Shown one piece after another: positions 1-64,000 of a stretch of DNA of 64,000 nt. A model generated the notes under the pieces. It did not search any database. It was not told where the DNA came from and saw only the letters and a program-made list of their open reading frames with translations. The stretch spans positions 868,001 through 932,000 of the forward strand of contig NZ_CM001368.1 of the NCBI RefSeq assembly GCF_000177215.2, given 5' to 3'. The DNA is from Solidesulfovibrio carbinoliphilus subsp. oakridgensis. Its GTDB lineage: Bacteria > Desulfobacterota > Desulfovibrionia > Desulfovibrionales > Desulfovibrionaceae. Position numbers and translations under genes: made by a program. The first letter of the stretch is position 1; every line of letters starts with the position of its first letter.

Positions 1-219
1 ATAGGCCCGGCCGAGCAGGGCCTCCACCCGGTCGTTTCGGGGATCCTTGGCCTGGGCCTCGAGCAGGATGGGCAGGGCCTTGGCCGGATTGCCGTCGTTC
101 AGGGCGTCCTGGCCCTGGTTGGCCAGTTCGTCGGCCGAATCAGCCAAAAGAAGGGCTGGCCGGCCGGCCAGGGCCAGTCCGGCCAGCCCGAGAAAGGCAA
201 GGGCGTTGCGACGGTTCAT
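1..219 (-). CDS. Secreted tetratricopeptide-like protein, C-terminus beyond the window
   Basis: Only the first 73 codons are present; the gene runs off the left edge. It starts with a basic MNRRN followed by a hydrophobic stretch rich in Leu, Ala and Gly (about residues 6-26), which reads as a Sec signal peptide. The segment after it (ELANQGQDALNDGNPAKALP) has the small/large residue spacing of a TPR helix pair. Its ATG overlaps the miaA stop by four bases (ATGA), so the two are probably translationally coupled. The function cannot be told from this fragment. Confidence 0.7.
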   Translation of the reverse strand, partial: MNRRNALAFLGLAGLALAGRPALLLADSADELANQGQDALNDGNPAKALPILLEAQAKDPRNDRVEALLGRAY

Positions 220-1142
220 GAACGCCCTCCCCCATGCCAGGCGACGACGGCCGCGGCCATGCCGGCGTGGTCGTCCGGGGCGAACCAGACCACGTCCGGT
301 TCCTTGCGAAACCAGGTCTCCTGGCGCTTGGCATAGGCCCGGGTGTTGGAGAGCCAGGCGGATTTTGCCGCCGCAAGCGGCCTGGCCCCGGACAGGAAGG
401 CGGCCAGCTCCGGGCCGCCGATGCCGGAAAGTCCCGGGGCGTCGGCCGGATACCGGGCCAGGGCGGCGCGCACCTCGTCCACGGCTCCGCCTGCCGCCAT
501 GGCCTCGATGCGGTTGGCCAGATGGCGGGCCAGGACGTTTCGCGGCAGGGCCAAGCCGATTTTGAAGATATCGTAGTCTGGCGCCTCGGGATCGCCCTCG
601 GCGTGCCAGGAGGTGAGCGTCCGGCCCGTGGCCGCCCAGACTTCCAGGGCCCGGGTCACGCGCTGGCGGTCGGCCGGATTGATCCTCGCGGCCGCGTCCG
701 GATCGACAGCCACCAGGCGTGCGTGGGCGACGGACGGCCCTGCGGCATCGTATTCCCTGGCCACGGCCGTGCGGACCTCGGGCGGCACCGGCGGAATCGG
801 GGCCAAGCCGCCGAGGATGGCCCGGAAATAGAGGCCCGTGCCACCGACGAGCAGCGGCAGGAGACCCCGTTCGGCAATGGAGCCGATGACCAGCCTGGCC
901 CGTTTGGCGAAGTCCCCGGCGCAGACCGGCCGGTCGAGGGGCGTGTCACCGTAGAGGAAATGGGGGCAGCGGTCCTGTTCGGCCGGCGTCGGCTGGGCCG
1001 TCAGCACGGCCAAGCCCTGGTAGACCTGCCTGGAATCGACGTTGACCACTGCCCCGCCAAAGGCCTCGGCCAGACGGAGCGCGGCCTCGGTCTTGCCCGT
1101 GCCCGTGGCCCCAAGGAGACAGACGACCCGTGTGGCGGCCAT
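216..1142 (-). CDS. miaA: tRNA dimethylallyltransferase MiaA
   Basis: Transfers a dimethylallyl group from DMAPP to N6 of A37 in tRNAs that read UNN codons. The 308-residue product has the expected length. It shows the P-loop GATGTGKT (residues 11-18), the DSRQVYQGL substrate motif (from residue 36), GGTGLYF near residue 100, and the C-terminal TRAYAKRQETWF tRNA-binding signature. The ATG at 1142 was chosen because the P-loop then sits in its usual place; an in-frame extension upstream is low-complexity. It lies just downstream of coaD and overlaps the next gene by four bases. Confidence 0.96.
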   Translation of the reverse strand: MAATRVVCLLGATGTGKTEAALRLAEAFGGAVVNVDSRQVYQGLAVLTAQPTPAEQDRCPHFLYGDTPLDRPVCAGDFAKRARLVIGSIAERGLLPLLVGGTGLYFRAILGGLAPIPPVPPEVRTAVAREYDAAGPSVAHARLVAVDPDAAARINPADRQRVTRALEVWAATGRTLTSWHAEGDPEAPDYDIFKIGLALPRNVLARHLANRIEAMAAGGAVDEVRAALARYPADAPGLSGIGGPELAAFLSGARPLAAAKSAWLSNTRAYAKRQETWFRKEPDVVWFAPDDHAGMAAAVVAWHGGGRS

Positions 1143-1144
1143 TC

Positions 1145-1660
1145 TCAGCCTTCCTTGCCGGGGCCGGCCTGGCCGTATTTTTCGAGCATCCGCTCGCGGA
1201 CCGATTCCGGGACCATGCCGCGTATCTCCCCGCCGTGCTTGGCCACTTCCTTGACGATGGTGGAGCTGATGTAGAGCCACTTGTAGTCGGTCATGATAAA
1301 GACGGTCTCGATGGTCCGGTCGAGCTTCCTGTTCATGAGCGCCATCTGGAACTCGAATTCGAAGTCGGACACGGCCCGCATGCCGCGAAGGATGACGTTG
1401 GCCTGCCTGGCCTTGACGTAGTTGACGAGCAGCCCGGAAAATCCTTCCACCAGCACCCGCTCGTCATGGGCGAAGACGCCCTCGGCAATGGCCACCCGCT
1501 CCTCCAGGGAGAAAAGCGGCGTCTTGTGGGAGTCGCCGGCCACGGCCACAATCACTGTGCCGAAGATCTTGGCCGCCCGGCGCACCAGGGAGACATGCCC
1601 GTTGGTCAGGGGGTCGAAGGTTCCGGGGTAGACGGCGAAGCAGGAAGGATTGGTGTCCAT
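1145..1660 (-). CDS. coaD: Phosphopantetheine adenylyltransferase
   Basis: Adenylates 4'-phosphopantetheine to dephospho-CoA, the penultimate step of CoA synthesis. The 171-residue product carries the nucleotidyltransferase motif YPGTFDPLTNGH (residues 11-22; the T/HxGH element) and the distal ISSTIVKE motif that binds ATP phosphates. Start MDTNPS was chosen by comparison with family length (about 160). Its 5' end overlaps the 3' end of rsmD by 55 nt. rsmD-coaD adjacency is common in bacteria, which supports both calls. Confidence 0.96.
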   Translation of the reverse strand: MDTNPSCFAVYPGTFDPLTNGHVSLVRRAAKIFGTVIVAVAGDSHKTPLFSLEERVAIAEGVFAHDERVLVEGFSGLLVNYVKARQANVILRGMRAVSDFEFEFQMALMNRKLDRTIETVFIMTDYKWLYISSTIVKEVAKHGGEIRGMVPESVRERMLEKYGQAGPGKEG

Positions 1661-2214
1661 AGAATGATCCTCGTTTGACCGTAAAGCCGGTCGGTCAGGC
1701 ACTCGAGGGTGTCGGGCACGGCCGTGTCGGGCAGGTCGGCACCGGCCTCGATTTCCGCCACGATGACGCCGCCGGGCGCGAGCAGCCCGTTGGCGACGAG
1801 CCCGGCCAGGGTCGGCGGCAAAAGCCCAAGGCCATACGGCGGGTCGATGGCCACCAGGTCAAAGGTCTGGCCGGCGAGCCGTGGCAGGGCCCGGGCCACG
1901 TCGGCCTCGACGACCTTGGCCTCGTCCGGCGCCAGGCCCAGGCCGCGCAGGTTTTCCCGCAGTACCCGGGCCACGGCCGGGTGCTTCTCGACAAAAAGGG
2001 CTTGCGATGCTCCGCGCGACAGGGCCTCGATGCCGACACTGCCGGCCCCGGCGAAAAGATCGAGCACCCGGGCCCCGGGAGCCAGTGCCCCCCGGGCGGC
2101 CAGCATGGAAAAGAGCGCCTCGCGCACCCGGCCTGTGGCCGGACGCAGGCCTTGCGATTCAATGACCTTGATGCGGCGTCCGCCGAACCGGCCGCCGATA
2201 ATGCGCATGCTCAT
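1606..2214 (-). CDS. rsmD: 16S rRNA (guanine966-N2)-methyltransferase RsmD
   Basis: SAM-dependent methyltransferase that modifies G966 of 16S rRNA during 30S assembly. The 202-residue product has the N-terminal RIIGGRFGGRRI motif, LRPATGRVREALF, the SAM motif LDLFAGAGSVG (51-61), the catalytic DPPYG (124-128) and the usual ending YGQTRIILW. After that ending lies an extra proline-rich tail of about 15 residues, which is what overlaps coaD. The ATG at 2214 overlaps the upstream acyltransferase stop (ATGA); an internal ATG two codons later is possible. Confidence 0.95.
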   Translation of the reverse strand: MSMRIIGGRFGGRRIKVIESQGLRPATGRVREALFSMLAARGALAPGARVLDLFAGAGSVGIEALSRGASQALFVEKHPAVARVLRENLRGLGLAPDEAKVVEADVARALPRLAGQTFDLVAIDPPYGLGLLPPTLAGLVANGLLAPGGVIVAEIEAGADLPDTAVPDTLECLTDRLYGQTRIILWTPILPASPSTPEPSTP

Positions 2215-3272
2215 CGGGGCAGCCTCGATCCCGTGACCAGGGCGTAGGCGGTCGGAACGAACCGGATGCACAACCGGGCCAGTCCCGTACACAGGGCAAA
2301 GGTCACCAAGAGCAAGAGCAGCATATACGCGATGCCGTCCGCCGTGCCCGAGGGGTGGAACAAAAACCGCGTCCCGTAGATCAGGTAGGACAGCACCGGT
2401 TCATGGGTCAGGTACACGAAAAAGGAGACGCCGGACAGGCCGAGAAGGAGCTTCGAGCGGCCAAGCCACGAATAGCCCGTGAGGAGCCACAAGGCAAAAG
2501 TCCCGCAAATAAGCGTGTTGCGATAAAGCAGATGATAAAGCGGCGCAAACCCATAGTGGAATTCCACATGGGCCGTGGCCAGGGCCATGACCCCGTACAG
2601 GGCGGCCACCGACACGGTCAGGCGCCTGGCGGCATCGAGATCGGCCCGGGTCCGGGACAGCAGGCAGCCGGCGTAGAAAAAAAACAGGCCGCTCAGTTCC
2701 ACGGGCAGGCCGGCCTGGGGAACGAACATCCAGATGGCCCAGAAAAGGGGGAGCCCGAGCAGAGGAATCTCTTCGGACACTACGTAAAAGACCGGGGCCA
2801 GCAGGAAATAGACATACAGGTCGCGCAGGAACCAGAGGGTGTAGACGGCCGGGAAACGGTAGACGCCAAGCAGGTATTTGGCGATCCCGTCCGCGCGCAG
2901 GTCGTTTATGTCGCCGATGTAGGGGACCTTGTTGAAAAGGAGGATGAGCGCGATGGTGAGGGCGTTGAAAAACAGGTACGGCAGCAGGATGGTCTTGGTT
3001 TTTTTGACCACCATCCGGCCGTAGGCCGCAGCCGTGGGCTTGTAGGTCAGGTAGAAGAGATACCCGGAAATACTGAAGAAGACGGGTACGCACAACCGGT
3101 AGAGGTTGTGGTTGACCAGGGCCAGCCAGGCCCGAAGGCCATCCGGAACCACGGCGTAATAGGCCTGCACCCCTTTTTCGACGTGCACGCCGATGATGAA
3201 GGCCACGAGGAGTGTGCGCAGCACGTCGAAACGGCGGGATATATCCGGAGAAACCAAGGCGCGTGTGGACAT
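2211..3272 (-). CDS. Acyltransferase 3 family integral membrane protein
   Basis: 353 residues with about ten hydrophobic segments. The N-terminus has the acyltransferase-3 pattern: a basic DISRRFDVLRTLLVAFIIGVH with the His of the first helix, then VPVFFSISGYLF. Members of this family O-acylate surface polysaccharides or lipids; the substrate cannot be told here. A central YTLWFLRDLYVYFLLAPV block is shared with the protein at 28.6-29.75 kb, so the two are paralogues. It lies between the EF-G paralogue and rsmD on the same strand with short gaps. Confidence 0.85.
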   Translation of the reverse strand: MSTRALVSPDISRRFDVLRTLLVAFIIGVHVEKGVQAYYAVVPDGLRAWLALVNHNLYRLCVPVFFSISGYLFYLTYKPTAAAYGRMVVKKTKTILLPYLFFNALTIALILLFNKVPYIGDINDLRADGIAKYLLGVYRFPAVYTLWFLRDLYVYFLLAPVFYVVSEEIPLLGLPLFWAIWMFVPQAGLPVELSGLFFFYAGCLLSRTRADLDAARRLTVSVAALYGVMALATAHVEFHYGFAPLYHLLYRNTLICGTFALWLLTGYSWLGRSKLLLGLSGVSFFVYLTHEPVLSYLIYGTRFLFHPSGTADGIAYMLLLLLVTFALCTGLARLCIRFVPTAYALVTGSRLPR

Positions 3273-3290
3273 GGGACCGTCGGTTCGCGG

Positions 3291-5342
3291 CTACTGCAGC
3301 AGGTCGAATTTGGAAAAACGCATGGTGAGCCCGGCCCGGCCCTGGGTGGCCGAACGCAGGTCCGTGGAAAAGCCGAACATCTGGCGAAGGGGGGCGAGCG
3401 CGGTCACGACCTTCTGGCCGGCCCGGTCGAACATGTTTTCGATCTTGGCCCCCTTGGAGCCCAGAAGCCCGGCCACGTCGCCGACGAAGGCGTCCGGCAC
3501 CCCGATCTCGAGTTCCATGATCGGTTCGAGGAGCGCCGGTCTCGCGTCGGCCAGGGCGGCTTTGAGGGCCATGCTCGCGGCCATGCGGCAGCCGACCGGC
3601 GTGGTTTTGCCCTCGGCCGGGAAAATGCCCGTCACCCGCACCCGGACGTCCTGGACGGGATAACCCCGCAACGGCCCGCTTTGCAGGCCGTCCTCCAGAC
3701 CCTCGGTCACGGCCTGGATCCAGGCCGGCGGATAGGTCTGGGCGTCGATTTCAAACATGATCTCCCGACCGGCCTCCCGGGGCAACGGCGACACGGCGAG
3801 CCCCACTTTTCCGTGGTGGACCCGGTCGCCGAGCTCGCGGTCGAATTCGCCCTCCCCGGCTCCGGGCCCGGTGACCGTCTCCAGGTAAACCACCTGCGGC
3901 TTGCCGGCCCGGGGCGCCACGCCGTATTCCCGGCGGGCCCGTTCGAGCACCACGTCGAGATGGAGCTCGCCCATGCCGGAGAGGATCAACTGCTCCGTGT
4001 CCGGGTCTTCGATGAGGGTCAGGGTGGAGTCCTCCTGGAGGAGCTTGTCGAGGGCTTCCTTGAGTTTCTCGGCCTCTTCCGCGTTTCGGGGTTCGAGGGC
4101 CAGGCTTATGACCGGCTTGTACCCGGTGATGGATTCGAGAAGGATAGGATCGGCCCTGGCGCAGAGCGTGTCGCCGGTCATGGCGCTTTTAAGGCCGGCC
4201 ACGGCCACGATTTCGCCCGGCCCCACCACTTCGGCCTTTTCCCGGTGTCCGGCGTGTAGGTGAAAAAGCCGGGACGGCTTCTCCACCACGTCGCGGGTGG
4301 CGTTGTAGACGTCCTTGCCGGCTTCCAGGCGGCCGGAATAGACCCGGGCGAAGACCTGCTTGCGGCCGGTCTCCATGCTGACCTTGAAGACCAGGGCGGA
4401 AAGCGGCGCGCCGGCGTCGGGCTCGAAACGCTTTTCCGCCTTGGTGTCCGGGTCGAGGCCGGCCACCGCCCCACGGTCCAGCGGACTCGGCAGAAAGGCC
4501 AGGACCCCGTCCAGCAGCGGCTGGACGCCGATGTTCTTGAGGGCCGAAGCGGCAAAGACCGGCACGATGTCGTGGGCCAGGGTGGCGGCGCGAAGCCCGG
4601 CCACGAGAAGGGCCGGATCGATGTCGCCGCCGGAAAGATAGGCTTCCATGAGGGTTTCGTCGTATTCGCAGGCCGCTTCCACGAGCCGTTCGCGCCAGGG
4701 CGCGGCGTAGGCGGCCTCGTCTTCGGAAAGGGGGCGGCGCAGGACCTCTTCCCCCTGGCTTTTCGGGTCGAAATCCAGGCGCTCCATGGCGAGCAGGTCG
4801 ACCAGCCCGGCGAGGTCGGCTCCCTGGCCAAGCGGAATGGTCACAGCCACGGGATTGGCCGCAAGCTTCTCGCGCATGGCGGCGAGCGTTCCTTCGAAGT
4901 CCGCGCCCAGGCGGTCGAGCTTGTTGACGCAGGCCAGCTTCGGCACGCCATAGGCCACCGACTGCCGCCAGACCGTCTCGGACTGGGGCTCGACCCCGGA
5001 CACGGCGCAAAAAACGCCGACCGCCCCGTCAAGGACCCGCAGCGACCGCTGGACCTCCATGGTGAAGTCCACGTGGCCCGGGGTGTCGATGATGTTGACC
5101 GTATGGCCTTTCCAGGCGCAGGTGGTGCAGGCCGAGGTGATGGTGATGCCCCGCTCCTGCTCTTCGGGCATGAAGTCCATGGTGGCCGTGCCGTCGTGGA
5201 CTTCGCCCATGCGGTGGATCTTGCCGGTGAAAAAAAGGATGCGCTCGGTCAAGGTGGTCTTGCCGGCGTCGATGTGGGCGATGATGCCGATGTTGCGAAG
5301 GCTTGGCAGCCTGCCCTTCCCGCTCCCCTTCTTGGCGCTCAT
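3291..5342 (-). CDS. Elongation factor G paralogue (EF-G-like GTPase)
   Basis: 683-residue translational GTPase with all G motifs: AHIDAGKT (22-29), RGITITSA (64-71), DTPGH (86-90) and NKLD (140-143), followed by domains II to V including [12 protein letters not shown]. The TTCAW sequence (73-77) after the switch region and the lack of str-operon neighbours suggest a second, specialised EF-G rather than the main fusA. It could act in translocation, recycling or a stress role; the sequence does not decide. Start MSAKKGSGK at 5342 was chosen because upstream in-frame sequence is low-complexity and overlaps the next gene. Confidence 0.9.
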
Positions 5343-5383
5343 GAACGCTCCGATCCGTGTTGCTGCGGTTGCGGCGAAGGATG

Positions 5384-6316
5384 TCACCCGGCGTCGGGAC
5401 CGTCCGGTCCGGTCGCAGCCGGCCCCTCGGCCAGGGCGGCGACATGCCGGCGTCGGAAGACTTCGGGCGAAAGCTCGGGCCAAAGCCAGAACGTTTCCCG
5501 GCCGGGCCCAAGGGCCAGGGGGGCCGCGTCCATGGCCTGGGGGAGCATTGCTTCGCCGGTGTAGACGGCATCGTAGCCCAGTGCGGCGGCTTCGGCCAGA
5601 GTGGTGCCCGAGGCGGCGTAAAACGGCTCGTTTTCGGCCGCATCGGCCTCGCCGTGGACGAAAAACGCCATGTCCGGGTGGGCAAAGGCCAGGGCCTCGC
5701 GGTCAAAGGTCGCGTCCGGGCCGGGAAAGAGGCCGACCCGCCCGGCCGTGTGCGCCGCGAGGACCCGGAGCCGGCCGACGGCCGGCGGCGGGGAAACGCC
5801 GTCCAGGCAGACCACCGCGCCGTGGCCTGTGGCCGCCAGGGCCGGCCACAGGCCGGCCAGGGAACGGCTCCCCAGGCGGCAGGCGGTCTCCACGCCGCAA
5901 AGTTCCAGGGCGACGAGGAGTTCCCTCGGCCAGCGGTCGCCGACACGCACGGCCGCGACCTGGGGCACCCGGGCGCACAGGGCCGGCACCACCGCCGCCG
6001 CCAGTCTCGCCGGCGAGGCGAAGGACCGGCCGCACAGGACAACCACGAAATCCAGGGGAACGTCCAGACGGGTCAGGCCAAGGTCATGGCCAAGGCCGGC
6101 GGACCAGCGGCGAAAGCGCGGCATGGGGCCGCCGCAGGCGGCATAGACGGCGGCCAGGCCGGTCTTTGCCAGGGAACGCTCCCGGTCCGAAACCCGGGCA
6201 TAGGCCGCGGCAAAGGCCGCGTCCGCCATCCTGCCCCGCTCCATGGCCTCGGGCCAGCCGCCGGCTGCGTCCGGAATGTCGTACTCCGTGTCCATGTTCA
6301 TGAATATCGGCGCCAT
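5384..6316 (-). CDS. Histidinol-dehydrogenase-like protein, probably non-catalytic
   Basis: 310 residues, about 120 shorter than HisD. Two stretches resemble the HisD core: [20 protein letters not shown] aligns by eye with the HisD segment following RPLxxVGLYVPGG, and the region around [20 protein letters not shown] aligns with HLAGVDEVYRIGGAQAxAAL. The HisD zinc-binding and catalytic His residues are not evident, so this reads as a degenerate or repurposed homologue. Starts at 6316 (MAPIF) or 6301 (MNMDT) are both possible. No histidine genes are nearby. Homology is inferred by eye only; the call could be simply hypothetical. Confidence 0.5.
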
Positions 6317-6320
6317 AAAC

Positions 6321-6350
6321 GCGAGCGGGGCGGACGGCCGCCCCGCTCGC
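6321..6350 (-). terminator. Stem-loop 3' of bamD
   Basis: Perfect 10-bp arms gcgagcgggg (6321-6330) and ccccgctcgc (6341-6350) with a 10-nt loop sit just 3' of the bamD stop in the minus direction. The run after the stem (GTTTAT) is only weakly U-rich, so termination may be partial and the gene beyond may be reached by read-through. Confidence 0.55.
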
Positions 6351-6359
6351 GCCTGGTCC

Positions 6360-7097
6360 TTACAGCCAGCGTTTGGCCCAGTTGCGCCAACTGCCTTCGA
6401 TCTTTCGCCGTTCGGTCTCGGTCAGGGTCTTCTGGTATTCGAGGTAGGACAGCTCGGCCCGCAGCTTCGAGTATTCGAGAACTTCCTCGAGGTCTTTGAA
6501 GTTCTCGGCCGTGTACATGTAGCGTTTCCAGGCCGCGCCGAACTGGTCGGTGCGCCAGTAGAAATCGGCCACAAAGAGTTCATGTTCGGCCAGCCGCTTG
6601 CGGCAGCGTCGGATGTACTCCGCCGCCTCCTTGCCGTAGTCGGTGTCCGGGAAGGTCTGCTCCAGGAGGTAGAAATACTGGAGGGCTTCCTGCAGGTTGC
6701 CTTGCGGCATGTCGATGGACTCGGAACGTTTGAAGTTGGACACGCCGATCTGGTAGAGGACGTAGGGAATTTCTTCGCTTCGCGGATGGACCGACTCGAA
6801 TTCCTTGTAGGTTTCCGCGGCCGGACCGTAATCCTCGGTCAGGAAGTAGGCGTCGGCCAGGGCGACCGTGCCCATCGGCGTGTAGGGGCTGAACGGATAG
6901 CGGTCCTTGAGCTTCATGAAGTAGCCGATGGCTCCGTAGTAGTCCTTTTCGGACATGGCCTGGCGACCGGATTCATACAGCTCCTGGGCGGTATCCTCGG
7001 GAGGAGGCAGAAAATAATAGTCCATGAGCCCGGCACAGCCGCCAAGGAAGAGCAGCAGGCAGGAGAGAGGCAGAAAACGGCGCAACATCGCATTCAT
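6360..7097 (-). CDS. bamD: Outer-membrane assembly lipoprotein BamD
   Basis: 245-residue lipoprotein of the BAM complex that folds beta-barrel proteins into the outer membrane. A short signal peptide ends in the lipobox LGGC (Cys21). The mature part consists of TPR-like repeats, with AQELYESGRQAMSEKDYYGA typical of the first BamD repeat and DRYPFSPYTPMGTVALADAY of the next. The C-terminal helix is rich in charged residues. Start MNAML was chosen because it places the signal peptide correctly; the in-frame extension upstream lacks a plausible start. A stem-loop follows the stop. Confidence 0.9.
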   Translation of the reverse strand: MNAMLRRFLPLSCLLLFLGGCAGLMDYYFLPPPEDTAQELYESGRQAMSEKDYYGAIGYFMKLKDRYPFSPYTPMGTVALADAYFLTEDYGPAAETYKEFESVHPRSEEIPYVLYQIGVSNFKRSESIDMPQGNLQEALQYFYLLEQTFPDTDYGKEAAEYIRRCRKRLAEHELFVADFYWRTDQFGAAWKRYMYTAENFKDLEEVLEYSKLRAELSYLEYQKTLTETERRKIEGSWRNWAKRWL

Positions 7098-7289
7098 GAT
7101 TGGTTCCCGGATATGGCCCGGTCCCGGCCGGGCGCCATGCGTCGGACGCGGCAACGCCCCAAGGCGGCAACCGGTCAGGCGTTTTGATGCGCGTCCTCTT
7201 ACCAGATGGGGCAAGGGCGCACAATGGAAAAAACCGAACCCGTCCGGCCGCCTTCGCCCCGTGGCCCGGCGGTCGATCGGGTCCGGCGG

Positions 7290-8219
7290 TCAGCCTTGCG
7301 AGAAGCGCGAACTGAGATAGGCGTAGGCGGCATGGGCGGCGCAGGCGCCGTCGCCGACAGCCGTGGTCACCTGCCGGCAGGATTTCGAACGGATATCCCC
7401 GGCCGCGAAGATGCCCTCGATGTTCGTGCGCATTTCCGCGTCGGTTTTGATAAATCCCTGTCCGTCCCGGTCCAGGCCCGCGGGGTAGAAGTCGCCCTGG
7501 GGCTCGAACCCGACAAAGACAAAGACGCCGTCCACGGGCAGGACATGGCAGTCGCCGCTTTTGACGTCGCGGACCTCGATCCCGGTGACGCTGTCCGCGC
7601 CCGTGATGGAGCACACCACGGTCGAACGCAGGATCTCGATGACCGGACTCACGGAGCACCGGTCCTGGTAGCATTTCTGCCCCCGGAAATCGTCGCGCCG
7701 GTGGATGAGGTAGAGCTTTTTGACCAGCCGGGACAGGTACAGGGATTCTTCCAGGGCGGCGTTGCCGCCGCCGATGACGGCCACGGTCTGGCCCCGGAAA
7801 AAGTTCCCGTCGCAAAGGGCGCAGTAGGACACGCCCTTGCCCACGAGCTCCTGCTCGCCGGGAATCCCCACCCGCTTGTACCGGGCGCCCGTGGCCAGGA
7901 CCACGGCCGTGGCCTCGACGGTCTCGCCCGCCACGTTGACGCGGTGGACGCCGTCTGCGGACTCGATGGCCCGCACCTCGTCGCCGATCCGGTCCACGGC
8001 GTAGTGTCCGAGGTGCGCGGCCATGAGGTCGGCCAGTTTCCAGCCCTCGATGCCTTCCGGGAAGCCGGGATAGTTCTCGATCAGATGCGTCATGAGCATC
8101 TGTCCGCCCGGAGACAGCTTTTCCACCAGGGCCACGGACACGTCGGACCGAGCCAGATAGAGAGCGGCCGTCATGCCGGCCGGGCCGCCCCCGATCACGA
8201 CGGCGTCATAGCGTTTCAT
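7290..8219 (-). CDS. trxB: Thioredoxin-disulfide reductase
   Basis: FAD-dependent NADPH:thioredoxin oxidoreductase of 309 residues. It shows the FAD motif GGGPAG (10-15), the redox-active CALC (133-136), the NADPH motif GGGNAA (150-155) and the C-terminal FAAGD FAD-binding motif. It lies 3 nt downstream of trxA, so the two form an operon and make the enzyme with its substrate. In sulfate reducers this pair supports cytoplasmic thiol balance and ribonucleotide reduction. Confidence 0.96.
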   Translation of the reverse strand: MKRYDAVVIGGGPAGMTAALYLARSDVSVALVEKLSPGGQMLMTHLIENYPGFPEGIEGWKLADLMAAHLGHYAVDRIGDEVRAIESADGVHRVNVAGETVEATAVVLATGARYKRVGIPGEQELVGKGVSYCALCDGNFFRGQTVAVIGGGNAALEESLYLSRLVKKLYLIHRRDDFRGQKCYQDRCSVSPVIEILRSTVVCSITGADSVTGIEVRDVKSGDCHVLPVDGVFVFVGFEPQGDFYPAGLDRDGQGFIKTDAEMRTNIEGIFAAGDIRSKSCRQVTTAVGDGACAAHAAYAYLSSRFSQG

Positions 8220-8222
8220 GAA

Positions 8223-8543
8223 TCAGAGCGCCTTTTGAGAGATCATTTCCTTGATGCTGCTTTTGGAGACCGCACCGGTGATCTGTTCCACCACTTCGCC
8301 GCCCTTGAACAGGATCAGCGTGGGGATGGCGCGGATGCCGTACTTGCTCGGGGTGCTCGGGTTCTCGTCCACGTTCATTTTGGCCACCTTGACCTGGCCG
8401 GTGTACTCGTTGGCCAGTTCGTCGATGACCGGCCCCATGGCCCGGCACGGCCCGCACCAGGGAGCCCAGAAGTCCACCAGGACCGGCAGGTCGCACTGCA
8501 AGGCTTCGGCCTCGAAATTCGCGTCGCTCAGTTGAATGGCCAT
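8223..8543 (-). CDS. trxA: Thioredoxin
   Basis: 106-residue thioredoxin with the WCGPC active site (29-33), a cis-proline in AIPT, and the conserved LPVLVDFWAPWCGPC strand-helix region. It has no signal peptide, so it is cytoplasmic. The gene heads an operon with trxB, and a good -35/-10 pair lies upstream at 8666-8694. The upstream sequence provides AAGGAG-type ribosome binding before the ATG. Confidence 0.97.
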   Translation of the reverse strand: MAIQLSDANFEAEALQCDLPVLVDFWAPWCGPCRAMGPVIDELANEYTGQVKVAKMNVDENPSTPSKYGIRAIPTLILFKGGEVVEQITGAVSKSSIKEMISQKAL

Positions 8544-8665
8544 GGTTGCTACTCCTTTTTGTGGCTTGGCCGGCCGCCCGAGGGGGTGGCCGGGGTTTCT
8601 TCGCGTTTGGAAACCTCGGGCGGGAAGCGCGTGCCCGCGCCTCTTGCGCAGTCCCTAATTGTGCG

Positions 8666-8694
8666 AACCTATTGCGGCTTGGACCGCCTGTCAA
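8666..8694 (-). promoter_or_regulatory. Predicted sigma70-type promoter of trxA-trxB
   Basis: On the minus strand TTGACA (8694-8689) and TAGGTT (8671-8666) are separated by 17 bp. The -35 lies in the last codons of tsaD and the -10 covers its stop codon, so the thioredoxin operon can start independently of tsaD. Predicted from the consensus match only. Confidence 0.6.
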
Positions 8695-9784
8695 CCGATC
8701 CCCGGCCAAGAGGCGGGCCTGCCTGGTAATCCCACGGCACCTTGCGCCCGCGCGGCACGGCGTCGAGGGCCAGGTCGTGGGTCAGGCCGGCCCGGCCGAG
8801 AAGACAGCCGGCGGCCGCGATCATGGTGGCGTTGTCCGCGCAAAGGGCCGGCTCGGGCAGAAAGCACGGCAGGCCGCGACGCGCGCCCAGGGCTTCCAAC
8901 ATGGCCCGGATGCGGCTGTTGGCCGCCACCCCGCCGGCCGCCAGGATCGAGACCGCCGGCACGTCGAGGCCGTCCAGGGCCCGCTCCATCTTGACGCGGA
9001 GCGTGTCGGCCACGGCGAAATTGAGCGAGGAACAAACCCGGCGCAGATCCAGGGGCCAGGCTGCGGCATCGACGGGCCCGTCCGGCGCCGGCATGACGGC
9101 CAGACGGAGGCCGGGGTGTCTGGCGACATGGGTGGCGACGGCGGTTTTAAGGCCGCTGAAGCTGAAATCGAGGTGCGTGTTTTCCAGATTGGGCCGGGGA
9201 AAAAGGGCGCGGTCCGGCTCGATCCCCGCCCCGAGCCGGTCGACGAAGACCCCGCCGGGATAGGGCAGGTTCAGCGACTTGGCCGCCTTGTCAAAGGCCT
9301 CGCCCGCGGCGTCGTCCACGGTGCGGCCAAGGACCGTCAGGTCCAGGGGGGACCGCAGGAGCACGATCTGGGTGTGTCCGCCCGAAACCAGGAGCCCGAG
9401 CGCCGGATAGGCCACCTCGCGGCCAAGCGTCGCGGCCAAGAGATGGGCGTGGAGGTGGTCCACGCCGATGAGAGGCTTGCCGGCGGCCAGGGCCAAGCCC
9501 TTGGCCACGGCCAGGCCGATGAGAAGACTGCCGAGGAGTCCCGGCCCCCGGGCCACGGCCACGGCGTCCACGTCGGCCAGGCCAAGGCCCGCCTCCCGAA
9601 AAAGCGCGTCCAGAAGCGGCCCCATGCGGCGCAAATGCTCCCGCGAGGCCAATTCCGGCACCACCCCGCCGAAAAGCGCGTGCAGCTTGATCTGGGAAGC
9701 CAGTTTTTCAAGGAGGGGACGGCCGTCGTCGCAAAGGGCCACGGCCGTCTCGTCGCAGGAGGTCTCGATGCCAAGGCAGAGCAT
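8669..9784 (-). CDS. tsaD: tRNA N6-adenosine threonylcarbamoyltransferase TsaD
   Basis: Transfers threonylcarbamoyl from TC-AMP to A37 of ANN-decoding tRNAs, with TsaB and TsaE. The 371-residue product has the ASKHA-fold start LGIETSCDETA, the metal-binding HLHAH (110-114), LLVSGGHTQ and the nucleotide-binding AAGGVAANSRIR. It is about 25 residues longer than the usual 340 because of a low-complexity C-terminal tail. It follows fbp by 6 nt, and its 3' end contains the trxA promoter. Confidence 0.96.
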   Translation of the reverse strand: MLCLGIETSCDETAVALCDDGRPLLEKLASQIKLHALFGGVVPELASREHLRRMGPLLDALFREAGLGLADVDAVAVARGPGLLGSLLIGLAVAKGLALAAGKPLIGVDHLHAHLLAATLGREVAYPALGLLVSGGHTQIVLLRSPLDLTVLGRTVDDAAGEAFDKAAKSLNLPYPGGVFVDRLGAGIEPDRALFPRPNLENTHLDFSFSGLKTAVATHVARHPGLRLAVMPAPDGPVDAAAWPLDLRRVCSSLNFAVADTLRVKMERALDGLDVPAVSILAAGGVAANSRIRAMLEALGARRGLPCFLPEPALCADNATMIAAAGCLLGRAGLTHDLALDAVPRGRKVPWDYQAGPPLGRGSVDRRSKPQ

Positions 9785-9790
9785 CGGGCC

Positions 9791-10804
9791 TCAGGACTGG
9801 CGGGCCTTGGCGTAGATTTCCTCCACCATGGCCACGTCGTTTTTGCTGCCGATGAAAAGCGGCACGCGCTGATGGAGCTCTTCCGGCTCGATGGACAGGA
9901 TGTCGCGCACACCGTCGCTTCCGGCGCCGCCCGCCTGGGCCGCGACAAAGGACAGAGGCGAGGCCTCGCACAGCAGCCGCAACTTGCCCTTGGGCTTTTT
10001 GGGGTCCCGGTGGTCGGCGGGATAGAGGAAAATGCCGCCGTAAAGGAGGTTGCGGTGGAAATCCGCCACCAGCGACCCGATGTAGCGGCCGCCGTAGGGC
10101 TGGCCGCGCCTGTTGTCCGACCCCTTGAAGTACCGGACGATCTCCCGGGTCGGCTCGTCCCAGTAGTCCCAGTAGGCCTCGTTGACCGAATAGATCCGGC
10201 CGGTTTCCGGGGTCTTGATGTTGGGGTGGGAGAGCAGGAATTCGCCCACGCTCGGGTCGAGGGTGAAGCCGTGGACGCCCCGGCCCGTGGTGTACACCAT
10301 CATGGTGGAGGTGCCGTACAGGAAATAGCCGGCCGCCACCTGCTCGGAGCCGCGCTGGAGCAGATCGCACAGCTTGTCGCCGGTGCAGCCTTCCTTGGTG
10401 CGGTAGATGGAGAAGATGGTGCCCACGTTGACGTTGGCGTCGATGTTCGACGACCCGTCGAGGGGGTCGAAGATAAGAAAATAGTCGCCCTTGGGGAACT
10501 GGTCCGGAATGAGGACCAGATCGGCGTTTTCCTCGGAGGCGATGGCGCAAAGGACGCCGGCCCGTTCCATGCGGTGGATGAGGACCATGTTGGCATAGTC
10601 GTCGAGCTTTTGGACCTGCTCGCCCTGGACGTTGATTTCGCCGGTAAATCCGAGGACATCGACCAGCCCGGCCTTGTTGACTTCCCGGGAGATGATCTTG
10701 GCCGCCAGGATGAGTTCGTTCAGAAGCCGGGTGAACCGGCCCGTGGCCATAGGCGATTCTTTTTGGTGCAAAAGCAGATGCTCGATAACGGTGACTTGGG
10801 GCAT
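9791..10804 (-). CDS. fbp: Class I fructose-1,6-bisphosphatase
   Basis: Hydrolyses fructose-1,6-bisphosphate to fructose-6-phosphate, the committed step of gluconeogenesis, needed for growth on small organic acids. The 337-residue product has the metal-binding signature DPLDGSSN (113-120), SEEN (90-93) for the first metal site and [21 protein letters not shown] near residue 240. Start MPQVTVIEH matches class I length; in-frame codons upstream are low-complexity. It is separated from the upstream lipoprotein gene by a strong terminator. Confidence 0.96.
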
Positions 10805-10936
10805 GTGTCGTTCCTCCCGCCGTCGATGGCGGTCCGGGCGATGGGTGGCCGCGCCGGACAGCGTTTTCATGCGGCTGTCGGTCCTTTTACAATGGCCGGG
10901 AACTTCCCACAAGATTTTCCAGGGGTTGGCGCGGAC

Positions 10937-10968
10937 AAAAAAAGCCGGCGGCCCAGCCGCCGGCTTTT
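10937..10968 (-). terminator. Rho-independent terminator after the lipoprotein gene
   Basis: 10-bp stem agccggcggc/gccgccggct (10943-10952 and 10956-10965) with a 3-nt loop, followed on the minus strand by seven T residues (10943-10937). It ends transcription of the lipoprotein gene ahead of fbp. A shorter T run on the plus side means it may work weakly in both directions. Confidence 0.85.
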
Positions 10969-10983
10969 CGGGCAGTCGGGAAT

Positions 10984-11841
10984 CTAGGGATTGGGCGTAG
11001 CGGCCGGGGACACGTCCGCGGGGGACGGCTCCGGGGTCGGGACCGGCGCGGCCTTCGGCGGTTCGGGCTTTTTGGCCCGGGCCTCGCGCACGTCGGTCAG
11101 GTAGACCAGTTCGAGCTGGCCGAGGTAGCGGGCCTGCCAGACGTACTGGCCGCCGCCGGAGGCCACCTCGCCCTGGACTCCGCCCTTGAGCATCTCGGCC
11201 CACTTGAGGCCGGAGAGGGCCTCGCCCTGCCCGCTTCCGCCCGGCCAGACCAGGCCGTCGGTGGAAAGGACCACCAGGGCGTCGGGCTCCGGCGAGAACC
11301 GGACCAGGTTTCTGGGATCGAAGAAGGCGACCACCAGGCCGGCCCACTCGTTCTCCTTGAAATAGGGCGCCGCGACCAGGACCACGGTGCCGAATTCGTC
11401 GGTCTTCACCTGGGCGCCCATCTTGCGGGTCTTGTAGCGGTCGGCGAATTCGAGCAGGCCGCTGAAATCGAGCGGCCGCAGGGAGGCGGTCGGCGCCTGG
11501 GACACCACCGCGCCGGAGGTGTCGATGACGGCCACGCCGGAAAGCCAGTCGTGGCTGGAGAGCAGCTGTTGGGCCCAGTCGCTTTCCGGCGGCGTGTCCT
11601 GGCTGCCAATGACGCGCAAAAGGCCCATGAGGCGCTCGTCAACCGGCATGAGGAGCGAGGCCAGCCGTTGCAGACCCTTGTCGCTTATGCCCTGTTCGCT
11701 GAAATCGATGGTCGGGTCGGTATTGATGTAGGACCGGTACAGCTTTTTGGTGTCGCGCCAGGACGTCTTCATCGTGCCGCAGCCGCTTAAAATGACAAGG
11801 CAACCAAGGGCCGCAAGGGCCGCGCTCACAGTGCGTTTCAA
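10984..11841 (-). CDS. Lipoprotein of unknown function with a possible sensor-like domain
   Basis: 285 residues. The signal peptide ends in a lipobox LSGC (Cys21), so this is an anchored periplasmic lipoprotein. The central part ([20 protein letters not shown], then [20 protein letters not shown]) has the alternating strands of a Cache/PAS-like domain, though this is inference from pattern. The last 30 residues are Pro/Ala-rich and look disordered. It lies downstream of the TPR gene and is closed by a strong terminator. It is not a family I can name. Confidence 0.7.
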
Positions 11842-11906
11842 GACCGTTTCCTCTCGATGTTCCAGATTATGGGCTCGGGCCGCCAGTGGCGGTATCGATC
11901 GCGGAA

Positions 11907-12905
11907 TCAGGCCCCGGCCCGGCTTTCCAGGCGTCCGGCCAACGCTTCCAGGAGGCTGACGAGTTTGGCCGCACCCTTGGGTTTCGGGGCAACGGCCGGG
12001 GGGGCGTCGCCTTCTTCAAGGTCGGATTCCGGCTGTCCGGCGGACAGGTCCGCGGCCGGGGCCCCGCCCGGCGACAGGGAGGCGAGCATGCGCTCCAATT
12101 CCTGGCGCTCGGGACCGGGCGCGGTGGCGGCCAAAAGCTCGGTATAGATGTCGCGGGCTGCGTCCGTCTCGCCCTGCCCGGCCAGGAGCGCGGCCATGGT
12201 CTTGGTGCGGACTCCGGCTTCCCGGGGCTTGGCCGGCCGGGGCCGGGCCTTTTCCCGGCTCTCCTCGGGCACGTCCAGAAGGTCGGCCAGTTCCAGAACC
12301 TCCCGTGCGCCGCGCAAGGGCGGCGCTTCCCCGGCCTCCCGGCGGTCCGGAGCCGGATCCTGGGGCCTGGGGACGGGGGGCGCAAGGGGGGCCGGAGCGA
12401 CCGGGGCCGTCTCGACCTTGGGCGTAGCCTGGTTCGCGTCGTCAGGCGGCGAGGCCGACGTCGCGGCAGCCTTGCCGGCAAGGTCCGGCGTGCCGGGAGC
12501 CCCCTGGCGAAGGCTGCGCAGCCCCCGCTCCATGACGTCGGCCCAGGTCAGGGTTTCGTTCTGGAAATAGTTGGCCAGAAAAAGCATGGCCAGGGCCGGG
12601 TCCGTGGACCGGGACGCGGCCTCCCGGGACCACAGGAGCCAGACCGAGGGATAGCGGGCGAGCATGGTGCCGACGTCGCCGAAGACCGCGTCCGCCTCCC
12701 CGGCCCGCCCGAGGCGGGTCAGCAGTTCGATCAGGAGGAACTTGGCTTCCAGGTGGTCGGGATGAAAGGCGATGCCCCGGGCGAGAACCGTGGCGGCCTC
12801 GTCGTGGCGGCCTTCCTCATGAAGCTGCCTGGCCAGGGGGAAGAAAACCTTGGAATTGGGCTCAATCTCCAGGACTTCCCGGTAGATATCGATTTTACTG
12901 ACCAT
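11907..12905 (-). CDS. Tetratricopeptide repeat protein with a disordered middle
   Basis: 332 residues. Residues 1-100 contain TPR-like helix pairs (YREVLEIEPNSKVFFPLARQ; AATVLARGIAFHPDHLEAKF), followed by a long Pro/Ala-rich segment and then another helical repeat (MAALLAGQGETDAARDIYTE). There is no signal peptide, so it is cytoplasmic. The start overlaps the stop of the FtsB-like gene by 11 nt, implying co-translation. It may scaffold a division or envelope complex, but this is inferred from context only. Confidence 0.75.
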   Translation of the reverse strand: MVSKIDIYREVLEIEPNSKVFFPLARQLHEEGRHDEAATVLARGIAFHPDHLEAKFLLIELLTRLGRAGEADAVFGDVGTMLARYPSVWLLWSREAASRSTDPALAMLFLANYFQNETLTWADVMERGLRSLRQGAPGTPDLAGKAAATSASPPDDANQATPKVETAPVAPAPLAPPVPRPQDPAPDRREAGEAPPLRGAREVLELADLLDVPEESREKARPRPAKPREAGVRTKTMAALLAGQGETDAARDIYTELLAATAPGPERQELERMLASLSPGGAPAADLSAGQPESDLEEGDAPPAVAPKPKGAAKLVSLLEALAGRLESRAGA

Positions 12906-13227
12906 CGGCCCTTTTTCCTTCCTTGTCCGTATCCTTTGGGGCGGGGGCATCCTTGGGAAACTGGTAAAGGATTTCGTTTTCCTTCAGATAGTTCATCTGG
13001 GAGCGGGCCATTTTTTCGGTGAAGGCCCGGTCGGTCTTCAACCAGCGGATTTCCTGGCTGAGGTCCAGGGAGTGGTCGTTGACCCCCTCCAGGCGCTGCC
13101 TGAGCTGTTCGTGCCGGGCTTTCAGCTCGAGATAGGCGAAAATGCCGTTGTCGCTCCAGATGAGATTGTAGAGCAGGAAAATATTGAAGAAGATCAGACC
13201 TGTCAGGAGAAACCGTCGCCAGATCAT
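12895..13227 (-). CDS. FtsB/DivIC-like septum formation initiator protein
   Basis: 110-residue bitopic membrane protein: a short basic N-terminus, one hydrophobic helix (about residues 6-25), then a coiled coil (YLELKARHEQLRQRLEGVND) and a short soluble part with EIRWLKTDRAFTEKMARSQM. This is the FtsB/DivIC plan, in which the EKxAR motif near the C-terminus is characteristic. Such proteins join FtsL and FtsQ in the divisome. It is co-oriented and nearly overlapping with its neighbours. Confidence 0.8.
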   Translation of the reverse strand: MIWRRFLLTGLIFFNIFLLYNLIWSDNGIFAYLELKARHEQLRQRLEGVNDHSLDLSQEIRWLKTDRAFTEKMARSQMNYLKENEILYQFPKDAPAPKDTDKEGKRADGQ

Positions 13228-13228
13228 G

Positions 13229-13588
13229 TCATTGCACGACGTATTTTTTCAGGCGTTTGTATTCGTTTTGCTCGAGCGGCTCCTTGAGTTCCTTCAGGAA
13301 ATTCTCGGTGGCCGCCTCGATGCGGGCCACGTCCTGTTCCTGGACCTCGATCTCCTCGACGTGGGACAGAAACATCTTGAGGATGTTGAAGTCGCGAAGG
13401 AGATAATGGCCGAACTGGAGCCTTTCGAGATCCGGTTCGAGTTCGAGGATGGTGTGCAGGCAGTTTTCGATGCGGGCGGACAGGTTCTCGTCAGGCAAAA
13501 GCCTGCCCCTGCCGTTCCCCTTGCCGCTCGCCGGCCGCCCGGATCGGACCCGGCGTCTGGCCAGTTTGGAGATGTTTTTGGCTTTCAT
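13229..13588 (-). CDS. Small conserved protein of unknown function
   Basis: About 119 residues with a strongly basic N-terminus (KLARRRVRSGRP and a GKGNGRGR stretch) followed by an acidic, helical region (ILELEPDLERLQFGHYLLRD; HVEEIEVQEQDVARIEAATE). The ATG at 13588 is preferred because an AAGG lies just upstream; a GTG seven codons earlier is also open. It is one base from the FtsB-like gene. I do not recognise the family; the basic tail could bind nucleic acid, but nothing proves it. Confidence 0.6.
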   Translation of the reverse strand: MKAKNISKLARRRVRSGRPASGKGNGRGRLLPDENLSARIENCLHTILELEPDLERLQFGHYLLRDFNILKMFLSHVEEIEVQEQDVARIEAATENFLKELKEPLEQNEYKRLKKYVVQ

Positions 13589-13630
13589 GGCACCTTGTGT
13601 GCGTTTCACTGTGGGTTTCGCCGGCCGCGC

Positions 13631-14188
13631 TCACCGGGTGGGGGCGCCTGTCCACATCGCTTTTTTCCCGAACCCATAAAAGTAATTGGCCCCGGATACA
13701 AGGGTCAAAACCAGGGCGACATATAATAAGACGCGGCCAAGCGGGTTCGGATCCAGCCCGTACCAGGGGAAATGCAGGACCAGCGGACACAGTGCCACCA
13801 TCTGCAGAATGGTCTTGAGCTTGCCGAACCGGTCGGCACTGATGACCACGCCGTGGTCCACGGCGATGGCCCGAAGCCCGGTCACGGCGATTTCCCGGCC
13901 GATGATAAGCACGCACACCCAGGCCTCCACCCAGCCAAGGCTCGTCAACATGATCAAAAGCGAGCTGATAAGAAGCTTGTCGGCCAGGGGGTCGAGGAAC
14001 TTGCCAAGCGTGGTGACGAGGTTGCGCCGCCTGGCCACGACGCCGTCCACGATGTCGGTGACCGAGGCGGCGATGAAAAGGAGCATGGCCGCAAGACAGG
14101 TCCCGCGGCCGGGAAAGTAGAGCAGCACCACCAGGATGGGCACCGTTGCGATGCGGGCCAGGGTCAGGTTGTTGGCGAGATTGAACAT
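13631..14188 (-). CDS. pgsA: CDP-diacylglycerol-glycerol-3-phosphate 3-phosphatidyltransferase
   Basis: Makes phosphatidylglycerol phosphate in the inner membrane. The 185-residue product has several hydrophobic helices and the CDP-alcohol phosphotransferase motif D-G-x2-A-R-x8-G-x3-D-x3-D at residues 48-70 (DGVVAR, then GKFLDPLAD). Start MFNLANNLT fits the family, whose members begin with a short (N/L)xPNxLTxxR stretch. It is followed on the minus strand by the small conserved gene. Confidence 0.94.
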   Translation of the reverse strand: MFNLANNLTLARIATVPILVVLLYFPGRGTCLAAMLLFIAASVTDIVDGVVARRRNLVTTLGKFLDPLADKLLISSLLIMLTSLGWVEAWVCVLIIGREIAVTGLRAIAVDHGVVISADRFGKLKTILQMVALCPLVLHFPWYGLDPNPLGRVLLYVALVLTLVSGANYFYGFGKKAMWTGAPTR

Positions 14189-14374
14189 GGGGAGAAACCT
14201 TTCGGGTTGCGGCATGCAGGCAGGCACTTAAAGCAATCCCCCGCCGGCGTAAAGCCTCAAGCCGCCGGACGGGTCCGCAGGAGCGTTCGGCCTCCGGCGG
14301 TCCAGGCCCGGCGGCCGCCTGACGGCGGAGGCGAATTATCAAGACATTCTTGTGGTTTGGCCGGTTTGAAGCGC

Positions 14375-15268
14375 TCAGGGACAGGGCGAGGCGGCCGCTT
14401 CGAGGCTCGACCGGCAGGCGGCGGCAATGGCCGCGGCCAGATTGACGAACGCCTGCCTGGCCGGAAAATCCCCGTCCAGCTGGACCACGGGCCGGCCCAG
14501 ATCCCCGGCCACCACCGTGGCCGGATCAAGGGGCACGGCCCCGAGGAATTCCAGGCCAAAGGCCCGGGCCATCTCCTCGCCGCCGCCTTTTTTGAACAGT
14601 TCGATTTCCGTGTGGCAGTGGGGGCAGACCAGCCCGCTCATGTTTTCCACCACCCCAAGGATGTTGGCGTTGGCGTACTGGAGAAAATTGACGGTTTTCC
14701 GCACGTCTGCCAGGGAGATCTCCTGGGGCGTGGTCACGAGCACGCACAGGGCATCGCGCACGGTCTTGAGAATGGTCAGGTGCTCGTCGCCCGTGCCCGG
14801 TGGGGAATCGATGACCAGGTAGTCGAGTTCGCCCCAGTCCACGTCGGCCAGGAACTGGCGGATGGCCGTGGTCTTCATGGGACCGCGCCACAGCACCGCC
14901 TGGTCCGGGTCGCCAAGGAGCGACTGCATGGAGACCACCAGCAGGTTCTCGCCGAAACGCTTGGGCGCGATGGCCGCCCCCCTTCCCGCCTCCATGGCTC
15001 CGGTGATGCCGAGCATGCGCGTCACACTCGGCCCGTGCAGGTCCACGTCCAGCAGGCCCACCCTGGCCCCGGCGTCGGCCAGGGCGCAAGCCACGTTGAC
15101 CGCGACTGAGCTTTTCCCGACCCCCCCTTTGCCGCTCATGACAAAAAGCTTGTAGCGGATCTTCTCCAGGGCCGCCCCGAGCCGGCCGTCGCGGCCATCC
15201 CGGGCGCGGGCGCGCTCCGTGGCCTCTGGTCCGCCCGGGCAGGCGCGACAGGTCTTGATCTCCTCCAT
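14375..15268 (-). CDS. Mrp/NBP35-type P-loop ATPase, Fe-S carrier
   Basis: 297-residue ParA-like ATPase with the deviant Walker A SGKGGVGK (45-52), a DVDLHGPS motif and VIDSPPGTGDEH. A CxxC near the N-terminus (C7, C10) and a CPHC about residue 222 match the metal-binding cysteines of the Mrp/ApbC family, whose members carry or insert Fe-S clusters. The CPHC pair is the cluster-bridging site in the family. It sits 25 nt downstream of pcm. The client proteins cannot be told from the sequence. Confidence 0.9.
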   Translation of the reverse strand: MEEIKTCRACPGGPEATERARARDGRDGRLGAALEKIRYKLFVMSGKGGVGKSSVAVNVACALADAGARVGLLDVDLHGPSVTRMLGITGAMEAGRGAAIAPKRFGENLLVVSMQSLLGDPDQAVLWRGPMKTTAIRQFLADVDWGELDYLVIDSPPGTGDEHLTILKTVRDALCVLVTTPQEISLADVRKTVNFLQYANANILGVVENMSGLVCPHCHTEIELFKKGGGEEMARAFGLEFLGAVPLDPATVVAGDLGRPVVQLDGDFPARQAFVNLAAAIAAACRSSLEAAASPCP

Positions 15269-15293
15269 GCCCCTCCTCTCCTTGGCGTCCGGC

Positions 15294-15953
15294 CTACCAG
15301 CCGTGGGCCCCGACCAGGTCCACGAACATGACCCCGCCGAGTTCCTGCTCTTCGACGCGGCCGTTCTCCTTGCGGACCACGACCAGGGTCTGGCTGCGCC
15401 TTCCCGCCCCGACCGGGATGACCATGCGGCCGGGATCGGCGAGCTGGGCGCGCAAAGGATCCGGGATCTTCGGCCCGCCGGCCGTGACCAGGATGCGGTC
15501 GAAGGGGGCCTCTTCCGGCCAGCCGAGCGTGCCGTCGTCGAGCTTGAAACGGACCTTCAGGTAACGCAGCTCCTCCAGGCGCCGGCGGGCCTGGGCGTAG
15601 AGAGGGCGCACCCGTTCCACGGTGAAGACGTAGGCTCCGAGTTCGGCCAGGACCGCGGCCTGGTAGCCCGAACCGGTGCCGATCTCGAGCACCCGCATGC
15701 CCGGTGCCACGGCCAAAAGCTCGGTCATCCAGCCGACGACGTAGGGCTGGGAAATGGTCTGGCCGTGGCCAAGGGGCAGGGGATGGTCCTCGTAGGCCTG
15801 AGGGGTGAGCGCCTCTTCCACGAAAAGGTGCCGCGGCACCTTGCGCATGGCCCGCAGCACCTGGGGATCGGACACGCCCCGGGCCTCGATCTGCTCCCGG
15901 ACCATGCGTTCGCGGCTGCGCCTGAAATCTATTTTTGGACCCGATCCGTTCAT
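15294..15953 (-). CDS. pcm: Protein-L-isoaspartate O-methyltransferase
   Basis: SAM-dependent repair enzyme that methylates isoaspartyl residues in damaged proteins. The 219-residue product has [40 protein letters not shown] (the substrate motif), and the SAM motif [14 protein letters not shown]. Start MNGSGPKID was chosen over an upstream in-frame Met because a purine-rich AAGGGCGG precedes it. It diverges from the plus-strand CBS gene. Confidence 0.94.
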
Positions 15954-16102
15954 TGCCGCCCTTAGCCCGGGGCATTGCCCGGGCATGCCGCGCGTCAGCG
16001 CGATCTTCCTTGGAAAAAACAGAATTTTGGTTTCAAGTCAACGCCGGTCGCCTTGACAGCCGCGCTTTGGCAATGCGATTTTCCAGCCACCAGGAGGCAT
16101 CC

Positions 16103-16567
16103 ATGCTGACAACCCGAGACCTGATGACCGAGGATTTGATCGCCCTTCGCGACACCGACAGCCTGCTTGCGGCCAAGCGGGCCATGGAAGAGGCCCGCAT
16201 CCGCCATCTGCCCGTCATCGACGCGGCCGGAGCCTTTGTCGGGCTCCTCACCCACCGCGACATCCTGGCCGCCTCCGTCTCCCGGCTGGCCGAGATCGAC
16301 GTGGCCACCCAGGAGGACATCTATTCCGGCATTCCCATCGCCGAGGTCATGAAATCCGACGTGGCCCTCGCCTCGCCCGGCCTGCCCCTGCGCCAGGCGG
16401 CCGAGATCCTTTTGACCCAGAAATACGGCTGCCTGCCCGTGGTCGAGAGCGGCAAGCTCGTCGGCATCCTGACGGCTTCGGATTTCATCCGGCTAAGCCT
16501 TGACCTCATGGACGCGATGGAGGCCAGCGAAGCGGACGAGGACGCGTGCGGCTGCTCCGGTGACTAG
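16103..16567 (+). CDS. CBS-domain pair protein
   Basis: 154 residues made of two CBS motifs (about 1-60 and 75-135; IRHLPVIDAAGAFVGLLTHRDI and YGCLPVVESGKLVGILTASD). CBS pairs bind adenosyl nucleotides and act as energy sensors. A Cys-containing acidic tail (EADEDACGCSGD) is appended. A clear AGGAGG precedes the ATG by six bases. It stands alone as a small module, so its partner is unknown. Confidence 0.85.
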   Translation: MLTTRDLMTEDLIALRDTDSLLAAKRAMEEARIRHLPVIDAAGAFVGLLTHRDILAASVSRLAEIDVATQEDIYSGIPIAEVMKSDVALASPGLPLRQAAEILLTQKYGCLPVVESGKLVGILTASDFIRLSLDLMDAMEASEADEDACGCSGD

Positions 16568-16670
16568 ATTTCACGAAGCTCCGCCGGGCGTGTTCCGGGG
16601 CGTCCGGTTCCGGCGCCTTTCGGGCCTCGCCGGCGGGGTGTGGAGAACAACGGTTTTTTGGGAAAATCTG

Positions 16671-16699
16671 TTGACTTCCGCCTTGTGAAATTTTACGCT
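16671..16699 (+). promoter_or_regulatory. Predicted promoter of the cytochrome c3 gene
   Basis: TTGACT (16671-16676) and TACGCT (16694-16699) are 17 bp apart in an AT-richer island within a GC-rich spacer, about 105 bp ahead of the cytochrome gene. Predicted from consensus match only. Confidence 0.55.
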
Positions 16700-16805
16700 T
16701 TTCTCTTGAATTACGGCGGCGAGGCTCAAGCCTGCGACTGCCGCCTGTGTATTCGCAGCGGCAAGGTCCATTCACCGTTTTTTGGAGCTTTAAGGAGGGA
16801 GTTGG

Positions 16806-17273
16806 ATGCGTTCCAAGGTCATGCTTTCCACGTTGGTCGTTCTGGTGTTCACCCTGGCCATGGCCACGGCGGCCTTTAGCGAGGGCGGCAAGTTCAGCGA
16901 AATCGTCGACGCGAAGTCCACGCTGTGCTACCCCCTGGAACTCACGTTCAAGCGCCCGTCCGGGGTGCTGACCACAAGCTTTGTGCCGGTCAAGTTTTCC
17001 CATGGCCAGCATGCCAACATCGCCTGCACCACCTGCCACCACATGTGGGACGGCAAGGGCCCGGTCGAGGGATGCGCCACGGCCGGTTGCCACGACAATC
17101 TCAAGGAACGTCAGGAAGCCACTTCCTATTTCCGCGCCTTCCATGACAAAAATTCCGAAACCAGCTGCCTGGGCTGCCACATGAAGACCAACATCGTGCG
17201 CAAGGAAAAGGGCCAGAAGCCCCTTTCCGTGGCCCCCTGCTCCAACAACGGCTGCCACGTCGCCCAGAAGTAA
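16806..17273 (+). CDS. Periplasmic tetraheme cytochrome c3
   Basis: 155-residue precursor with a signal peptide ending near AFS (residue 25). Four heme-attachment motifs follow in the type I c3 order: CTTCH (74-78), CATAGCH (90-96), CLGCH (121-125) and CSNNGCH (145-151), with H66, H69, H79 and H113 as candidate distal ligands. Cytochrome c3 shuttles electrons between periplasmic hydrogenases or formate dehydrogenases and membrane complexes in sulfate reducers. An AAGGAGG-like site precedes the ATG. An extra Cys at 41 is unusual. Confidence 0.95.
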   Translation: MRSKVMLSTLVVLVFTLAMATAAFSEGGKFSEIVDAKSTLCYPLELTFKRPSGVLTTSFVPVKFSHGQHANIACTTCHHMWDGKGPVEGCATAGCHDNLKERQEATSYFRAFHDKNSETSCLGCHMKTNIVRKEKGQKPLSVAPCSNNGCHVAQK

Positions 17274-17298
17274 CGTCCGGCACCCTGACGCCGCCGAA

Positions 17299-17326
17299 AG
17301 CCCCCGCCCAAGCGGGGGCTTTTTTT
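17299..17326 (+). terminator. Rho-independent terminator after cytochrome c3
   Basis: Perfect 9-bp stem agcccccgc/gcgggggct (17299-17307, 17312-17320) with a 4-nt loop and seven T residues at 17320-17326. It isolates the cytochrome transcript. Confidence 0.92.
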
Positions 17327-17422
17327 GTGCCCGCCCCGTTGCCCCGGATCGGGAATGCCCGTATCAGGGAACGTGTCTTTCCCCCGCCAAAGCGCGGCAA
17401 CCACTCGAGCAAGGAGGTCCAT

Positions 17423-17824
17423 ATGGCCGAGGATACGAGCAAACAGGGCGTTTTCAGCTGGAACGAACTGATGACCCGGGACGTCGCCGGGGCCAAGGCC
17501 TTTTACGGCGGCCTGCTCGGCTGGACTCTCGAAGACGCGCCCATGCCGGAGATGGGCATGACCTACACCCTGGCCAAGGTCGGCGACATTCCGGTCGGCG
17601 GCATCATGCCCATGCCGCCCGAGGTCGGTCCGGACATGCCGTCGGTGTGGGGGAGCTATGTCAATGTGGACGACGTGGATGCCGCGGCCCAAAAGGCCGT
17701 GGAACTCGGCGGCACGGTGTACAAGGAACCGACCGACATCCCGGGTGTCGGCCGGTTCTGCGTCATCGGCGACCCCCAGGGCGCGGTTCTGTCCCTGATC
17801 AAGTTTTTGCCGATGGGCGCGTGA
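17423..17824 (+). CDS. VOC (glyoxalase/bleomycin resistance) family protein
   Basis: 133 residues with one VOC beta-alpha-beta-beta-beta unit repeated: FSWNELMTRDVAGAKAFYGG and VNVDDVDAAAQKAVELGGTV, and the ending CVIGDPQGAVLSLIKF. Family members are metal-dependent lyases, dioxygenases or binding proteins; the reaction here is unknown. An AAGGAGG lies seven bases before the ATG. The stop overlaps the ATG of the next gene (TGATG), so the two are coupled. Confidence 0.85.
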   Translation: MAEDTSKQGVFSWNELMTRDVAGAKAFYGGLLGWTLEDAPMPEMGMTYTLAKVGDIPVGGIMPMPPEVGPDMPSVWGSYVNVDDVDAAAQKAVELGGTVYKEPTDIPGVGRFCVIGDPQGAVLSLIKFLPMGA

Positions 17825-18519
17825 TGGCGGACGGGCGGGCGCCTGGCCTTCCCGCCGGCGGGGAGGCGGGCTGGTATGACATCTCCCTGCCCCTGACCGG
17901 GGCAACGGCGGCCGTGCCCGGCGACCCGCCCTTTCGCCGCCGCCTTTTCCTGCGCCACGAAACCGACGGTTGCGAGGCCGGAGCCTGGCGTCTGTCCGCC
18001 CACGCCGGGACGCACCTCGACTTTCCGGCCCATTTTTTCCCAAACGGCAAACGGGCCGGCGATTACCCGGCCGCCGCTTTCGTCCTGCCGGCCCTGGTCG
18101 TGGATTGCGGCCAGGCCTGGACCCTCGGCCCGGATGTCCTTTCCGGCCTCGAAACCGTGCCCGGCGAGGCCGTGCTCTTGCGCACCCGCAATTCCACGGA
18201 GCGGCTCTTTGCCGGGCCGGAATTTCCCGAAACCTTTGCCGCGGCCAACCCGGCCCTGGCCCTGGAACTGGTGCGGCGACAAGCCGGCCTGGTCGGCATC
18301 GACGGCTTAAGCATCGAGCCCCTGGCCGATCCGCTCTATCCTGTCCACAACATCCTTCTCGGCGCAGGCCTGCCCATCCTGGAGGGCCTTGTCCTGGCGG
18401 CCGTGCCGCCCGGCCGCCATACCCTGTCCTGCCTGCCGCTCGCCGTGCCCGAGGCCGAGGCCTCGCCGGTGCGGGCCATCCTGTTTCCCGCGTGCCTTCC
18501 CGGCGGCCGGCCGGCCTGA
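17824..18519 (+). CDS. Cyclase / kynurenine formamidase-like metal-dependent hydrolase
   Basis: 231 residues with the family signature HAGTHLDFPAH (60-70), whose His and Asp residues bind zinc, and a later DGLSIEPLADPLYPVHNILL, where the conserved His of the cyclase fold falls. The family hydrolyses cyclic or formyl amides (for example N-formylkynurenine). Translation is coupled to the VOC gene. The physiological substrate is unknown; no tryptophan genes are nearby. Confidence 0.82.
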   Translation: MADGRAPGLPAGGEAGWYDISLPLTGATAAVPGDPPFRRRLFLRHETDGCEAGAWRLSAHAGTHLDFPAHFFPNGKRAGDYPAAAFVLPALVVDCGQAWTLGPDVLSGLETVPGEAVLLRTRNSTERLFAGPEFPETFAAANPALALELVRRQAGLVGIDGLSIEPLADPLYPVHNILLGAGLPILEGLVLAAVPPGRHTLSCLPLAVPEAEASPVRAILFPACLPGGRPA

Positions 18520-18657
18520 TCGGCCAGAGCCCTCTCTTCCCGGCCGCCCTGGTCTGCTTTCCGGTTTTGCCCCGTGCCATTCCCGCCGGCCCGGCCGCTA
18601 CGCGCCTGGAGCCGGCCCCGGCTCCGTTCGGCCTGGACGCACCCGCCGTGAACACGG

Positions 18658-19878
18658 TCAATCGATGCAGATCATGTCGTAGGCCTCGCCGGTCAGGCAT
18701 CGCCCGCCCGCCGGCGTCACCTCAAAGGTGTTCTCCACGCCCACCATGCCGATGCCGGCCAGGCCGAACTTGGGCTCAAGGGCCAGGGTCATGCCGGCCT
18801 CGATGGGCGCGTCAAACCCCTTGGCCAGGGCCGGCCAGCCGTCGATGGCAAGGCCGATGCCGTGGCCAAGGAACCGGACCTTGTTGCCGCCAAGGCCCAT
18901 GAAGCCCTCCTCCATGCCTTCCTTGGCGGCCATGGACAGCGACAGGGCATAGAGTTCGCTCGGGATGGCCCCGGGTTTGAGCCGTTCGGCCACGGCCTGC
19001 TGCACCCGCACGCAGAAGTCGTGGCCCGTGCGGACCGCATCCGGAATGGCCGCCGCCTTGCCCGCGAAATAGACCTGGGTCTTGTCCGTGCTGTAGCCTT
19101 CCAGGGCAAAGCCGTTGTCGATGGTCAAGACCTCGCCCTTTTTCCAGACCGTGCCGGCGTCCCCGGAAAAGGGCAGGGCCGGATGCTCGCCCCGAAGCCC
19201 CACCGGGCCGTTGAAGACGCTCGGGTAGTTGGCGCTGTCCCCGGCCGCGATGTGGCCGAGAAAGATTTCGTCGCCCCCGCTCATGCGCAACTGTCCCTGG
19301 TGGCCGAGGTCGAAAAAGGCGTCCCAACAGCGGCGGGCGATGTCCCGTTCGGTCATGCCCGGGGCGATGGCCAGGGGCAGGCGTTTCATGAGCCCTTCGG
19401 CGTGGCGGGCCCCGCAAAGGCGCATCTTGGCCAGCTCCCACTCGGATTTGCGGGCCTGGGCCATGGCCAGGGCGGCGTCGCCGGGCACGAACGAGACGCC
19501 GGGGAGCCTTGCGGCCAGCAGTTCCGCCAGGTTCCAGGCCAGCCCGCCCTGCTCGGCGGCGCAGACCGTGGAAAGGGGGCTGCCGGCATCCCGGCAAAGC
19601 GGGATGATGTCGCCAAAGGACCGGAAGGGCAAAATGGTCGGGAGCGGGGACTCGAGCACGGCCCGCTCCCGGCCCTTGCGGCACAGCAGCACCGGCTCGC
19701 CGGCCACGGGCAGCCACAGCACCCCGTTGGCCCAGGTGCCGGTCAGGTAGTAGATGGCGAGCCGGGAGAAGACGAGGAGACCGCCAGCCGTGGGCGCGAC
19801 CTGGGCCAGGGCGGTGCGGCACTTGGCAAGGCGGGAGGACAGTTCCGATTCGGGCAGACGTTCGAGGGCGGTTGGCAT
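18658..19878 (-). CDS. M24 family metallopeptidase (Xaa-Pro dipeptidase-like)
   Basis: 406 residues. An N-terminal creatinase-type domain (about 1-150) precedes a pita-bread M24 domain with all five dinuclear-metal ligands: D254 and D265 (IDNGFALEGYSTDKTQ), H339 (FLGHGIGL), E368 (LEPKF) and E382 (GVENTF). Such enzymes cleave Xaa-Pro bonds in the cytoplasm. The length and two-domain plan match Xaa-Pro peptidases. It is convergent with the cyclase gene. Confidence 0.88.
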   Translation of the reverse strand: MPTALERLPESELSSRLAKCRTALAQVAPTAGGLLVFSRLAIYYLTGTWANGVLWLPVAGEPVLLCRKGRERAVLESPLPTILPFRSFGDIIPLCRDAGSPLSTVCAAEQGGLAWNLAELLAARLPGVSFVPGDAALAMAQARKSEWELAKMRLCGARHAEGLMKRLPLAIAPGMTERDIARRCWDAFFDLGHQGQLRMSGGDEIFLGHIAAGDSANYPSVFNGPVGLRGEHPALPFSGDAGTVWKKGEVLTIDNGFALEGYSTDKTQVYFAGKAAAIPDAVRTGHDFCVRVQQAVAERLKPGAIPSELYALSLSMAAKEGMEEGFMGLGGNKVRFLGHGIGLAIDGWPALAKGFDAPIEAGMTLALEPKFGLAGIGMVGVENTFEVTPAGGRCLTGEAYDMICID

Positions 19879-19998
19879 GACGACTCCGTTTTGTGTTGCA
19901 TTCCAAGGCCAAGCAGGTATAGCGGCCCTCCGGGCGCGTGTCCGGAAGACGGCCTTTGGGCGGCGGGAATGGTCCCGCGTCGCGCCATCGCCGGCAGG

Positions 19999-20916
19999 AT
20001 GACCGCTTTGCCAAACAATCGACTGGCCTGGCCGGCCTTTTTCGCGCTGGTCGCGGCCACGCTCCTGTGGGGCGGCTCGTTTATCGCCATGAAGATCGCC
20101 ATGCGGGGTTTTTCGCCGCTATTGGTGGTCTTTTGCCGCATGGTCCTGGCCTCGGCCGTCTTCGGCCTCCTGTGGCGGCGGCTCGGAGGCTTTCGCGCCG
20201 CCAAGGGCGACTGGCCGGGGCTCGTGTTCATGGCGTTTTGCGAGCCATGCCTCTATTTCGTGTTCGAGGCCAAGGCGCTCACCCTGACCCAGGCCTCCCA
20301 GGCCGCCATGGTGACGGCGCTTTTGCCGCTTTTGACCGCGGTCGCGGCCGCCTGGTTCCTCAAGGAAAAACTCGAAGGGAAAGCCATGGCCGGCCTTTGT
20401 CTGGCCGTGGCCGGGGTCGGGGTCATGAGCGCCTCGGGCGAGGCGACGGGCGACGCGCCGTATCCGGTGCTCGGCAATTTCCTGGAATTTCTGGCCATGT
20501 GCTGCGCTGTTGGCTACATCGTGACCGCCAAGCGGCTGGCCGCGAGGCACAGGCCGCTGTATCTCACGGCCGTACAGAGCTTTACCGGCGCGGTCTTTTT
20601 CGCGCCGGTCCTTTTTTTCACGCCGTTTCCGGAAACCATCGCGCCCGGCCCGGCCCTGGCCGTGGTGTTCCTGGGCCTCGGCGTCACCTTCGTGGCCTAC
20701 GGGCTCTACAACTACGGCGTGAGCCGCGCCCCGGCGGCCAAGGCCGCGGCGTTTATCAACCTCATTCCGGTCTTCGCCTGCCTGCTCTCCCGGGTCATGC
20801 TCGACGAGACCCTGACCCCGGCCCAGTGGACAGGCGGCCTCATGGCCCTCGGCGGCGTGGCCCTAAGCGCCCGCCCCGGCCGCAAGACGCCTCAGGAGCC
20901 TTCGCGCCGGGAATAG
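19999..20916 (+). CDS. EamA/DMT-family membrane transporter
   Basis: 305 residues with ten hydrophobic helices in two EamA halves (LLWGGSFIAMKIAMRG early, then AVGYIVTAKRLAARH and GLGVTFVAYGLYNYGVSRAP). Family members export amino acids or other metabolites. Start MTALPNN is the last in-frame Met before the first helix; MVPRRA at 19969 is also possible. Its last 25 bases overlap the 3' end of mqnC on the opposite strand. Confidence 0.85.
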   Translation: MTALPNNRLAWPAFFALVAATLLWGGSFIAMKIAMRGFSPLLVVFCRMVLASAVFGLLWRRLGGFRAAKGDWPGLVFMAFCEPCLYFVFEAKALTLTQASQAAMVTALLPLLTAVAAAWFLKEKLEGKAMAGLCLAVAGVGVMSASGEATGDAPYPVLGNFLEFLAMCCAVGYIVTAKRLAARHRPLYLTAVQSFTGAVFFAPVLFFTPFPETIAPGPALAVVFLGLGVTFVAYGLYNYGVSRAPAAKAAAFINLIPVFACLLSRVMLDETLTPAQWTGGLMALGGVALSARPGRKTPQEPSRRE

Positions 20917-21938
20917 TCCATGTTGCGCCTGACCGGCTCGAACCCGGCCTTGACGGCCAGGCGGCACAGCTCGTCCTCTTCCATGCGGAACCGGACCCCG
21001 GCCGCGGCCACCACGTTTTCCTCGATCATGGTCGAGCCGAAGTCGTTGGCCCCGAAATAGAGGGCCGTCTGGCCGATCATCGGCCCCTGAGTCACCCAGG
21101 AGGCCTGGATGTTCGGCACGTTGTCGAGAAAAAGGCGCGCGAGGGCGAGGGTTCGCAGGTATTCCCAGGACGAGGCCTCGGGCACGGCAAGGGCCGTGTT
21201 GCCGGGCTGGAAGGTCCAGGGAATAAAGGCCGTGAATCCGCCGGTTGCATCCTGCAGGTCCCGGATGCGCGAAAGGTGTTCGAGCCGGTGTTCGATGGTC
21301 TCGCCCAGGCCGATGACCATGGTGGCCGTGCTGCGAAGGCCTTGCTTGTGGGCTTCGGCCATGACCGCGATCCACTCGTCAGCCGGGCACTTGTTGGGAG
21401 AAACACTCCCCCGGATGGGGTCGGACAGGATCTCGGCTCCGCCGCCCGGCAGGGAGGCCAGGCCCGAAGCCTTGAGTTCGGCCAGCACCTCGGCTATGGA
21501 CAGGCCTTCCATCCGGGCCAGGAACACGATTTCCGGCGGCGAGAAGCCGTGCACCGCCACCTCCGGAAACCGGTCCCGCAAAAAGGCCAGCATGCCGGTA
21601 TAGAAATCCAGGCGCAGATCCGGGTGCATCCCGCCCTGGAGCAAGATCTGGTAGCCGCCAAGGGCCACCGTTTCGGCCACCTTCGCCGCCAGCTGCTCCC
21701 GGCTGAGGACGTAGCCCTCGGCGTGCCCCGGCGGCCGGAAAAAGGCGCAGAACCGGCAGCCGCAGGCGCAGACGTTGGTGTAGTTGATGTTGCGGTCCAC
21801 GATATAGGTGACGACCGCTTCGGGATGCAGGGCCATCCTGGCGGCGTGGGCTTTTTTCCCGAGGGAGAAGACGTCCTCGTCCTCCCACAGGGCCCGGGCT
21901 TCAGCCAGGCTTATGCGGCCGATGGCGCGATCAGGCAT
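20892..21938 (-). CDS. mqnC: Cyclic dehypoxanthinyl futalosine synthase (radical SAM)
   Basis: Radical SAM enzyme of the futalosine route to menaquinone, cyclising dehypoxanthine futalosine. The 348-residue product has NYTNVCACGCRFCAFF, with the CxxxCxxC cluster ligands at 57, 61 and 64, and the family signature LPGGGAEIL. The related aminofutalosine synthase (MqnE) has a different sequence around the cluster, so MqnC is preferred. The other pathway genes are not in the window. Confidence 0.9.
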   Translation of the reverse strand: MPDRAIGRISLAEARALWEDEDVFSLGKKAHAARMALHPEAVVTYIVDRNINYTNVCACGCRFCAFFRPPGHAEGYVLSREQLAAKVAETVALGGYQILLQGGMHPDLRLDFYTGMLAFLRDRFPEVAVHGFSPPEIVFLARMEGLSIAEVLAELKASGLASLPGGGAEILSDPIRGSVSPNKCPADEWIAVMAEAHKQGLRSTATMVIGLGETIEHRLEHLSRIRDLQDATGGFTAFIPWTFQPGNTALAVPEASSWEYLRTLALARLFLDNVPNIQASWVTQGPMIGQTALYFGANDFGSTMIEENVVAAAGVRFRMEEDELCRLAVKAGFEPVRRNMDYSRREGS

Positions 21939-22014
21939 GGGCGGTTGACCTCCAGGCAGGGATGCCGCCACGCGGATACACTTTTTTCCCACAAACGGAA
22001 ACCACCCCTTGCCT

Positions 22015-22428
22015 ATGCTTTACAGTGAAACCACCCTGACGGACATGCTGGCCCCGGGCAAGACCATTGCCGTGGTCGGGGCCAAGGACCGTCCCGGCAC
22101 GGCCGTGGACATGGTCGGCCGCTACCTGATCACCGCCGGCTTCCGGGTCGTCCCGGTCCATCCGGCCCGGGCCTCGGTCTGGGGCATTCCCGCGCGCAAG
22201 ACCCTGGCCGAGGTCGACGGCCCCATCGACATCGTGGACCTCTTTCGGGCCGCGCCGAGTTGTCCGGGCCATGCCGCAGAGGTCCTGGCCCTGGCCCACC
22301 GGCCGGCCTGCTTCTGGATGCAGTCCGGCATCCGCAGCGCCGAAGCCCGGGAGCTGCTCGCGCCCCACGGCGTCGCCGTGGTGGAAGACCGGTGCATCAT
22401 GGTTGAACACCGCCGCCTTTGGGGATAA
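22015..22428 (+). CDS. CoA-binding domain protein (YccU type)
   Basis: 137 residues with a Rossmann-type start (KTIAVVGAKDRPGTAVDMVG) and the family pattern VPVHPARASVWGIPARKTLA and CFWMQSGIRSAEARELLAPHG, ending VVEDRCIMVEHRRL. Small CoA-binding proteins of this kind resemble the N-terminal domain of succinyl-CoA synthetase alpha; their role is unclear. It starts a plus-strand set with the YkgJ and J-domain genes, 9 nt before the next gene. Confidence 0.85.
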   Translation: MLYSETTLTDMLAPGKTIAVVGAKDRPGTAVDMVGRYLITAGFRVVPVHPARASVWGIPARKTLAEVDGPIDIVDLFRAAPSCPGHAAEVLALAHRPACFWMQSGIRSAEARELLAPHGVAVVEDRCIMVEHRRLWG

Positions 22429-22437
22429 GGATACGCC

Positions 22438-22926
22438 ATGCCGCCACTTGTCGCCTTCATCTGCCGCCGCTGCGGCCACTGTTGCCAGGGAGAAGGCGGC
22501 ATCGTCCTTTCCGGAAGCGACATCGACCGTCTGGCCGGGCACCTGCGTCTCTCGGCCGAGGCCATGCTGTCCCGGTACGCCGAGCACGTCGGCGGCAAAA
22601 ACCGCCTCGTGACCGGGCCGGACAAGGCTTGCATCTTTTACGACCAGGGCTGCGCCATCCATCCGGCCCGGCCGGACGTCTGCCGAGCCTGGCCGTTTTT
22701 CCGGGGCAACATCATCGACGCCGAAAGCCATGCCATGGCCGCCGAGGACTGCCCGGGCATCAATCCCGAGGCGTCCCACGCCGAATTCGCCCGGCAGGGC
22801 TCCGTCTATCTCCACAGTCGGGGCCTGGCCCGGGCCCGTGGGCCCGGCGTGCCCGAGGCCCTGGCCGACATCCCGACGCCCACCGAGGAACCGGATCATG
22901 GCCCCAGCCGATTCGATGCGTCTTGA
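22438..22926 (+). CDS. YkgJ-family cysteine-cluster protein
   Basis: 162 residues with clustered cysteines FICRRCGHCCQG (C9, C12, C15, C16), then ACIFYDQGCAIHPARPDVCR, followed by WPF. This is the zinc- or iron-chelating cysteine cluster family. Its biochemical role is unknown. It overlaps the J-domain gene by 29 nt if that gene starts at its first Met, so the two are likely co-translated. Confidence 0.85.
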   Translation: MPPLVAFICRRCGHCCQGEGGIVLSGSDIDRLAGHLRLSAEAMLSRYAEHVGGKNRLVTGPDKACIFYDQGCAIHPARPDVCRAWPFFRGNIIDAESHAMAAEDCPGINPEASHAEFARQGSVYLHSRGLARARGPGVPEALADIPTPTEEPDHGPSRFDAS

Positions 22927-23713
22927 CGAGGCCCAGACCCTTCTTGGCGTCTCGTCGGCCGATGACCTCGAGGCCATCAAATCCGCCTACCGCAAGCTGG
23001 CCTTCCACCTCCATCCGGACCTGCACCCGGACGACCCCGGGGCCAAGCGCAAGTTCCAGCGCCTAAACGAAGCCTACCTGCTCCTGCGCCATTTCCACGC
23101 CAACCGCGACAAGGCGCCGGGTCCGGAAAAACAGGCCGGCCCGGCCAAGGGCACCAAGCCCGGGGCCACCCGCAACCCCCCGCCCGGCCCCAGCCCGGGA
23201 CAGGCCCACCGCGAACGCCAGGGCCGGGCCACCTATACGCAAGCCTCCAGGCAGAACGCGGACGCGGGCTTCTATTTTCGCCGCGAGGAGGTCTTGCAGG
23301 ACCTGCTCAAGGACCCCTTCGCCCGGCAGGTGTTCCAGGACATCTACCAGCAGGTGAAAAAGTCGGCCGCAACCGGCCCGGTCACGGCCAAGGGGCCGCG
23401 CAAGGTCTCGTTCCACTGGGGAGAAAAAGCGGTATCCCTTGATATTTCCAAGGGATTCATGGGATCTATCAAGGAATACTTCAGGAGACAGCTCGACGAC
23501 GAGCAGACCGTGCATCTGCCGGCCACCAGCCTTTTCCCGGGCACCCGCATCCGGGTCGGCATCCGCCATGGCCTGGGCAACGCCAAGCCGACCATGGTGG
23601 AGGTCACCCTGCCCCCGGATTTCGTGGTGGGCCGGCCGATCCGCCTCAAGGGCATGGGCCGGCGCATCGGCCCCATGCGCGGCGACCTGTACCTGCGTCT
23701 TCTGGCCAAATAG
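22898..23713 (+). CDS. J-domain protein with a DnaJ-like C-terminal region
   Basis: 271 residues. A J domain near the N-terminus has the HPD tripeptide (LHPDLHPDDPGAKRKFQRLN), so it should stimulate an Hsp70 ATPase. A Gly/Pro-rich linker follows, then a region ending FVVGRPIRLKGMGRRIGPMR that resembles the second DnaJ substrate-binding domain. No zinc-finger CxxCxGxG repeats are visible, so this is a DnaJ type II/III protein. A later start at 22916 (MRLDEAQ) would reduce the overlap with ykgJ. Confidence 0.85.
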   Translation: MAPADSMRLDEAQTLLGVSSADDLEAIKSAYRKLAFHLHPDLHPDDPGAKRKFQRLNEAYLLLRHFHANRDKAPGPEKQAGPAKGTKPGATRNPPPGPSPGQAHRERQGRATYTQASRQNADAGFYFRREEVLQDLLKDPFARQVFQDIYQQVKKSAATGPVTAKGPRKVSFHWGEKAVSLDISKGFMGSIKEYFRRQLDDEQTVHLPATSLFPGTRIRVGIRHGLGNAKPTMVEVTLPPDFVVGRPIRLKGMGRRIGPMRGDLYLRLLAK

Positions 23714-23748
23714 AGCGGATCGAACTCCGCTCCCCCAAAGGAGACGAC

Positions 23749-24192
23749 ATGGCCGTTGCCGTCCGCTGTCTGGCCATCCTGTGCTCCCTGGCCGTCTGTC
23801 CGGTCCCGATCCAGGCCATGGCCGGGGCCGAGGGCATGGTCGGCGGCCCCTGCCGCTACGCTTCGTTCCCGGGCAAGGGCACCATCGTGTCGGTGGGGCC
23901 CGTGCCGCCGGGAGATTCCGGAAATTTCCCCCCGACACCCTACCCGCCCCTTGCCGTGACCTTCACCTTCACCCCGAACGCGCCGGTGGCCGGCGAACCG
24001 GATGCCCCGCACGCCTTCACCCTGGCAAACGGCATGCCGCCCGGGCCGCGCTATGTGGAAAGGTACGGCCTCGCGCCGGGAAGTGTCCTGCCCTGCGAGC
24101 TGCGCCGCATCCGCCACGGGACCTGCACGCCGGTCCTCTACGTCTTTCCGGGAATCGACGCGGCCGATTATTTCGAGTTGGAGCGGCCGTAG
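23749..24192 (+). CDS. Secreted protein of unknown function
   Basis: 147 residues with a Sec signal peptide (hydrophobic core LAILCSLAVCPVPIQAMA, cleavage near AMA) and a short mature domain with PCRYASFPGKGTIVSVGPV and three Cys residues. An AAAGGAG precedes the ATG. It is not a family I can name. It follows the J-domain gene by 35 nt on the same strand. Confidence 0.6.
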   Translation: MAVAVRCLAILCSLAVCPVPIQAMAGAEGMVGGPCRYASFPGKGTIVSVGPVPPGDSGNFPPTPYPPLAVTFTFTPNAPVAGEPDAPHAFTLANGMPPGPRYVERYGLAPGSVLPCELRRIRHGTCTPVLYVFPGIDAADYFELERP

Positions 24193-24293
24193 ACAGGAAG
24201 AGGGGCTCCGTCCCAAGCCCCGCCGTGGGGCATGACAGCCCCCGGAACCCCTCGACGGGGCACTGGCCGTCCGCCTGCGGCGGAGGCCGCAAT

Positions 24294-24992
24294 TTATTCG
24301 ATGACGCGCCGGGCGTGGGAGAAACAGTCCTTGTACCAGCCCGTCAATGTCCGGATCCGCACCCCTTCTTTGTGGGAATCGATGATGCGGCCGTCGCCGA
24401 GCCAGACGACCACATGGGAAACTCGGGACCGGTTCCGGGTCGTGATGAAAAGGAGGTCTCCGACGGCGAAGGGTTCATCCGGGCCGAGCCGCCGGCCCGG
24501 GGCCTTGGGGCCGTCGGCCTGGGAGGCGATGGCCGAGGTGAAACGGACCCCCAGACCGTAGTTGTAGACCCAGGACGTGAAGTTCGAGCAGTCGAGCCCC
24601 GGCCCCTCCCCCGGCGGATCATAGGCCGGTATGTGGTGGTGCCGGTAGGAAAGGCCCTGGTAACGCTCGGCTACGATGGCCACGCGTTGGCGTTTCCAGG
24701 CCACGGCATCGACGCCGGCCGGCACCGCCACCGCCGGATAGACGGCGGACTTGGGCCCCCAGGAACCGAGCTTGGGATTGCCGTACCAGGCGGACGAGGG
24801 AACCGGCGACTGGGGCAGCGTGTCGCGCCAGGGGAAATCGGCGGTCAGGCCGGCCAGCCCGCCGGTATCGTCCGGTCCGGCCGCGTGGACGGCGTTTGGC
24901 CCGGGCGGCCACAACCCCCAGCATCCGGACACGGCCAGAAAGACGCACAACCACGGCGCGCCGCTACGGGACCGCTTTTTTCCCTGGTGCAT
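24294..24992 (-). CDS. NlpC/P60-type cell-wall lipoprotein hydrolase
   Basis: 232 residues. The N-terminus has a basic region, a hydrophobic core and the lipobox VSGC (Cys24), so it is a probable lipoprotein. The C-terminal half is an NlpC/P60 cysteine peptidase: Cys135 (GLDCSNFTSW), His193 (RVSHVVVWLGDG) and a third polar residue at His207. Such enzymes cleave peptidoglycan peptides. A good AGAAGGG precedes ATG 24992. In-frame sequence upstream crosses the tandem repeat and is not coding. Confidence 0.85.
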   Translation of the reverse strand: MHQGKKRSRSGAPWLCVFLAVSGCWGLWPPGPNAVHAAGPDDTGGLAGLTADFPWRDTLPQSPVPSSAWYGNPKLGSWGPKSAVYPAVAVPAGVDAVAWKRQRVAIVAERYQGLSYRHHHIPAYDPPGEGPGLDCSNFTSWVYNYGLGVRFTSAIASQADGPKAPGRRLGPDEPFAVGDLLFITTRNRSRVSHVVVWLGDGRIIDSHKEGVRIRTLTGWYKDCFSHARRVIE

Positions 24993-25052
24993 GCCACCCT
25001 TCTGGCATGGTCCGAAAGAGGTTGCAAGGGACCGGGGCCGGCTATGTCGGCC

Positions 25053-25096
25053 CCGGTCGATGCACTGGGGTACGCCGGTCGATGCACTGGGGTACG
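25053..25096. repeat. Two tandem copies of a 22-bp sequence
   Basis: ccggtcgatgcactggggta plus cg occurs at 25053-25074 and again immediately at 25075-25096, without mismatches. It lies between the NlpC gene and the DUF2087-like gene. No function is evident; it looks like a simple tandem duplication. Confidence 0.9.
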
Positions 25097-25102
25097 GAAG
25101 AC

Positions 25103-25669
25103 TCAGGCGGAGAGCAGGCGAAGGGTTTCCTCCCCCGCCTGCTCCAGATGCCGGACAAGGGCCCTGGCCTCGGCCGGGGGCCGCTGCTCGACGCGCCGGT
25201 ATTCCCGGCAATCGGCCGTGCGGGCAAGGAGTCCCAGGTCGCACAGTTCCCGACGCAGGAGGGCCGGGTCGCCGAACAGGTGGCGGGCCTGCAGATGCCC
25301 GGTGATGCCGCGTTCGTCAAAGGTCTGTCGCGGCGGGATGCCGGCCCAAAGGGCCCACAGGCACAGGAGCTGGTGATTGCGTTTGGACGGCCAGCGGAGG
25401 AGCCGACCTTTGGCGTCAAAATGGCGGGCCACGGCGGTCACCCGGGCCAGGTCCACGGCGTCGGCCGGCGTCCGTGGGGCGGCGAGGCGGTCCCGGGCCA
25501 TGGCCTTGGCCCGGAAGTGCTGGAAGTTGCGGCATCCGGCCGACCGGGCCAGGATATTTAGAAGCTCGACATGGCCGGGCACTGCTTCGCCGGCAAGCAG
25601 CCGGGTCCGCAGGGCCTTGGCCAGGACCGAGATGTCGTCCACGCAAAAAGGCAAGGATTCTCTGGACAT
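25103..25669 (-). CDS. DUF2087-like protein
   Basis: 188 residues. The C-terminal half (DAKGRLLRWPSKRNHQLLCL, GITGHLQARHLFGDPALLRR, then ELCDLGLLARTADCREYRRV) matches the DUF2087 pattern, in which an early GRL.R.P.K...... element is followed by a short helical region. The N-terminal half (ILARSAGCRNFQHFRAKAMA) is a helical region of unknown role. Some family members are fused to regulators. The function is unknown. Confidence 0.7.
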   Translation of the reverse strand: MSRESLPFCVDDISVLAKALRTRLLAGEAVPGHVELLNILARSAGCRNFQHFRAKAMARDRLAAPRTPADAVDLARVTAVARHFDAKGRLLRWPSKRNHQLLCLWALWAGIPPRQTFDERGITGHLQARHLFGDPALLRRELCDLGLLARTADCREYRRVEQRPPAEARALVRHLEQAGEETLRLLSA

Positions 25670-25869
25670 CGCTTATCCCTTCAAGCGTGCCTTTCCTCGG
25701 GGGGAATGTCGATGGTCGCCGTCTTCCGACGCGGCACGGGATAAGGTGTCGGTGCGGAAAGGAAATGGCAGGTTTAGCACCCCTCGCGGGGCGGCGACGC
25801 CTGGGTGAACTGCCGACCGGTCCGCGTCATAGCCCAGTCGGTTGATTCTGACAACACCTGGGCCGTAAA

Positions 25870-25920
25870 GATGCCTCCGGCGGCCGGGGGGAATGATTCC
25901 CCCCGGACCCCCTCGATGGG
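25870..25920 (+). repeat. Dispersed GC palindromic repeat, copy 1
   Basis: Begins gatgcctccggcggccggg and contains a hairpin across ggggggaatgattcccccc. The same unit occurs at 25972-26019 and 50682-50736, in the opposite orientation. Confidence 0.85.
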
Positions 25921-25921
25921 T

Positions 25922-25964
25922 ATAATACAGGGGCGGTCCTGCCACAGGACCACCCCTGTATTAT
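25922..25964. repeat. 43-bp inverted repeat between two palindromic units
   Basis: Arms ataatacaggggcggtcctg (25922-25941) and its near-perfect complement (25945-25964, one mismatch) with a 3-nt loop. It would form a very stable hairpin in either strand's transcript and ends in AT-rich sequence. Confidence 0.9.
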
Positions 25965-25971
25965 TCAGGAC

Positions 25972-26019
25972 AGGAGGGTCCGGGAGGGGGTGACCCCCTC
26001 CCGGCCGCCGGAGGCATCT
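25972..26019 (-). repeat. Dispersed GC palindromic repeat, copy 2, 3' of sufB
   Basis: On the minus strand it reads gatgcctccggcggccggg, then a gaggggg/ccccctc hairpin. It lies 8 nt beyond the sufB stop and may act as its transcription stop. It is inverted relative to copy 1. Confidence 0.85.
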
Positions 26020-26027
26020 TCTCTCCC

Positions 26028-27185
26028 CTAGAACATATCCTTCTCGCTCTCGGAAATCGTCTTCTCGATGACGTCCTTGAGTTCCTGGGGCAGCCCCATG
26101 ATGTCGACGTTCAAAAAGCCGCGCACGATGGTGGAAGTGGCCTCGTTCTCGTCAAGCCCCCGGGCCATCAGGTATTCGATCTCTTCCTGGGCGATCTTGC
26201 CGACGGCCGCCTCGTGGGACAGCTCCACGCCGTCCACCGAGCCGAGGAGTTCCGGGATGGCGTGGATGACGCCGCCGCCGAGGATGAGCCCCTTGCACTC
26301 CAGGTGCCCCTTGGCCGGCACGGAATTGCCGCCGATGAACCCCCGGGCCACGATGGTGCCGCCCGAGGCGATGGTGCGCGAGATGATCTCGCCCTTGGTG
26401 TCCGGGGCATTGAGTTCGATGCGGCTGCCGGAATCCACGTACGAGCCCTTGGGCGCGACGATGACGGAGTTGAACCGGGCCACGGCCCCTTTGCCGTTCA
26501 GGCGGATGGCCGGGTAGGACTGCAGGTCCTTGACGGGTTTGAGGAGGACGTAGTTGTTGATGAAGACGCCGCCCTCGTCCACCACGCCGCCGGTCCGGGG
26601 CCGCACCACCGTGGACTCGGCCCAGTTGTGGATCATGGTAAAGGTCAGCTTGGCGTTTTTGCCCACGAAAAATTCCGAGATGCCGAGGTGGGCCGCACCT
26701 TTGGAACCGTGGGCCACTGAACAGCCGGTGATGATGTGGAGTTCGGAATCGTCCTCCACGATGACCACGTTGTGGACGTTCTGGCCGACCATGTCGCCCT
26801 TGAGAAAAAGGCACGACTGCACCGGCTCGGTGATCTTGGCCCCTTTTTCCGTGCGCACGAAATAGCCGCCGTGCAGGTTCTCGGCGGCCGACCGGGTGAA
26901 CTCGTCCTTGTCCGGGTCGACCTGGGTCCAGAAGTAGCCGGGCAGGCCGTCGTACTTGGCCAGGGCTTCCTTGATGTCCAGGATCTCGACGCCTTTTTGC
27001 AGGCTCTTGCAGTGGACCCGGCCGTGGTCCACCTGCAGGTAGGTGCCGGCCCGTTCGCGCTCTTCCACATCCACGCCGGACATGAGCATCTCGGCCTTGT
27101 CCGCCGGGTCGAGCTGGCGCAGGTCGGCTATTTCGCCAAGCTGGGAGCCGCTGAACCGGAAATCCTTGAGATTGATCTTTTCCAT
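26028..27185 (-). CDS. sufB: SUF Fe-S assembly scaffold subunit (SufB/D family)
   Basis: 385 residues, the beta-helix core of the SufB/SufD family: VVIVEDDSELHIITGCSVAH, EFFVGKNAKLTFTMIHNW, and the closing SHEAAVGKIAQEEIEYLMARGLDENEA. With SufC 16 nt upstream it forms a two-gene SUF system of the minimal (SmsCB) type, in which a single SufB-like protein serves both scaffold roles. Cysteines are present in the core. No sufD, sufS, sufE or sufU is linked in the window, so the cysteine desulfurase must come from elsewhere. Confidence 0.9.
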   Translation of the reverse strand: MEKINLKDFRFSGSQLGEIADLRQLDPADKAEMLMSGVDVEERERAGTYLQVDHGRVHCKSLQKGVEILDIKEALAKYDGLPGYFWTQVDPDKDEFTRSAAENLHGGYFVRTEKGAKITEPVQSCLFLKGDMVGQNVHNVVIVEDDSELHIITGCSVAHGSKGAAHLGISEFFVGKNAKLTFTMIHNWAESTVVRPRTGGVVDEGGVFINNYVLLKPVKDLQSYPAIRLNGKGAVARFNSVIVAPKGSYVDSGSRIELNAPDTKGEIISRTIASGGTIVARGFIGGNSVPAKGHLECKGLILGGGVIHAIPELLGSVDGVELSHEAAVGKIAQEEIEYLMARGLDENEATSTIVRGFLNVDIMGLPQELKDVIEKTISESEKDMF

Positions 27186-27201
27186 GCCGCACTCCCTCTC
27201 G

Positions 27202-27963
27202 CTATTGCAGGCACCGGACGCATTCCTGGTAGCCGTAGTGGCCGATGTGGTCCAGGATGTCGCGGGGATTGGCCTCGCAGCACAGATGGCCGTTAAAAAG
27301 CACCTGTCCCCGGTCGGCGTTGACGTATTCGAGGATGTAGCCGGTGTGGGTGATGATGAGTCCGGACACCGGGCGCTTGCGCACCCGCTGCTCCTTCATG
27401 CTGGACCCGGCTCTCGGCTCAATGCCGCCGGTCAGGACCTCGCGGACCGTGGAGCCGATCAGCTTCATGTTTTCCAGGTCCACGCCGGACTCGGGTTCGT
27501 CGAAAAGGAGCAGGTAGGGCTTTTGGGCCATGAGCTGGAGGAGTTCGGACCGCTTGATCTCGCCGCCGGAAAAGCCGGCATTGATATCGCGCTCCAGGAA
27601 CTCGTCCATGTTGACCTTTTTCGCCAGCTTGTCCACGTCCACGTCGGCGTCGCGGGCGCACATGCCGACCAGATGGCGGGTTTTGAGGCCATGAATGGTC
27701 GGCGGACGCTGGAACGACATGCCGATGCCAAGACGGGCCCGCTCGTAGATCGGGGCGTGGGTGATGTCGTGGCCGCGAAAAAGGATGCGGCCTTTGGTGA
27801 TTTCGTAGTTGCCAAAGCCCATGAGGGTCATAAGCAAGGTGGTCTTGCCCGAACCGTTGGGGCCGAACAGGATGAAGGTTTCGTTCTCGGCGATGTGCAG
27901 GTTGATGCCGGAGAGCACTTGCCGGTCGCCGATTTTGACGTGCAGATCTTCGATGCGAAGCAT
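27202..27963 (-). CDS. sufC: SUF Fe-S assembly ATPase SufC
   Basis: 253-residue ABC ATPase with Walker A GPNGSGKT (34-41), the signature FSGGEIKR, Walker B LLLFDEPESGVD and the SufC-type switch His in IITHTG. SufC energises the SufB scaffold. The last residues GHYGYQECVRCLQ carry a CxxC (248-251), an extension seen in minimal SUF systems but not in Escherichia coli SufC. It is the first gene of the two-gene operon. Confidence 0.93.
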   Translation of the reverse strand: MLRIEDLHVKIGDRQVLSGINLHIAENETFILFGPNGSGKTTLLMTLMGFGNYEITKGRILFRGHDITHAPIYERARLGIGMSFQRPPTIHGLKTRHLVGMCARDADVDVDKLAKKVNMDEFLERDINAGFSGGEIKRSELLQLMAQKPYLLLFDEPESGVDLENMKLIGSTVREVLTGGIEPRAGSSMKEQRVRKRPVSGLIITHTGYILEYVNADRGQVLFNGHLCCEANPRDILDHIGHYGYQECVRCLQ

Positions 27964-28055
27964 GATTCCCTCGCTTTTTCGCGTCCGGGGGCGCGTTTCT
28001 CCGCCTGGGGTCTACGGAAAAAACCGGCTGAAGTCCACCAAGGAGGACGGCGGCC

Positions 28056-28086
28056 GGCCCGCGACCGGCAAAACCGGACGCGGGCC
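28056..28086 (-). terminator. Stem-loop 3' of the response regulator
   Basis: Arms ggcccgcgaccgg (28056-28068) and ccggacgcgggcc (28074-28086), one mismatch, 5-nt loop, four bases beyond the response-regulator stop. No U-run follows, so it may be a processing or pausing hairpin rather than a full terminator. Confidence 0.5.
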
Positions 28087-28089
28087 GGT

Positions 28090-28458
28090 TCAGTGGGAAT
28101 CGTAGGAGCGGATGATGGTGGCCAGTTCGTCGCAGTCGTAGGGCTTGGAAAGGTAGTCCCTGACGCCGAAGTGGGAGAAAAAGTCCAGGTGCTGGCGCAG
28201 GCCGTAGCCGGTCAGGACCACGATGGGAATGTCGGCGTACCAGCATTGCCCCTGGCGGACCCGGCCGATGAATTCACGGCCATCCACCTCGGGCAGGCGC
28301 ATGTCGAGCAGGACCAGGTCAAAGGCGTCGTGGTCCATGGCTTCGAGCGCCCGCTTGCCATCCGGCACGGACGTGATGATGTGCCCTTCTTCTTCCAAGG
28401 CCTGCCTGGCCAGGGTGGCGTGATTGGGATCATCCTCGGCGAGCAAAATATGCAACAT
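28090..28458 (-). CDS. Single-domain response regulator
   Basis: 122-residue CheY-like receiver: acidic pocket EDD (8-10), phosphoacceptor Asp52 in LVLLDMRLPEVDG, Thr in VVLTGYG and Lys in LSKPYD. There is no output domain, so it works by protein-protein contact. AGGGAGG stands nine bases before ATG 28458; a GTG two codons earlier is also open. It is an orphan; its kinase cannot be told from the context. Confidence 0.9.
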   Translation of the reverse strand: MLHILLAEDDPNHATLARQALEEEGHIITSVPDGKRALEAMDHDAFDLVLLDMRLPEVDGREFIGRVRQGQCWYADIPIVVLTGYGLRQHLDFFSHFGVRDYLSKPYDCDELATIIRSYDSH

Positions 28459-28607
28459 GGGCACAGCACCTCCCTTCTCTGCCAGAGCATGATCCGTGCC
28501 GGGGGATAGCCATTCCTGTTATCCTGTGAAACCAAGCGGTTTCCGACCCGGCCCCAGGCTGGGGGGCAAACCGATTGTCCTGAATTACTGTAAAGCAGGA
28601 AACTGGA

Positions 28608-29750
28608 TCACTCGCCGGACGTTGCGGCCAGGGGCGGCGCTGGCCGCCGGGCGGAGCGGCGGGCCCCGGTGGCCACGGCGTAGACCGCCGGAACCAGCCG
28701 GGACAAAACCTCGCCAAGGCCCCACAAGAGCACGATGACCGTCAGGCCCGAAAGCCAGTAAAAGGCGATCTGCTGGAGGTCGCCAACCGGTTTCCACACG
28801 GCCAGGAGCCGCGTCTGAAGGATGGACATGGTCGGTTCGTGGGCAAGATAGACGAAAAAGCTGTGCCGGGCCATGCTGTGGAGCACGGCGCTGTCGCGGA
28901 TAAAAGAAAAGGCCGAGATCCGCCAGAAAAAGACCAGGCCAAGCACGAGGTTGCACTTGAAAAGAAACAGGCGGACGCTGTCCACAGTGATGCCGAGGGG
29001 CTGGTGGGCGACCAACACGATGGTCAGGCCGACAAAGAGCCATGCGCCGGCCCGCTGCCACCACGAGACACCGGCCAGGGGCAGCCGGGTCCTGGCCAGA
29101 TAGCCGCCGAGGTAGAAGGCGAAGAAATCGCCGTAATAGGAGTATGGCGCGGGGTCCATGCCGGCCCAGAGCACGAACAGGGTGATGAGGCCGACGCCCG
29201 GGGCCTCCTTGAAAAAAAGGAGCAGCACCGGGGAAAGCAGGAAGACCACGAGCAGATCGCGCAGAAACCACAGGGGATAGTTGACCGGGGTGGTGCCGAG
29301 GCCAAGGATCTTGGTGACGAGCCCTTCGGACTGGAGAAAACCCCACGAGCCCATCATCTCGATGCTGCCGACGCAATAGAACCAGGCCGCGAGCAGGCCA
29401 TTGAAGAGCACGTAGGGAATGAGGAGCGAGATGAATTTGCTGCGCACCATCTCACCGTAAGCCGGCAGGGTCAGCTCGAACTTGCGCAGGAAAAGAAAGC
29501 CGGAAATGGTGAAAAAAAGCGGCACAGCCACGAAATCCACGTGCCCGTTCAGGATATTGACCATGAGATCGGCCACCGGTCCCGTGCCGCCGGAATCGGC
29601 GATGCGCACGGTGATGCCCCGGGCGCCGTGGGCCAGGACGATCAGGCCGATGAGGATGATGCGCAAGATGTCGATGCGCTTGGAAACATCGCGGTCAATG
29701 GGCTCCCGGACCGGCCCGAGCAGGAAGGACGGCTTGACGGCATCGTTCAC
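28608..29750 (-). CDS. Acyltransferase 3 family integral membrane protein, second copy
   Basis: 380 residues with about ten hydrophobic helices. The start (RDVSKRIDILRIILIGLIVLAHG), VPLFFTISGFLFLR, and YPLWFLRDLLVVFLLSPVLL parallel the protein at 2.2-3.3 kb, so the two are paralogues. The likely start is a GTG at 29750, with AGGAG eight bases upstream; an ATG much further up gives a low-complexity extension. The acyl acceptor is unknown. Confidence 0.82.
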   Translation of the reverse strand: MNDAVKPSFLLGPVREPIDRDVSKRIDILRIILIGLIVLAHGARGITVRIADSGGTGPVADLMVNILNGHVDFVAVPLFFTISGFLFLRKFELTLPAYGEMVRSKFISLLIPYVLFNGLLAAWFYCVGSIEMMGSWGFLQSEGLVTKILGLGTTPVNYPLWFLRDLLVVFLLSPVLLLFFKEAPGVGLITLFVLWAGMDPAPYSYYGDFFAFYLGGYLARTRLPLAGVSWWQRAGAWLFVGLTIVLVAHQPLGITVDSVRLFLFKCNLVLGLVFFWRISAFSFIRDSAVLHSMARHSFFVYLAHEPTMSILQTRLLAVWKPVGDLQQIAFYWLSGLTVIVLLWGLGEVLSRLVPAVYAVATGARRSARRPAPPLAATSGE

Positions 29751-30006
29751 GGACAGAACTCCTGGTATTGCCAAGGCTTCACGCGGCGGGTGCCCGGCTT
29801 CGAGGCCGGGACGAGGGCGGCCACCGGGCCCGGACATGACAACGGCCGGCCGCGGGCCATTGCGGCCGGGCGCTTTCGCAGGGAAACCTGTTTCGGGTTA
29901 TTGTCGTTGCCAGAGGGTGCCGGCGGCAGGCCACGCGCCCCCGGGCCAGGACCCGATCGCCGGGGAACCATGGTCCCGAGGGATGTGCCACGCCTTTGCG
30001 GGGGAA

Positions 30007-30210
30007 TCAATGGGCGTAGGCGAGCATCTTTTTCAAACGGCTTTCCGTGATGGCATAGCCCTCTTCCCGGAGGATGCGCACGAAGCATTCGATGACGGAC
30101 TGGGTGGCAAAGGCCTTGTTGGTGATGCTTGACGTATGCATGATCTCCCTGAGCACCAGATCGATCATGTAGATGCAGTGCGCCACATCCTTCATATCCT
30201 TTTGCGGCAT
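30007..30210 (-). CDS. Small protein of unknown function
   Basis: 67 residues, helical, hydrophilic, with DVAHCIYMIDLVLREIMHTS and CFVRILREEGYAITESRLKK. AGAAGGA lies before the ATG at 30210. It sits between the second acyltransferase and another small unknown gene on the same strand. I do not recognise the family. Confidence 0.55.
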   Translation of the reverse strand: MPQKDMKDVAHCIYMIDLVLREIMHTSSITNKAFATQSVIECFVRILREEGYAITESRLKKMLAYAH

Positions 30211-30278
30211 GGTCCTTCTTCCAGCGGCGGCGGATAGGCCGGTCCGGTCGGTCGACCGGGCATACGTGAGGGCAACGG

Positions 30279-30572
30279 CTATTCGATTTCCACGGACACG
30301 GTCTGCTTGACGCGCACGCCGTCGACCAGGCCCTGGCGGTAGGCCATGGCCACGTAATCGCGGCGGATGCGGTCGCACAGTTGCGGGATATCCTCGGCCA
30401 GCTGCCGGAGGCGTTCGTTTTCCTGCCCCTCGGCCAGTTCCTGGAGTTCGGCCATCAGGCTGCCCAGTTCGTTCATGCGGGCGGCCATTTCTTCGTCCAC
30501 GGTCTGGGCATCGATCAGATCCTCGATCCTGCTTCGGATCATGTCCGGCAGGCACGCCTTGATGCTTTCCAT
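30279..30572 (-). CDS. Small protein of unknown function, coiled-coil-like
   Basis: 97 residues, strongly helical with heptad-like Leu/Met spacing (MNELGSLMAELQELAEGQEN, then RLRQLAEDIPQLCDRIRRDY). The start MESIKACLP follows GGTGGGA. It is 68 nt upstream of the 67-residue gene on the same strand. No family is recognised. Confidence 0.55.
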   Translation of the reverse strand: MESIKACLPDMIRSRIEDLIDAQTVDEEMAARMNELGSLMAELQELAEGQENERLRQLAEDIPQLCDRIRRDYVAMAYRQGLVDGVRVKQTVSVEIE

Positions 30573-30700
30573 GTCCCACCCCCTTGGCCGATGTTTCCAA
30601 CCGGCCGATTCGTCCGGCAGTCGGCCGGACAGGCTTGGCACGATGGTAGGGGTATACCGCAGAAGCGAGCCGGTGTAAAATCGGCAGGCAAAATCGCCTG

Positions 30701-30783
30701 GTGTGGCGTTCGCTAAAAAATATGTTACTATTTAACTATGTTATTCTCAAAATTCGTATGCACGGATTTCGAGAACGCGACAC
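30701..30783. mobile_element. Miniature inverted-repeat element, copy A
   Basis: 83-bp AT-rich element bounded by imperfect inverted ends gtgtggcgttcgc (30701-30713) and gagaacgcgacac (30771-30783). On the minus strand it begins GTGTCGCGTTCTCGAA and matches the first ~40 bases of the element at 37396-37499. Its right end overlaps the stop codon of the ADP-ribosylglycohydrolase gene by one base. It has no coding capacity, so movement, if any, would need a transposase supplied elsewhere. No target-site duplication is obvious. Confidence 0.6.
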
Positions 30784-31690
30784 TAGGACACGATGGCGGC
30801 CAGGTCCCGCTCGATGGCGGCGCGGGCGGCCAGCCCGTCGAGCCAGGCCTTGGGTATCGCCGCCCGGCCGTGGGCCGCGCCGAGGATCATGCCGGCGAGC
30901 ATCCCCCGGGCGGCGCTGTCTCCGCCGGCCATGACGTTTTCCGTCAGGCAGGCGGCCAGATCGCGCTCATGCCGGACGACGAGGTGGATGACCCCGGGCA
31001 TGGCCTCGTCGATCCGGCAGGTCTGGCCAAGCCGGCCGATGGCCGTGACCGTGTCCTCGGCGGCGGAATCCAGGCCCTGGGCCAACCACCGGTCGATGGG
31101 GGCGCTGGCATACCCGGCCTCCCGGGCCGCCTCGAGGGCGGCCCGGGGGATTTGCCGCCGAGCACGCCCCAGGCCGTACGGGCAAAAAATTCGGCCGCCT
31201 CGATGACCTGGGCGTGGTTGTGGGTCATCTTGGTCTGGGAACGGACCGCCTCGACCAGGGCTTCCAAATTATGGCGCAGGGCGCAGACCAGGGGAGCCAC
31301 CCGGCTGGCGCCGGCCAAATCCGTGGAATTGGAACCTGAATTGTGCGGCCCCTCTCCGAAATCAAAAATCTTGAGCGTCATGCGGGTGGCCCCGTCGATG
31401 TACCCGTCGTAGGCGGTCATGCGTTCCCGCCACTTGCGGGCGAAGTCGTCGAGGTCGAAATTCCCCCGCTCGGCCAGGGACCGCAGCAACACCAGGGTCT
31501 GGTCGCCGTAATGGGTCTGGTCGCCGGCCCGTTTCCCGCTGTGGTAGCCGCCCGCAGGCGGATCGAGATACCCCGTCACGCGGCCGTGCCGCCTGGCCAG
31601 GGCCGTTGGATCGTATTCCCAATGCGCCCCCAGGGCCAGGGCGTCCCCAGTCAACGAGGCCAGAACCATGGCTTTTGCTTTCTCGGACAT
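30783..31690 (-). pseudogene. ADP-ribosylglycohydrolase-like gene with a frameshift
   Basis: The N-terminal part (SLTGDALALGAHWEYD and YGDQTLVLLRSL) and the C-terminal part (GGDSAARGMLAGMILGAAHG) both fit the ADP-ribosylglycohydrolase family but lie in different frames. The switch falls at a run of five G (31145-31149, C on the coding strand). One extra base would restore a single 302-residue reading frame through PRAALEAAREAGYASAPIDR. GGAGG precedes ATG 31690. It may be a true pseudogene, a phase-variable tract, a programmed frameshift or a sequencing error. Confidence 0.8.
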
Positions 31691-31866
31691 ACTGCCTCCG
31701 ATATGCTGCTGCCCAGAGCCTACCCTTTTCGTCTGAAATAACCAAGATCCTTGACGCACGGGCCCGTGTCGATGGGGAAAAACGCCGTCAGGCGCGGCCG
31801 CGTCCGGGCCACGGCAGTCGGACGGGCGTGGGGAGCCTCGCCGCCGCGGACCAATGCCATGGCCCC

Positions 31867-31901
31867 GGCCATCTGACTGTCCAATTTTCCGCGACCACCT
31901 C
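31867..31901. repeat. 35-bp direct repeat, copy 1
   Basis: Contains ctgactgtccaattttccgc and is identical to 31938-31972, 71 bp later. AT-richer than its flanks and possibly the end of a lost insertion sequence; this origin is inference. Confidence 0.85.
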
Positions 31902-31937
31902 TCTGCAGATGCCGGAACCCGAAGCCGCTGCCCTCAC

Positions 31938-31972
31938 GGCCATCTGACTGTCCAATTTTCCGCGACCACCTC
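31938..31972. repeat. 35-bp direct repeat, copy 2
   Basis: Perfect copy of 31867-31901. The 36 bases between the copies show no other feature. Confidence 0.85.
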
Positions 31973-32052
31973 AGGGCAAGAAACTGGAGCAAGCCCTGGA
32001 CATGACTTGGCGGATATTCCTGTAGGACAAATACAGGACGACGCCCACGATC

Positions 32053-32078
32053 AAGCCCCGCTCCGGCGGGGCTTTTCG
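32053..32078 (+). terminator. Terminator-like hairpin near the repeats
   Basis: aagccccgc / gcggggctt arms with a 4-nt loop and a short T run (ttttcgttt). No gene ends immediately before it, so it may be the remnant of a lost transcription unit. Confidence 0.6.
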
Positions 32079-32172
32079 TTTCCCCGCCCCGAGGCGGCAA
32101 TGGCCCTTCGGCGAGGCAGGCGCAGGGAAGGAATGGGCGAAGATCAGACCGTCCATGGCCTGCCCCAAACGA

Positions 32173-32210
32173 ACAGAGCCCCAAAAGTTGCACACTTTTT
32201 GGGGCTCTGT
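32173..32210. terminator. Long hairpin downstream of tRNA-Leu
   Basis: acagagccccaaaagt (32173-32188) pairs with actttttggggctctgt (32194-32210), with one bulged T. It lies about 70 nt beyond the 3' end of tRNA-Leu in the minus direction and may end the tRNA transcript. Confidence 0.6.
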
Positions 32211-32279
32211 TGGGATAGTTTCAGACGGGCGTAAATATTGAGGACAGCGAGAAGAAGAATTTTCTCTATAAAATCAGTT

Positions 32280-32364
32280 TGGTGCGAGAGGGGGGGCTCG
32301 AACCCCCATACCTTTCGGTGCCAGATCCTAAGTCTGGTGCGTCTCCCAGTTCCGCCACTCTCGC
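32280..32364 (-). tRNA. tRNA-Leu (anticodon UAG)
   Basis: Cloverleaf on the minus strand: acceptor stem GCGAGAG/CTCTCGC, anticodon stem CCAGA/TCTGG around the loop CTTAGGA (anticodon TAG), a long variable arm as in leucine tRNAs, a T arm with GGTTCGAGC, discriminator A and an encoded CCA (32282-32280). Length 85. Confidence 0.95.
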
Positions 32365-32521
32365 ACGGCCCGCCAGGCTACGGGCGGAATTTTCTACGCG
32401 AACGCCGCCGGATGCACAAGGGGTGAATCGCGGGGTGAACCAAAAACTGGATACATCTCCGACAGATGCCCGTTTCTCCGGCATGCTCTCAGGCATCGGC
32501 CGAAAAAAGGGTCCCTCGCGG

Positions 32522-33349
32522 TCAAGCCTCGCCCAACAACCGCAGGTACGGGGCCAGGTGGTTGACCGGCCCGTCGCCGCGGCCCAGGTCATAGGCCGCG
32601 AGCAGGGCCTCCTGCAGGTAGTCTCTCCCTGCCTCCACGGCTTCCGGCAGCGCCTTGCCGCGGGCCAGATGGGCGGCGATGGCCGCCGACAGAGTGCAGC
32701 CCGTGCCGTGGGTGTTGCGGGTCGGGACATGGGGCCGGACGTATTCCCGGACAAGCCCCTGCCCCGTGACGAGCAGGTCCGTGACCAAGGCCCGGCCCGG
32801 ATCGCCGGACGCCTCAAAATGGCCGCCTTTGAGCAACACGGCCTTGGCGCCAAGGGCGAGCAGCCGAACGGCTGCGGTTCTGGCCTCGGCCGGGCTGTTT
32901 ATGGCCATGCCGGCAAGGAGTTCGGCCTCGTGGCGGTTCGGGGTCAGGAGATCAGCCAGGGGCAGGATGCGGGCGATCAAGGCGGCCACGGCCTCGGGCA
33001 AGAGGAGTCTTGCTCCGGACTGGGCCACGCAGACCGGGTCCACCACCAGCGGAAAATCCTTGTCCGCCAGCGCATCGGCCACAGCCTCGATAATGGGGGC
33101 GGAAAAAAGCATCCCGGTCTTGGCGGCGCGGATGGGAAAATCGTCCAGGACCGCGCGCAACTGCGCGGCCACGAATCCGGGCGACGGAGCCTCGATGGCG
33201 GTCACGGCCCGGGTGTTCTGGGCGGTCAGGGCGGTGATGGCCGACAGGCCATAACAGCCCTGCATCATGAAGGTCTTGAGGTCGGCCTGGATGCCGGCCC
33301 CGCCGCCGGAATCCGACCCGGCCACGGTCAATACGCATGGCGGCTGCAT
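32522..33349 (-). CDS. thiD: Hydroxymethylpyrimidine / phosphomethylpyrimidine kinase
   Basis: 275-residue ribokinase-fold kinase that phosphorylates HMP and HMP-P for thiamine pyrophosphate synthesis. Motifs: [16 protein letters not shown] (from residue 11), [22 protein letters not shown] and the catalytic anion-hole GTGCTLS (215-221). GGGAGAAAAG precedes the ATG. No TPP riboswitch-like sequence was seen upstream. No other thiamine gene is adjacent. Confidence 0.93.
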
Positions 33350-33471
33350 GACTTTTCTCCCAAAGACCCGTTCAAAATAGGAAAGGCATTGCCGTCTTTT
33401 TTGCCGGCAACCAGGGCGATGGACGGGCGAAGGCCACGCCGCCCGGTGTGGTCGCCCCGCTCCATACCCCG

Positions 33472-34428
33472 CTAGTCCAAGGCTTCGTCGCTCTCGCGGA
33501 TCTTGCGCAGGCTGAGTCCGCTTTTGGCCAGGATGAGCAGGCCCGCCACGGTCACCGGGATGTACTGGACCATATGCAGGATGAGCCCGGCGGCCAGGGC
33601 CTGGGTCTGGTCCACACCGAAAAGACCGAGGGAAAAGACGACGGCCGCTTCGAAGACGCCAAGGGCCCCGGGTGAGGACGGCATGGCCATGCCGAGCGAC
33701 GAGATGACGAAGACCGCCGCCACCTGGCCCCAGGTGAGGGACAGCTTGGCCACCCACAAGAGGACCAGGAAGGTGGAACTGGCGTAACAGATCCAACAAA
33801 CGACGGTGTAAAGCCCAAGCAGCGTCAGAAAGGTGGGCGTGACGCCGTGCAGGACCTGCAACTTGAGTTCGGCCAAAAACTCGGCCAACCGGTTCGACGG
33901 CATCTTGGCAATGAGCCGGCCGACGAAATCCGGATAGGTCCGCACCACCCACAGGGCCACCCAGATGCCGCCGACCGCTCCGGCCAAGGGCACGAAGGCC
34001 ATGCGCAGCTTGAAGTGGAAGGCCACCACCAGGCCCATGGCCAGAATGGCGTTGAGGTCGAAAAACCGCTCCCAAAAGACCATGGTAATGCTTCGGGACA
34101 GGGAGAACCGGCACTCCCGGCGCAGGTAAAAGGCCTTGGCCAGCTCGCCGAGCTTGGCCGGCACGATGTTGTTGACGGCCATGGACATGAGAAAGGCCTT
34201 GAAGCACAGCCAGTTGCCGGCGACGAATCCGGAAAGGAAATTGAGCCGCAAGGCCATGACCGCGTAGCCGACAAAGGAGAAGGCCGTGGTCCAGACCAGG
34301 GCCACGTCGTCGTAGCGGACAAGCGTGCTCCATAATTGGGCGAAATCGATGCCCCAGAAGGCATAGACCAGACAGCCGACCACAAGGGCCAGCCGGAGAA
34401 AGAAGCCGGCGGCTTTTTTTAGGACCAT
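33472..34428 (-). CDS. Flippase-like membrane protein (YbhN / LPG-synthase TM domain family)
   Basis: 318 residues with eight or so hydrophobic helices and the family patterns GYAVMALRLNFLS, NNIVPAKLGELAKAFYLRRE (the conserved PARLGE-like motif) and SSLGMAMPSSPGALGVFEAA. This is the transmembrane domain family related to lysylphosphatidylglycerol synthase and glycolipid flippases. A role in lipid or glycan handling is likely but the substrate is unknown. Confidence 0.88.
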   Translation of the reverse strand: MVLKKAAGFFLRLALVVGCLVYAFWGIDFAQLWSTLVRYDDVALVWTTAFSFVGYAVMALRLNFLSGFVAGNWLCFKAFLMSMAVNNIVPAKLGELAKAFYLRRECRFSLSRSITMVFWERFFDLNAILAMGLVVAFHFKLRMAFVPLAGAVGGIWVALWVVRTYPDFVGRLIAKMPSNRLAEFLAELKLQVLHGVTPTFLTLLGLYTVVCWICYASSTFLVLLWVAKLSLTWGQVAAVFVISSLGMAMPSSPGALGVFEAAVVFSLGLFGVDQTQALAAGLILHMVQYIPVTVAGLLILAKSGLSLRKIRESDEALD

Positions 34429-34473
34429 TGCGGATTGCCCCTGCGTCGGACAGGGAGGAGGCCCTTCCCGTGT

Positions 34474-36651
34474 CTATTCTGCATTGAAAAGCTCCCGAAG
34501 CCGGTAGTTGAGGTGGGTGTAGCGGCTGTCGCCGCCGGCGTTTCGAAGCCCAAGCTGCATGGCCCGCCGGCTGCCGATCAGGACGGCCAGGCGTTTGGCC
34601 CGGGTCAGGGCGGTATAGATGAGGTTGCGGCGCAACATGACGTAATGCTGCGTCAGAATCGGGACGACCACGGCCGGATATTCGCTGCCCTGGGATTTGT
34701 GGATGCTTATGGCATAGGCCGGAGCCAGCTCGTCGAGTTCGGTGCGGTCGTAGGCGACGGTGCGTCCTTCGAAAGACACCAGCACCTCCCCTTCCTCGGT
34801 GTCGACTTCCACGATGTGGCCCAGGTCGCCGTTGAACACGTCTTTTTCGTAATCGTTTTTGGTCTGGAGCACCCGGTCGCCCTGGCGGAAACGGACCATG
34901 CCCCGCAACAGTTCCGGTCCCTTGGGATTGAGCCGCTCCCGCAGGGCTTCATTCAGCGACTGGGTGCCGGCCTCGCCCTTGTGCATGGGCGAAAGGACCT
35001 GGACGTCGCGCAGGGGATCGAGGCCGTAGGTCCGGGGAATGCGGTCGCTCACAAGGCTTGCGATCATGTCCCGGACCGTGGCCGGATCATCCTGCTCCAC
35101 CCAGAAGAAATCGGCCTCGGGCGGCGGCTTGGTCGCGGCCAGGGGGAGCTGGCCCTGGTTGACGCGGTGGGCGTTGACCACAATCATGCTCTGCTGGGCC
35201 TGCCGAAAAATATGGGTCAGCCGGGCGCTGCCAACGGCCTCGCTGCCAAGGATGTCCCCCAGGACATTGCCGGCCCCGACCGCAGGCAACTGGTCCGCGT
35301 CACCGACGAGGATCAGCCGGGCCGTGAACGGCAAGGCGCGAAGCATGTGGGCGCACAGCTTGGCATCGAGCATGCTGACCTCGTCGACCAGCAGCACGTC
35401 GGCCTTGAGCTTGTTGTCCTCGCACACGGCGAAGGCGCCGTCGGGCGTCGATTGCAAGAGCCGGTGCAGGGTGGCGGCCGGACAGCCGGTGGCTTCGGCC
35501 AGACGCTTGGCCGCCCTGCCCGTCGGCGCGGCAAGTTTGACTTTTAGAGACAACTTGTCAAGGGCGGACACCACCATGCGGGTGATGGTGGTCTTGCCCG
35601 TGCCTGGGCCGCCGGTGATGACGAAGACCTTATTGGCGCAGGCGTCCACGGCCGCCTGCCGCTGCTCCGGAGAAAGCTGGAGCCGGGCCGCGGATTCGAG
35701 GGCCGGCAGGAGCTTTTCCACCTTGCCGCGCAGGTCCGCTCCCGGGTGGGCGGCCAGCTCGTGAATGCGCCGGGCGATCTCGGTTTCGAGCGCGTAGTAG
35801 TGGCGCAGGTACACGGCGGATTCGATGTTCTGGGCCGGCAGGGCTTCCACTTTGACGCGCTTTAATGCCTCAAGGCTGGCCAAGGCCTCGTCCAGACGCT
35901 CCGGGGCCACCTCGCCGACCATGGCGGCGGTTTTTTCAAAAAGGATGTCCCGGGGGACGAAGAGGTGGCCCTGGTCGCCCATGGTGAAAAGAACATAGAC
36001 CAGGGCGGCTTGCAGGCGCTCCGGGCTGTCCGGGGCAAAGCCCAGGCGCAGGGCCATGGCGTCGGCGGTCTTGAAGGCAATGCCCCGAATCTCGTAGGCC
36101 AGCTCGTAGGGATTGTTCCGGATGCGCCCCTCGGCGGCATTGCCGTAGAGCTTGAAGATCTTGCCGGCGTGGGTGGTTGCGATCTCGTGGGTCTGGAGAA
36201 AGAGCATGAGCGACCGGACCTCGTGCTGGGCCGTCCAGGAAGCCACGATCTCCTTGAGCTTTTTTTTGCCCACCCCTTCGACCGTGAGGAGCTTTTCCGG
36301 GGCGGTGTCGAGGATCTCGAGCACCTTTTCCCCGAAGGCGTCGACCATGCGCGTGGCCAGCACCCCGCCCACGCCCTTGATCATGCCCGAGGCGAGGTAA
36401 CGGCGGATGCCGTTGACCGTGGCCGGCATTTCGCGGGCGGACGTCTCCACCTGGAACTGGCGGCCGTATTTGGGATGGGTGACCCAGGAGCCGGTCAGGC
36501 GCAGCACTTCGCCGGGGGTCACCGCGCCCACGCAGCCGACAATGGAAAAAGGCCCCGGCTCGTCCTTGGACCGGACCCGGGCGATCAGGTAGTTCGTCCC
36601 TTCGTTGTAGAAGGTGACGGTCTGGACCTCGGCCGAAAGTTCGATTGCCAT
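34474..36651 (-). CDS. recD2: RecD2-type ATP-dependent DNA helicase
   Basis: 725-residue superfamily 1 helicase. An N-terminal region with helix-hairpin-helix motifs (SGMIKGVGGVLATRMVDAFG; TVEGVGKKKLKEIV) precedes Walker A GGPGTGKTT (347-355), Walker B LLVDEVSMLD, a later GDADQLPAVGAGNVLGDI and the C-terminal YAISIHKSQGSEYPAVVVP. RecD2 lacks RecB/RecC partners and acts in repair and stress tolerance. It follows recR by 18 nt. Confidence 0.95.
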   Translation of the reverse strand: MAIELSAEVQTVTFYNEGTNYLIARVRSKDEPGPFSIVGCVGAVTPGEVLRLTGSWVTHPKYGRQFQVETSAREMPATVNGIRRYLASGMIKGVGGVLATRMVDAFGEKVLEILDTAPEKLLTVEGVGKKKLKEIVASWTAQHEVRSLMLFLQTHEIATTHAGKIFKLYGNAAEGRIRNNPYELAYEIRGIAFKTADAMALRLGFAPDSPERLQAALVYVLFTMGDQGHLFVPRDILFEKTAAMVGEVAPERLDEALASLEALKRVKVEALPAQNIESAVYLRHYYALETEIARRIHELAAHPGADLRGKVEKLLPALESAARLQLSPEQRQAAVDACANKVFVITGGPGTGKTTITRMVVSALDKLSLKVKLAAPTGRAAKRLAEATGCPAATLHRLLQSTPDGAFAVCEDNKLKADVLLVDEVSMLDAKLCAHMLRALPFTARLILVGDADQLPAVGAGNVLGDILGSEAVGSARLTHIFRQAQQSMIVVNAHRVNQGQLPLAATKPPPEADFFWVEQDDPATVRDMIASLVSDRIPRTYGLDPLRDVQVLSPMHKGEAGTQSLNEALRERLNPKGPELLRGMVRFRQGDRVLQTKNDYEKDVFNGDLGHIVEVDTEEGEVLVSFEGRTVAYDRTELDELAPAYAISIHKSQGSEYPAVVVPILTQHYVMLRRNLIYTALTRAKRLAVLIGSRRAMQLGLRNAGGDSRYTHLNYRLRELFNAE

Positions 36652-36669
36652 TGCCTCGCCGGTTGCGCC

Positions 36670-37284
36670 CTACAGGTCCTGCCGGAAGCGCAGGGACTGG
36701 GACAGGGTTTCCTTGTCCACGTATTTGACCTCGGCCCCGAGCGGAATGCCCTGGGCCAGCCGGGTCAGCCGCACACCCGGGAATTCCCGGGCCAGCAGGT
36801 TCTTGATGTGCGAAGCCGTGGACTCGGCGGCAAGCGTGGCCCCAAGAGCCAGGATGCACTCCGTGACCGCGCCCTCGGCCAGCCGTGCCCGCAGGGCGTC
36901 CAGACGCAACTGTCCGGGCGTCACCCCTTCCAGGGGATCGAGCAGGCCGCCGAGGACCAGATAATAGCCGCCGAACTGGGCGGTCTCCTCGAGCAGCATG
37001 ACCGAATCCCACTGGGACACCAGGCACAGCTCTTCCGGCCTCCTGGTCGGATCGGCGCAGACCGGGCAGACGGGAGTCTCCGAGAGCCCGGCGCACCGGG
37101 AACACAGGCACAGCCGCTCGCGCAGGCGCAGAATGCCGTCGCCCAGGGAATCGGCCCGGCTGCGCGGCCATTCGAGCAGCGTCATGGCCACCTTGAGGGC
37201 GGATTTCGGGCCAAGCCCCGGCAGTTTGGCGAGCTGTTCGACCAGTTCGACCAGCGGGGCGGGAAGGGTAGTTTGGGCTGCCAT
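36670..37284 (-). CDS. recR: Recombination protein RecR
   Basis: 204 residues. An N-terminal HhH (LAKLPGLGPKSALKVAM), a Cys4 zinc site (C61, C64, C73, C76) and a Toprim domain (ILALGATLAAESTASHIKNL, with the acidic residues of the Toprim motif altered as is usual in RecR). RecR loads RecA in the RecFOR pathway. ATG 37284 has AGGA five bases upstream; a TTG five codons earlier is also open. In many genomes recR follows dnaX-ebfC; here a phosphodiesterase gene and a miniature element intervene. Confidence 0.94.
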   Translation of the reverse strand: MAAQTTLPAPLVELVEQLAKLPGLGPKSALKVAMTLLEWPRSRADSLGDGILRLRERLCLCSRCAGLSETPVCPVCADPTRRPEELCLVSQWDSVMLLEETAQFGGYYLVLGGLLDPLEGVTPGQLRLDALRARLAEGAVTECILALGATLAAESTASHIKNLLAREFPGVRLTRLAQGIPLGAEVKYVDKETLSQSLRFRQDL

Positions 37285-37300
37285 GGTTTCCTGGTTCAAG

Positions 37301-37330
37301 TCTATACGAAGGATACGCCCGCTGTTTCAA
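37301..37330 (-). promoter_or_regulatory. Predicted promoter of recR-recD2
   Basis: On the minus strand TTGAAA (37330-37325) and TATAGA (37306-37301) are 18 bp apart, 17 nt before the ATG. It would give a very short leader. Predicted from consensus match. Confidence 0.55.
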
Positions 37331-37395
37331 AGCGGCTCCACCATCGGACGGTACATCGCGTTGTTTTCGGTCAAAGCACGCAGGCGCCTTTTCTC

Positions 37396-37499
37396 GTGTC
37401 GCGTTCTCGAAGTTCCTGCGTACAAATTTCGAGAACTGTATACTGAACGAACTGATTTTATCTGAAAAACAATTACATATTATCTAGAGAACGCTACAC
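37396..37499. mobile_element. Miniature inverted-repeat element, copy B
   Basis: 104-bp AT-rich element with inverted ends GTGTCGCGTTCTCga (37396-37410) and tagagaacgctacac (37485-37499). Its left part also contains an internal inverted repeat, gttctcgaa...ttcgagaac. About 40 bases from the left end match copy A. The right end runs into the last codons of the glycerophosphodiesterase gene and supplies its stop. It encodes nothing. A transposase was not found in the window. Confidence 0.65.
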
Positions 37500-38242
37500 T
37501 GACAGGGATCAAAAATATAATTGAAACCCAGTTGCTGGCAAAAGGCCGCTTCCCGTTTATCCGTGATGGTCCAGACCAGGACAGGAAGGCCGCTTTGCCG
37601 CAAGCGTGTGAGAAAAGAGCCGTGCAACATATTTTTGTGAACGGAAAGAAAGAGTGGCTTTGTCAAAATATTATAGAGCATGTTTTTCAGGATATACTTA
37701 TTGATGCAATGCATGTCTTTTCTGTCGTCATACGTACACGTCAACTGTCCGCGCAGCATGCCCGGCCGGTTTCGCCGGAACCAGCCCACGGTCCAGGGGG
37801 TAAACGACTGGACCGCATACGCCCCCCGGTAGCCGGCCAGGGCGGCGGCCACTTGCCGCTCCAGGGCTCCGGTCCTTCCCTGGCTTTTGAGTTCCACCAG
37901 AAGAGGCACTTTTCCGGCCACCTTGGCCAGGACATCGGCCAGAAGCGGAATCTTCTCCCGGGAGCCAAGCAGCTTGAGGGCCGCGAGTTCCTGATAAGAC
38001 AGGGCCGTCACCAACGCGTCCACGTTGCAGAGCCGTTTCAGGCCGGCGTCATGGAAAACGACCACCTGCCCGTCCCTGGTGAGGCGGACATCCAGTTCAA
38101 TGGGCGTCCCGGCCGCGACGCACCGCTCAAAGGCCGGGATGGAATTTTCAGGCACGCCGCTCCGGTCGTACATGCCCCGGTGGGCGATGGGCTGCTTTGC
38201 AAGCCACACAGCTCCGCCTCCGCCCAGGCCAACGGTCTCCAC
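37484..38242 (-). CDS. Glycerophosphodiester phosphodiesterase family protein
   Basis: 252 residues with the GDPD motifs AHRG (20-23), PENSIPAFERCVAAGTPIEL, the metal-binding E49/D51 and VVFHD (61-65), then LLVELKSQG. It hydrolyses glycerophosphodiesters to glycerol-3-phosphate and an alcohol. No signal peptide is seen, so it is probably cytoplasmic. The GTG at 38242 has GGGGGA four bases upstream. Codons for about residues 165-215 are strikingly AT-rich for this genome. The last four residues before the stop (CSVL) are encoded by the miniature element. Confidence 0.85.
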   Translation of the reverse strand: METVGLGGGGAVWLAKQPIAHRGMYDRSGVPENSIPAFERCVAAGTPIELDVRLTRDGQVVVFHDAGLKRLCNVDALVTALSYQELAALKLLGSREKIPLLADVLAKVAGKVPLLVELKSQGRTGALERQVAAALAGYRGAYAVQSFTPWTVGWFRRNRPGMLRGQLTCTYDDRKDMHCINKYILKNMLYNILTKPLFLSVHKNMLHGSFLTRLRQSGLPVLVWTITDKREAAFCQQLGFNYIFDPCQCSVL

Positions 38243-38459
38243 GAATTCCCCCTGCCGTGCGTACCCCGCCTGCCGATCAGCCAACAAAGGAGGGTGACGC
38301 GAAGAGCCGATGCCAGGCGGGTCCTGTGCGGCAAGGCGCTCCGGACCGTCTGTCGCGCGCCGCCGGCCAGGGGCCCGCTTCCATGCAAAAGGCCTCCCAT
38401 GCCGGCAGGACTCCGGCAAACGCTGGTCTCGTCCTGGCTGATGGTCTGGAGGCCGTCGC

Positions 38460-38771
38460 CTAGAACAGGCCGGGCACCTTGATGCCGCCGGTCACCTGCC
38501 CCATCTCGGCCTCCATCATGGCCTTGGCCTTTTTGAGGCCGTCATTGACCGCAGCCAGGATCAGGTCCTGGAGCATCTCCACGTCGTTCGGGTCCACTAC
38601 CGTCTTGTCGATGACAATGGACTTGAGCTCGTTGGACCCGGAAACAACCGCCGTGACCATGCCGCCGCCGGCCGATCCCTCGACCGTCTTCACTTCAAGC
38701 TCTTCTTGAAGTTTGGCCATTTTCTTTTGCATGATTTGGGCTTGGCGCACCAATTCATTCATTCCTTTCAT
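38460..38771 (-). CDS. ebfC: Nucleoid-associated protein YbaB/EbfC
   Basis: 103 residues with the family core MKKMAKLQEELEVKTVEG-type helix followed by GMVTAVVSGSNELKSIVIDK and DLILAAVNDGLKKAKAMMEA. Dimers bind DNA and are usually encoded between dnaX and recR. It is 23 nt downstream of dnaX, the expected arrangement. Confidence 0.94.
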   Translation of the reverse strand: MKGMNELVRQAQIMQKKMAKLQEELEVKTVEGSAGGGMVTAVVSGSNELKSIVIDKTVVDPNDVEMLQDLILAAVNDGLKKAKAMMEAEMGQVTGGIKVPGLF

Positions 38772-38794
38772 GGCGTCCTTCCTTGGGATTTGCC

Positions 38795-40537
38795 CTAGCG
38801 GGGCTTTCGTTCGATGATTTCGGCGTCAAAGGCCGACACGGCCTGACGCACTTCGGGCCGGGTGTCGATGTACTGCCTGAGGTCGTCCGGGGTCATCCGG
38901 TCGGCGTTTCCGGCCGCCTCCACGCGCACGGCCACGCCCGGGCCGAAGTATTCGGCCACGAGGGCCTGGAGCTGGCGAAATTTCTCGGGCTGGGTGAGCT
39001 GGCCGCAGTGGAAGGCGTTTTCGCAGCCGATCCGCACTTCCCCGGGCTCCGGTTCGGGCGCAAACACGCCGCGCGCCTTTTTAAGGCCCGCGATCTCCCC
39101 GCCCTTGCCGGCGAACCGCTTGAACCCGTCCCAGGTCTTCGGGCCGGCGGGCGCGGCCGTCGGCCGCTCGGCCACGCCGGAGACGGGGCCGGCCGACGGG
39201 GAAGGCTCTTGCCCGGCCCCGGCCGGCGAAGGCATTTGGGCCCCTTGGGGCGGTCGCGGGGCCGGCCCGTCAACGCGCCGGGGCGCCGGTCCGGAGCCGG
39301 ACGGGGAAAAACGCGGTCCCGCCGGGCCGGACGCCCCACCGCCTCCCCCGCTCCCTCCAGGAGCGCCCGGTGTCCCGGGTGCTCCTGCCGGGCCGGACCG
39401 GCCGGGCGGCACGGTGCACGAGCCCAGGTTCTGCAAGGGAAGGAGGCGCGGCAGATAGGCCATGTTCAAAAGCAGGAGCTCCAGGGACAGGGCCGGCTCC
39501 AGGCTCGTCAGCACCCGACGCTGGCCCTCGAGGGTCATCTGCCAGCAGGCGTGGATGTGGGCCGCGTCGAACCTGCCCGCCCATTCCAGCCAGATCCCGG
39601 CTTCCTCGGCCGGCAGGTTGACCACGGCCAGGCCCTTTTCCCCGGCCTGGCGCAAAAGAAAGAGGTTTCGCCACATGCCGGCCAGTTCGCGCAGGAAAAA
39701 ACCGATGTCCAGGCCCTTGTCAAGGACCTGGCGCAAGAGTTCCACCACGGCCGGACCGTCCATGGCGTGGATGGCCTCGATGAGGCCGAAAAAGACGTCC
39801 TGCCCGGCCAGGCCGAGGACGCTTCGGGCGTCGGCCTCGGTCAGGGCCGCGCCGCCAAGGGCCAGGACCTGGGCCAGAAGCGACATGGAATCGCGCACGC
39901 TCCCCGCCCCCCGGCGGGCGATGAGGCTTACGGCTTTGGACTCGAAGGGCACGGCCTCGCGGTCGAGGAGGCCACCCAAATGGGCTTCGAGTTCGGGCTG
40001 GGCCAGACGCTTGAAAAGGAAATGCTGGCAGCGGCTGATGATGGTGGCCGGAAACTTGTGCGGTTCGGTGGTGGCCAGGATGAAGGTGACCCGCGCCGGC
40101 GGCTCCTCCAGGGTCTTTAACAGCGCATTGAAGGCCTGCATGGTCAGCATGTGGGCCTCGTCGATGATAAAGACCTTGTAGCGGCTGTTTAAGGGCGCGT
40201 AGCCCACGTCCTCCTTGAGGCGTCTGGCGTCGTCGACCTTGCCGTGGGTGGCGGCGTCGATCTCGATCACGTCCGGAGAGACCCCGGCCGTGATCTGGCG
40301 GCATTGGGAGCAGACGTTGCAGGGTTCGGCGGTCGGCGCGGTCTCGCAGTTGAGCGCCTTGGCCAGCACCCGGGCCAGCGTCGTCTTGCCGACGCCGCGC
40401 GTCCCGCTGAAAAGGTAGGCCGGCGCGATCTTGTCCTCGGCCGCGGCCCGGGACAGGATCCGCTTGACGGCCTCCTGGCCGGCCACGTCGGCGAAGCGCT
40501 GGGGCCGGTATTTGGCGGTAAGGCTGGTGGTGCTCAT
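38795..40537 (-). CDS. dnaX: DNA polymerase III subunits gamma and tau
   Basis: 580 residues. Clamp-loader AAA+ ATPase with YRPQRFADVAGQ, Walker A GTRGVGKT (45-52), a Cys4 zinc site (C64, C73, C76, C79), Walker B VFIIDEAHML and the sensor ATTEPHKFP. A long Pro/Gly-rich linker (about residues 385-490) leads to a short tau-like C-terminal domain. No slippery A run typical of the frameshift to gamma was looked for in detail. Start MSTTSLTAKYRP is standard. Confidence 0.95.
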   Translation of the reverse strand: MSTTSLTAKYRPQRFADVAGQEAVKRILSRAAAEDKIAPAYLFSGTRGVGKTTLARVLAKALNCETAPTAEPCNVCSQCRQITAGVSPDVIEIDAATHGKVDDARRLKEDVGYAPLNSRYKVFIIDEAHMLTMQAFNALLKTLEEPPARVTFILATTEPHKFPATIISRCQHFLFKRLAQPELEAHLGGLLDREAVPFESKAVSLIARRGAGSVRDSMSLLAQVLALGGAALTEADARSVLGLAGQDVFFGLIEAIHAMDGPAVVELLRQVLDKGLDIGFFLRELAGMWRNLFLLRQAGEKGLAVVNLPAEEAGIWLEWAGRFDAAHIHACWQMTLEGQRRVLTSLEPALSLELLLLNMAYLPRLLPLQNLGSCTVPPGRSGPAGAPGTPGAPGGSGGGGGASGPAGPRFSPSGSGPAPRRVDGPAPRPPQGAQMPSPAGAGQEPSPSAGPVSGVAERPTAAPAGPKTWDGFKRFAGKGGEIAGLKKARGVFAPEPEPGEVRIGCENAFHCGQLTQPEKFRQLQALVAEYFGPGVAVRVEAAGNADRMTPDDLRQYIDTRPEVRQAVSAFDAEIIERKPR

Positions 40538-40586
40538 GGGGCGTGTCCGGGCGGCCTGGCGGAGAAGCGAGGCCGCCCGGGAAGGA

Positions 40587-41513
40587 TTACAGGCTGAAGG
40601 GGTACAGCCAGCGGGAATAGGCCGGGTTCTCGCCCTTGACCACCTTGAAGAAGGCGGCCTGCAAGGCCTTGGCCACGGGGCCGGCATGGCCCTGGCCGAT
40701 GACGCGGCGGTCCACTTCGCGGATGGGCGTCAGTTCGGCGGCGGTGCCGGAGAAAAACGCCTCGTCGGCCATATAGAGCTCGTCGCGGGTGAAAAGCTGC
40801 TCCACCACTTCATAGCCGAGCTCCCTGGCCAGGATGATCAGGCTGTCGCGGGTGATGCCGGCCAGGATGGAGGTCAGGGGCGGGGTCTTTATGACGCCGT
40901 TTCTGACGATGAAGACGTTTTCCCCGGTCCCCTCGGCCACGTACCCGGAGGGGTCGAGCATGAGGGCCTCGTCGTAGCCGTCGGCCAGGGCTTCGGTCTT
41001 GGCCAGGACGGAGTTGACGTAGTTGCCGGCCACCTTGGCCTTGGTCATCATGACGTTGACGTGGTGGCGGGTGTAGCTCGAGGTGCAGATGCGGATGCCC
41101 TTCTCCAGGGCTTCGGCCCCGAGGTAGGCGCCCCACGGCCAAGTGGCGATGGCCATGCGGATGGGATTCTTGCCCGGGTTGACGCCCATGGACTCGCCCG
41201 ACCCCACGAAGGCGATGGGCCGGATGTAGCCGGCCGGCATCTTGTTGGCCACCAGCGTGTCCACGCAGGCCTTGGCGATTTCGTCCCGGGTGTGGGCAAT
41301 GACCATGTCAAGGACCTTGGCCGAACCGAACAGCCGGTCCACGTGCTCATGCAAGCGAAATACAGCCGATTTGCCATCAGCGGTCTCATAGGCCCGGATG
41401 CCCTCGAACACGGAAAACCCGTAGTGCAGGGCATGGGTCAGGACGTGCACATTGGCCTGGTCCCAGGGAACAAGCGTGCCATCCATCCAGATGAAATCAG
41501 TACGTAGCCCCAT
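40587..41513 (-). CDS. ilvE: Branched-chain amino acid aminotransferase
   Basis: 308-residue class IV PLP aminotransferase. The catalytic lysine is K160 ([12 protein letters not shown]), and the PLP site also shows [13 protein letters not shown] and the [11 protein letters not shown] element. It interconverts branched-chain 2-oxo acids and amino acids with glutamate. AGGAAG lies directly before ATG 41513. A promoter with an unusual inverted repeat lies upstream. dnaX follows 49 nt later. Confidence 0.95.
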
Positions 41514-41550
41514 CTTCCTTCCCCCGTTGCTCTCGACGTTTTTCGGAACC

Positions 41551-41631
41551 ATCCCAAAGCGACGCCGTAACGCGACTTGAACAACCGAAACGTAAACGTG
41601 GCAGTTTAGACGCTTTGGGATATGGGGTCAA
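41551..41631 (-). promoter_or_regulatory. Predicted ilvE promoter with a flanking inverted repeat
   Basis: On the minus strand TTGACC (41631-41626) and TAAACT (41608-41603) are 17 bp apart. An 11-bp inverted repeat has one arm (atcccaaagcg complement, 41611-41621) inside the spacer and the other at 41551-41561, 49 nt away, in the leader. This could be an operator pair or a long-range leader hairpin. Confidence 0.55.
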
Positions 41632-41797
41632 GGTCGTGAGCCCGGAGCCCCGAAAGGAACGCCGGGCAGCCGGCCGCAACCTGGCGGGCGCCGTCCCGAC
41701 ACCCGCCAGGGGAAAGGGGTCTGCCCAGGCACGCCGGACCGGCCGCTGTGGAAATACGGTTTCGGCCGTGTGGTGCAACAGCCTGGCGCCGCCCGCC

Positions 41798-43597
41798 TCA
41801 GGCCCGCCCGCCCGGCAGGGCCGTCTGGGCGGCATGGGCCGATTCGCCGCGGAGTTCCTCGATCAATCCTTTAAGGACCTGCGCCTGTTCGGCCAGGTCG
41901 GCCACGGCCGTGGCCGAGCGCTCCATGGCTTGCGCCGTCTCGCCGGACACCCGGCTGACGTCGGCGATGGAAGCCTCGATGGCTTCGCTGGCCGCGGACT
42001 GCTCCTCCGAGGCGGCGGCGATGGAGCGGACCTGGTCGGAAGCCGACTCCACCAGGGAGACGATGGCGGTCAGGGCCTGGCCGGACTGGTCGGCCAGGGA
42101 CGTGGCTGACTCGATGACGCCGACGGCCTCGCGCACGCCGCCGACACTCTTGTGGGTGCCGGCCTGGACGTCGCGGATGGCCTTGCCCACTTCGGCCGTG
42201 GCGGTCATGGTTTTCTCGGCCAGCTTTCGGACCTCGTCGGCCACCACGGCGAAGCCCCGCCCGGCCTCGCCGGCCCGGGCGGCCTCGATGGCGGCATTTA
42301 AGGCCAGCAGGTTGGTCTGGTCCGCAATGTCGGAAATGACGCCAAGGACCCGGCCGATGCCTTCGGCCTGGGTACCGAGTTCGGCCATGTCCTGGCTGAG
42401 GACGAGCGCCTTGTCCCTGGCCGCGCTGATGCCGGCCACGGCCCGGCGCACCACTTCCGAGCCCGAGGCCGCCTGTTCCCGGGCCTTTGCCGCCGTATCC
42501 GAAGCCGTGGAAGCGTTTTGGGCCACGTCGAGGACGGTTGCGCTCATCTCGCCCATGGAGGCCACGGTTTCCGAGAGCCGGGCCGACTGTTCGGCCGCGC
42601 CCCGGGTGGCCTGCTCCGTGCGCTCGGCCAGCTCCGCCGAGGCCTCGGTCACGACCTCGACCACGGCCGTCAGCCGTTCGGCCGCGTGGAGCATGCCCTC
42701 GTGGCGGGCCATCTCGGCGGCCAGCCGGTGGGCCTCGGCCTCGGCCGTGGCCGCGCAGGCCTTTTCGGCCTGGGCGGCGGCCTCCTCGCCCTTTCGCAGA
42801 GCGGCGGCGATGTTTTCCTTGAGCGAATCAAGCATCCGGCGCAGGGCGTCGGCCAGCTCCCCGAGCTCGTCCCGGCCCTTGACCGCAAGCATTGCGTCGA
42901 GGTCGCCGCCGGCCACGGACCGGGCAAAAGCCACGCTTTTTTTAAGCGGCCCGACGATCGACAGTGTAATGATGGTGCCGAGGGCGATGGAAACGGCCAG
43001 ACACAAGACCGCGGCCACGACCAGGGTCAGCCCCCGCCGAGCCGCCTGCTCCCTGGCCGACCGGGCCAGGACATCGGCCTGGATCCGGCTGCGTTCGAGC
43101 AGGCTGCCAAGGGCCGTGCTGGCCTTTCGCAGGGAAAGCATGGAGGTGCCGATGGACAGGGTCAGGGCGTTGCTGCGCTTGTTCTGGGAAACAAACTCCA
43201 CCACCTTGGCGTTGGTGGCCCGCCATTCGGCCAGGGCATCGTTGAACGTCTTCCAGGCAGCCACATCCTCCTCGTCGCGCCAAAGCCCCTCCACCATGGC
43301 CCGGCCCTGGTCCACGAGGCCAAGCCCCGTCTTCAGGTTTTCCCGTTGCCGGTCGAATTCCTTGGAATTGGCCAGCTCCGGCACCAGGATGGTCCGCTCG
43401 GCCGACTGGGCGGCCAGGAGCCCTTCCTTCACCAGGCCAAGCCCGGCCACGCGGGGCAGGGCCGACCCGGCCACCTCGGACAGGGCCTTGCCGGTATCCT
43501 GCAGGCTCCGATAGCCGAGGATGCCGATAACGACGGTGATGAGCGACGTGACAACCACCGAGGCGAACAACTTTACGCCGACCTTGAAATTGCCCAC
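41798..43597 (-). CDS. Methyl-accepting chemotaxis protein
   Basis: 599 residues. TM1 is about 7-29 and TM2 about 190-215. Between them lies a periplasmic four-helix-type sensor ([20 protein letters not shown]), which suits small-molecule sensing by 4HB domains. A HAMP region follows, then a coiled-coil signalling domain with the CheA/CheW hairpin core [21 protein letters not shown] and two methylation-like helices. The ligand is unknown. It is monocistronic. Confidence 0.92.
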
Positions 43598-43697
43598 GGC
43601 CCCTCCCCCTGAAACTGCCGGACAGGATGCGTCATCGCGCCGATACTCCCGAATGATGGGATGTGCTGCCGAGGTGTTGCCCGATTTGCCGGTTTTG

Positions 43698-44513
43698 TCA
43701 AATTCCGTCGTTCGCGTCCGAAGCCTCTTCCAGGGGCGGTTCGGGCATGGATTCCCCGCGTTGGCGTGATTCCAGATAGGCCATGAAGGCCTTGCCCTGA
43801 GGGAAGGCGGGATTGAGGCGCAGGGCGTGGGTGAGCATCATGCGGGAACTGGCCAGGCGCCCTTTTTCATAGAGGGTCCTGGCCATGTTGTAGAGCAAGT
43901 GTTCGTCGGTGCGGCACAGGCGATAGGCCCGGCTGTAGTATTGCATGGCTTCGTCGTACATGCCCAGTTTTCGCATCTTGATGCCGAAGTCGTTGAAGAG
44001 ATGCTTGTGCTCCACGGTGAAGGCCGCTTCGATCCGCATGATCTTCTGGAACACGATGTCCGCGTTCTGCTTTTCCTGGCGTTCGAGATACGTCAGTCCG
44101 AGTCCGAACGTGGCCTTGACGTGGTCCGCGTCCAGACGCAGCACGTTTTGGTATTCGAATTCCGCGGAGAAAAGCTCCTGGCGTTGCCGATGGCGGTCGG
44201 CCGTTTCCACGGCGTCCTCCAGCCGGCGCATGACAGGCACGACCTTGTTGATATAGATGGAGGGTTCGGGCAGATACTCGGCCAGAAGCCGCTCCTTGGG
44301 AATGATCCGCCTGGTCCCTGTCGGAATGAAGTTGCGGCTCAGGCGCCAGAGGGCCATCCGGCCGTCTCCCTGCTCCTCGGCATAGACGAACAGACGCTGG
44401 GTGATGCGGCCGAGGCTCCGCTGGCCGAGGAACTGCTGGGCGTCGGTGGAAAAGACCCCCTTGACGGGTTTGGCCCCGGGAACGGGTATGGTATGGTTCG
44501 GGGGTTGCGGCAT
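43698..44513 (-). CDS. Tetratricopeptide repeat protein, cytoplasmic
   Basis: About 271 residues with several TPR helix pairs ([60 protein letters not shown]). There is no signal peptide if the start is MPQPPNHT, and the ribosome site is weak, so the start is uncertain. It diverges from the HD-GYP gene. TPR proteins of this kind are seen next to diguanylate or phosphodiesterase genes, but no specific role can be given. Confidence 0.75.
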
Positions 44514-44599
44514 GGCAAAGGGGTTGGGGGTGTCGTCCCTGATACTCCCGGGGAGGAGGTTTCGGCAAGCCATGCCCGGCCTGCCCGGGGCGGCGCGAG

Positions 44600-44629
44600 T
44601 TGACAGGAATTTTTCCTGCCGCATATACC
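44600..44629 (+). promoter_or_regulatory. Predicted promoter of the HD-GYP / cyclase operon
   Basis: TTGACA (44600-44605) and TATACC (44624-44629) are 18 bp apart (or ATATAC at 17), with a small palindrome aggaatttttcct inside the spacer. About 85 nt before the HD-GYP ATG. Confidence 0.6.
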
Positions 44630-44714
44630 CGGGGATGCCGAGGCGACAAACCCATCGGCCATACCGCCCGGTGGGGCCCAAACGGCGGCATCCACGGTCC
44701 CAGGATCATGCCTC

Positions 44715-46001
44715 ATGCAAATAGACGAATACCCTATCTTGGTGGAACAACTGTGCCCCGGACTTTTCATCCGCATTGACGAGCCGGGCCTGCCCCATCC
44801 CTTTCCCGCCAAAGGGTTTCTGCTCAAAACCGATGCCGATGTGGCCAAGGTGACGGCCCTTGGCCTGGCCCACGTCCTTTGCGTGCCGGACAAGTCCGAC
44901 CGCCTGCCCGTTTCCCTGGAAGAAATCGACGGCCTGGCCGGCAAACGCCAGAAGGGGCCGTGGTCCACGGCCCGCACGCCGGTTTCGGCCGAACTGTCGA
45001 GCCTCAAGCGGGAGACCATCGAGCGCAACAAGGACCGGCTGGAGCGGTTCGCGGCTTGCGAACGCCGCTATGAAAAGGCCATGAGCCAGGTGGTGGAGGC
45101 CTTAAAGCGGGTCTCCTCGCCCAACGCCGAAGTCTTGGAGGCGGCCGGCGAGGTGGTCGGCCCCATGGCCGAGACCTTCCTGTCCGACCTCGACGTCCTT
45201 ATAAACGTCATGACCGCCAAGATGCGCGACGAGGCCAAGCATTACCACGCCCTGAACGTGGCCGTGCTCTCCATGATGCTGGCCAAGGAAATGGGCCTTG
45301 GCAAAAAGGACATCGAGGAGGTCGGCATGGGTTCGCTTTTCCACGATATCGGCAAGGGACGGGTCCCGATCCAGCGGTTCACCAAGGGCAACATGGTGAC
45401 CATGAACAAGGTGCTCAAGGAATACTACATGGAGCACCCGAAGATCGGAGCCAAGATGCTGGCCGCCGTCCCGGGGTTTCCGCCGGCCGCCCAGCTTCTG
45501 GTCCTGCAGCACCACGAGCAGATGGACGGCTCGGGCTTTCCCATGCGCGTGAGCGGCGAGGCCATCACTCTCGGCGGCCGGATCGCGGCCGTGGCCAATG
45601 TCTACGACCGGTTTTGCAACACCAAGGACGGCAGCGAGAGCCGCACCCCGCACGAGGCCATGAAGGCCCTGTACAAGCGCCGGGGCCTGCTTGACCCCAA
45701 GGCCGTCACCATGTTCATCCGCAAGCTCGGGGTCTACCCGCCCGGCTCCCTGGTCGAGCTGTCAAACGGCATGCAGGGCATGGTGGTTTCGGCCAACCTG
45801 CGCGATTCTATGCGGCCAAGCGTCAAGGTCTACCACCCGGACATTCCCAAACGCGAGGCCCTCATTATCGACCTGTGCATCGAAACGGAGTTGAACGTGG
45901 CCAAGGCCCTCAAAACAACGGACCTTCCGCCAGACGTTCTTCAGTACCTGAACCCGGGCAAGCAGGTTTCCTACTATGTCGACGCCGCGCCCCGTCCGTA
46001 G
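44715..46001 (+). CDS. HD-GYP domain protein, probable c-di-GMP phosphodiesterase
   Basis: 428 residues. A DUF3391-like N-terminal domain (1-110) precedes an HD-GYP domain: H178 (KHYHALNVAV), H210-D211 (SLFHDIGKG), H241 (EHPKIGAKML), H266-H267-E268 (LQHHEQMDGSGFP). The GYP is GFP here, an allowed variant. HD-GYP proteins hydrolyse c-di-GMP, usually with a di- or tri-iron site. The adenylate cyclase fusion gene starts 30 nt downstream, so the two form one operon. Confidence 0.88.
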   Translation: MQIDEYPILVEQLCPGLFIRIDEPGLPHPFPAKGFLLKTDADVAKVTALGLAHVLCVPDKSDRLPVSLEEIDGLAGKRQKGPWSTARTPVSAELSSLKRETIERNKDRLERFAACERRYEKAMSQVVEALKRVSSPNAEVLEAAGEVVGPMAETFLSDLDVLINVMTAKMRDEAKHYHALNVAVLSMMLAKEMGLGKKDIEEVGMGSLFHDIGKGRVPIQRFTKGNMVTMNKVLKEYYMEHPKIGAKMLAAVPGFPPAAQLLVLQHHEQMDGSGFPMRVSGEAITLGGRIAAVANVYDRFCNTKDGSESRTPHEAMKALYKRRGLLDPKAVTMFIRKLGVYPPGSLVELSNGMQGMVVSANLRDSMRPSVKVYHPDIPKREALIIDLCIETELNVAKALKTTDLPPDVLQYLNPGKQVSYYVDAAPRP

Positions 46002-46031
46002 GGCCGCACCCGCCATCGGCCGGGGCAGGCC

Positions 46032-49000
46032 GTGACCCGTCCGGGCTCGCCGGCCCGGGCCATCATGCGGACCCTGCGCACCGGGCTGTCTCAGCCGCCG
46101 GGCTCGGACCTGTCTCCGCTCGTGCCCCTGGCCAGGCAGGCCCTGGCCTTTATCGACCGTGGCGCCGTGGACGATCCGGCCACGGCCGGCGAGGCGTCGG
46201 AGCTGGCCTTTCTGCTGGCCGCCCTGCTCGAAGCCGGAGACGAAGGCTTTGCCCGTCAGGCCTTTGGTCTGCTTTTCCGCCTGGGCGTGGAAGGCGAGGT
46301 CCTGGCCGTCATCCATCTGGAAAAGCTGTCCGAGGACCAGGCCGTCGCCATCCTCTCCGGCCTTGGCGACGAGGAAAAACTCCTTTTCGTCAACGCCTTT
46401 TTCCGCCGGGAACGGCCGGCGCGGCCGAAGACCGCCGCCTTCGGCCTCGGGGTCCTTTCCGACGTGGTGGAGCGGACCCCGGACGAACTCCTGATCCTTC
46501 TGGACCTCCTGGCCAACCGCCACGAGTATCCGGCCCTGCCCGTGCGAAACGGGCTCGTGCGCGGCCGGCTCGGCATGTGGCTGCACCGGCTACTCCGGAT
46601 GGACCTGTCGGCCGAGCAGACCCGGTACATGGCCCGCGTGGTCGGACGGCTGCGGGAGCCGGTCCTGGTGGAGGGACTGGTGGAGCGGCTCGGCAACCTG
46701 GACGAAATTTCCGCCGAAATGGTCTGCCGGGCCCTGGCCGAGACGCCGGGCATCGACCCGGCCGTGGCGGCCGGGCCTGTGGCGGCCCTTCTGGCGACAC
46801 CGGAACCGTCCCTGGCCGGCGCGGCCCTGACCGCCCTGGCCCGGTGCGATCCGTCCCTGGCGGCCGAGGCCGCTGCCGGACTTCTGGCCGGCGATCCCGG
46901 GCGGACGGCCGAACTGGCCCCGCTTCTGGCCGGCCTGCCCCTGGCCGCCTTCGGCCAGGCCCTTCGCGGCCTGCCCCCGCAACTGCGGAAAAAGACCCTG
47001 GGGGCCGTCTATGCCGTCCTGGCCGCGGCCCAGCCCCAGGCCATGGCCGGTGCCGCCCGGGCGGTGGCACGGGCAGGCGTGGCCCCGGCTCAGCTCACCG
47101 AGTCCCTGCTCGCGGATCTGGCCGTCAGGGCCAAGGCCGCCTCGCGCCCCTTCCCGCCCCGCCCGGCCCTGCCCGGTCCGGCCGCACCCAGGGAAGATCC
47201 CAAGGGGCTCTGGAAACGCGTCAAATCCCTGGTGCCGACGCCCGGAAGCGGCGGCGACCAAAAGGCCGAGGCCCTTCGCCGGCAGTTGGCCGCCGGGGAG
47301 GAAATCCACAAGCGACAGATCTTATGGACGCCGCTTGACGGCGAGGCCATCACGGATGCGGTCTTTTCGAAATGCGTGTTCCGAGCCGTCGGCCTCAGCC
47401 AGTCCACACTTGCCGACGTCACCTTTACGGACTGCCAGTTTTCGGACGTCAATTTCGAGCAGTCTCGGCTGACCCGCGTCACCTTCCAGGGCTGCCGGTT
47501 CGCCAATTGCCGGTTTTCCCGGATCGTGCTCGACGGGGTGGGGCTGGCCGACTGCGAACTGCGGCTGTGCGGCTTCGAATCCGCCACCGGGAGCGACGTG
47601 GCCTTTACCTCGGTCGATGTGGCGGAATGCGATTTTTTCAGCGCCGTTCTGACCGGCCTGTCCCTCTGTCGGTGCCGGTTCCGGGCGGTCAGTCTGGTGC
47701 GGGCCGTATTGCACGGATTCTCCAGCCGGGGCGTGCTTTTTTCCGACTGCCTCTTCGAGATGGCCACCTTTCCCCGGGCCAGGTTCTCGGGCCTTCGGAC
47801 CGAGGGCTGCTATTTCGCCGGCTCGCGGTTTTCCGGCGCGACCGAGGAGCCGGACATTCTCGGGGCCATGGCCAAGGACGATGCCCTGGCCATGGCCGAG
47901 GCCGCCCCGGACATCCCCCTGCCGGCCGCCCTGGCCGAAGGGCCGGGGTTGCGGCTGGTGGCCGCCTGCTGCGATGCCCTGCTTTTTTCCCGCGACATCC
48001 GCCGCCGCCGGCTGGCGCTTTTGGCCAACAACAAGCGCCGGCTGGCCTGGGCCAGACGGCGGCTTGGCGAGGCGGGCGCGGCCTTTCTCGACATGCTGCC
48101 GGGGCTGGTCGGCCTGGGGCTCGTGCGGGACGGGTCGGGCACGCGTCCGGCTCCTGGGGCACGTATCGCCGGATTCGCCCCGGACCTGCCCACCCTGCGG
48201 CATCTGGTGCGCCATTTCGGCTGCCCGGCCGCGGCATTCCCGGAGGTCCCGGCAAACGCCCTGGCCGTGGAGGCGGTCTACACCATCGGCAGCGTCGGCA
48301 CCGTGGCCCAGACTTCCGATTCGGATCTCGATGTCTGGATCTGTCTCAAGGACGGCGAGGCCGCGCACCCGGATCTGCCGGCCTTTACGGACAAACTTGA
48401 AACCATAAGCCGGTTCGCCGAAACGGAAGCGGGACTGGAAATCCATTTCTTCTGCATGACGGTCCAGGACGTGCGGGACAACGTGTTCGGCTATTCCGAG
48501 GACGAGGGCTACGGCTCGGCCCAGGGTTGCCTGCTGAAGGAGGAATTTTACCGCACGGCGCTGGTGGTGGCCGGCAGGAAGCCGGCCTGGTGGTGCGTTC
48601 CGGCCCGGATCGGGCAGGAAGCGTACGCCAAGGCCCTCTCGGGCATCAGACGGGCCGAACCGGAGGTGGCCGCCGACTGCCTGGATTTCGGACCGGTGAC
48701 GGCCATCGCCGGCGACGAGTACTTCGGGGCGTCGTTGTGGATGATCGTCAAGTCCCTGACCAGCCCGTTCAAGTCCATCATCAAGTTCGGGCTACTCGAA
48801 AAATACGCCGAACACCCGGGCGAGCCGGAGCTTTTGTGCGACACGCTCAAGGACTACGTGTTTGCCAACCAGGGCGGCCTTTGGCGGTGCGATCCCTATG
48901 CGCTGTTATTCCGCGAGGTCAGCCGCCACTACCAGGAGCGCAAGCAATCCGGCGCCGTGGAGCTCCTGCGCCAGGCCTTTTTGCAGAAGACGGGTTTTGA

Positions 49001-49910
49001 TCCGTGCGAGGAATACGCCACCCGGTCCGGGGAAACCATCCTCGACCACTTCTTCCCCTACGCGCCGCCCGCGGCCGGGGCCTGCCCGCCTCCGCCCCGG
49101 CGGGACAGCCAGGCCGACGAGGACGGCTTTGCCCAGGCCGTGGCCCTTGGCGATGCCATCACCGCCTATTTCCTGCGGGCCTACGAGCGGCTCAAGGCCC
49201 GCAGCCAGGAACTGGCCAGCGGCGGCGGGCTGACCGAACGCGACCAGACCATGCTGTCGCGGCGCATTGCCGCGAGCTTCGGCCGGCGGGTCGGAAAAAT
49301 CATGCGCATGCCGTTTATCCGGCCGGGCCGGGACCTGTTCGCCTCCCTGGAAATCGCTTGCGAGGAGATTTCACCCCGGGAAAAGGGCTTCGTCATCCGG
49401 GCCGAGAGCGCCGGTCCGGACCGAAAGGCCAGAAAGCGCGAAACCGTGCGCCAGGAGGGTTCGCTTCCCCGTCTGGCCGGCTGGCTCACGGCCAACGAAC
49501 TCTACCGGCCCGGGCTGCATTTGCAGGCCGCCGCCCTGCCGGCGCCCCTGACCCTGCCCGATGTGGCCGGCGTCCTTGGAGCCGTGCACAACGTCTTTCC
49601 GGTCCGGGAGACCTTTGCCCCGGCGCTTTCGCTGGGGCTTTTGCCGGAACGCGTGACCGCCGCCCTGTTTGTCGTCAACCTGCTCGCCCCCCGGGAGGAA
49701 CGACGGACCGTGAGCCTGGACGTGCTCTACGCCACGACCTGGGGCGAACTGTTCCACCTGGAGCGCACGGCCGGGCTCGACGTCTTCGACGCCTCGCCGT
49801 CCCTGTTCCTGTCCGAAAGCCTCGGCCTGGCCCTGGCCCCGGACCTGCGGCTGGAAGTGTACGCTCCGGCCCGTTCCCAGTGCCAGGCCGGGCGACAGGC
49901 TCGGCGGTAG
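46032..49910 (+). CDS. HEAT-like / pentapeptide-repeat / class I adenylate cyclase fusion
   Basis: 1292 residues. Residues 1-400 are helical, Ala/Leu-rich repeats of HEAT type (ALAETPGIDPAVAAGPVAAL and similar). About 430-610 is a run of pentapeptide-like repeats (TFTDCQFSDVNFEQSRLTRV). From about 640 on is a class I adenylate cyclase: the catalytic signature GSVGTVAQTSDSDLDVW near 752, then EEFYRTALVVAGRK and GDEYFGASLWMIVKSL with CDTLKDYV, as in enterobacterial CyaA. Both Asp of SDLD are present, so it should make cAMP. GTG 46032 is taken as start; an ATG at 46065 is possible. The fusion is unusual. Confidence 0.85.
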   Translation: MTRPGSPARAIMRTLRTGLSQPPGSDLSPLVPLARQALAFIDRGAVDDPATAGEASELAFLLAALLEAGDEGFARQAFGLLFRLGVEGEVLAVIHLEKLSEDQAVAILSGLGDEEKLLFVNAFFRRERPARPKTAAFGLGVLSDVVERTPDELLILLDLLANRHEYPALPVRNGLVRGRLGMWLHRLLRMDLSAEQTRYMARVVGRLREPVLVEGLVERLGNLDEISAEMVCRALAETPGIDPAVAAGPVAALLATPEPSLAGAALTALARCDPSLAAEAAAGLLAGDPGRTAELAPLLAGLPLAAFGQALRGLPPQLRKKTLGAVYAVLAAAQPQAMAGAARAVARAGVAPAQLTESLLADLAVRAKAASRPFPPRPALPGPAAPREDPKGLWKRVKSLVPTPGSGGDQKAEALRRQLAAGEEIHKRQILWTPLDGEAITDAVFSKCVFRAVGLSQSTLADVTFTDCQFSDVNFEQSRLTRVTFQGCRFANCRFSRIVLDGVGLADCELRLCGFESATGSDVAFTSVDVAECDFFSAVLTGLSLCRCRFRAVSLVRAVLHGFSSRGVLFSDCLFEMATFPRARFSGLRTEGCYFAGSRFSGATEEPDILGAMAKDDALAMAEAAPDIPLPAALAEGPGLRLVAACCDALLFSRDIRRRRLALLANNKRRLAWARRRLGEAGAAFLDMLPGLVGLGLVRDGSGTRPAPGARIAGFAPDLPTLRHLVRHFGCPAAAFPEVPANALAVEAVYTIGSVGTVAQTSDSDLDVWICLKDGEAAHPDLPAFTDKLETISRFAETEAGLEIHFFCMTVQDVRDNVFGYSEDEGYGSAQGCLLKEEFYRTALVVAGRKPAWWCVPARIGQEAYAKALSGIRRAEPEVAADCLDFGPVTAIAGDEYFGASLWMIVKSLTSPFKSIIKFGLLEKYAEHPGEPELLCDTLKDYVFANQGGLWRCDPYALLFREVSRHYQERKQSGAVELLRQAFLQKTGFDPCEEYATRSGETILDHFFPYAPPAAGACPPPPRRDSQADEDGFAQAVALGDAITAYFLRAYERLKARSQELASGGGLTERDQTMLSRRIAASFGRRVGKIMRMPFIRPGRDLFASLEIACEEISPREKGFVIRAESAGPDRKARKRETVRQEGSLPRLAGWLTANELYRPGLHLQAAALPAPLTLPDVAGVLGAVHNVFPVRETFAPALSLGLLPERVTAALFVVNLLAPREERRTVSLDVLYATTWGELFHLERTAGLDVFDASPSLFLSESLGLALAPDLRLEVYAPARSQCQAGRQARR

Positions 49911-49914
49911 GCGG

Positions 49915-50376
49915 CTACTTGTTCCGTTCGGCGGCCAGGGTTCCCGGGGGCACGCGGTAGAGAACGTTGCCGTCGAAACGGTTCTGGGCCCGGAACCACA
50001 GCCAGTAAAACGACGGCTGCACGAGGTGGCGATTGCCGACCCAGTCAAGGAGCAGGTGCCCGGCCATGCCGACGGCCAGGCCCACCCCCCAGGGCGCGGC
50101 AATGCCCGTGCCAATGAGGATCCACAGAAAAATCACCCACTCGAAGGAGTGGAGCACCAGGTAGAGCCTATCCAGCCGGCCTTCCTCGCAACTGGCGAAA
50201 AAGTGCTTCATCCCGCCCCAGCCCCGGTTGCACAGCACATAGTCGCCGACGTGGTCCAGATCCATGAGCACGCTGGACAGGCCGGCGGCCACGGCCGCGG
50301 CGAAACTGCCGCCGGCCGCGGCATAGCCGGCCACGGCCAACGGAATGGTGCTCAGACAGTGTTGTGAAAGCTTCAC
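49915..50376 (-). CDS. Membrane-bound metal-dependent hydrolase-like protein (DUF457/YdjM-like)
   Basis: 153 residues with four hydrophobic stretches. His/Asp clusters line up with the family: SSVLMDLDHVGDY, YLVLHSFEWVIFL and GMAGHLLLDWVGN. These residues are thought to bind metal. It overlaps the small gene upstream by four bases (ATGA) and ends five bases from the cyclase gene, convergently. The activity is unknown. Confidence 0.72.
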   Translation of the reverse strand: MKLSQHCLSTIPLAVAGYAAAGGSFAAAVAAGLSSVLMDLDHVGDYVLCNRGWGGMKHFFASCEEGRLDRLYLVLHSFEWVIFLWILIGTGIAAPWGVGLAVGMAGHLLLDWVGNRHLVQPSFYWLWFRAQNRFDGNVLYRVPPGTLAAERNK

Positions 50377-50624
50377 TTCTGCAAATCCTGTGCGGCCAGA
50401 CGGCCGGCCGCGGTCAGCCGGCCGCTGTAGGCCGAGATGTCATATTCATAATAGCCGGCCGTGAAAAGGGCCCGAAAAAGCCGCCAGGCCTTTCCCGGCG
50501 GCATCCCCAACGACGTGGCCACCTCGCCCGGCATGATCCGATCCGGATACGGCGCGTCCGGCAACGCGGCCAGAGCCTCAAGCAACCGGACCGCATCCGG
50601 CTCCAGAGCCCTCCCGCCATCCAT
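50373..50624 (-). CDS. Small winged-helix-like protein of unknown function
   Basis: 83 residues, with EVATSLGMPPGKAWRLFRAL reading as a helix-turn-helix and RLTAAGRLAAQD as a following helix. GGAG lies six bases before ATG 50624. A start further up at a GTG (50636) is open. Its stop overlaps the start of the membrane protein gene. A DNA-binding role is a guess from the pattern. Confidence 0.55.
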   Translation of the reverse strand: MDGGRALEPDAVRLLEALAALPDAPYPDRIMPGEVATSLGMPPGKAWRLFRALFTAGYYEYDISAYSGRLTAAGRLAAQDLQK

Positions 50625-50681
50625 AGCATTCTCCACGTCCAATCGGCCGTCTCCTCTACCGGGCAACCGCCCCCCAGGCAA

Positions 50682-50736
50682 CCCCCATCGGGGAGGGTCC
50701 GGGAGGGGATCATCCCCTCCCGGCCGCCGGAGGCAT
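50682..50736 (-). repeat. Dispersed GC palindromic repeat, copy 3, 3' of pgm
   Basis: On the minus strand it reads gatgcctccggcggccggga, then a gaggggat/atcccctc hairpin and ends ccccgatgggg. It begins 22 nt beyond the pgm stop, after an A-rich stretch. It matches 25870-25920 and 25972-26019. Confidence 0.85.
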
Positions 50737-50758
50737 CCTTTTTTTCTTTCTACACCTT

Positions 50759-52411
50759 CTACACCCCCGCCGCCTTGAAGGCGGCGTCCACGATCTCTTT
50801 GGCCTCGGCTTGCAGGGCCTGCAAATGGTCCCGGCCGTTGAAGCTTTCGGCGTAGATCTTGTAAACGTCCTCGGTGCCCGAGGGCCGGGCCGCGAACCAG
50901 CCGTTCTCGGTCACGACCTTGAGGCCGCCGATGGCCGCGCCGTTGCCCGGGGCATGGGTGAGCTTGGCCGTGATGGCCTCGCCGGCCAGGGACGTGGCCG
51001 TGACCATTTCGGGCGAAAGCTTGCCCAGTGCCGCCTTTTGGGCCTTGGTGGCCGGAGCGTCCAGGCGTTCGTAGACTGGCTGGCCGAAGCGGGCGGTGAG
51101 ATCGGCGTAGTGGGCGGCCGGATCCTTGCCGGTTTTGGCCGTGATCTCGGCCGCGAGCAGGTCCATGATGATGCCGTCCTTGTCGGTCGTCCAGACCGTG
51201 CCGTCCTTGCGCAGGAACGACGCGCCGGCGCTCTCCTCGCCGCCAAAGCCGAAGGAGCCGTCCACCAGCCCGGACACGAACCACTTGAATCCGACCGGCA
51301 CCTCGCACAGGCGCCGGCCGAGGGAGGCGGCCACCCGGTCGATCATGGCGCTCGAGACCACGGTCTTGCCCACGGCCGCGTCGGCGCGCCACTCGGGCCG
51401 GGTGGTGAAAAGGTAGTGGATGGCCACGGAAAGGTAGCTGTTGGGATTGAGGAGTCCGGCCGAGCGGGTGACGATGCCGTGCCGGTCGTAGTCCGGGTCG
51501 TTGCCAAAGGCGATGTCGTAGGCGTCGCGGTGTTCGATCAGGCGGGCCATGGCGTAGGGCGAGGAGCAGTCCATGCGGATCTTGCCGTCCTTGTCCACGG
51601 TCATGAAGGAAAAGGTCGGGTCCACCACATCGCTGACCAGGGAAAGGTTGAGCCCGTAGCGCTCGACCATGGGCTGCCAGAACCCGATGCCCGATCCGCC
51701 GAGCGGGTCCACGCCGATGCGGATCTTGGAATCCCGGATGACCTGCATGTCCACGATGTTGGCCAGATCGGCCACATACGGGGTCACGTAGTCGTACGCT
51801 TCGGTGGTCGCGGCCCGAAGGGCGGCGGCAAAAGGCAGGCGTCTGACGCCGGCCAGCTTTTTTTCCAGGTAGGCGTTGGCCATCTGTTGGACGGTGTTGG
51901 TGATGTCGGTGTCGGCCGGGCCCCCGGACGGGGGATTGTACTTGAATCCGCCGTCCTCCGGGGGGTTGTGCGAGGGCGTGATCACGATGCCGTCGGCCGT
52001 GACATTCTTGTGGTCGCGGTTGAAGGTCAGGATGGCGTGGGAGACCACCGGGGTCGGGGTGTAGCCCCGGCCGGTCTGGATGCGGGTGGCCACGTCGTTG
52101 GCGGCCAGGACCTCCAGCGCCGTCATGAAGGCCGGCTCGGACAGGGCGTGGGTGTCCATGCCGAGATAGAGCGGCCCGGAGATGCCCTGCCCGGCCCGGT
52201 AGTCGCAGATGGCCTGGGTGGTGGCCAGGATGTGGTCCTCGTTGAACGACCCGTCAAAGGACGTTCCCCGATGGCCCGAGGTGCCGAACGAGACCCGGCA
52301 GACGGGCTCGGCCGGATCGGGCTTGATGGAATAGTAGGACGCGACCAGCCGGGGCACGTTGACGAGGAGCGAGCGCGGAGCCGGTTTGCCGGCCAGGGGA
52401 CTGACGGCCAT
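50759..52411 (-). CDS. pgm: Phosphoglucomutase (alpha-D-glucose specific)
   Basis: 550-residue alpha-D-phosphohexomutase that interconverts glucose-1-phosphate and glucose-6-phosphate. The active-site serine loop is TPSHNP (145-150), the metal loop is in [10 protein letters not shown] near residue 305, the sugar-binding loop is GGEESAG and the phosphate-binding site is [14 protein letters not shown] near the C-terminus. GGAGG precedes the ATG. The gene is followed by the dispersed repeat. Confidence 0.95.
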
Positions 52412-52533
52412 GGGGTATCCTCCTTGGAGAGAGCCGCGAGCATAGTGACCAAAAGGGGGGCCGTCGTCCAGATCCGACGACGATTTGAGGGAAAAGAGCG
52501 GTGGCGCGACCCGGGGCCGCCCCCGGCTTGGGC

Positions 52534-52779
52534 CTAGAGGAAATCCGGGTCCACGGCCGCCTTGCCGCCTGCCAGCATCAGTTTCACGAACCGGACCGAG
52601 CGGTCGTCCACCGGCACGATGGGAAACCGGCCGCGGCAGGCGTCGCAGGCGATCATGGTGGGCTTTGTCGGCGCCACCACCGGCACCTCGCGCTGGCAGA
52701 ACGGGCACGGATAGAGAAACACCAGTTCCACGCCCACCGGCTTGGCCGGGGTGAGCGGTTTTCGCTGTTCGCCGCTCAT
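52534..52779 (-). CDS. Small zinc-ribbon protein of unknown function
   Basis: 81 residues with two CxxC pairs (CPFC, CDAC) in [20 protein letters not shown] and [12 protein letters not shown], consistent with a zinc ribbon. Its start overlaps the gpmI stop by four bases (ATGA). The role is unknown. Confidence 0.7.
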
Positions 52780-54320
52780 GCCGCCGCCTCCCCGGACGTT
52801 TCGACCAGACAGGTCCCGGTCATGGCTTCGGGCACGGGCAGCCCGGCCAGGGTGAGCAACGTGGGCGCGATGTCGCCGAGCTTGCCCGGGGCCAGCCGTG
52901 CGTCCTTGCGGCCGGGATCGACCAGAATCAGCCGCACCGGGTTCAGGGTGTGGGCGGTCATGGGACCGCCGCCTGGGGCGATCATTTCCTCGACGTTGCC
53001 GTGGTCGGCGGTGACAAGCACCCGCCAGCCGGCCGCAACCGAGGCGGAAACGATCCGGTCCACGCAGGCGTCCACGGTCTCGACGGCCGCAATGGCCGCC
53101 GCCAGCACGCCCGTGTGCCCGACCATGTCGCAGTTGGCGAGGTTCATCACGGCCAGGGAATAGCCCTTGTCCATTTCGCGCAAAAACATGTCCGTGACGC
53201 CGACCGCGCTCATCCCGGGCTTGAGATCGTAGGTGGCCACGTCGCGGGGCGACGGCACCAGCCGGCGCTCCTCGCCCGGAAACGGCTCTTCCCGGCCGCA
53301 GTTCAGGAAATAGGTGACATGGGCGTATTTTTCGGTCTCGGCCAGCCTGAGCTGGGTCAGCCCGGCCCGGGAGTAGACCTCGCCGAGGACGTCGGTGACG
53401 GCCACCGGGCCAAAGGCCACGGGCAGGCCGAAGGTGCCGTCGTATTCGGTCATGGTGGCGAACCCGGAGAGCTTCGGCCGGATCCCGCGAGGGAAGCCGT
53501 CGAAATCGTCACGGGTGAGCGCGCTGGTGATCTCCCGTGCCCGGTCGGCCCGGAAGTTGAAAAAAAAGACGGCGTCGCCGTCGCGGATGGCCCCGTCCCC
53601 GCCGGCCAGCACCCGGGGCCTCACGAACTCGTCCGTCTGGCCCACGGCATAGGCCGCGGCCACGGCGGCGACCGGATCGGAAAAGGGCTCGCCCTTCCCT
53701 TCCGTCAGGGCGGCGTAGGCCTCGGCCACCCGCTCCCACCGCTTGTCCCGGTCCATGGCGTAAAACCGACCGATCAGGGAAACGATGCGGCCAACACCCG
53801 TATCCCGCAGGTAGCGGTCCAGGTTCCCGACATGGTCCGCCCCGCTTTGGGGCGGGGTGTCGCGGCCGTCGAGCAGGGCATGGATGCAGATGTCTCTCTG
53901 GCCAAGGGCGGCAAGGGCCGCGACCAGGGCTTTCAGGTGATGCACATGGCTGTGCACCCCGCCGTCGGAGACAAGGCCCATGAGGTGGACGCGGCCGCCG
54001 GCGGCGAGCGAGGCCCGGGCCAGGTCGGCCAGGACCGGGTTGTCCGCCAGGCTGCCGTCTTCCACGGCCATGTCGATGCGGGTCATGTCCTGGTAGACGA
54101 CCCGGCCGGCGCCGATGTTCATGTGCCCGACTTCGGAGTTGCCCATGAACCCGTCCGGCAGGCCGACCGCCCGGCCCGAGCAGGCCAGGGTCGTTGCGGG
54201 GTATTCGGCCAGGAGGCGATCGAGGGCCGGTGTTTTCGCCTGGGCCACGGCATTGCCGGGTCCGGCCGGCGCCAGCCCCCAGCCGTCCAGGATCAGAAGC
54301 AGTGTAGGCGCGGGCTTCAT
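52776..54320 (-). CDS. gpmI: 2,3-bisphosphoglycerate-independent phosphoglycerate mutase
   Basis: 514 residues. The metal-binding D12 (LLLILDGWG) and phosphoserine S62 ([11 protein letters not shown]) are in place, as are the HDGRDT-like loop LLDGRDTPP and the closing VTADHGN. It interconverts 3- and 2-phosphoglycerate with two Mn ions. It is coupled by four-base overlaps to rsfS upstream and the zinc-ribbon gene downstream. Confidence 0.96.
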
Positions 54321-54739
54321 TCAGCGCTCGTATCGGGTTCGGGTTCGGACCGTTTCTCCGGCTTCGGCAGGGCCGGCAGAGGAATGCGTTTGCCCTCGGA
54401 CCACAGGCCTTCGAGGTTGTAAAACGGCCGCAGGTCTTCCTGGAAGATGTGGACCATGACGTCGTTCAAGTCGAGCAGGATCCACTGGCCGTTGCCGTAG
54501 CCTTCCATGCCGAGGTAGGAAAACCCCTCCTCGCCGCTGCGCAAAAGGACGTGATCGGCCAGGGCCTTGGCCTGCCTGAGGCTCACGGCCGAGGCCAGGA
54601 TCATGGCGTCGCAGACGGGGTTTAACGGGGCGACTTCAATGGCCAGGATGTCCTTGGCCTTTTTCTCGGCCAGCCAGGAAGCGACTATGACGGCCTTGTC
54701 CCTGGCGGACAGGTTCTTGTCGGATTTTTTTTCGGGCAT
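54317..54739 (-). CDS. rsfS: Ribosomal silencing factor RsfS
   Basis: 140 residues. The core [40 protein letters not shown] and [20 protein letters not shown] is the RsfS signature. It binds uL14 and blocks subunit joining in slow growth. Start MPEKKSD was chosen because the longer in-frame N-terminus is not conserved in pattern. It diverges from paaK. Confidence 0.93.
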
Positions 54740-54927
54740 CGTCTCTCCAGAATGCAGGTGCGTTTCCCAAACACGGGGAAACAGGGGTGCAGTATCCGAT
54801 TTGGCCCGGCCCCGCAAATGCCGGGATCGGGATTTCCGTTTTTTCCCAGTCCTCTCTTGACGCCCCGGGCGGCTTTCGGGCAGGTATCGCCATTGGACGC
54901 GCCACGACGCTATTGGGAGGAAGCCGC

Positions 54928-56229
54928 ATGATTTTCGATATGGACATCGAAACCCTGCCCAGGGAAGACCTGGAGGCGCTGCAGCTCAAGCGCCTCAAAA
55001 CGCTGTGCGAACGGGTTTACGCCAACGTGGCCTTCTACCGGCGCGCCTTTGACGAGGCCGGGGTCAAGCCGGCCGACATCAAAAGCCTGGCCGACGTGCG
55101 CTATCTTCCGTTTACCGAGAAACAGGATCTGCGCAACCACTATCCGTTCGGTCTTTTCGCCGTGCCGAAAGACAACGTGGTGCGCATCCACGCCTCTTCC
55201 GGCACCACGGGCAAGGCGACCGTGTCCGGCTACACCCAGCGCGACGTCAACAACTGGGCCACCATGATGGCCCGGTCCCTGACTGCGGCCGGGGCCGGCC
55301 GGCGCGACATCATCCATGTGGCCTACGGCTACGGCCTTTTCACCGGCGGGCTTGGGGCACACTACGGAGCCGAGCGCCTGGGTGCGACCACCATCCCGGT
55401 CTCGGGCGGCGGCACCCGGCGGCAAGCCATGCTGCTGCGCGATTTCGGCGCCACGGTCCTTTGCTGCACCCCGTCCTACAGCCTGGTCCTGTATGAGACC
55501 GCCCTCGAGGCCGGCATCGACTTCAAGGACCTGCCCCTTCGCATCGGCGTCTTTGGGGCCGAACCCTGGTCCGACGAGATGCGCCGGGACATCGAGGCCA
55601 AGATGGGCATCAAGGCCATCGACATCTACGGCCTGTCCGAGATCATGGGACCCGGGGTCGGCATCGAGTGCGTCGAGGCCCAGCACGGGGCCCACCTCCA
55701 GGAAGACCATTTCCTGTTCGAGGTGATCGATCCCGAAACCAAGGAGCCCGTGGGGCCGGGCGAGGTCGGCGAGCTAGTCATCACCACGCTGACCAAGGAA
55801 GCCCAGCCGCTCATCCGCTACCGCACCCGGGACGTCACCCGGCTCGAATACACGCCCTGCAAATGCGGCCGCACCTTCGCCCGCATGGTGCGCGTCCAGG
55901 GCAGAAGCGACGATATGCTGATCATCCGCGGGGTCAATGTCTTCCCGTCCCAGATCGAGAGCATCCTGCTTGAAACCGAGGGGCTGACCCCCCACTACCA
56001 ACTGGTGGTCGAACGCGAGGGCAACCTCGATACACTCACCGTGCAGGTGGAAGTGGACGAAAAGCTCTTTTCCGACGAGATTAGAAAGCTCCAGCGCCTG
56101 GAAGGCAAGATCCAAAAGAACATCAAGGAGTTTCTGGGCGTCACCGCCCTGGTCAAGCTGGTCGAGCCCCGGGCCATCCAGCGCTCGGAAGGCAAGGCCA
56201 AACGCATCGTGGACCTGCGCCACGTCTAA
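54928..56229 (+). CDS. paaK: Phenylacetate-CoA ligase
   Basis: 433-residue acyl-adenylate enzyme that activates phenylacetate or related aryl acids to the CoA thioester. It has the AMP motif SSGTTGKAT, the [14 protein letters not shown] region and the C-terminal [16 protein letters not shown] hinge. GGGAGG precedes the ATG. In anaerobes this enzyme pairs with indolepyruvate oxidoreductase; that partner is not in the window. A double-ACT gene follows 31 nt later. Confidence 0.92.
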
Positions 56230-56260
56230 CGGCAAAAAACCGCCACGCGAAGGAACAGCC

Positions 56261-56692
56261 ATGAAAGCCGAACAGATTTCCATCTTCCTGGAAAACCGCT
56301 CCGGTCGCCTGGAAGAAGTGACCCGCGTCCTGGCCGAGGCCGGCATCAGCATCCGGGCCCTGTCCCTGGCCGACACCTCGGATTTCGGCATCCTGCGCCT
56401 GATCGTCAGCGACCACGAGAAAGCCAAGGTCGCACTTAAGGAAAACGGCTTCACCGTCGGCCGTAACGCCGTGGTGGCCGTGGAAGTGCCGGACGCGCCG
56501 GGCGGTCTGCACTCCATTCTGAAGCTCTTGTGCGCCGGCGGCATCAACGTCGAATACATGTACGCCTTCGTCCACCAGTGCGAAAAATCGGCCGTCATCA
56601 TCGTCCGCTTCGACCGCACCGACCAGGCCATCGAACTGTTGCAGAAAAACAACATCCCCATCATCCCCGGGGAAAAGCTCTACAGCATCTAA
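56261..56692 (+). CDS. Double ACT-domain protein
   Basis: 143 residues made of two ACT domains (LENRSGRLEEVTRVLAEAGI and VPDAPGGLHSILKLLCAGGI). ACT domains bind amino acids and regulate enzymes. Genes of this type commonly follow phenylacetate-CoA ligase, so it may sense an aromatic amino acid; this is inferred from the neighbourhood. Confidence 0.88.
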   Translation: MKAEQISIFLENRSGRLEEVTRVLAEAGISIRALSLADTSDFGILRLIVSDHEKAKVALKENGFTVGRNAVVAVEVPDAPGGLHSILKLLCAGGINVEYMYAFVHQCEKSAVIIVRFDRTDQAIELLQKNNIPIIPGEKLYSI

Positions 56693-56842
56693 AAAAAACC
56701 GGCAGGATGGCCCGCGTTCCTTCCGTCTTCCCCAGGCATTCCAGGCGTCCGTGACCGGTCCGGTTGCGGACGTCTGGCCAAGGTCCCACCGGCCACTTTT
56801 TCCCGTTCGCAGGCCCCAACGAACTCCCCCTGATCGAGTCGT

Positions 56843-58111
56843 ATGCGCATCACCCTCCCCGCTTTCGTTTCCCGCTGTCACTGGCGACGGCCCGTCTGCG
56901 CCGCTTGTCTCGCGACGGTCCTGTACCTGGCCCTGGCCGGGCTCGACGCCGGTATCTACCATGGGCTGCCCCATGCCCCCCTCTTTTCCGACAAGCAGCG
57001 GGAGCTGCTCTATTCTTACGGCGTCTTCGACCCGACGACCAACCCCCTCTACCGGCAGTGGCTGCACGGCTATGTCAACGAGCCGAACCAGCCCCCCCGG
57101 TCCGGCACGGCCGACGACGCCTACCGGGCCTACGGCATCGCCCTGCCCGACCCGCCGGGCCTGACCGTTGCCGCGACCGATCCTCTCGGCTGGTGGAACG
57201 GACGGATGCCGCGCGAGGCGGACGTCCTTTTTATCGGGGATTCCTTCTGCTACGGCGCGGGCTCGGGCTCGGCCCGGAGCATCCCGGCCCTGTATGAAAA
57301 AGCCACCGGCCAGCCCGTGTACGCGGCCTGCAAAAACGGCTACGGCCTGCCGCAGTACCGCGACATCCTGCGCCGCCTGACCGTGGAGACGCCGCCCGGG
57401 GCCCCGGGGCATTTCGGGGGCAGGGACGTCTTCGTTCTCCTCTACGTCGGCAATGACACGGCCGCGGACCTCTTCGTCTACCGGGACCGTCTGGCCGAGG
57501 AACGCCTCGGCGTCTGGCGGCATGTGAAGCTGCGCACCCTGTGGCGGCTTAGCCGGTTTCTGCGTGACGCCGACCAGGGCGCGGGGCAGGCCTTGGCCGC
57601 CGGGCCGACGCCCACGGTCGATACCCACGGCTATTTTCCCGTGCCCCTGACCGTGCCCACGCAAAAGGGCCTCCCCTTTGCCTTCCATCCCTTCTACCGG
57701 TCCTTTGCCGACACTGCCTGGTTCGGGCCGGCCGAGGAGGAGTCGGTCGCGGCGGTATTGGCCGATCTGCGCCGCCTGGCCGAAAGCCGGCACCTGCGCC
57801 TCCGGGTGGTCCTCCTGCCGACCGCCTTGCAGGTCGTTTTCCCGCGCATCGATTTCGCGGCCGTTGACCGCCGCTCGGAATTCGCCCGCAAATCCTGGGA
57901 CGAAGTCCGAAACCTCAACGCCCTGGCCGGCCTTCTCCTCGGCATGTTGTCCGACGCCGGCATCGAAACCCTGGACATGGAACCGGCGTTCATGAATGAC
58001 CCCGACGCCGGGCGCCTCTATTGGCCGACCGATTCGCACCTGACGCCAGAGGGCAACGCGGCCACGGTCGCGGCCATGTGCGCGGCCTTCGTTCCCGACG
58101 ACGACCGATAG
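56843..58111 (+). CDS. Membrane-anchored SGNH-family hydrolase
   Basis: 422 residues. One hydrophobic helix near residues 18-38 anchors the protein, and the rest faces the periplasm. SGNH blocks: DVLFIGDSFCYGAG (catalytic Ser), the Asn block VLLYVGNDTAADLF and the C-terminal DSHLTPEG, in which D and H complete the triad. It resembles AlgJ/AlgX-type polysaccharide O-acetylesterases or transferases, consistent with the acyltransferases elsewhere in the window. The substrate is unknown. Confidence 0.75.
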   Translation: MRITLPAFVSRCHWRRPVCAACLATVLYLALAGLDAGIYHGLPHAPLFSDKQRELLYSYGVFDPTTNPLYRQWLHGYVNEPNQPPRSGTADDAYRAYGIALPDPPGLTVAATDPLGWWNGRMPREADVLFIGDSFCYGAGSGSARSIPALYEKATGQPVYAACKNGYGLPQYRDILRRLTVETPPGAPGHFGGRDVFVLLYVGNDTAADLFVYRDRLAEERLGVWRHVKLRTLWRLSRFLRDADQGAGQALAAGPTPTVDTHGYFPVPLTVPTQKGLPFAFHPFYRSFADTAWFGPAEEESVAAVLADLRRLAESRHLRLRVVLLPTALQVVFPRIDFAAVDRRSEFARKSWDEVRNLNALAGLLLGMLSDAGIETLDMEPAFMNDPDAGRLYWPTDSHLTPEGNAATVAAMCAAFVPDDDR

Positions 58112-58187
58112 GCTTTCCGGTGGAACCGGCTGGCCGGCCCCATAGGGTCGCCCCGCGCCAAGGGTGCCCGGCCGCCCGTCGGAGACC

Positions 58188-58221
58188 TTGACAAAAGCCG
58201 CGCTCCATGAACTAACGTTAC
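58188..58221 (+). promoter_or_regulatory. Possible promoter of rtcB
   Basis: TTGACA (58188-58193) with a weak downstream TAACGT at 58213-58218, 19 bp away. The spacing is long, so this is a low-confidence call. Confidence 0.35.
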
Positions 58222-58278
58222 AGAATACTGGTTTTTCGGCCAGGGAGCCGGGACAGCCATTTCAACGAGGGGCGTCTG

Positions 58279-59709
58279 ATGGGACGGCACGACGTGCGAC
58301 GCCGAGAGGCGCTTGTCTGGGAGATGCCGCAAACGGGTTCCATGCGGGTGCCGGCCATGCTTTTCGGCACGGAAGCGGCCCTCGCGGCCATGGAGGACGG
58401 GGTCTTCGCCCAACTGCGAAACGTGGCCTCCCTGCCCGGCATCGCCGGCCAGGCCCTGGCCATGCCGGACGCCCACACGGGGTATGGCTTCCCCATCGGC
58501 TGCGTGGCCGCCTTCGACGCCCGGGCCGGGGGCGTGGTCAGCGCCGGGGGTGTGGGCTTCGACATCGGCTGCGGCGTGCGAACGCTGGTGTCCGACCTGG
58601 ACCGGGAAGACGTGGAACCGGTCCGGGAAAGCCTGGCCGACCGGCTCTACGACGCGGTGCCGGCCGGACTCGGAGCCGGAGGACGACTGCGTCTCTCGGA
58701 TCGGGACATGGACCGGATGCTTGCCGGCGGCGCGGCCTGGGCCGTGCGCGAGGGGTTTGGCCAGACCGGGGACCTGCCGCGTTGCGAGGAAGGCGGGACC
58801 ATGCCCGGAGCCGATCCGGCCGGGGTCTCGGCCAAGGCCCGGGAGCGCCAGCGCGACGAACTCGGCACGCTCGGGTCCGGCAACCACTATCTCGAAGTGC
58901 AGCACGTGGAAAAAATTTTCGATTCCCGGACCGCCTCGGCCTACGGCTTGCGCCCGGGCCAGGTTGTGGTTTCCATCCACTGCGGTTCGCGCGGGCTCGG
59001 GCATCAAGTGGCCACCGAACACATGGCGGCCATGCTGGCCGCCGCGCCCGGGCACGGCCTCACCGTGGCCGACCCGGAACTGGCCTTCGCCCCCATCGAG
59101 TCTCCGGCCGGGGTCCGGTATCTCGGGGCCATGCGGGCCGCCATCAACTGCGCCCTGGCCGGCCGGCAGATCATCACCCACCTCGTGCGCGAGGTTTTTG
59201 CCGCGCTTTTTCCCGGCTGCCGGCTGGCCCTGCTCTACGACGTGTCCCACAACACCTGCAAGGTCGAACGCCACGCCGTGGGGAAAAGCGTCAAGACCCT
59301 CCATGTCCACCGCAAAGGGGCCACCCGGGCCCTCGGCCCTGGCCATCCCGACCTGCCCGAAACGTTTCGTGAGGTGGGCCAGCCGGTCATCGTCGGGGGC
59401 AGCATGGGCACGAGCTCGTACGTGCTGTCCGGAACCGAGGCTTCCGAGGCCCTGTCCTTCGCCTCGGCCTGCCACGGCGCCGGCCGGGCCATGAGCCGCA
59501 AACAGGCGGCCAAGCGCTTCTCGGCAAAAGGCGTCGTCGCCGCCCTGGCCGGCCAGGGCATCACCATCCGGACCCACACCCTGCGGGGCGTGGCCGAAGA
59601 GGCTCCCGGCGCCTACAAGGATATCGAGGAAGTGGCACAGACCACCCATGCCCTGGGGTTGGCAGCCAAAACCGCCAGGCTTCGCCCCCTGGCCTGCATC
59701 AAAGGGTAA
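58279..59709 (+). CDS. rtcB: RNA-splicing ligase RtcB
   Basis: 476 residues. RtcB joins RNA 2',3'-cyclic phosphate or 3'-phosphate ends to 5'-OH using GTP and Mn. Motifs: GFDIGCGVR (metal Cys), GSGNHYLEVQ, HCGSRGLGHQ, LYDVSHN, VHRKGATRA and the guanylylated His near ACHGAGRAMSR. It heads an operon with a hybrid histidine kinase seven bases downstream. No rtcA or archease is linked in the window. Confidence 0.95.
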   Translation: MGRHDVRRREALVWEMPQTGSMRVPAMLFGTEAALAAMEDGVFAQLRNVASLPGIAGQALAMPDAHTGYGFPIGCVAAFDARAGGVVSAGGVGFDIGCGVRTLVSDLDREDVEPVRESLADRLYDAVPAGLGAGGRLRLSDRDMDRMLAGGAAWAVREGFGQTGDLPRCEEGGTMPGADPAGVSAKARERQRDELGTLGSGNHYLEVQHVEKIFDSRTASAYGLRPGQVVVSIHCGSRGLGHQVATEHMAAMLAAAPGHGLTVADPELAFAPIESPAGVRYLGAMRAAINCALAGRQIITHLVREVFAALFPGCRLALLYDVSHNTCKVERHAVGKSVKTLHVHRKGATRALGPGHPDLPETFREVGQPVIVGGSMGTSSYVLSGTEASEALSFASACHGAGRAMSRKQAAKRFSAKGVVAALAGQGITIRTHTLRGVAEEAPGAYKDIEEVAQTTHALGLAAKTARLRPLACIKG

Positions 59710-59716
59710 CGCCGCC

Positions 59717-61672
59717 ATGCTCGAAGACCTGATCCGCGAAACCGACGCCATCGGTTGTCTTTCCGGGGATGCCCTGCTCCTGCTCGACAAGGATGGCATC
59801 ATCCTGCACGCCACGCCCGCGGCCGCCCCCCTCCTCGGCAGCCCGGCCAACCAATTGACCGGACTCCCCTTCGGCATTCCGGTGATGTGCGACGGGCAGG
59901 CCGAGGTGACCCTTGCCGCCACAGGCCGCGTGGCGCTCCTGCGTCGGGAGAGCCTGCACGAATCCGGCCTGCCGCTCACCCGGGTGGTCCTTCGCGACGT
60001 GACCGAACACCGGGCGGTCCTGGCCGAACTGGCCGCCGCCCGCGAGGCCGCCAAGGCCGGCGAGCGGGCCAAAAGCCATTTCCTGGCCAACATCACTCAT
60101 GAGATCCGCACGCCCATGATCGGCATCCTCGGCATGACCGAGCTGACGCTCGCCACCAAGCTGACGGAAAAACAACGGGAATACCTGGAGATGGCCCGGC
60201 ATTCGGCCCAGTCCCTGCTGACGGTCTTAAACGACATCGTGGACTATGCCCGCATCGAGGTCGGGGCCCTCGAACTGGCCAGGACCCCCTTTGACCTCTA
60301 TGCCACGGTGGAAGAGACCATAAGCGTCTTCCGGCCGTTGGCCGCGAAAAAGCACCTGGTCATCGGCTACCAGTTCATCGGCGCCGTGCCGCAAGTGCTG
60401 GTCGGCGACGCCAGCCGCCTGCGCCAGATCCTCATCAACCTGGTCGGCAACGCCGTCAAATTCACGGACGCCGGCAGCGTGGTCCTCACCATCACCCGGG
60501 CCGACGACGGGTCGGAAAGAAAGGCGGCCCAACTGCATCTGGCCGTTCGCGACACGGGCATCGGCATTCCCCGGGACAAGATCCAGGCCATTTTCGACAG
60601 CTTCACCCAGGCCGACGTCTCGGCCGCCCGCCGCTACCAGGGAGCGGGGCTGGGGCTTGCCATCGTGCGGCACCTGGTGGAGATGCAGGGAGGCCTTTAC
60701 AGCGTGGAAAGCGAAGAGGGACAGGGAAGCATTTTCTCCTTCACCCTGACCTTCGCCCTGCCCGAGGGACGGACGAACGACGCCGAGGACGCTCCAGGAA
60801 ACGGGCACAAAAAACCCCGGCCCCTCTCCATCCTGCTGGCCGAGGACAATCCCATAAACCAGCTCTACGTGCAGGAACTCCTGGAGATGGACGGCCACGA
60901 GGTGGTGGTGGCCCACACCGGCCGGCGCGCCCTGGAGGCCCTGCGCCGCAAATATTTCGATGCCATCCTCATGGACATCCAGATGCCGGAGATGGACGGC
61001 CTGGAAGCCACCCGGGCCATCCGGACCGACCAGACCGGGGATTTCGATCCCAACATTCCGATCGTGGCCCTGACCGCCCACGCCCTCAAAGGCGACCGGG
61101 AGACCTTCCTGCGGGCCGGCATGAACGAATACCTGAGCAAGCCCGTCAGTCCGGCCGGACTGGAAGCGGCCCTGATGCGGGCTGTCGGCGACGCGGAGGC
61201 GAGGAAGACCGCCGGTGCCGCTGTCGACGAGGCCGCGAAAGAGCGAGCGGCCGCGGCTGAACACACGGTTGCGGCCGGTGGCGGGGTTTCGGAAGGGAAC
61301 GCGCCCTATCCGGCCCCGGCCAGCGAGGATGGTCTCCTCGATTGGACCGAGCTCCTGGCCAAGGCCCGGGGCAATACCGGCTTTCTCATGAAGCTTTTCG
61401 GGGCGTTCGTGGCCGAGCAGCCGATCAATCTGGAATCCATGCGCGAAGCCCTGGCCATGGCCGATTTCGACCAGCTGGCCTTCATGGCCCATTCGCTCAA
61501 AGGGGCTTCGGCCACCATGTGTGCCCCGGCCCTGCGGGAAGCCAGCCACAACCTGGAACGGGCGGCCAAGGACTATGACGCGGCCCATGCCAGCGAGGCG
61601 TTCGCGGCCATGGAACGGGCCATGAACGACGTGCTGCGGACCATGGGGGAAAAGCTGGCGGCCGGCGCGTAG
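59717..61672 (+). CDS. Hybrid sensor histidine kinase with receiver and Hpt domains
   Basis: 651 residues. A PAS-like domain (about 1-95; LLLLDKDGIILHATPAAAPL) precedes a HisKA with phospho-His128 (FLANITHEIRTPM), the ATPase N, G1 (VRDTGIGIP) and G2 (GAGLGLAIV) boxes, a receiver with the acidic pocket AEDN and Asp in ILMDIQMPEMDG, and an Hpt with His in FMAHSLKGAS (about 592). It has no transmembrane segment, so it senses from the cytoplasm. It follows rtcB by seven bases. Confidence 0.93.
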   Translation: MLEDLIRETDAIGCLSGDALLLLDKDGIILHATPAAAPLLGSPANQLTGLPFGIPVMCDGQAEVTLAATGRVALLRRESLHESGLPLTRVVLRDVTEHRAVLAELAAAREAAKAGERAKSHFLANITHEIRTPMIGILGMTELTLATKLTEKQREYLEMARHSAQSLLTVLNDIVDYARIEVGALELARTPFDLYATVEETISVFRPLAAKKHLVIGYQFIGAVPQVLVGDASRLRQILINLVGNAVKFTDAGSVVLTITRADDGSERKAAQLHLAVRDTGIGIPRDKIQAIFDSFTQADVSAARRYQGAGLGLAIVRHLVEMQGGLYSVESEEGQGSIFSFTLTFALPEGRTNDAEDAPGNGHKKPRPLSILLAEDNPINQLYVQELLEMDGHEVVVAHTGRRALEALRRKYFDAILMDIQMPEMDGLEATRAIRTDQTGDFDPNIPIVALTAHALKGDRETFLRAGMNEYLSKPVSPAGLEAALMRAVGDAEARKTAGAAVDEAAKERAAAAEHTVAAGGGVSEGNAPYPAPASEDGLLDWTELLAKARGNTGFLMKLFGAFVAEQPINLESMREALAMADFDQLAFMAHSLKGASATMCAPALREASHNLERAAKDYDAAHASEAFAAMERAMNDVLRTMGEKLAAGA

Positions 61673-61686
61673 CCGGCCGCCGGGAA

Positions 61687-61702
61687 TCCCGCCGCGGCGG
61701 GA
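61687..61702. terminator. Perfect 16-bp palindrome between convergent genes
   Basis: tcccgccgcggcggga lies between the histidine kinase and dapB stops. It has no loop as drawn and no strong U-run, so it may help end both transcripts but is a weak call. Confidence 0.4.
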
Positions 61703-61717
61703 AGGAGCGTTTGTTTC

Positions 61718-62503
61718 CTAGGCCACCATGTCGGCCATGGCCAGGAGCCGGCCGGGCTTTTGCCCGCGCACCCACTTGGCCGCCCGCAGGGCCCCCTGGG
61801 CAAAGGTCTCGCGGTTGTTCACCCTGTGGGTGACCTCGATCCGCTCGCCCGGTCCGAAGAAATAGACCGTGTGGTCGCCGACCACGTCGCCGCCGCGCAG
61901 GGCGGCCACGCCGATCTCGTCGCTCGGGCGCGGCCCGATGATGCCGTCGCGGCAGTGGCGCTTGACCGCGTCGTATTCGGCTCCCCGGGCCGCGGCCAGG
62001 CACTGGCCGAGCTTGATGGCCGTGCCGCTTGGCGCATCGGCCTTCCGGTTGTGGTGGATTTCCATGATCTCCAGGTTGTAGTCCGGACCGAGCTTGCGCA
62101 CGAGCTCCGGCAGGACTTGCAGCAGGACGCTTATGCCCACGCTCATATTGGGGGCGAAAAAGACCGGCGTCCTGGCCGCCGCCGCTTCCAGGGTCCGGAC
62201 CTGGTCCGGGGAAAGGCCGGTCGTGCCGATGACCATGGGATTGCCGCTTTGGGCGGCCACCGCGGCCGCGGCCACCGTGCTTTCCGGAGAGGTGAAATCG
62301 ATCACCACCGCGCCCGGGCACTTGGCGAGCACGGTCGCCAGGTCGTCGCCCACGGCGCAATCAAGGCCCTCAAGCCCCGCCGTGCAGCCGCTGCGCTCCA
62401 GAGCCCCGGCCAGACGCAGATCCGGATCGGTCCTGACGAATCGGATCAGGGTCTGGCCCATGCGCCCCATGGCCCCCATGATCACCACGTCGCATACACT
62501 CAT
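61718..62503 (-). CDS. dapB: 4-hydroxy-tetrahydrodipicolinate reductase
   Basis: 261 residues. NAD(P)H-dependent step in lysine and diaminopimelate synthesis. Rossmann motif GAMGRMGQ (10-17), the substrate-binding [15 protein letters not shown] (catalytic His-His and Lys) and [11 protein letters not shown]. It stands alone here, with no other dap genes adjacent. It is convergent with the histidine kinase. Confidence 0.95.
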
Positions 62504-62618
62504 GATTGCGCCCCCCTTTCGTAACTCGTGTCTGAAAAACGATGCCGTGCATCCGACCCCATTTCGTCCGTACCGTCAGTGCCGGCCTTTTTCAACAAAG
62601 GATTTGCAGGCCAAAGGC

Positions 62619-63620
62619 CTAGCAGATGCGCGGCAGCTGCTCGCCTTCGAGCATGCCGAGAAGCCGCCGGCCGCCAAGAGGCGTGACCATGGCCACCTTG
62701 CCCGGATGCTCGGCCACCACCCGGCCGATGACCGCCGCGTCCCGGCCGAGCGGATCGGCCCGCAAAACCTCGAGCGTCGCCAACGCCTTGTCGCCCGGCA
62801 CGATGCAGATGCACTTGCCCTCGTTGGCGAGATAGAGCGGATCGAGGCCGAGCACGGCACAGCCGCCGGCCACGGCCGGATCGATGGGAATGTCGGCCTG
62901 GACGAGCTCGATGCCGACAGCCGACTGGCCCGCGATCTCGTTGAGGGTCGTGCCAAGGCCGCCGCGCGTGGGGTCGCGAAGGACGTGGACATCGCCGGCC
63001 GCGGCCAGGACCTTTTCCACCAATCCCCACAAGGCCGCGCTGTCGCTGACCACCGGGGCGGCGAAGGAAAGGCCTTCCCGAGTGGAGAGAATGGCCAGCC
63101 CGTGGTCGCCCATGGACCCGGATACCAGCACCGCGTCCCCGATCCGGGCCCGGTTGCCGCCCGGAGCCGGATCGACCACGATCTCGCCCACGCCCGTGGT
63201 GTTGATGAAGATCTTGTCCGCCGCGCCCCGCTGCACCACCTTGGTGTCGCCGGCCACGATCCGCACCCCGGCATCCCGCGCCGCCTGGCCCATGGAAGCG
63301 ACCACGCGTTCGAGATCGGCCAGGGGCAGGCCTTCTTCCAGGATGAAGCCGCAGGTCAGGTAGAGCGGCCGGGCCCCCATCATGGCCACGTCGTTGACCG
63401 TGCCATGGACGGCCAGGGACCCGATGTCGCCGCCCGGGAAAAAGATCGGGTCGACCACGAAGGAATCCGTGCTCATGGCGACCGGGCCGTTGAGATGCAA
63501 AACGGCGGCATCGTCCATGCGGGCCAGGATGTCGTTGCCGAGATGCTTGAAAAAGAGGTCCTGGACGAAGCGGTGCGATGCCCGCCCGCCGCTGCCATAG
63601 TCGAGCAATACCTTGTCCAT
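62619..63620 (-). CDS. hypE: Hydrogenase maturation protein HypE
   Basis: 333 residues. HypE carries a C-terminal cysteine that is carbamoylated by HypF and dehydrated to thiocyanate, the source of cyanide ligands for NiFe-hydrogenase. The C-terminus ends PRIC as expected. It has the AIR-synthase fold with VHGTVNDVAMMGA and VAGDTKVVQRG. Start MDKVLLDYGSGGRASH was chosen because the in-frame stretch upstream is not typical of HypE. The other hyp genes are not in the window. Confidence 0.95.
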   Translation of the reverse strand: MDKVLLDYGSGGRASHRFVQDLFFKHLGNDILARMDDAAVLHLNGPVAMSTDSFVVDPIFFPGGDIGSLAVHGTVNDVAMMGARPLYLTCGFILEEGLPLADLERVVASMGQAARDAGVRIVAGDTKVVQRGAADKIFINTTGVGEIVVDPAPGGNRARIGDAVLVSGSMGDHGLAILSTREGLSFAAPVVSDSAALWGLVEKVLAAAGDVHVLRDPTRGGLGTTLNEIAGQSAVGIELVQADIPIDPAVAGGCAVLGLDPLYLANEGKCICIVPGDKALATLEVLRADPLGRDAAVIGRVVAEHPGKVAMVTPLGGRRLLGMLEGEQLPRIC

Positions 63621-63923
63621 GGGGATGCCTTCCGGGAAGTTGCGAAACGCCGGGAAAAAGAGGGTTCCCCGCCGCAGCCAGCCCTGTGGCGCGACGTCGG
63701 ATGGGGACCGCCCGAAGCCTTCCGGCAAAGGCGCATCATAGGGAGAAAGCTCGAATATTTCCAGACCCTTTTCCGGACCTCCGGCCTTTCCCCCGGCGTT
63801 CGGGCGCGCTGGCCTGCCCCCCCTCTCGCGGTGCAATCCTCTAAAAAATACGGCAGTTTTTTTTAATAAAAACAAGCATCCTAGATTTTTATTCATGAAA
63901 AAGTATGTACTTTTTCATGGACG
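63621..63923. other. Non-coding interval between cheB-like gene and hypE
   Basis: No gene is supported. The right half is unusually AT-rich for the genome and holds a 26-bp palindrome (listed separately) and a run of eight T. A start upstream of hypE in the same frame is not convincing. Confidence 0.5.
63894..63919. promoter_or_regulatory. 26-bp palindrome 3' of the cheB-like gene
   Basis: catgaaaaagta (63894-63905), tg, then tactttttcatg (63908-63919): perfect 12-bp arms. Lies five bases beyond the stop. It could be a terminator stem or an operator; there is no long U-run on the minus side. Confidence 0.55.
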
Positions 63924-64000
63924 CTAGCCGGAGCAGGCCCGGACCACTTCGTGGGCAATGCCGGAAAGGGGCATGATCTTGTCCACGCCGCCGAGCTTGA
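63924..64000 (-). CDS. Probable CheB-type methylesterase, C-terminal end only
   Basis: Only the last 25 codons are present. They read KLGGVDKIMPLSGIAHEVVR, which resembles the end of CheB chemotaxis methylesterases (AxGAVDKVxPLDRIAPEL). The rest is outside the window. The call rests on this short match only. Confidence 0.5.
   Translation of the reverse strand, partial: KLGGVDKIMPLSGIAHEVVRACSG

Follow-up and report, generated by a model that had tools for sequence, protein, structure and literature searches.

The window, a 64,000-nucleotide stretch of the genome of the sulfate reducer Solidesulfovibrio carbinoliphilus subsp. oakridgensis, contains an open reading frame at 46032..49910 that the first-pass annotation had read as repeats followed by a class I adenylate cyclase, an enzyme class whose textbook type is that of Escherichia coli. 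This frame was borne out on reanalysis, and the gene directly upstream on the same strand encodes an HD-GYP phosphodiesterase-like protein. The features are as follows.

44715..46001, + strand: HD-GYP phosphodiesterase-like gene with DUF3391, 30 bp before the cyclase start (Pfam, clade linkage, motifs)
46032..49910, + strand: whole cyclase gene, GTG start, 1292 aa plus stop
46065, + strand: possible alternative start, an in-frame ATG at codon 12 (sequence)
46050..47141, + strand: alpha-solenoid, HEAT-like, residues ~7-370 (AlphaFold2; HEAT_2 in some relatives; armadillo-type Foldseek matches)
47142..47300, + strand: low-confidence linker, residues 371-423, containing two short helices (AlphaFold2 pLDDT ~50-60 over 371-410)
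47301..47843, + strand: pentapeptide-repeat right-handed beta-helix, residues ~424-604 (Pfam, period test, AlphaFold2, matches to AlbG/Qnr/MfpA/HetL)
47940..48113, + strand: long predicted helix from the beta-helix side into the cyclase core, residues 637-694 (DSSP of the AlphaFold2 model, residues 213-270 in model numbering)
48015..48593, + strand: PF12633 Adenyl_cycl_N, residues 662-854 (Pfam, E 1e-38)
48288..48338, + strand: catalytic signature GSVGTVAQTSDSDLDVW, residues 753-769, including D765 and D767 (alignment with E. coli D114 and D116)
48675..49685, + strand: PF01295 Adenylate_cycl, residues 882-1218, profile positions 1-335 of 601 (Pfam, E 2.8e-25)
49686..49907, + strand: C-terminal end of the core, with TTWGELFH at 1235-1242 (alignments; tail lengths)

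Overall, the 1292-residue protein consists of an alpha-solenoid, then a pentapeptide beta-helix, then a class I adenylate cyclase core. No earlier description of such a repeat-armed class I cyclase was found in the literature searched (openly licensed papers). Hydropathy analysis revealed no membrane anchor in the cyclase, and a membrane-anchored enzyme was rejected as no KD19 window exceeded 1.55, the highest value observed.

Two repeat domains ahead of the core

AlphaFold2 was run on two separate parts of the cyclase chain, yielding one model that contains residues 7-370 and 424-600 (pLDDT 90.5, pTM 0.89) and another that spans the beta-helix, the long helix and the cyclase core (pLDDT 86.8, pTM 0.81). 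Repeats are predicted in the first 600 residues, one of the points on which the first-pass annotation had staked its reading. Its description of the first ~400 residues as HEAT-like held in part. Residues 7-370 are indeed predicted to form an all-helical solenoid, with 22 helices and pLDDT mostly ~90 or more, but HEAT/ARM Pfam models gave no match to the window protein at E<=1. We nonetheless use the label because of the predicted fold, the relatives and the Foldseek matches to designed armadillo proteins. Among relatives, HEAT_2 was detected at E<=0.01 in 4 of 39 members of set A4 and 3 of 28 of set A3, and a HEAT model exceeded its curated cut-off in one protein, L184 (32.5 versus 27.7 bits). 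The likeness to HEAT/armadillo solenoids is accordingly one of fold and of family, whereas the window protein itself lacks any HEAT model match.

The pentapeptide-like stretch was confirmed. Specifically, Pfam Pentapeptide_4 matches residues 479-549 (E 1.7e-16), and Pentapeptide (E 1.2e-10) and Pentapeptide_3 (E 1.7e-09) match as well, all above curated cut-offs. The central positions of the five-residue period are hydrophobic in 33 of 36 cases, a count that none of 20,000 shuffles reached, and a chance origin of the period is therefore rejected. Residues 424-600 are predicted as a regular beta-helix, and pentapeptide and other beta-helix folds were among the best 50 of 379 Foldseek matches to the core-containing model. 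Target-normalised TM-scores of the pentapeptide matches are modest (~0.25-0.66). AlbG, Qnr and MfpA are among the closest solved folds, and HetL was also matched. The window protein has the five-residue period and right-handed beta-helix fold of these proteins, but its beta-helix is internal to an enzyme and is not acidic in composition.

The proximity of AlbG, Qnr and MfpA among solved folds raises the alternative of a beta-helix that mimics DNA and binds topoisomerases, so that cAMP output would be linked to gyrase or topoisomerase IV. In keeping with this, the 12 Desulfobacterales-type loci with HPr (described below) also have a parE-type gene beyond the cyclase start, within 150 bp in 11 of them and at 1.4 kb in L133. 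A subunit A gene follows the parE-type gene in L136 (by Pfam) and L147 (by eye), and in the f11 locus L208 both a subunit A gene and a match resembling ParE lie upstream. This neighbourhood was noticed post hoc, however, and may be plain synteny, and no parE-like match lies within 9 kb of the window gene. The NCBIfam Qnr and MfpA models scored 19.6-37 bits against the window protein, below cut-offs of 240-500. Moreover, in contrast to the acidic DNA mimicry of Qnr/MfpA-type inhibitors, the window beta-helix shows no net acidity by composition (19 D/E versus 19 K/R in 181 residues). As it is charge-neutral, we keep topoisomerase mimicry as a low-ranking and highly improbable rival.

Cyclase core and missing C-terminal tail

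With respect to catalysis, PF12633 and PF01295 match the window protein at 133.8 and 89.4 bits, against a cut-off of 27. The signature and both catalytic Asp residues noted originally are in place: D765 and D767 align with D114 and D116 of E. coli CyaA, and D954 aligns with E. coli D300, all three of which are catalytic in that enzyme. The GSxGx..SDxDxW active-site motif and the later Asp (D954) are both present. Judged by Pfam and this motif, the window protein is assigned to the class I adenylate cyclases, and it would be expected to make cAMP. The SDxD aspartates have not been lost in homologues; in an alignment of 144 rows with 3 gaps at each Asp position, D765 is kept in 138 of 141 letters and D767 in 139. 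The exceptions are degenerate paralogues in L067 and L069 (+ strand), plus one L091 ORF that is out of frame there. These paralogues likewise have pentapeptide repeats followed by PF12633 and PF01295, but their catalytic motif is altered (GQFGSLAQPGGSIARLL, with SNVDYW replacing SDxDxW).

The cyclase domain had been described as full, which is true of the portion aligning to E. coli CyaA residues 1 to ~640; in the same alignment, E. coli residues ~640-848 have no counterpart. The window chain ends close to where the E. coli tail would start, with 47 residues after residue 1245 as opposed to 204 in E. coli. Comparison with E. coli K-12 CyaA also upholds the placement of two repeat domains before the catalytic domain. 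The two proteins share the PF12633+PF01295 core, with D114, D116 and D300 matched, but the E. coli enzyme has its catalytic domain first and a regulatory tail to 848, whereas the window core starts near residue 660, after ~640 extra N-terminal residues, and the tail region is absent.

Nine NCBIfam class I models match the window protein from residue 656 on only, the best being NF006981 (638 positions; residues 656-1241 against positions 20-612, E 5e-93). The window protein passes none of these equivalogs (best 312.7 bits versus a cut-off of 802), and E. coli passes three. NF006981, a model of short class I cyclases, is also the best for the short Nitrospinota protein L142 (543.4 bits); such cyclases differ from the window protein in having no N-terminal arm, and neither protein reaches the cut-off. 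A sequence search of solved structures returned no relative of the core, as all 51 matches were best at profile positions 3-250, which cover the beta-helix and the helix after it.

Distribution and descent of the long forms

Beyond what had been annotated, the armed architecture is conserved among relatives and the C-terminal tail is missing. The survey of other genomes for the same domain order, proposed originally, found long forms to be widespread in the order and present also in Desulfobacterales, whose relatives show the domain order of the window protein. PF01295 was detected in 104 of 297 surveyed genomes of the order, and in 100 of these it lies within an open frame of at least 1000 aa; in the other four, all of them drafts of 220-470 contigs, the frames are 449-939 aa long. 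The phylum sample gave PF01295 in 50 of 395 genomes. An open frame is no gene model, and in that sample some of 1074-1271 aa are misleading on length; L185, L189 and L190, on reading, either have the catalytic motif early or are stretched by unrelated upstream codons.

The relatives compared further are 80 of 285, a sample biased to long forms because it was chosen by similarity to the window. A usable core was present in 139 rows, comprising 91 distinct long forms, 29 short forms and 19 in between, of which 17 extend past the locus end and the other two, L091 and L133, look broken. With cut or broken rows set aside, N-terminal length is bimodal. In the long forms, 634-1024 residues precede the core and 0-80 follow it, compared with post-core lengths of 204 in E. 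coli and 327-330 in the tailed L150 and L169. None of the relatives surveyed combines an arm and a tail. Short forms with neither module exist, so that a direct swap of tail for arm is rejected; tail loss was not tied to arm gain, and the arm was perhaps added to a tail-less core.

That the layout is an artefact, either a misassembly or a fused pseudogene, has nothing in its favour for the window gene, although breaks or truncations occur in some relatives (L068, L091, L133). Misassembly is rejected on the strength of the 91 distinct long sequences that share one domain order and the SDxD Asp residues intact in nearly all aligned rows, and the chance of an artefact of either kind is negligible.

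Pentapeptide models match 38 of 39 members of set A4 and 21 of 28 of set A3. The latter figure equals the number of long forms in A3, window included, the remaining seven being five short forms, one tailed form and E. coli; this result is one of counts only. The arm is less conserved than the core (mean commonest-residue fraction 0.38 versus 0.49-0.56), and its best conserved positions are mainly Leu, Gly, Pro and Ala, plus Phe and Cys of the beta-helix. Such poor conservation would suit a scaffold no less than a sensor. This residue profile, together with the lack of an identified conserved ligand pocket, would also suit repeats that support structure or stability and take no part in signalling. 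We consider that role improbable, as short forms with the same core do without the arm, so that it is generally dispensable to the core, and ~600 residues held at near-constant length in two orders suggest a selected function.

Two core trees were built. The first omitted the 19 in-between rows, together with 6 short rows that were cut, broken or doubtful (leaving 114), and then near-copies at >=80% identity (94 left); the second used 62 chosen rows, among which L184 brought part of its arm into the alignment. All long forms fall on one side of one branch, with a single change of label in the second tree. The branch has SH-aLRT values of 77 in the first tree and 91 in the second, and is not starred. 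As far as core sequences can indicate, the tree is compatible with a single origin of long forms. Comparison of Desulfovibrionales and Desulfobacterales by hhalign gave probabilities of 89.6 over 247 columns for the N-terminal arms and 99.5 for the beta-helices, which is weak evidence for common descent because repeats align with repeats.

Neighbouring genes and a candidate regulatory role for the arm

Neighbours were counted by named-query searches, since clustering of all ORFs was confounded by antisense ORFs in high-GC loci, and L069 was counted once for its two cyclases. All 19 rows of the window's starred clade have an HD-GYP gene upstream of the cyclase and on its strand, as against 0 of 40 other Desulfovibrionales long rows, making it a probable operon partner of the window cyclase. 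The window HD-GYP gene encodes HDIGK and HHEQMDGSGFP motifs, with F in place of Y; among the 26 HD-GYP frames scanned, window included, 25 have HD[IVLM]GK and 18 the HHE motif as written. HPr is found 3' of the cyclase in 12 of 22 Desulfobacterales-type loci. These HPr-linked loci form no clean clade on the first tree, where L126, L140 and L148 sit among them and have no HPr match. Depending on the group, the neighbours are HD-GYP, HD_3/YfbR-like, phosphoglucomutase, HPr-EI or none of those sought, and no single input is readable from context because of these differences. A YdjM-like neighbour common to the window and L208 is not claimed (Pfam 8e-08 in L208, 0.05 in the window); BLASTP between the two candidates gave no significant match.

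Building from these observations, our leading reading, to which we assign a probability of roughly 45%, is of a cytosolic class I adenylate cyclase with regulatory input at its N-terminus. The nucleotidyltransferase-type core (~660-1240) would make cAMP, and the solenoid (7-370) would offer a surface recognising a partner protein or ligand. Pentapeptide beta-helices are rigid, and the one at 424-604 could keep the solenoid at a set distance, with the long helix (637-694) that runs into the core relaying the signal to the active site. In favour of this reading, three proteins among the cNMP-binding matches carry a GE...R-S/T-A motif like that of the cNMP-binding cassette; a fourth match to this motif, in L174, was left out as probably read in the wrong frame. 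We infer that the arm regulates the cyclase; the originally suggested role of the beta-helix as scaffold or sensor gate on putative cAMP output is plausible. In the window's clade, the HD-GYP protein, whose gene is probably co-transcribed with that of the cyclase, may coordinate the cue with c-di-GMP turnover.

The conserved armed layout points to a new way of regulating class I cyclases. Most PF01295 proteins of the order have a large conserved arm, a place where sensory input could enter. Short, tailed and armed variants of the same core occur naturally in the family, and class I cyclase regulation is therefore directly testable in it. A broader reading, which we regard as rather unlikely, is that a whole class I cyclase lineage gained, in a single event, a HEAT-pentapeptide arm doing the job of the enteric tail, and that groups then wired the arm to proteins of different adjacent genes. 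The partner would be an HD-GYP c-di-GMP phosphodiesterase in the window's clade, while Desulfobacula-type bacteria would use the PTS proteins HPr and Enzyme I. If so, the window's clade would have one operon controlling two second messengers, and the PTS-cAMP link of Desulfobacula-type bacteria would be separate from the enteric EIIA-Glc route. For the window cyclase, EIIA-Glc control is rejected, as no EIIA-Glc-type domain (PF00358) was found in the genome, with the E. coli control positive.

A somewhat doubtful but substantial alternative to N-terminal regulation is a localisation scaffold, in which solenoid and beta-helix only tether an unregulated cyclase to some complex or structure of the cell and create a local cAMP pool with no gating of the active site. 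The rigid beta-helix, the nearly fixed length of the arm and its faster divergence relative to the core all suit such a tether, and tail-less short forms show that the core is able to exist without either regulatory module. Nonetheless, the predicted helix, which starts shortly behind the beta-helix and enters the core, is as expected of a transmitter, and regulatory-type genes (HD-GYP, HPr-EI) are linked in some groups. Also on the side of the tether, the same genome has three class III cyclase and eight cNMP-binding matches, so that separate pools could be useful.

The repeat arm and the cyclase core

The open reading frame at 46032-49910 (+) encodes, as the first-pass annotation described, 1292 residues from a GTG start. 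Its matches over the curated Pfam cut-offs are as follows.

Between residues 458 and 549 (+): best stretches of three pentapeptide models
Residues 662-854 (+): PF12633
Residues 882-1218 (+): PF01295

The pentapeptide stretch claimed at first reading is borne out by these models, by a period test and by structure prediction. Specifically, 33 of the 36 five-residue units across residues 424-604 have a hydrophobic central position. No shuffle out of 20,000 gave as many, and three other stretches of equal length gave 15-17. An AlphaFold2 model of the N-terminal part, built on 39 aligned sequences (pLDDT 90.5, pTM 0.89), predicts 22 helices in the solenoid region (7-370), a weak linker up to about residue 407 and a regular β-helix from residue 424 to about 600. 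A separate model of residues 425-1292 (pLDDT 86.8, pTM 0.81) reproduces the β-helix, whose blocks of ten score pLDDT 93-98, and places a single long helix (chain residues 637-694) entering the cyclase core. Repeat folds are hence predicted, in these two parts, over the first ~600 residues. Among the Foldseek matches of the β-helix are AlbG, HetL, Qnr and MfpA; those of the solenoid include designed armadillo proteins. As to the term "HEAT-like", the window protein has no HEAT-like Pfam match at E ≤ 1, but HEAT_2 matches 4 of 39 and 3 of 28 members of two alignments of relatives and exceeds its cut-off in relative L184. We consider the label fair because of the predicted helices, the armadillo matches and HEAT_2 in relatives. 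The β-helix (window 47301-47843) has strongly conserved cysteines: among 39 sequences, C488 and C493 are kept in 90%, and C468 and C508 in 72-74%.

With respect to the core, described earlier as a full class I cyclase domain, residues 1 to about 640 of E. coli K-12 CyaA are indeed matched, whereas its residues from about 640 to 848 are without a counterpart in the window protein. Both catalytic aspartates are present as stated: D765 and D767 align with D114 and D116, and D954 with D300, which we take to be the catalytic residues of E. coli CyaA. The SDLD aspartates are kept nearly throughout the homologues (D765 in 138 and D767 in 139 of 141 letters, 144 aligned rows), the exceptions being paralogue L067 (both), the + paralogue at L069 (D765 only) and one ORF at L091, out of frame there. 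Nine NCBIfam class I models match the window protein, none of them before residue 656; the highest-scoring, a short model of 638 positions, gives 312.7 bits, where its cut-off is 802.

At locus L069, two armed paralogues adjoin divergently.

3799-7938 (+): SNVDYW instead of SDxDxW
8718-12668 (-): motif kept

Judged by its motif, the + copy looks catalytically dead beside a motif-intact partner. A second degenerate paralogue (L067:4820-8794, -) carries GQFGSLAQPGGSIARLL, and its genome (G201) has three further PF01295 matches in long frames. The armed cyclase at L068:6479-10262, readable in several overlapping frames, would be either a damaged copy or the product of a sequencing error.

Distribution and origin of the arm

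The nearest named relatives are from Solidesulfovibrio (74% identity). PF01295 occurs in 104 of 297 Desulfovibrionales genomes (25 of 55 genera), and by a count from the survey table the open frame that holds it is 1000 aa or longer in 100 of these 104; in a phylum sample it occurs in 50 of 395 genomes, with many frames of 630-690 aa. A scan of named genomes returned 285 relatives, and among the best 80, which were examined, long forms came from Desulfovibrionales and Desulfobacterales (e.g. Desulfobacula, Desulfotignum and Desulfospira). Pentapeptide models match 38 of 39 members of the Desulfovibrionales-type alignment and 21 of 28 in the alignment holding Desulfobacterales forms, 21 being also its number of long forms (the window protein plus 20). 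The same domain order, for which a survey had been proposed, recurs in both orders as long, pentapeptide-bearing forms.

Among 139 proteins with a usable core, at least 634 residues precede it in 91 and fewer than 150 in 29; 17 of the 19 in between are cut by the locus end. The core is followed by 0-80 residues in long forms, 40-62 in most short forms (one has 100 and one, at a contig end, 0), 204 in E. coli and 327-330 in relatives L150 and L169. Arm and tail were never seen together on one protein among those compared. On a mixture-model tree of 62 cores the long label requires one change (SH-aLRT 91) and all three classes together two, the least possible; a larger tree (LG, 94 rows) gives the same picture for the long forms, with support 77. 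Because short forms with neither arm nor tail exist, a core already lacking the tail may have gained the arm, with no exchange of one for the other.

A possible input arm

Taking together the domains, their conservation and their arrangement, each observed or predicted, it is simplest to regard the protein as a cytosolic enzyme that would make cAMP and take its input through an arm at the N-terminus; its regulation, partner and activity we infer. The solenoid would serve recognition, the β-helix would be a rigid spacer and the long helix would act as transmitter. The main rival holds that the arm is a tether that does not gate the cyclase. Profile searches of the window genome gave one PF01295 match, three class III cyclase matches, eight cNMP-binding matches and no EIIA-Glc match.

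Among the openly licensed papers searched, none combined "class I adenylate cyclase" with Desulfovibrio, and none mentioned adenylate cyclase together with both HEAT repeat and pentapeptide repeat; the only one in which adenylate cyclase occurs with class I and pentapeptide repeat was a meningococcal vaccine review. A 2005 census and a 2008 PTS paper regard class I enzymes as narrowly distributed (PMC1183210, PMC2405797). A 2026 paper puts forward that a Vibrio CyaA senses light, perhaps with the help of an N-terminal extension, which is a recent hint of N-terminal input into class I enzymes (PMC13079933).

Neighboring genes

Upstream of the window cyclase, 30 bp from its start, is an HD-GYP gene that also carries DUF3391. 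The window cyclase sits in a clade of 19 rows (starred in the 94-row tree), all 19 of which have HD-GYP upstream on the same strand, as do 0 of 40 other Desulfovibrionales long rows. The distance is within about 300 bp in most of the clade; at L044 it is 865 bp, counted from the end of the matched stretch, and at L038, L058 and L083 the cyclase open frame overlaps the match. At L048, L102 and L105 a weaker HD-GYP match lies 2-4 kb downstream of the cyclase, in the opposite orientation. Just upstream of the window pair, and divergent from it, are two further genes.

43698-44681 (-): TPR protein
41798-43597 (-): methyl-accepting chemotaxis protein

The TPR gene is retained in close relatives.

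Of the 22 Desulfobacterales-type loci scanned, 12 have HPr after the armed cyclase, in the same orientation.

HPr-linked loci: L121, L122, L124, L125, L127, L128, L130, L133, L135, L136, L137, L147

The gap is 90-170 bp in four loci and 870-1010 bp in eight, with an opposite-strand gene intervening at L136. Enzyme I and SmpB come next in 11 of the 12 (at L122 the contig ends), and a parE-type gene on the opposite strand flanks the cyclase on its other side in the same 12. In other groups a phosphoglucomutase or HD_3/YfbR-like gene adjoins. Such diverse neighbors suggest either an arm that can work with various partners or a gene context of little informative value. At L208:489-8977, from the distant family f11, a row on one strand comprises a gene for subunit A of gyrase/topoisomerase IV, a ParE-like match, YdjM and an armed cyclase, the cyclase again adjoining topoisomerase genes.
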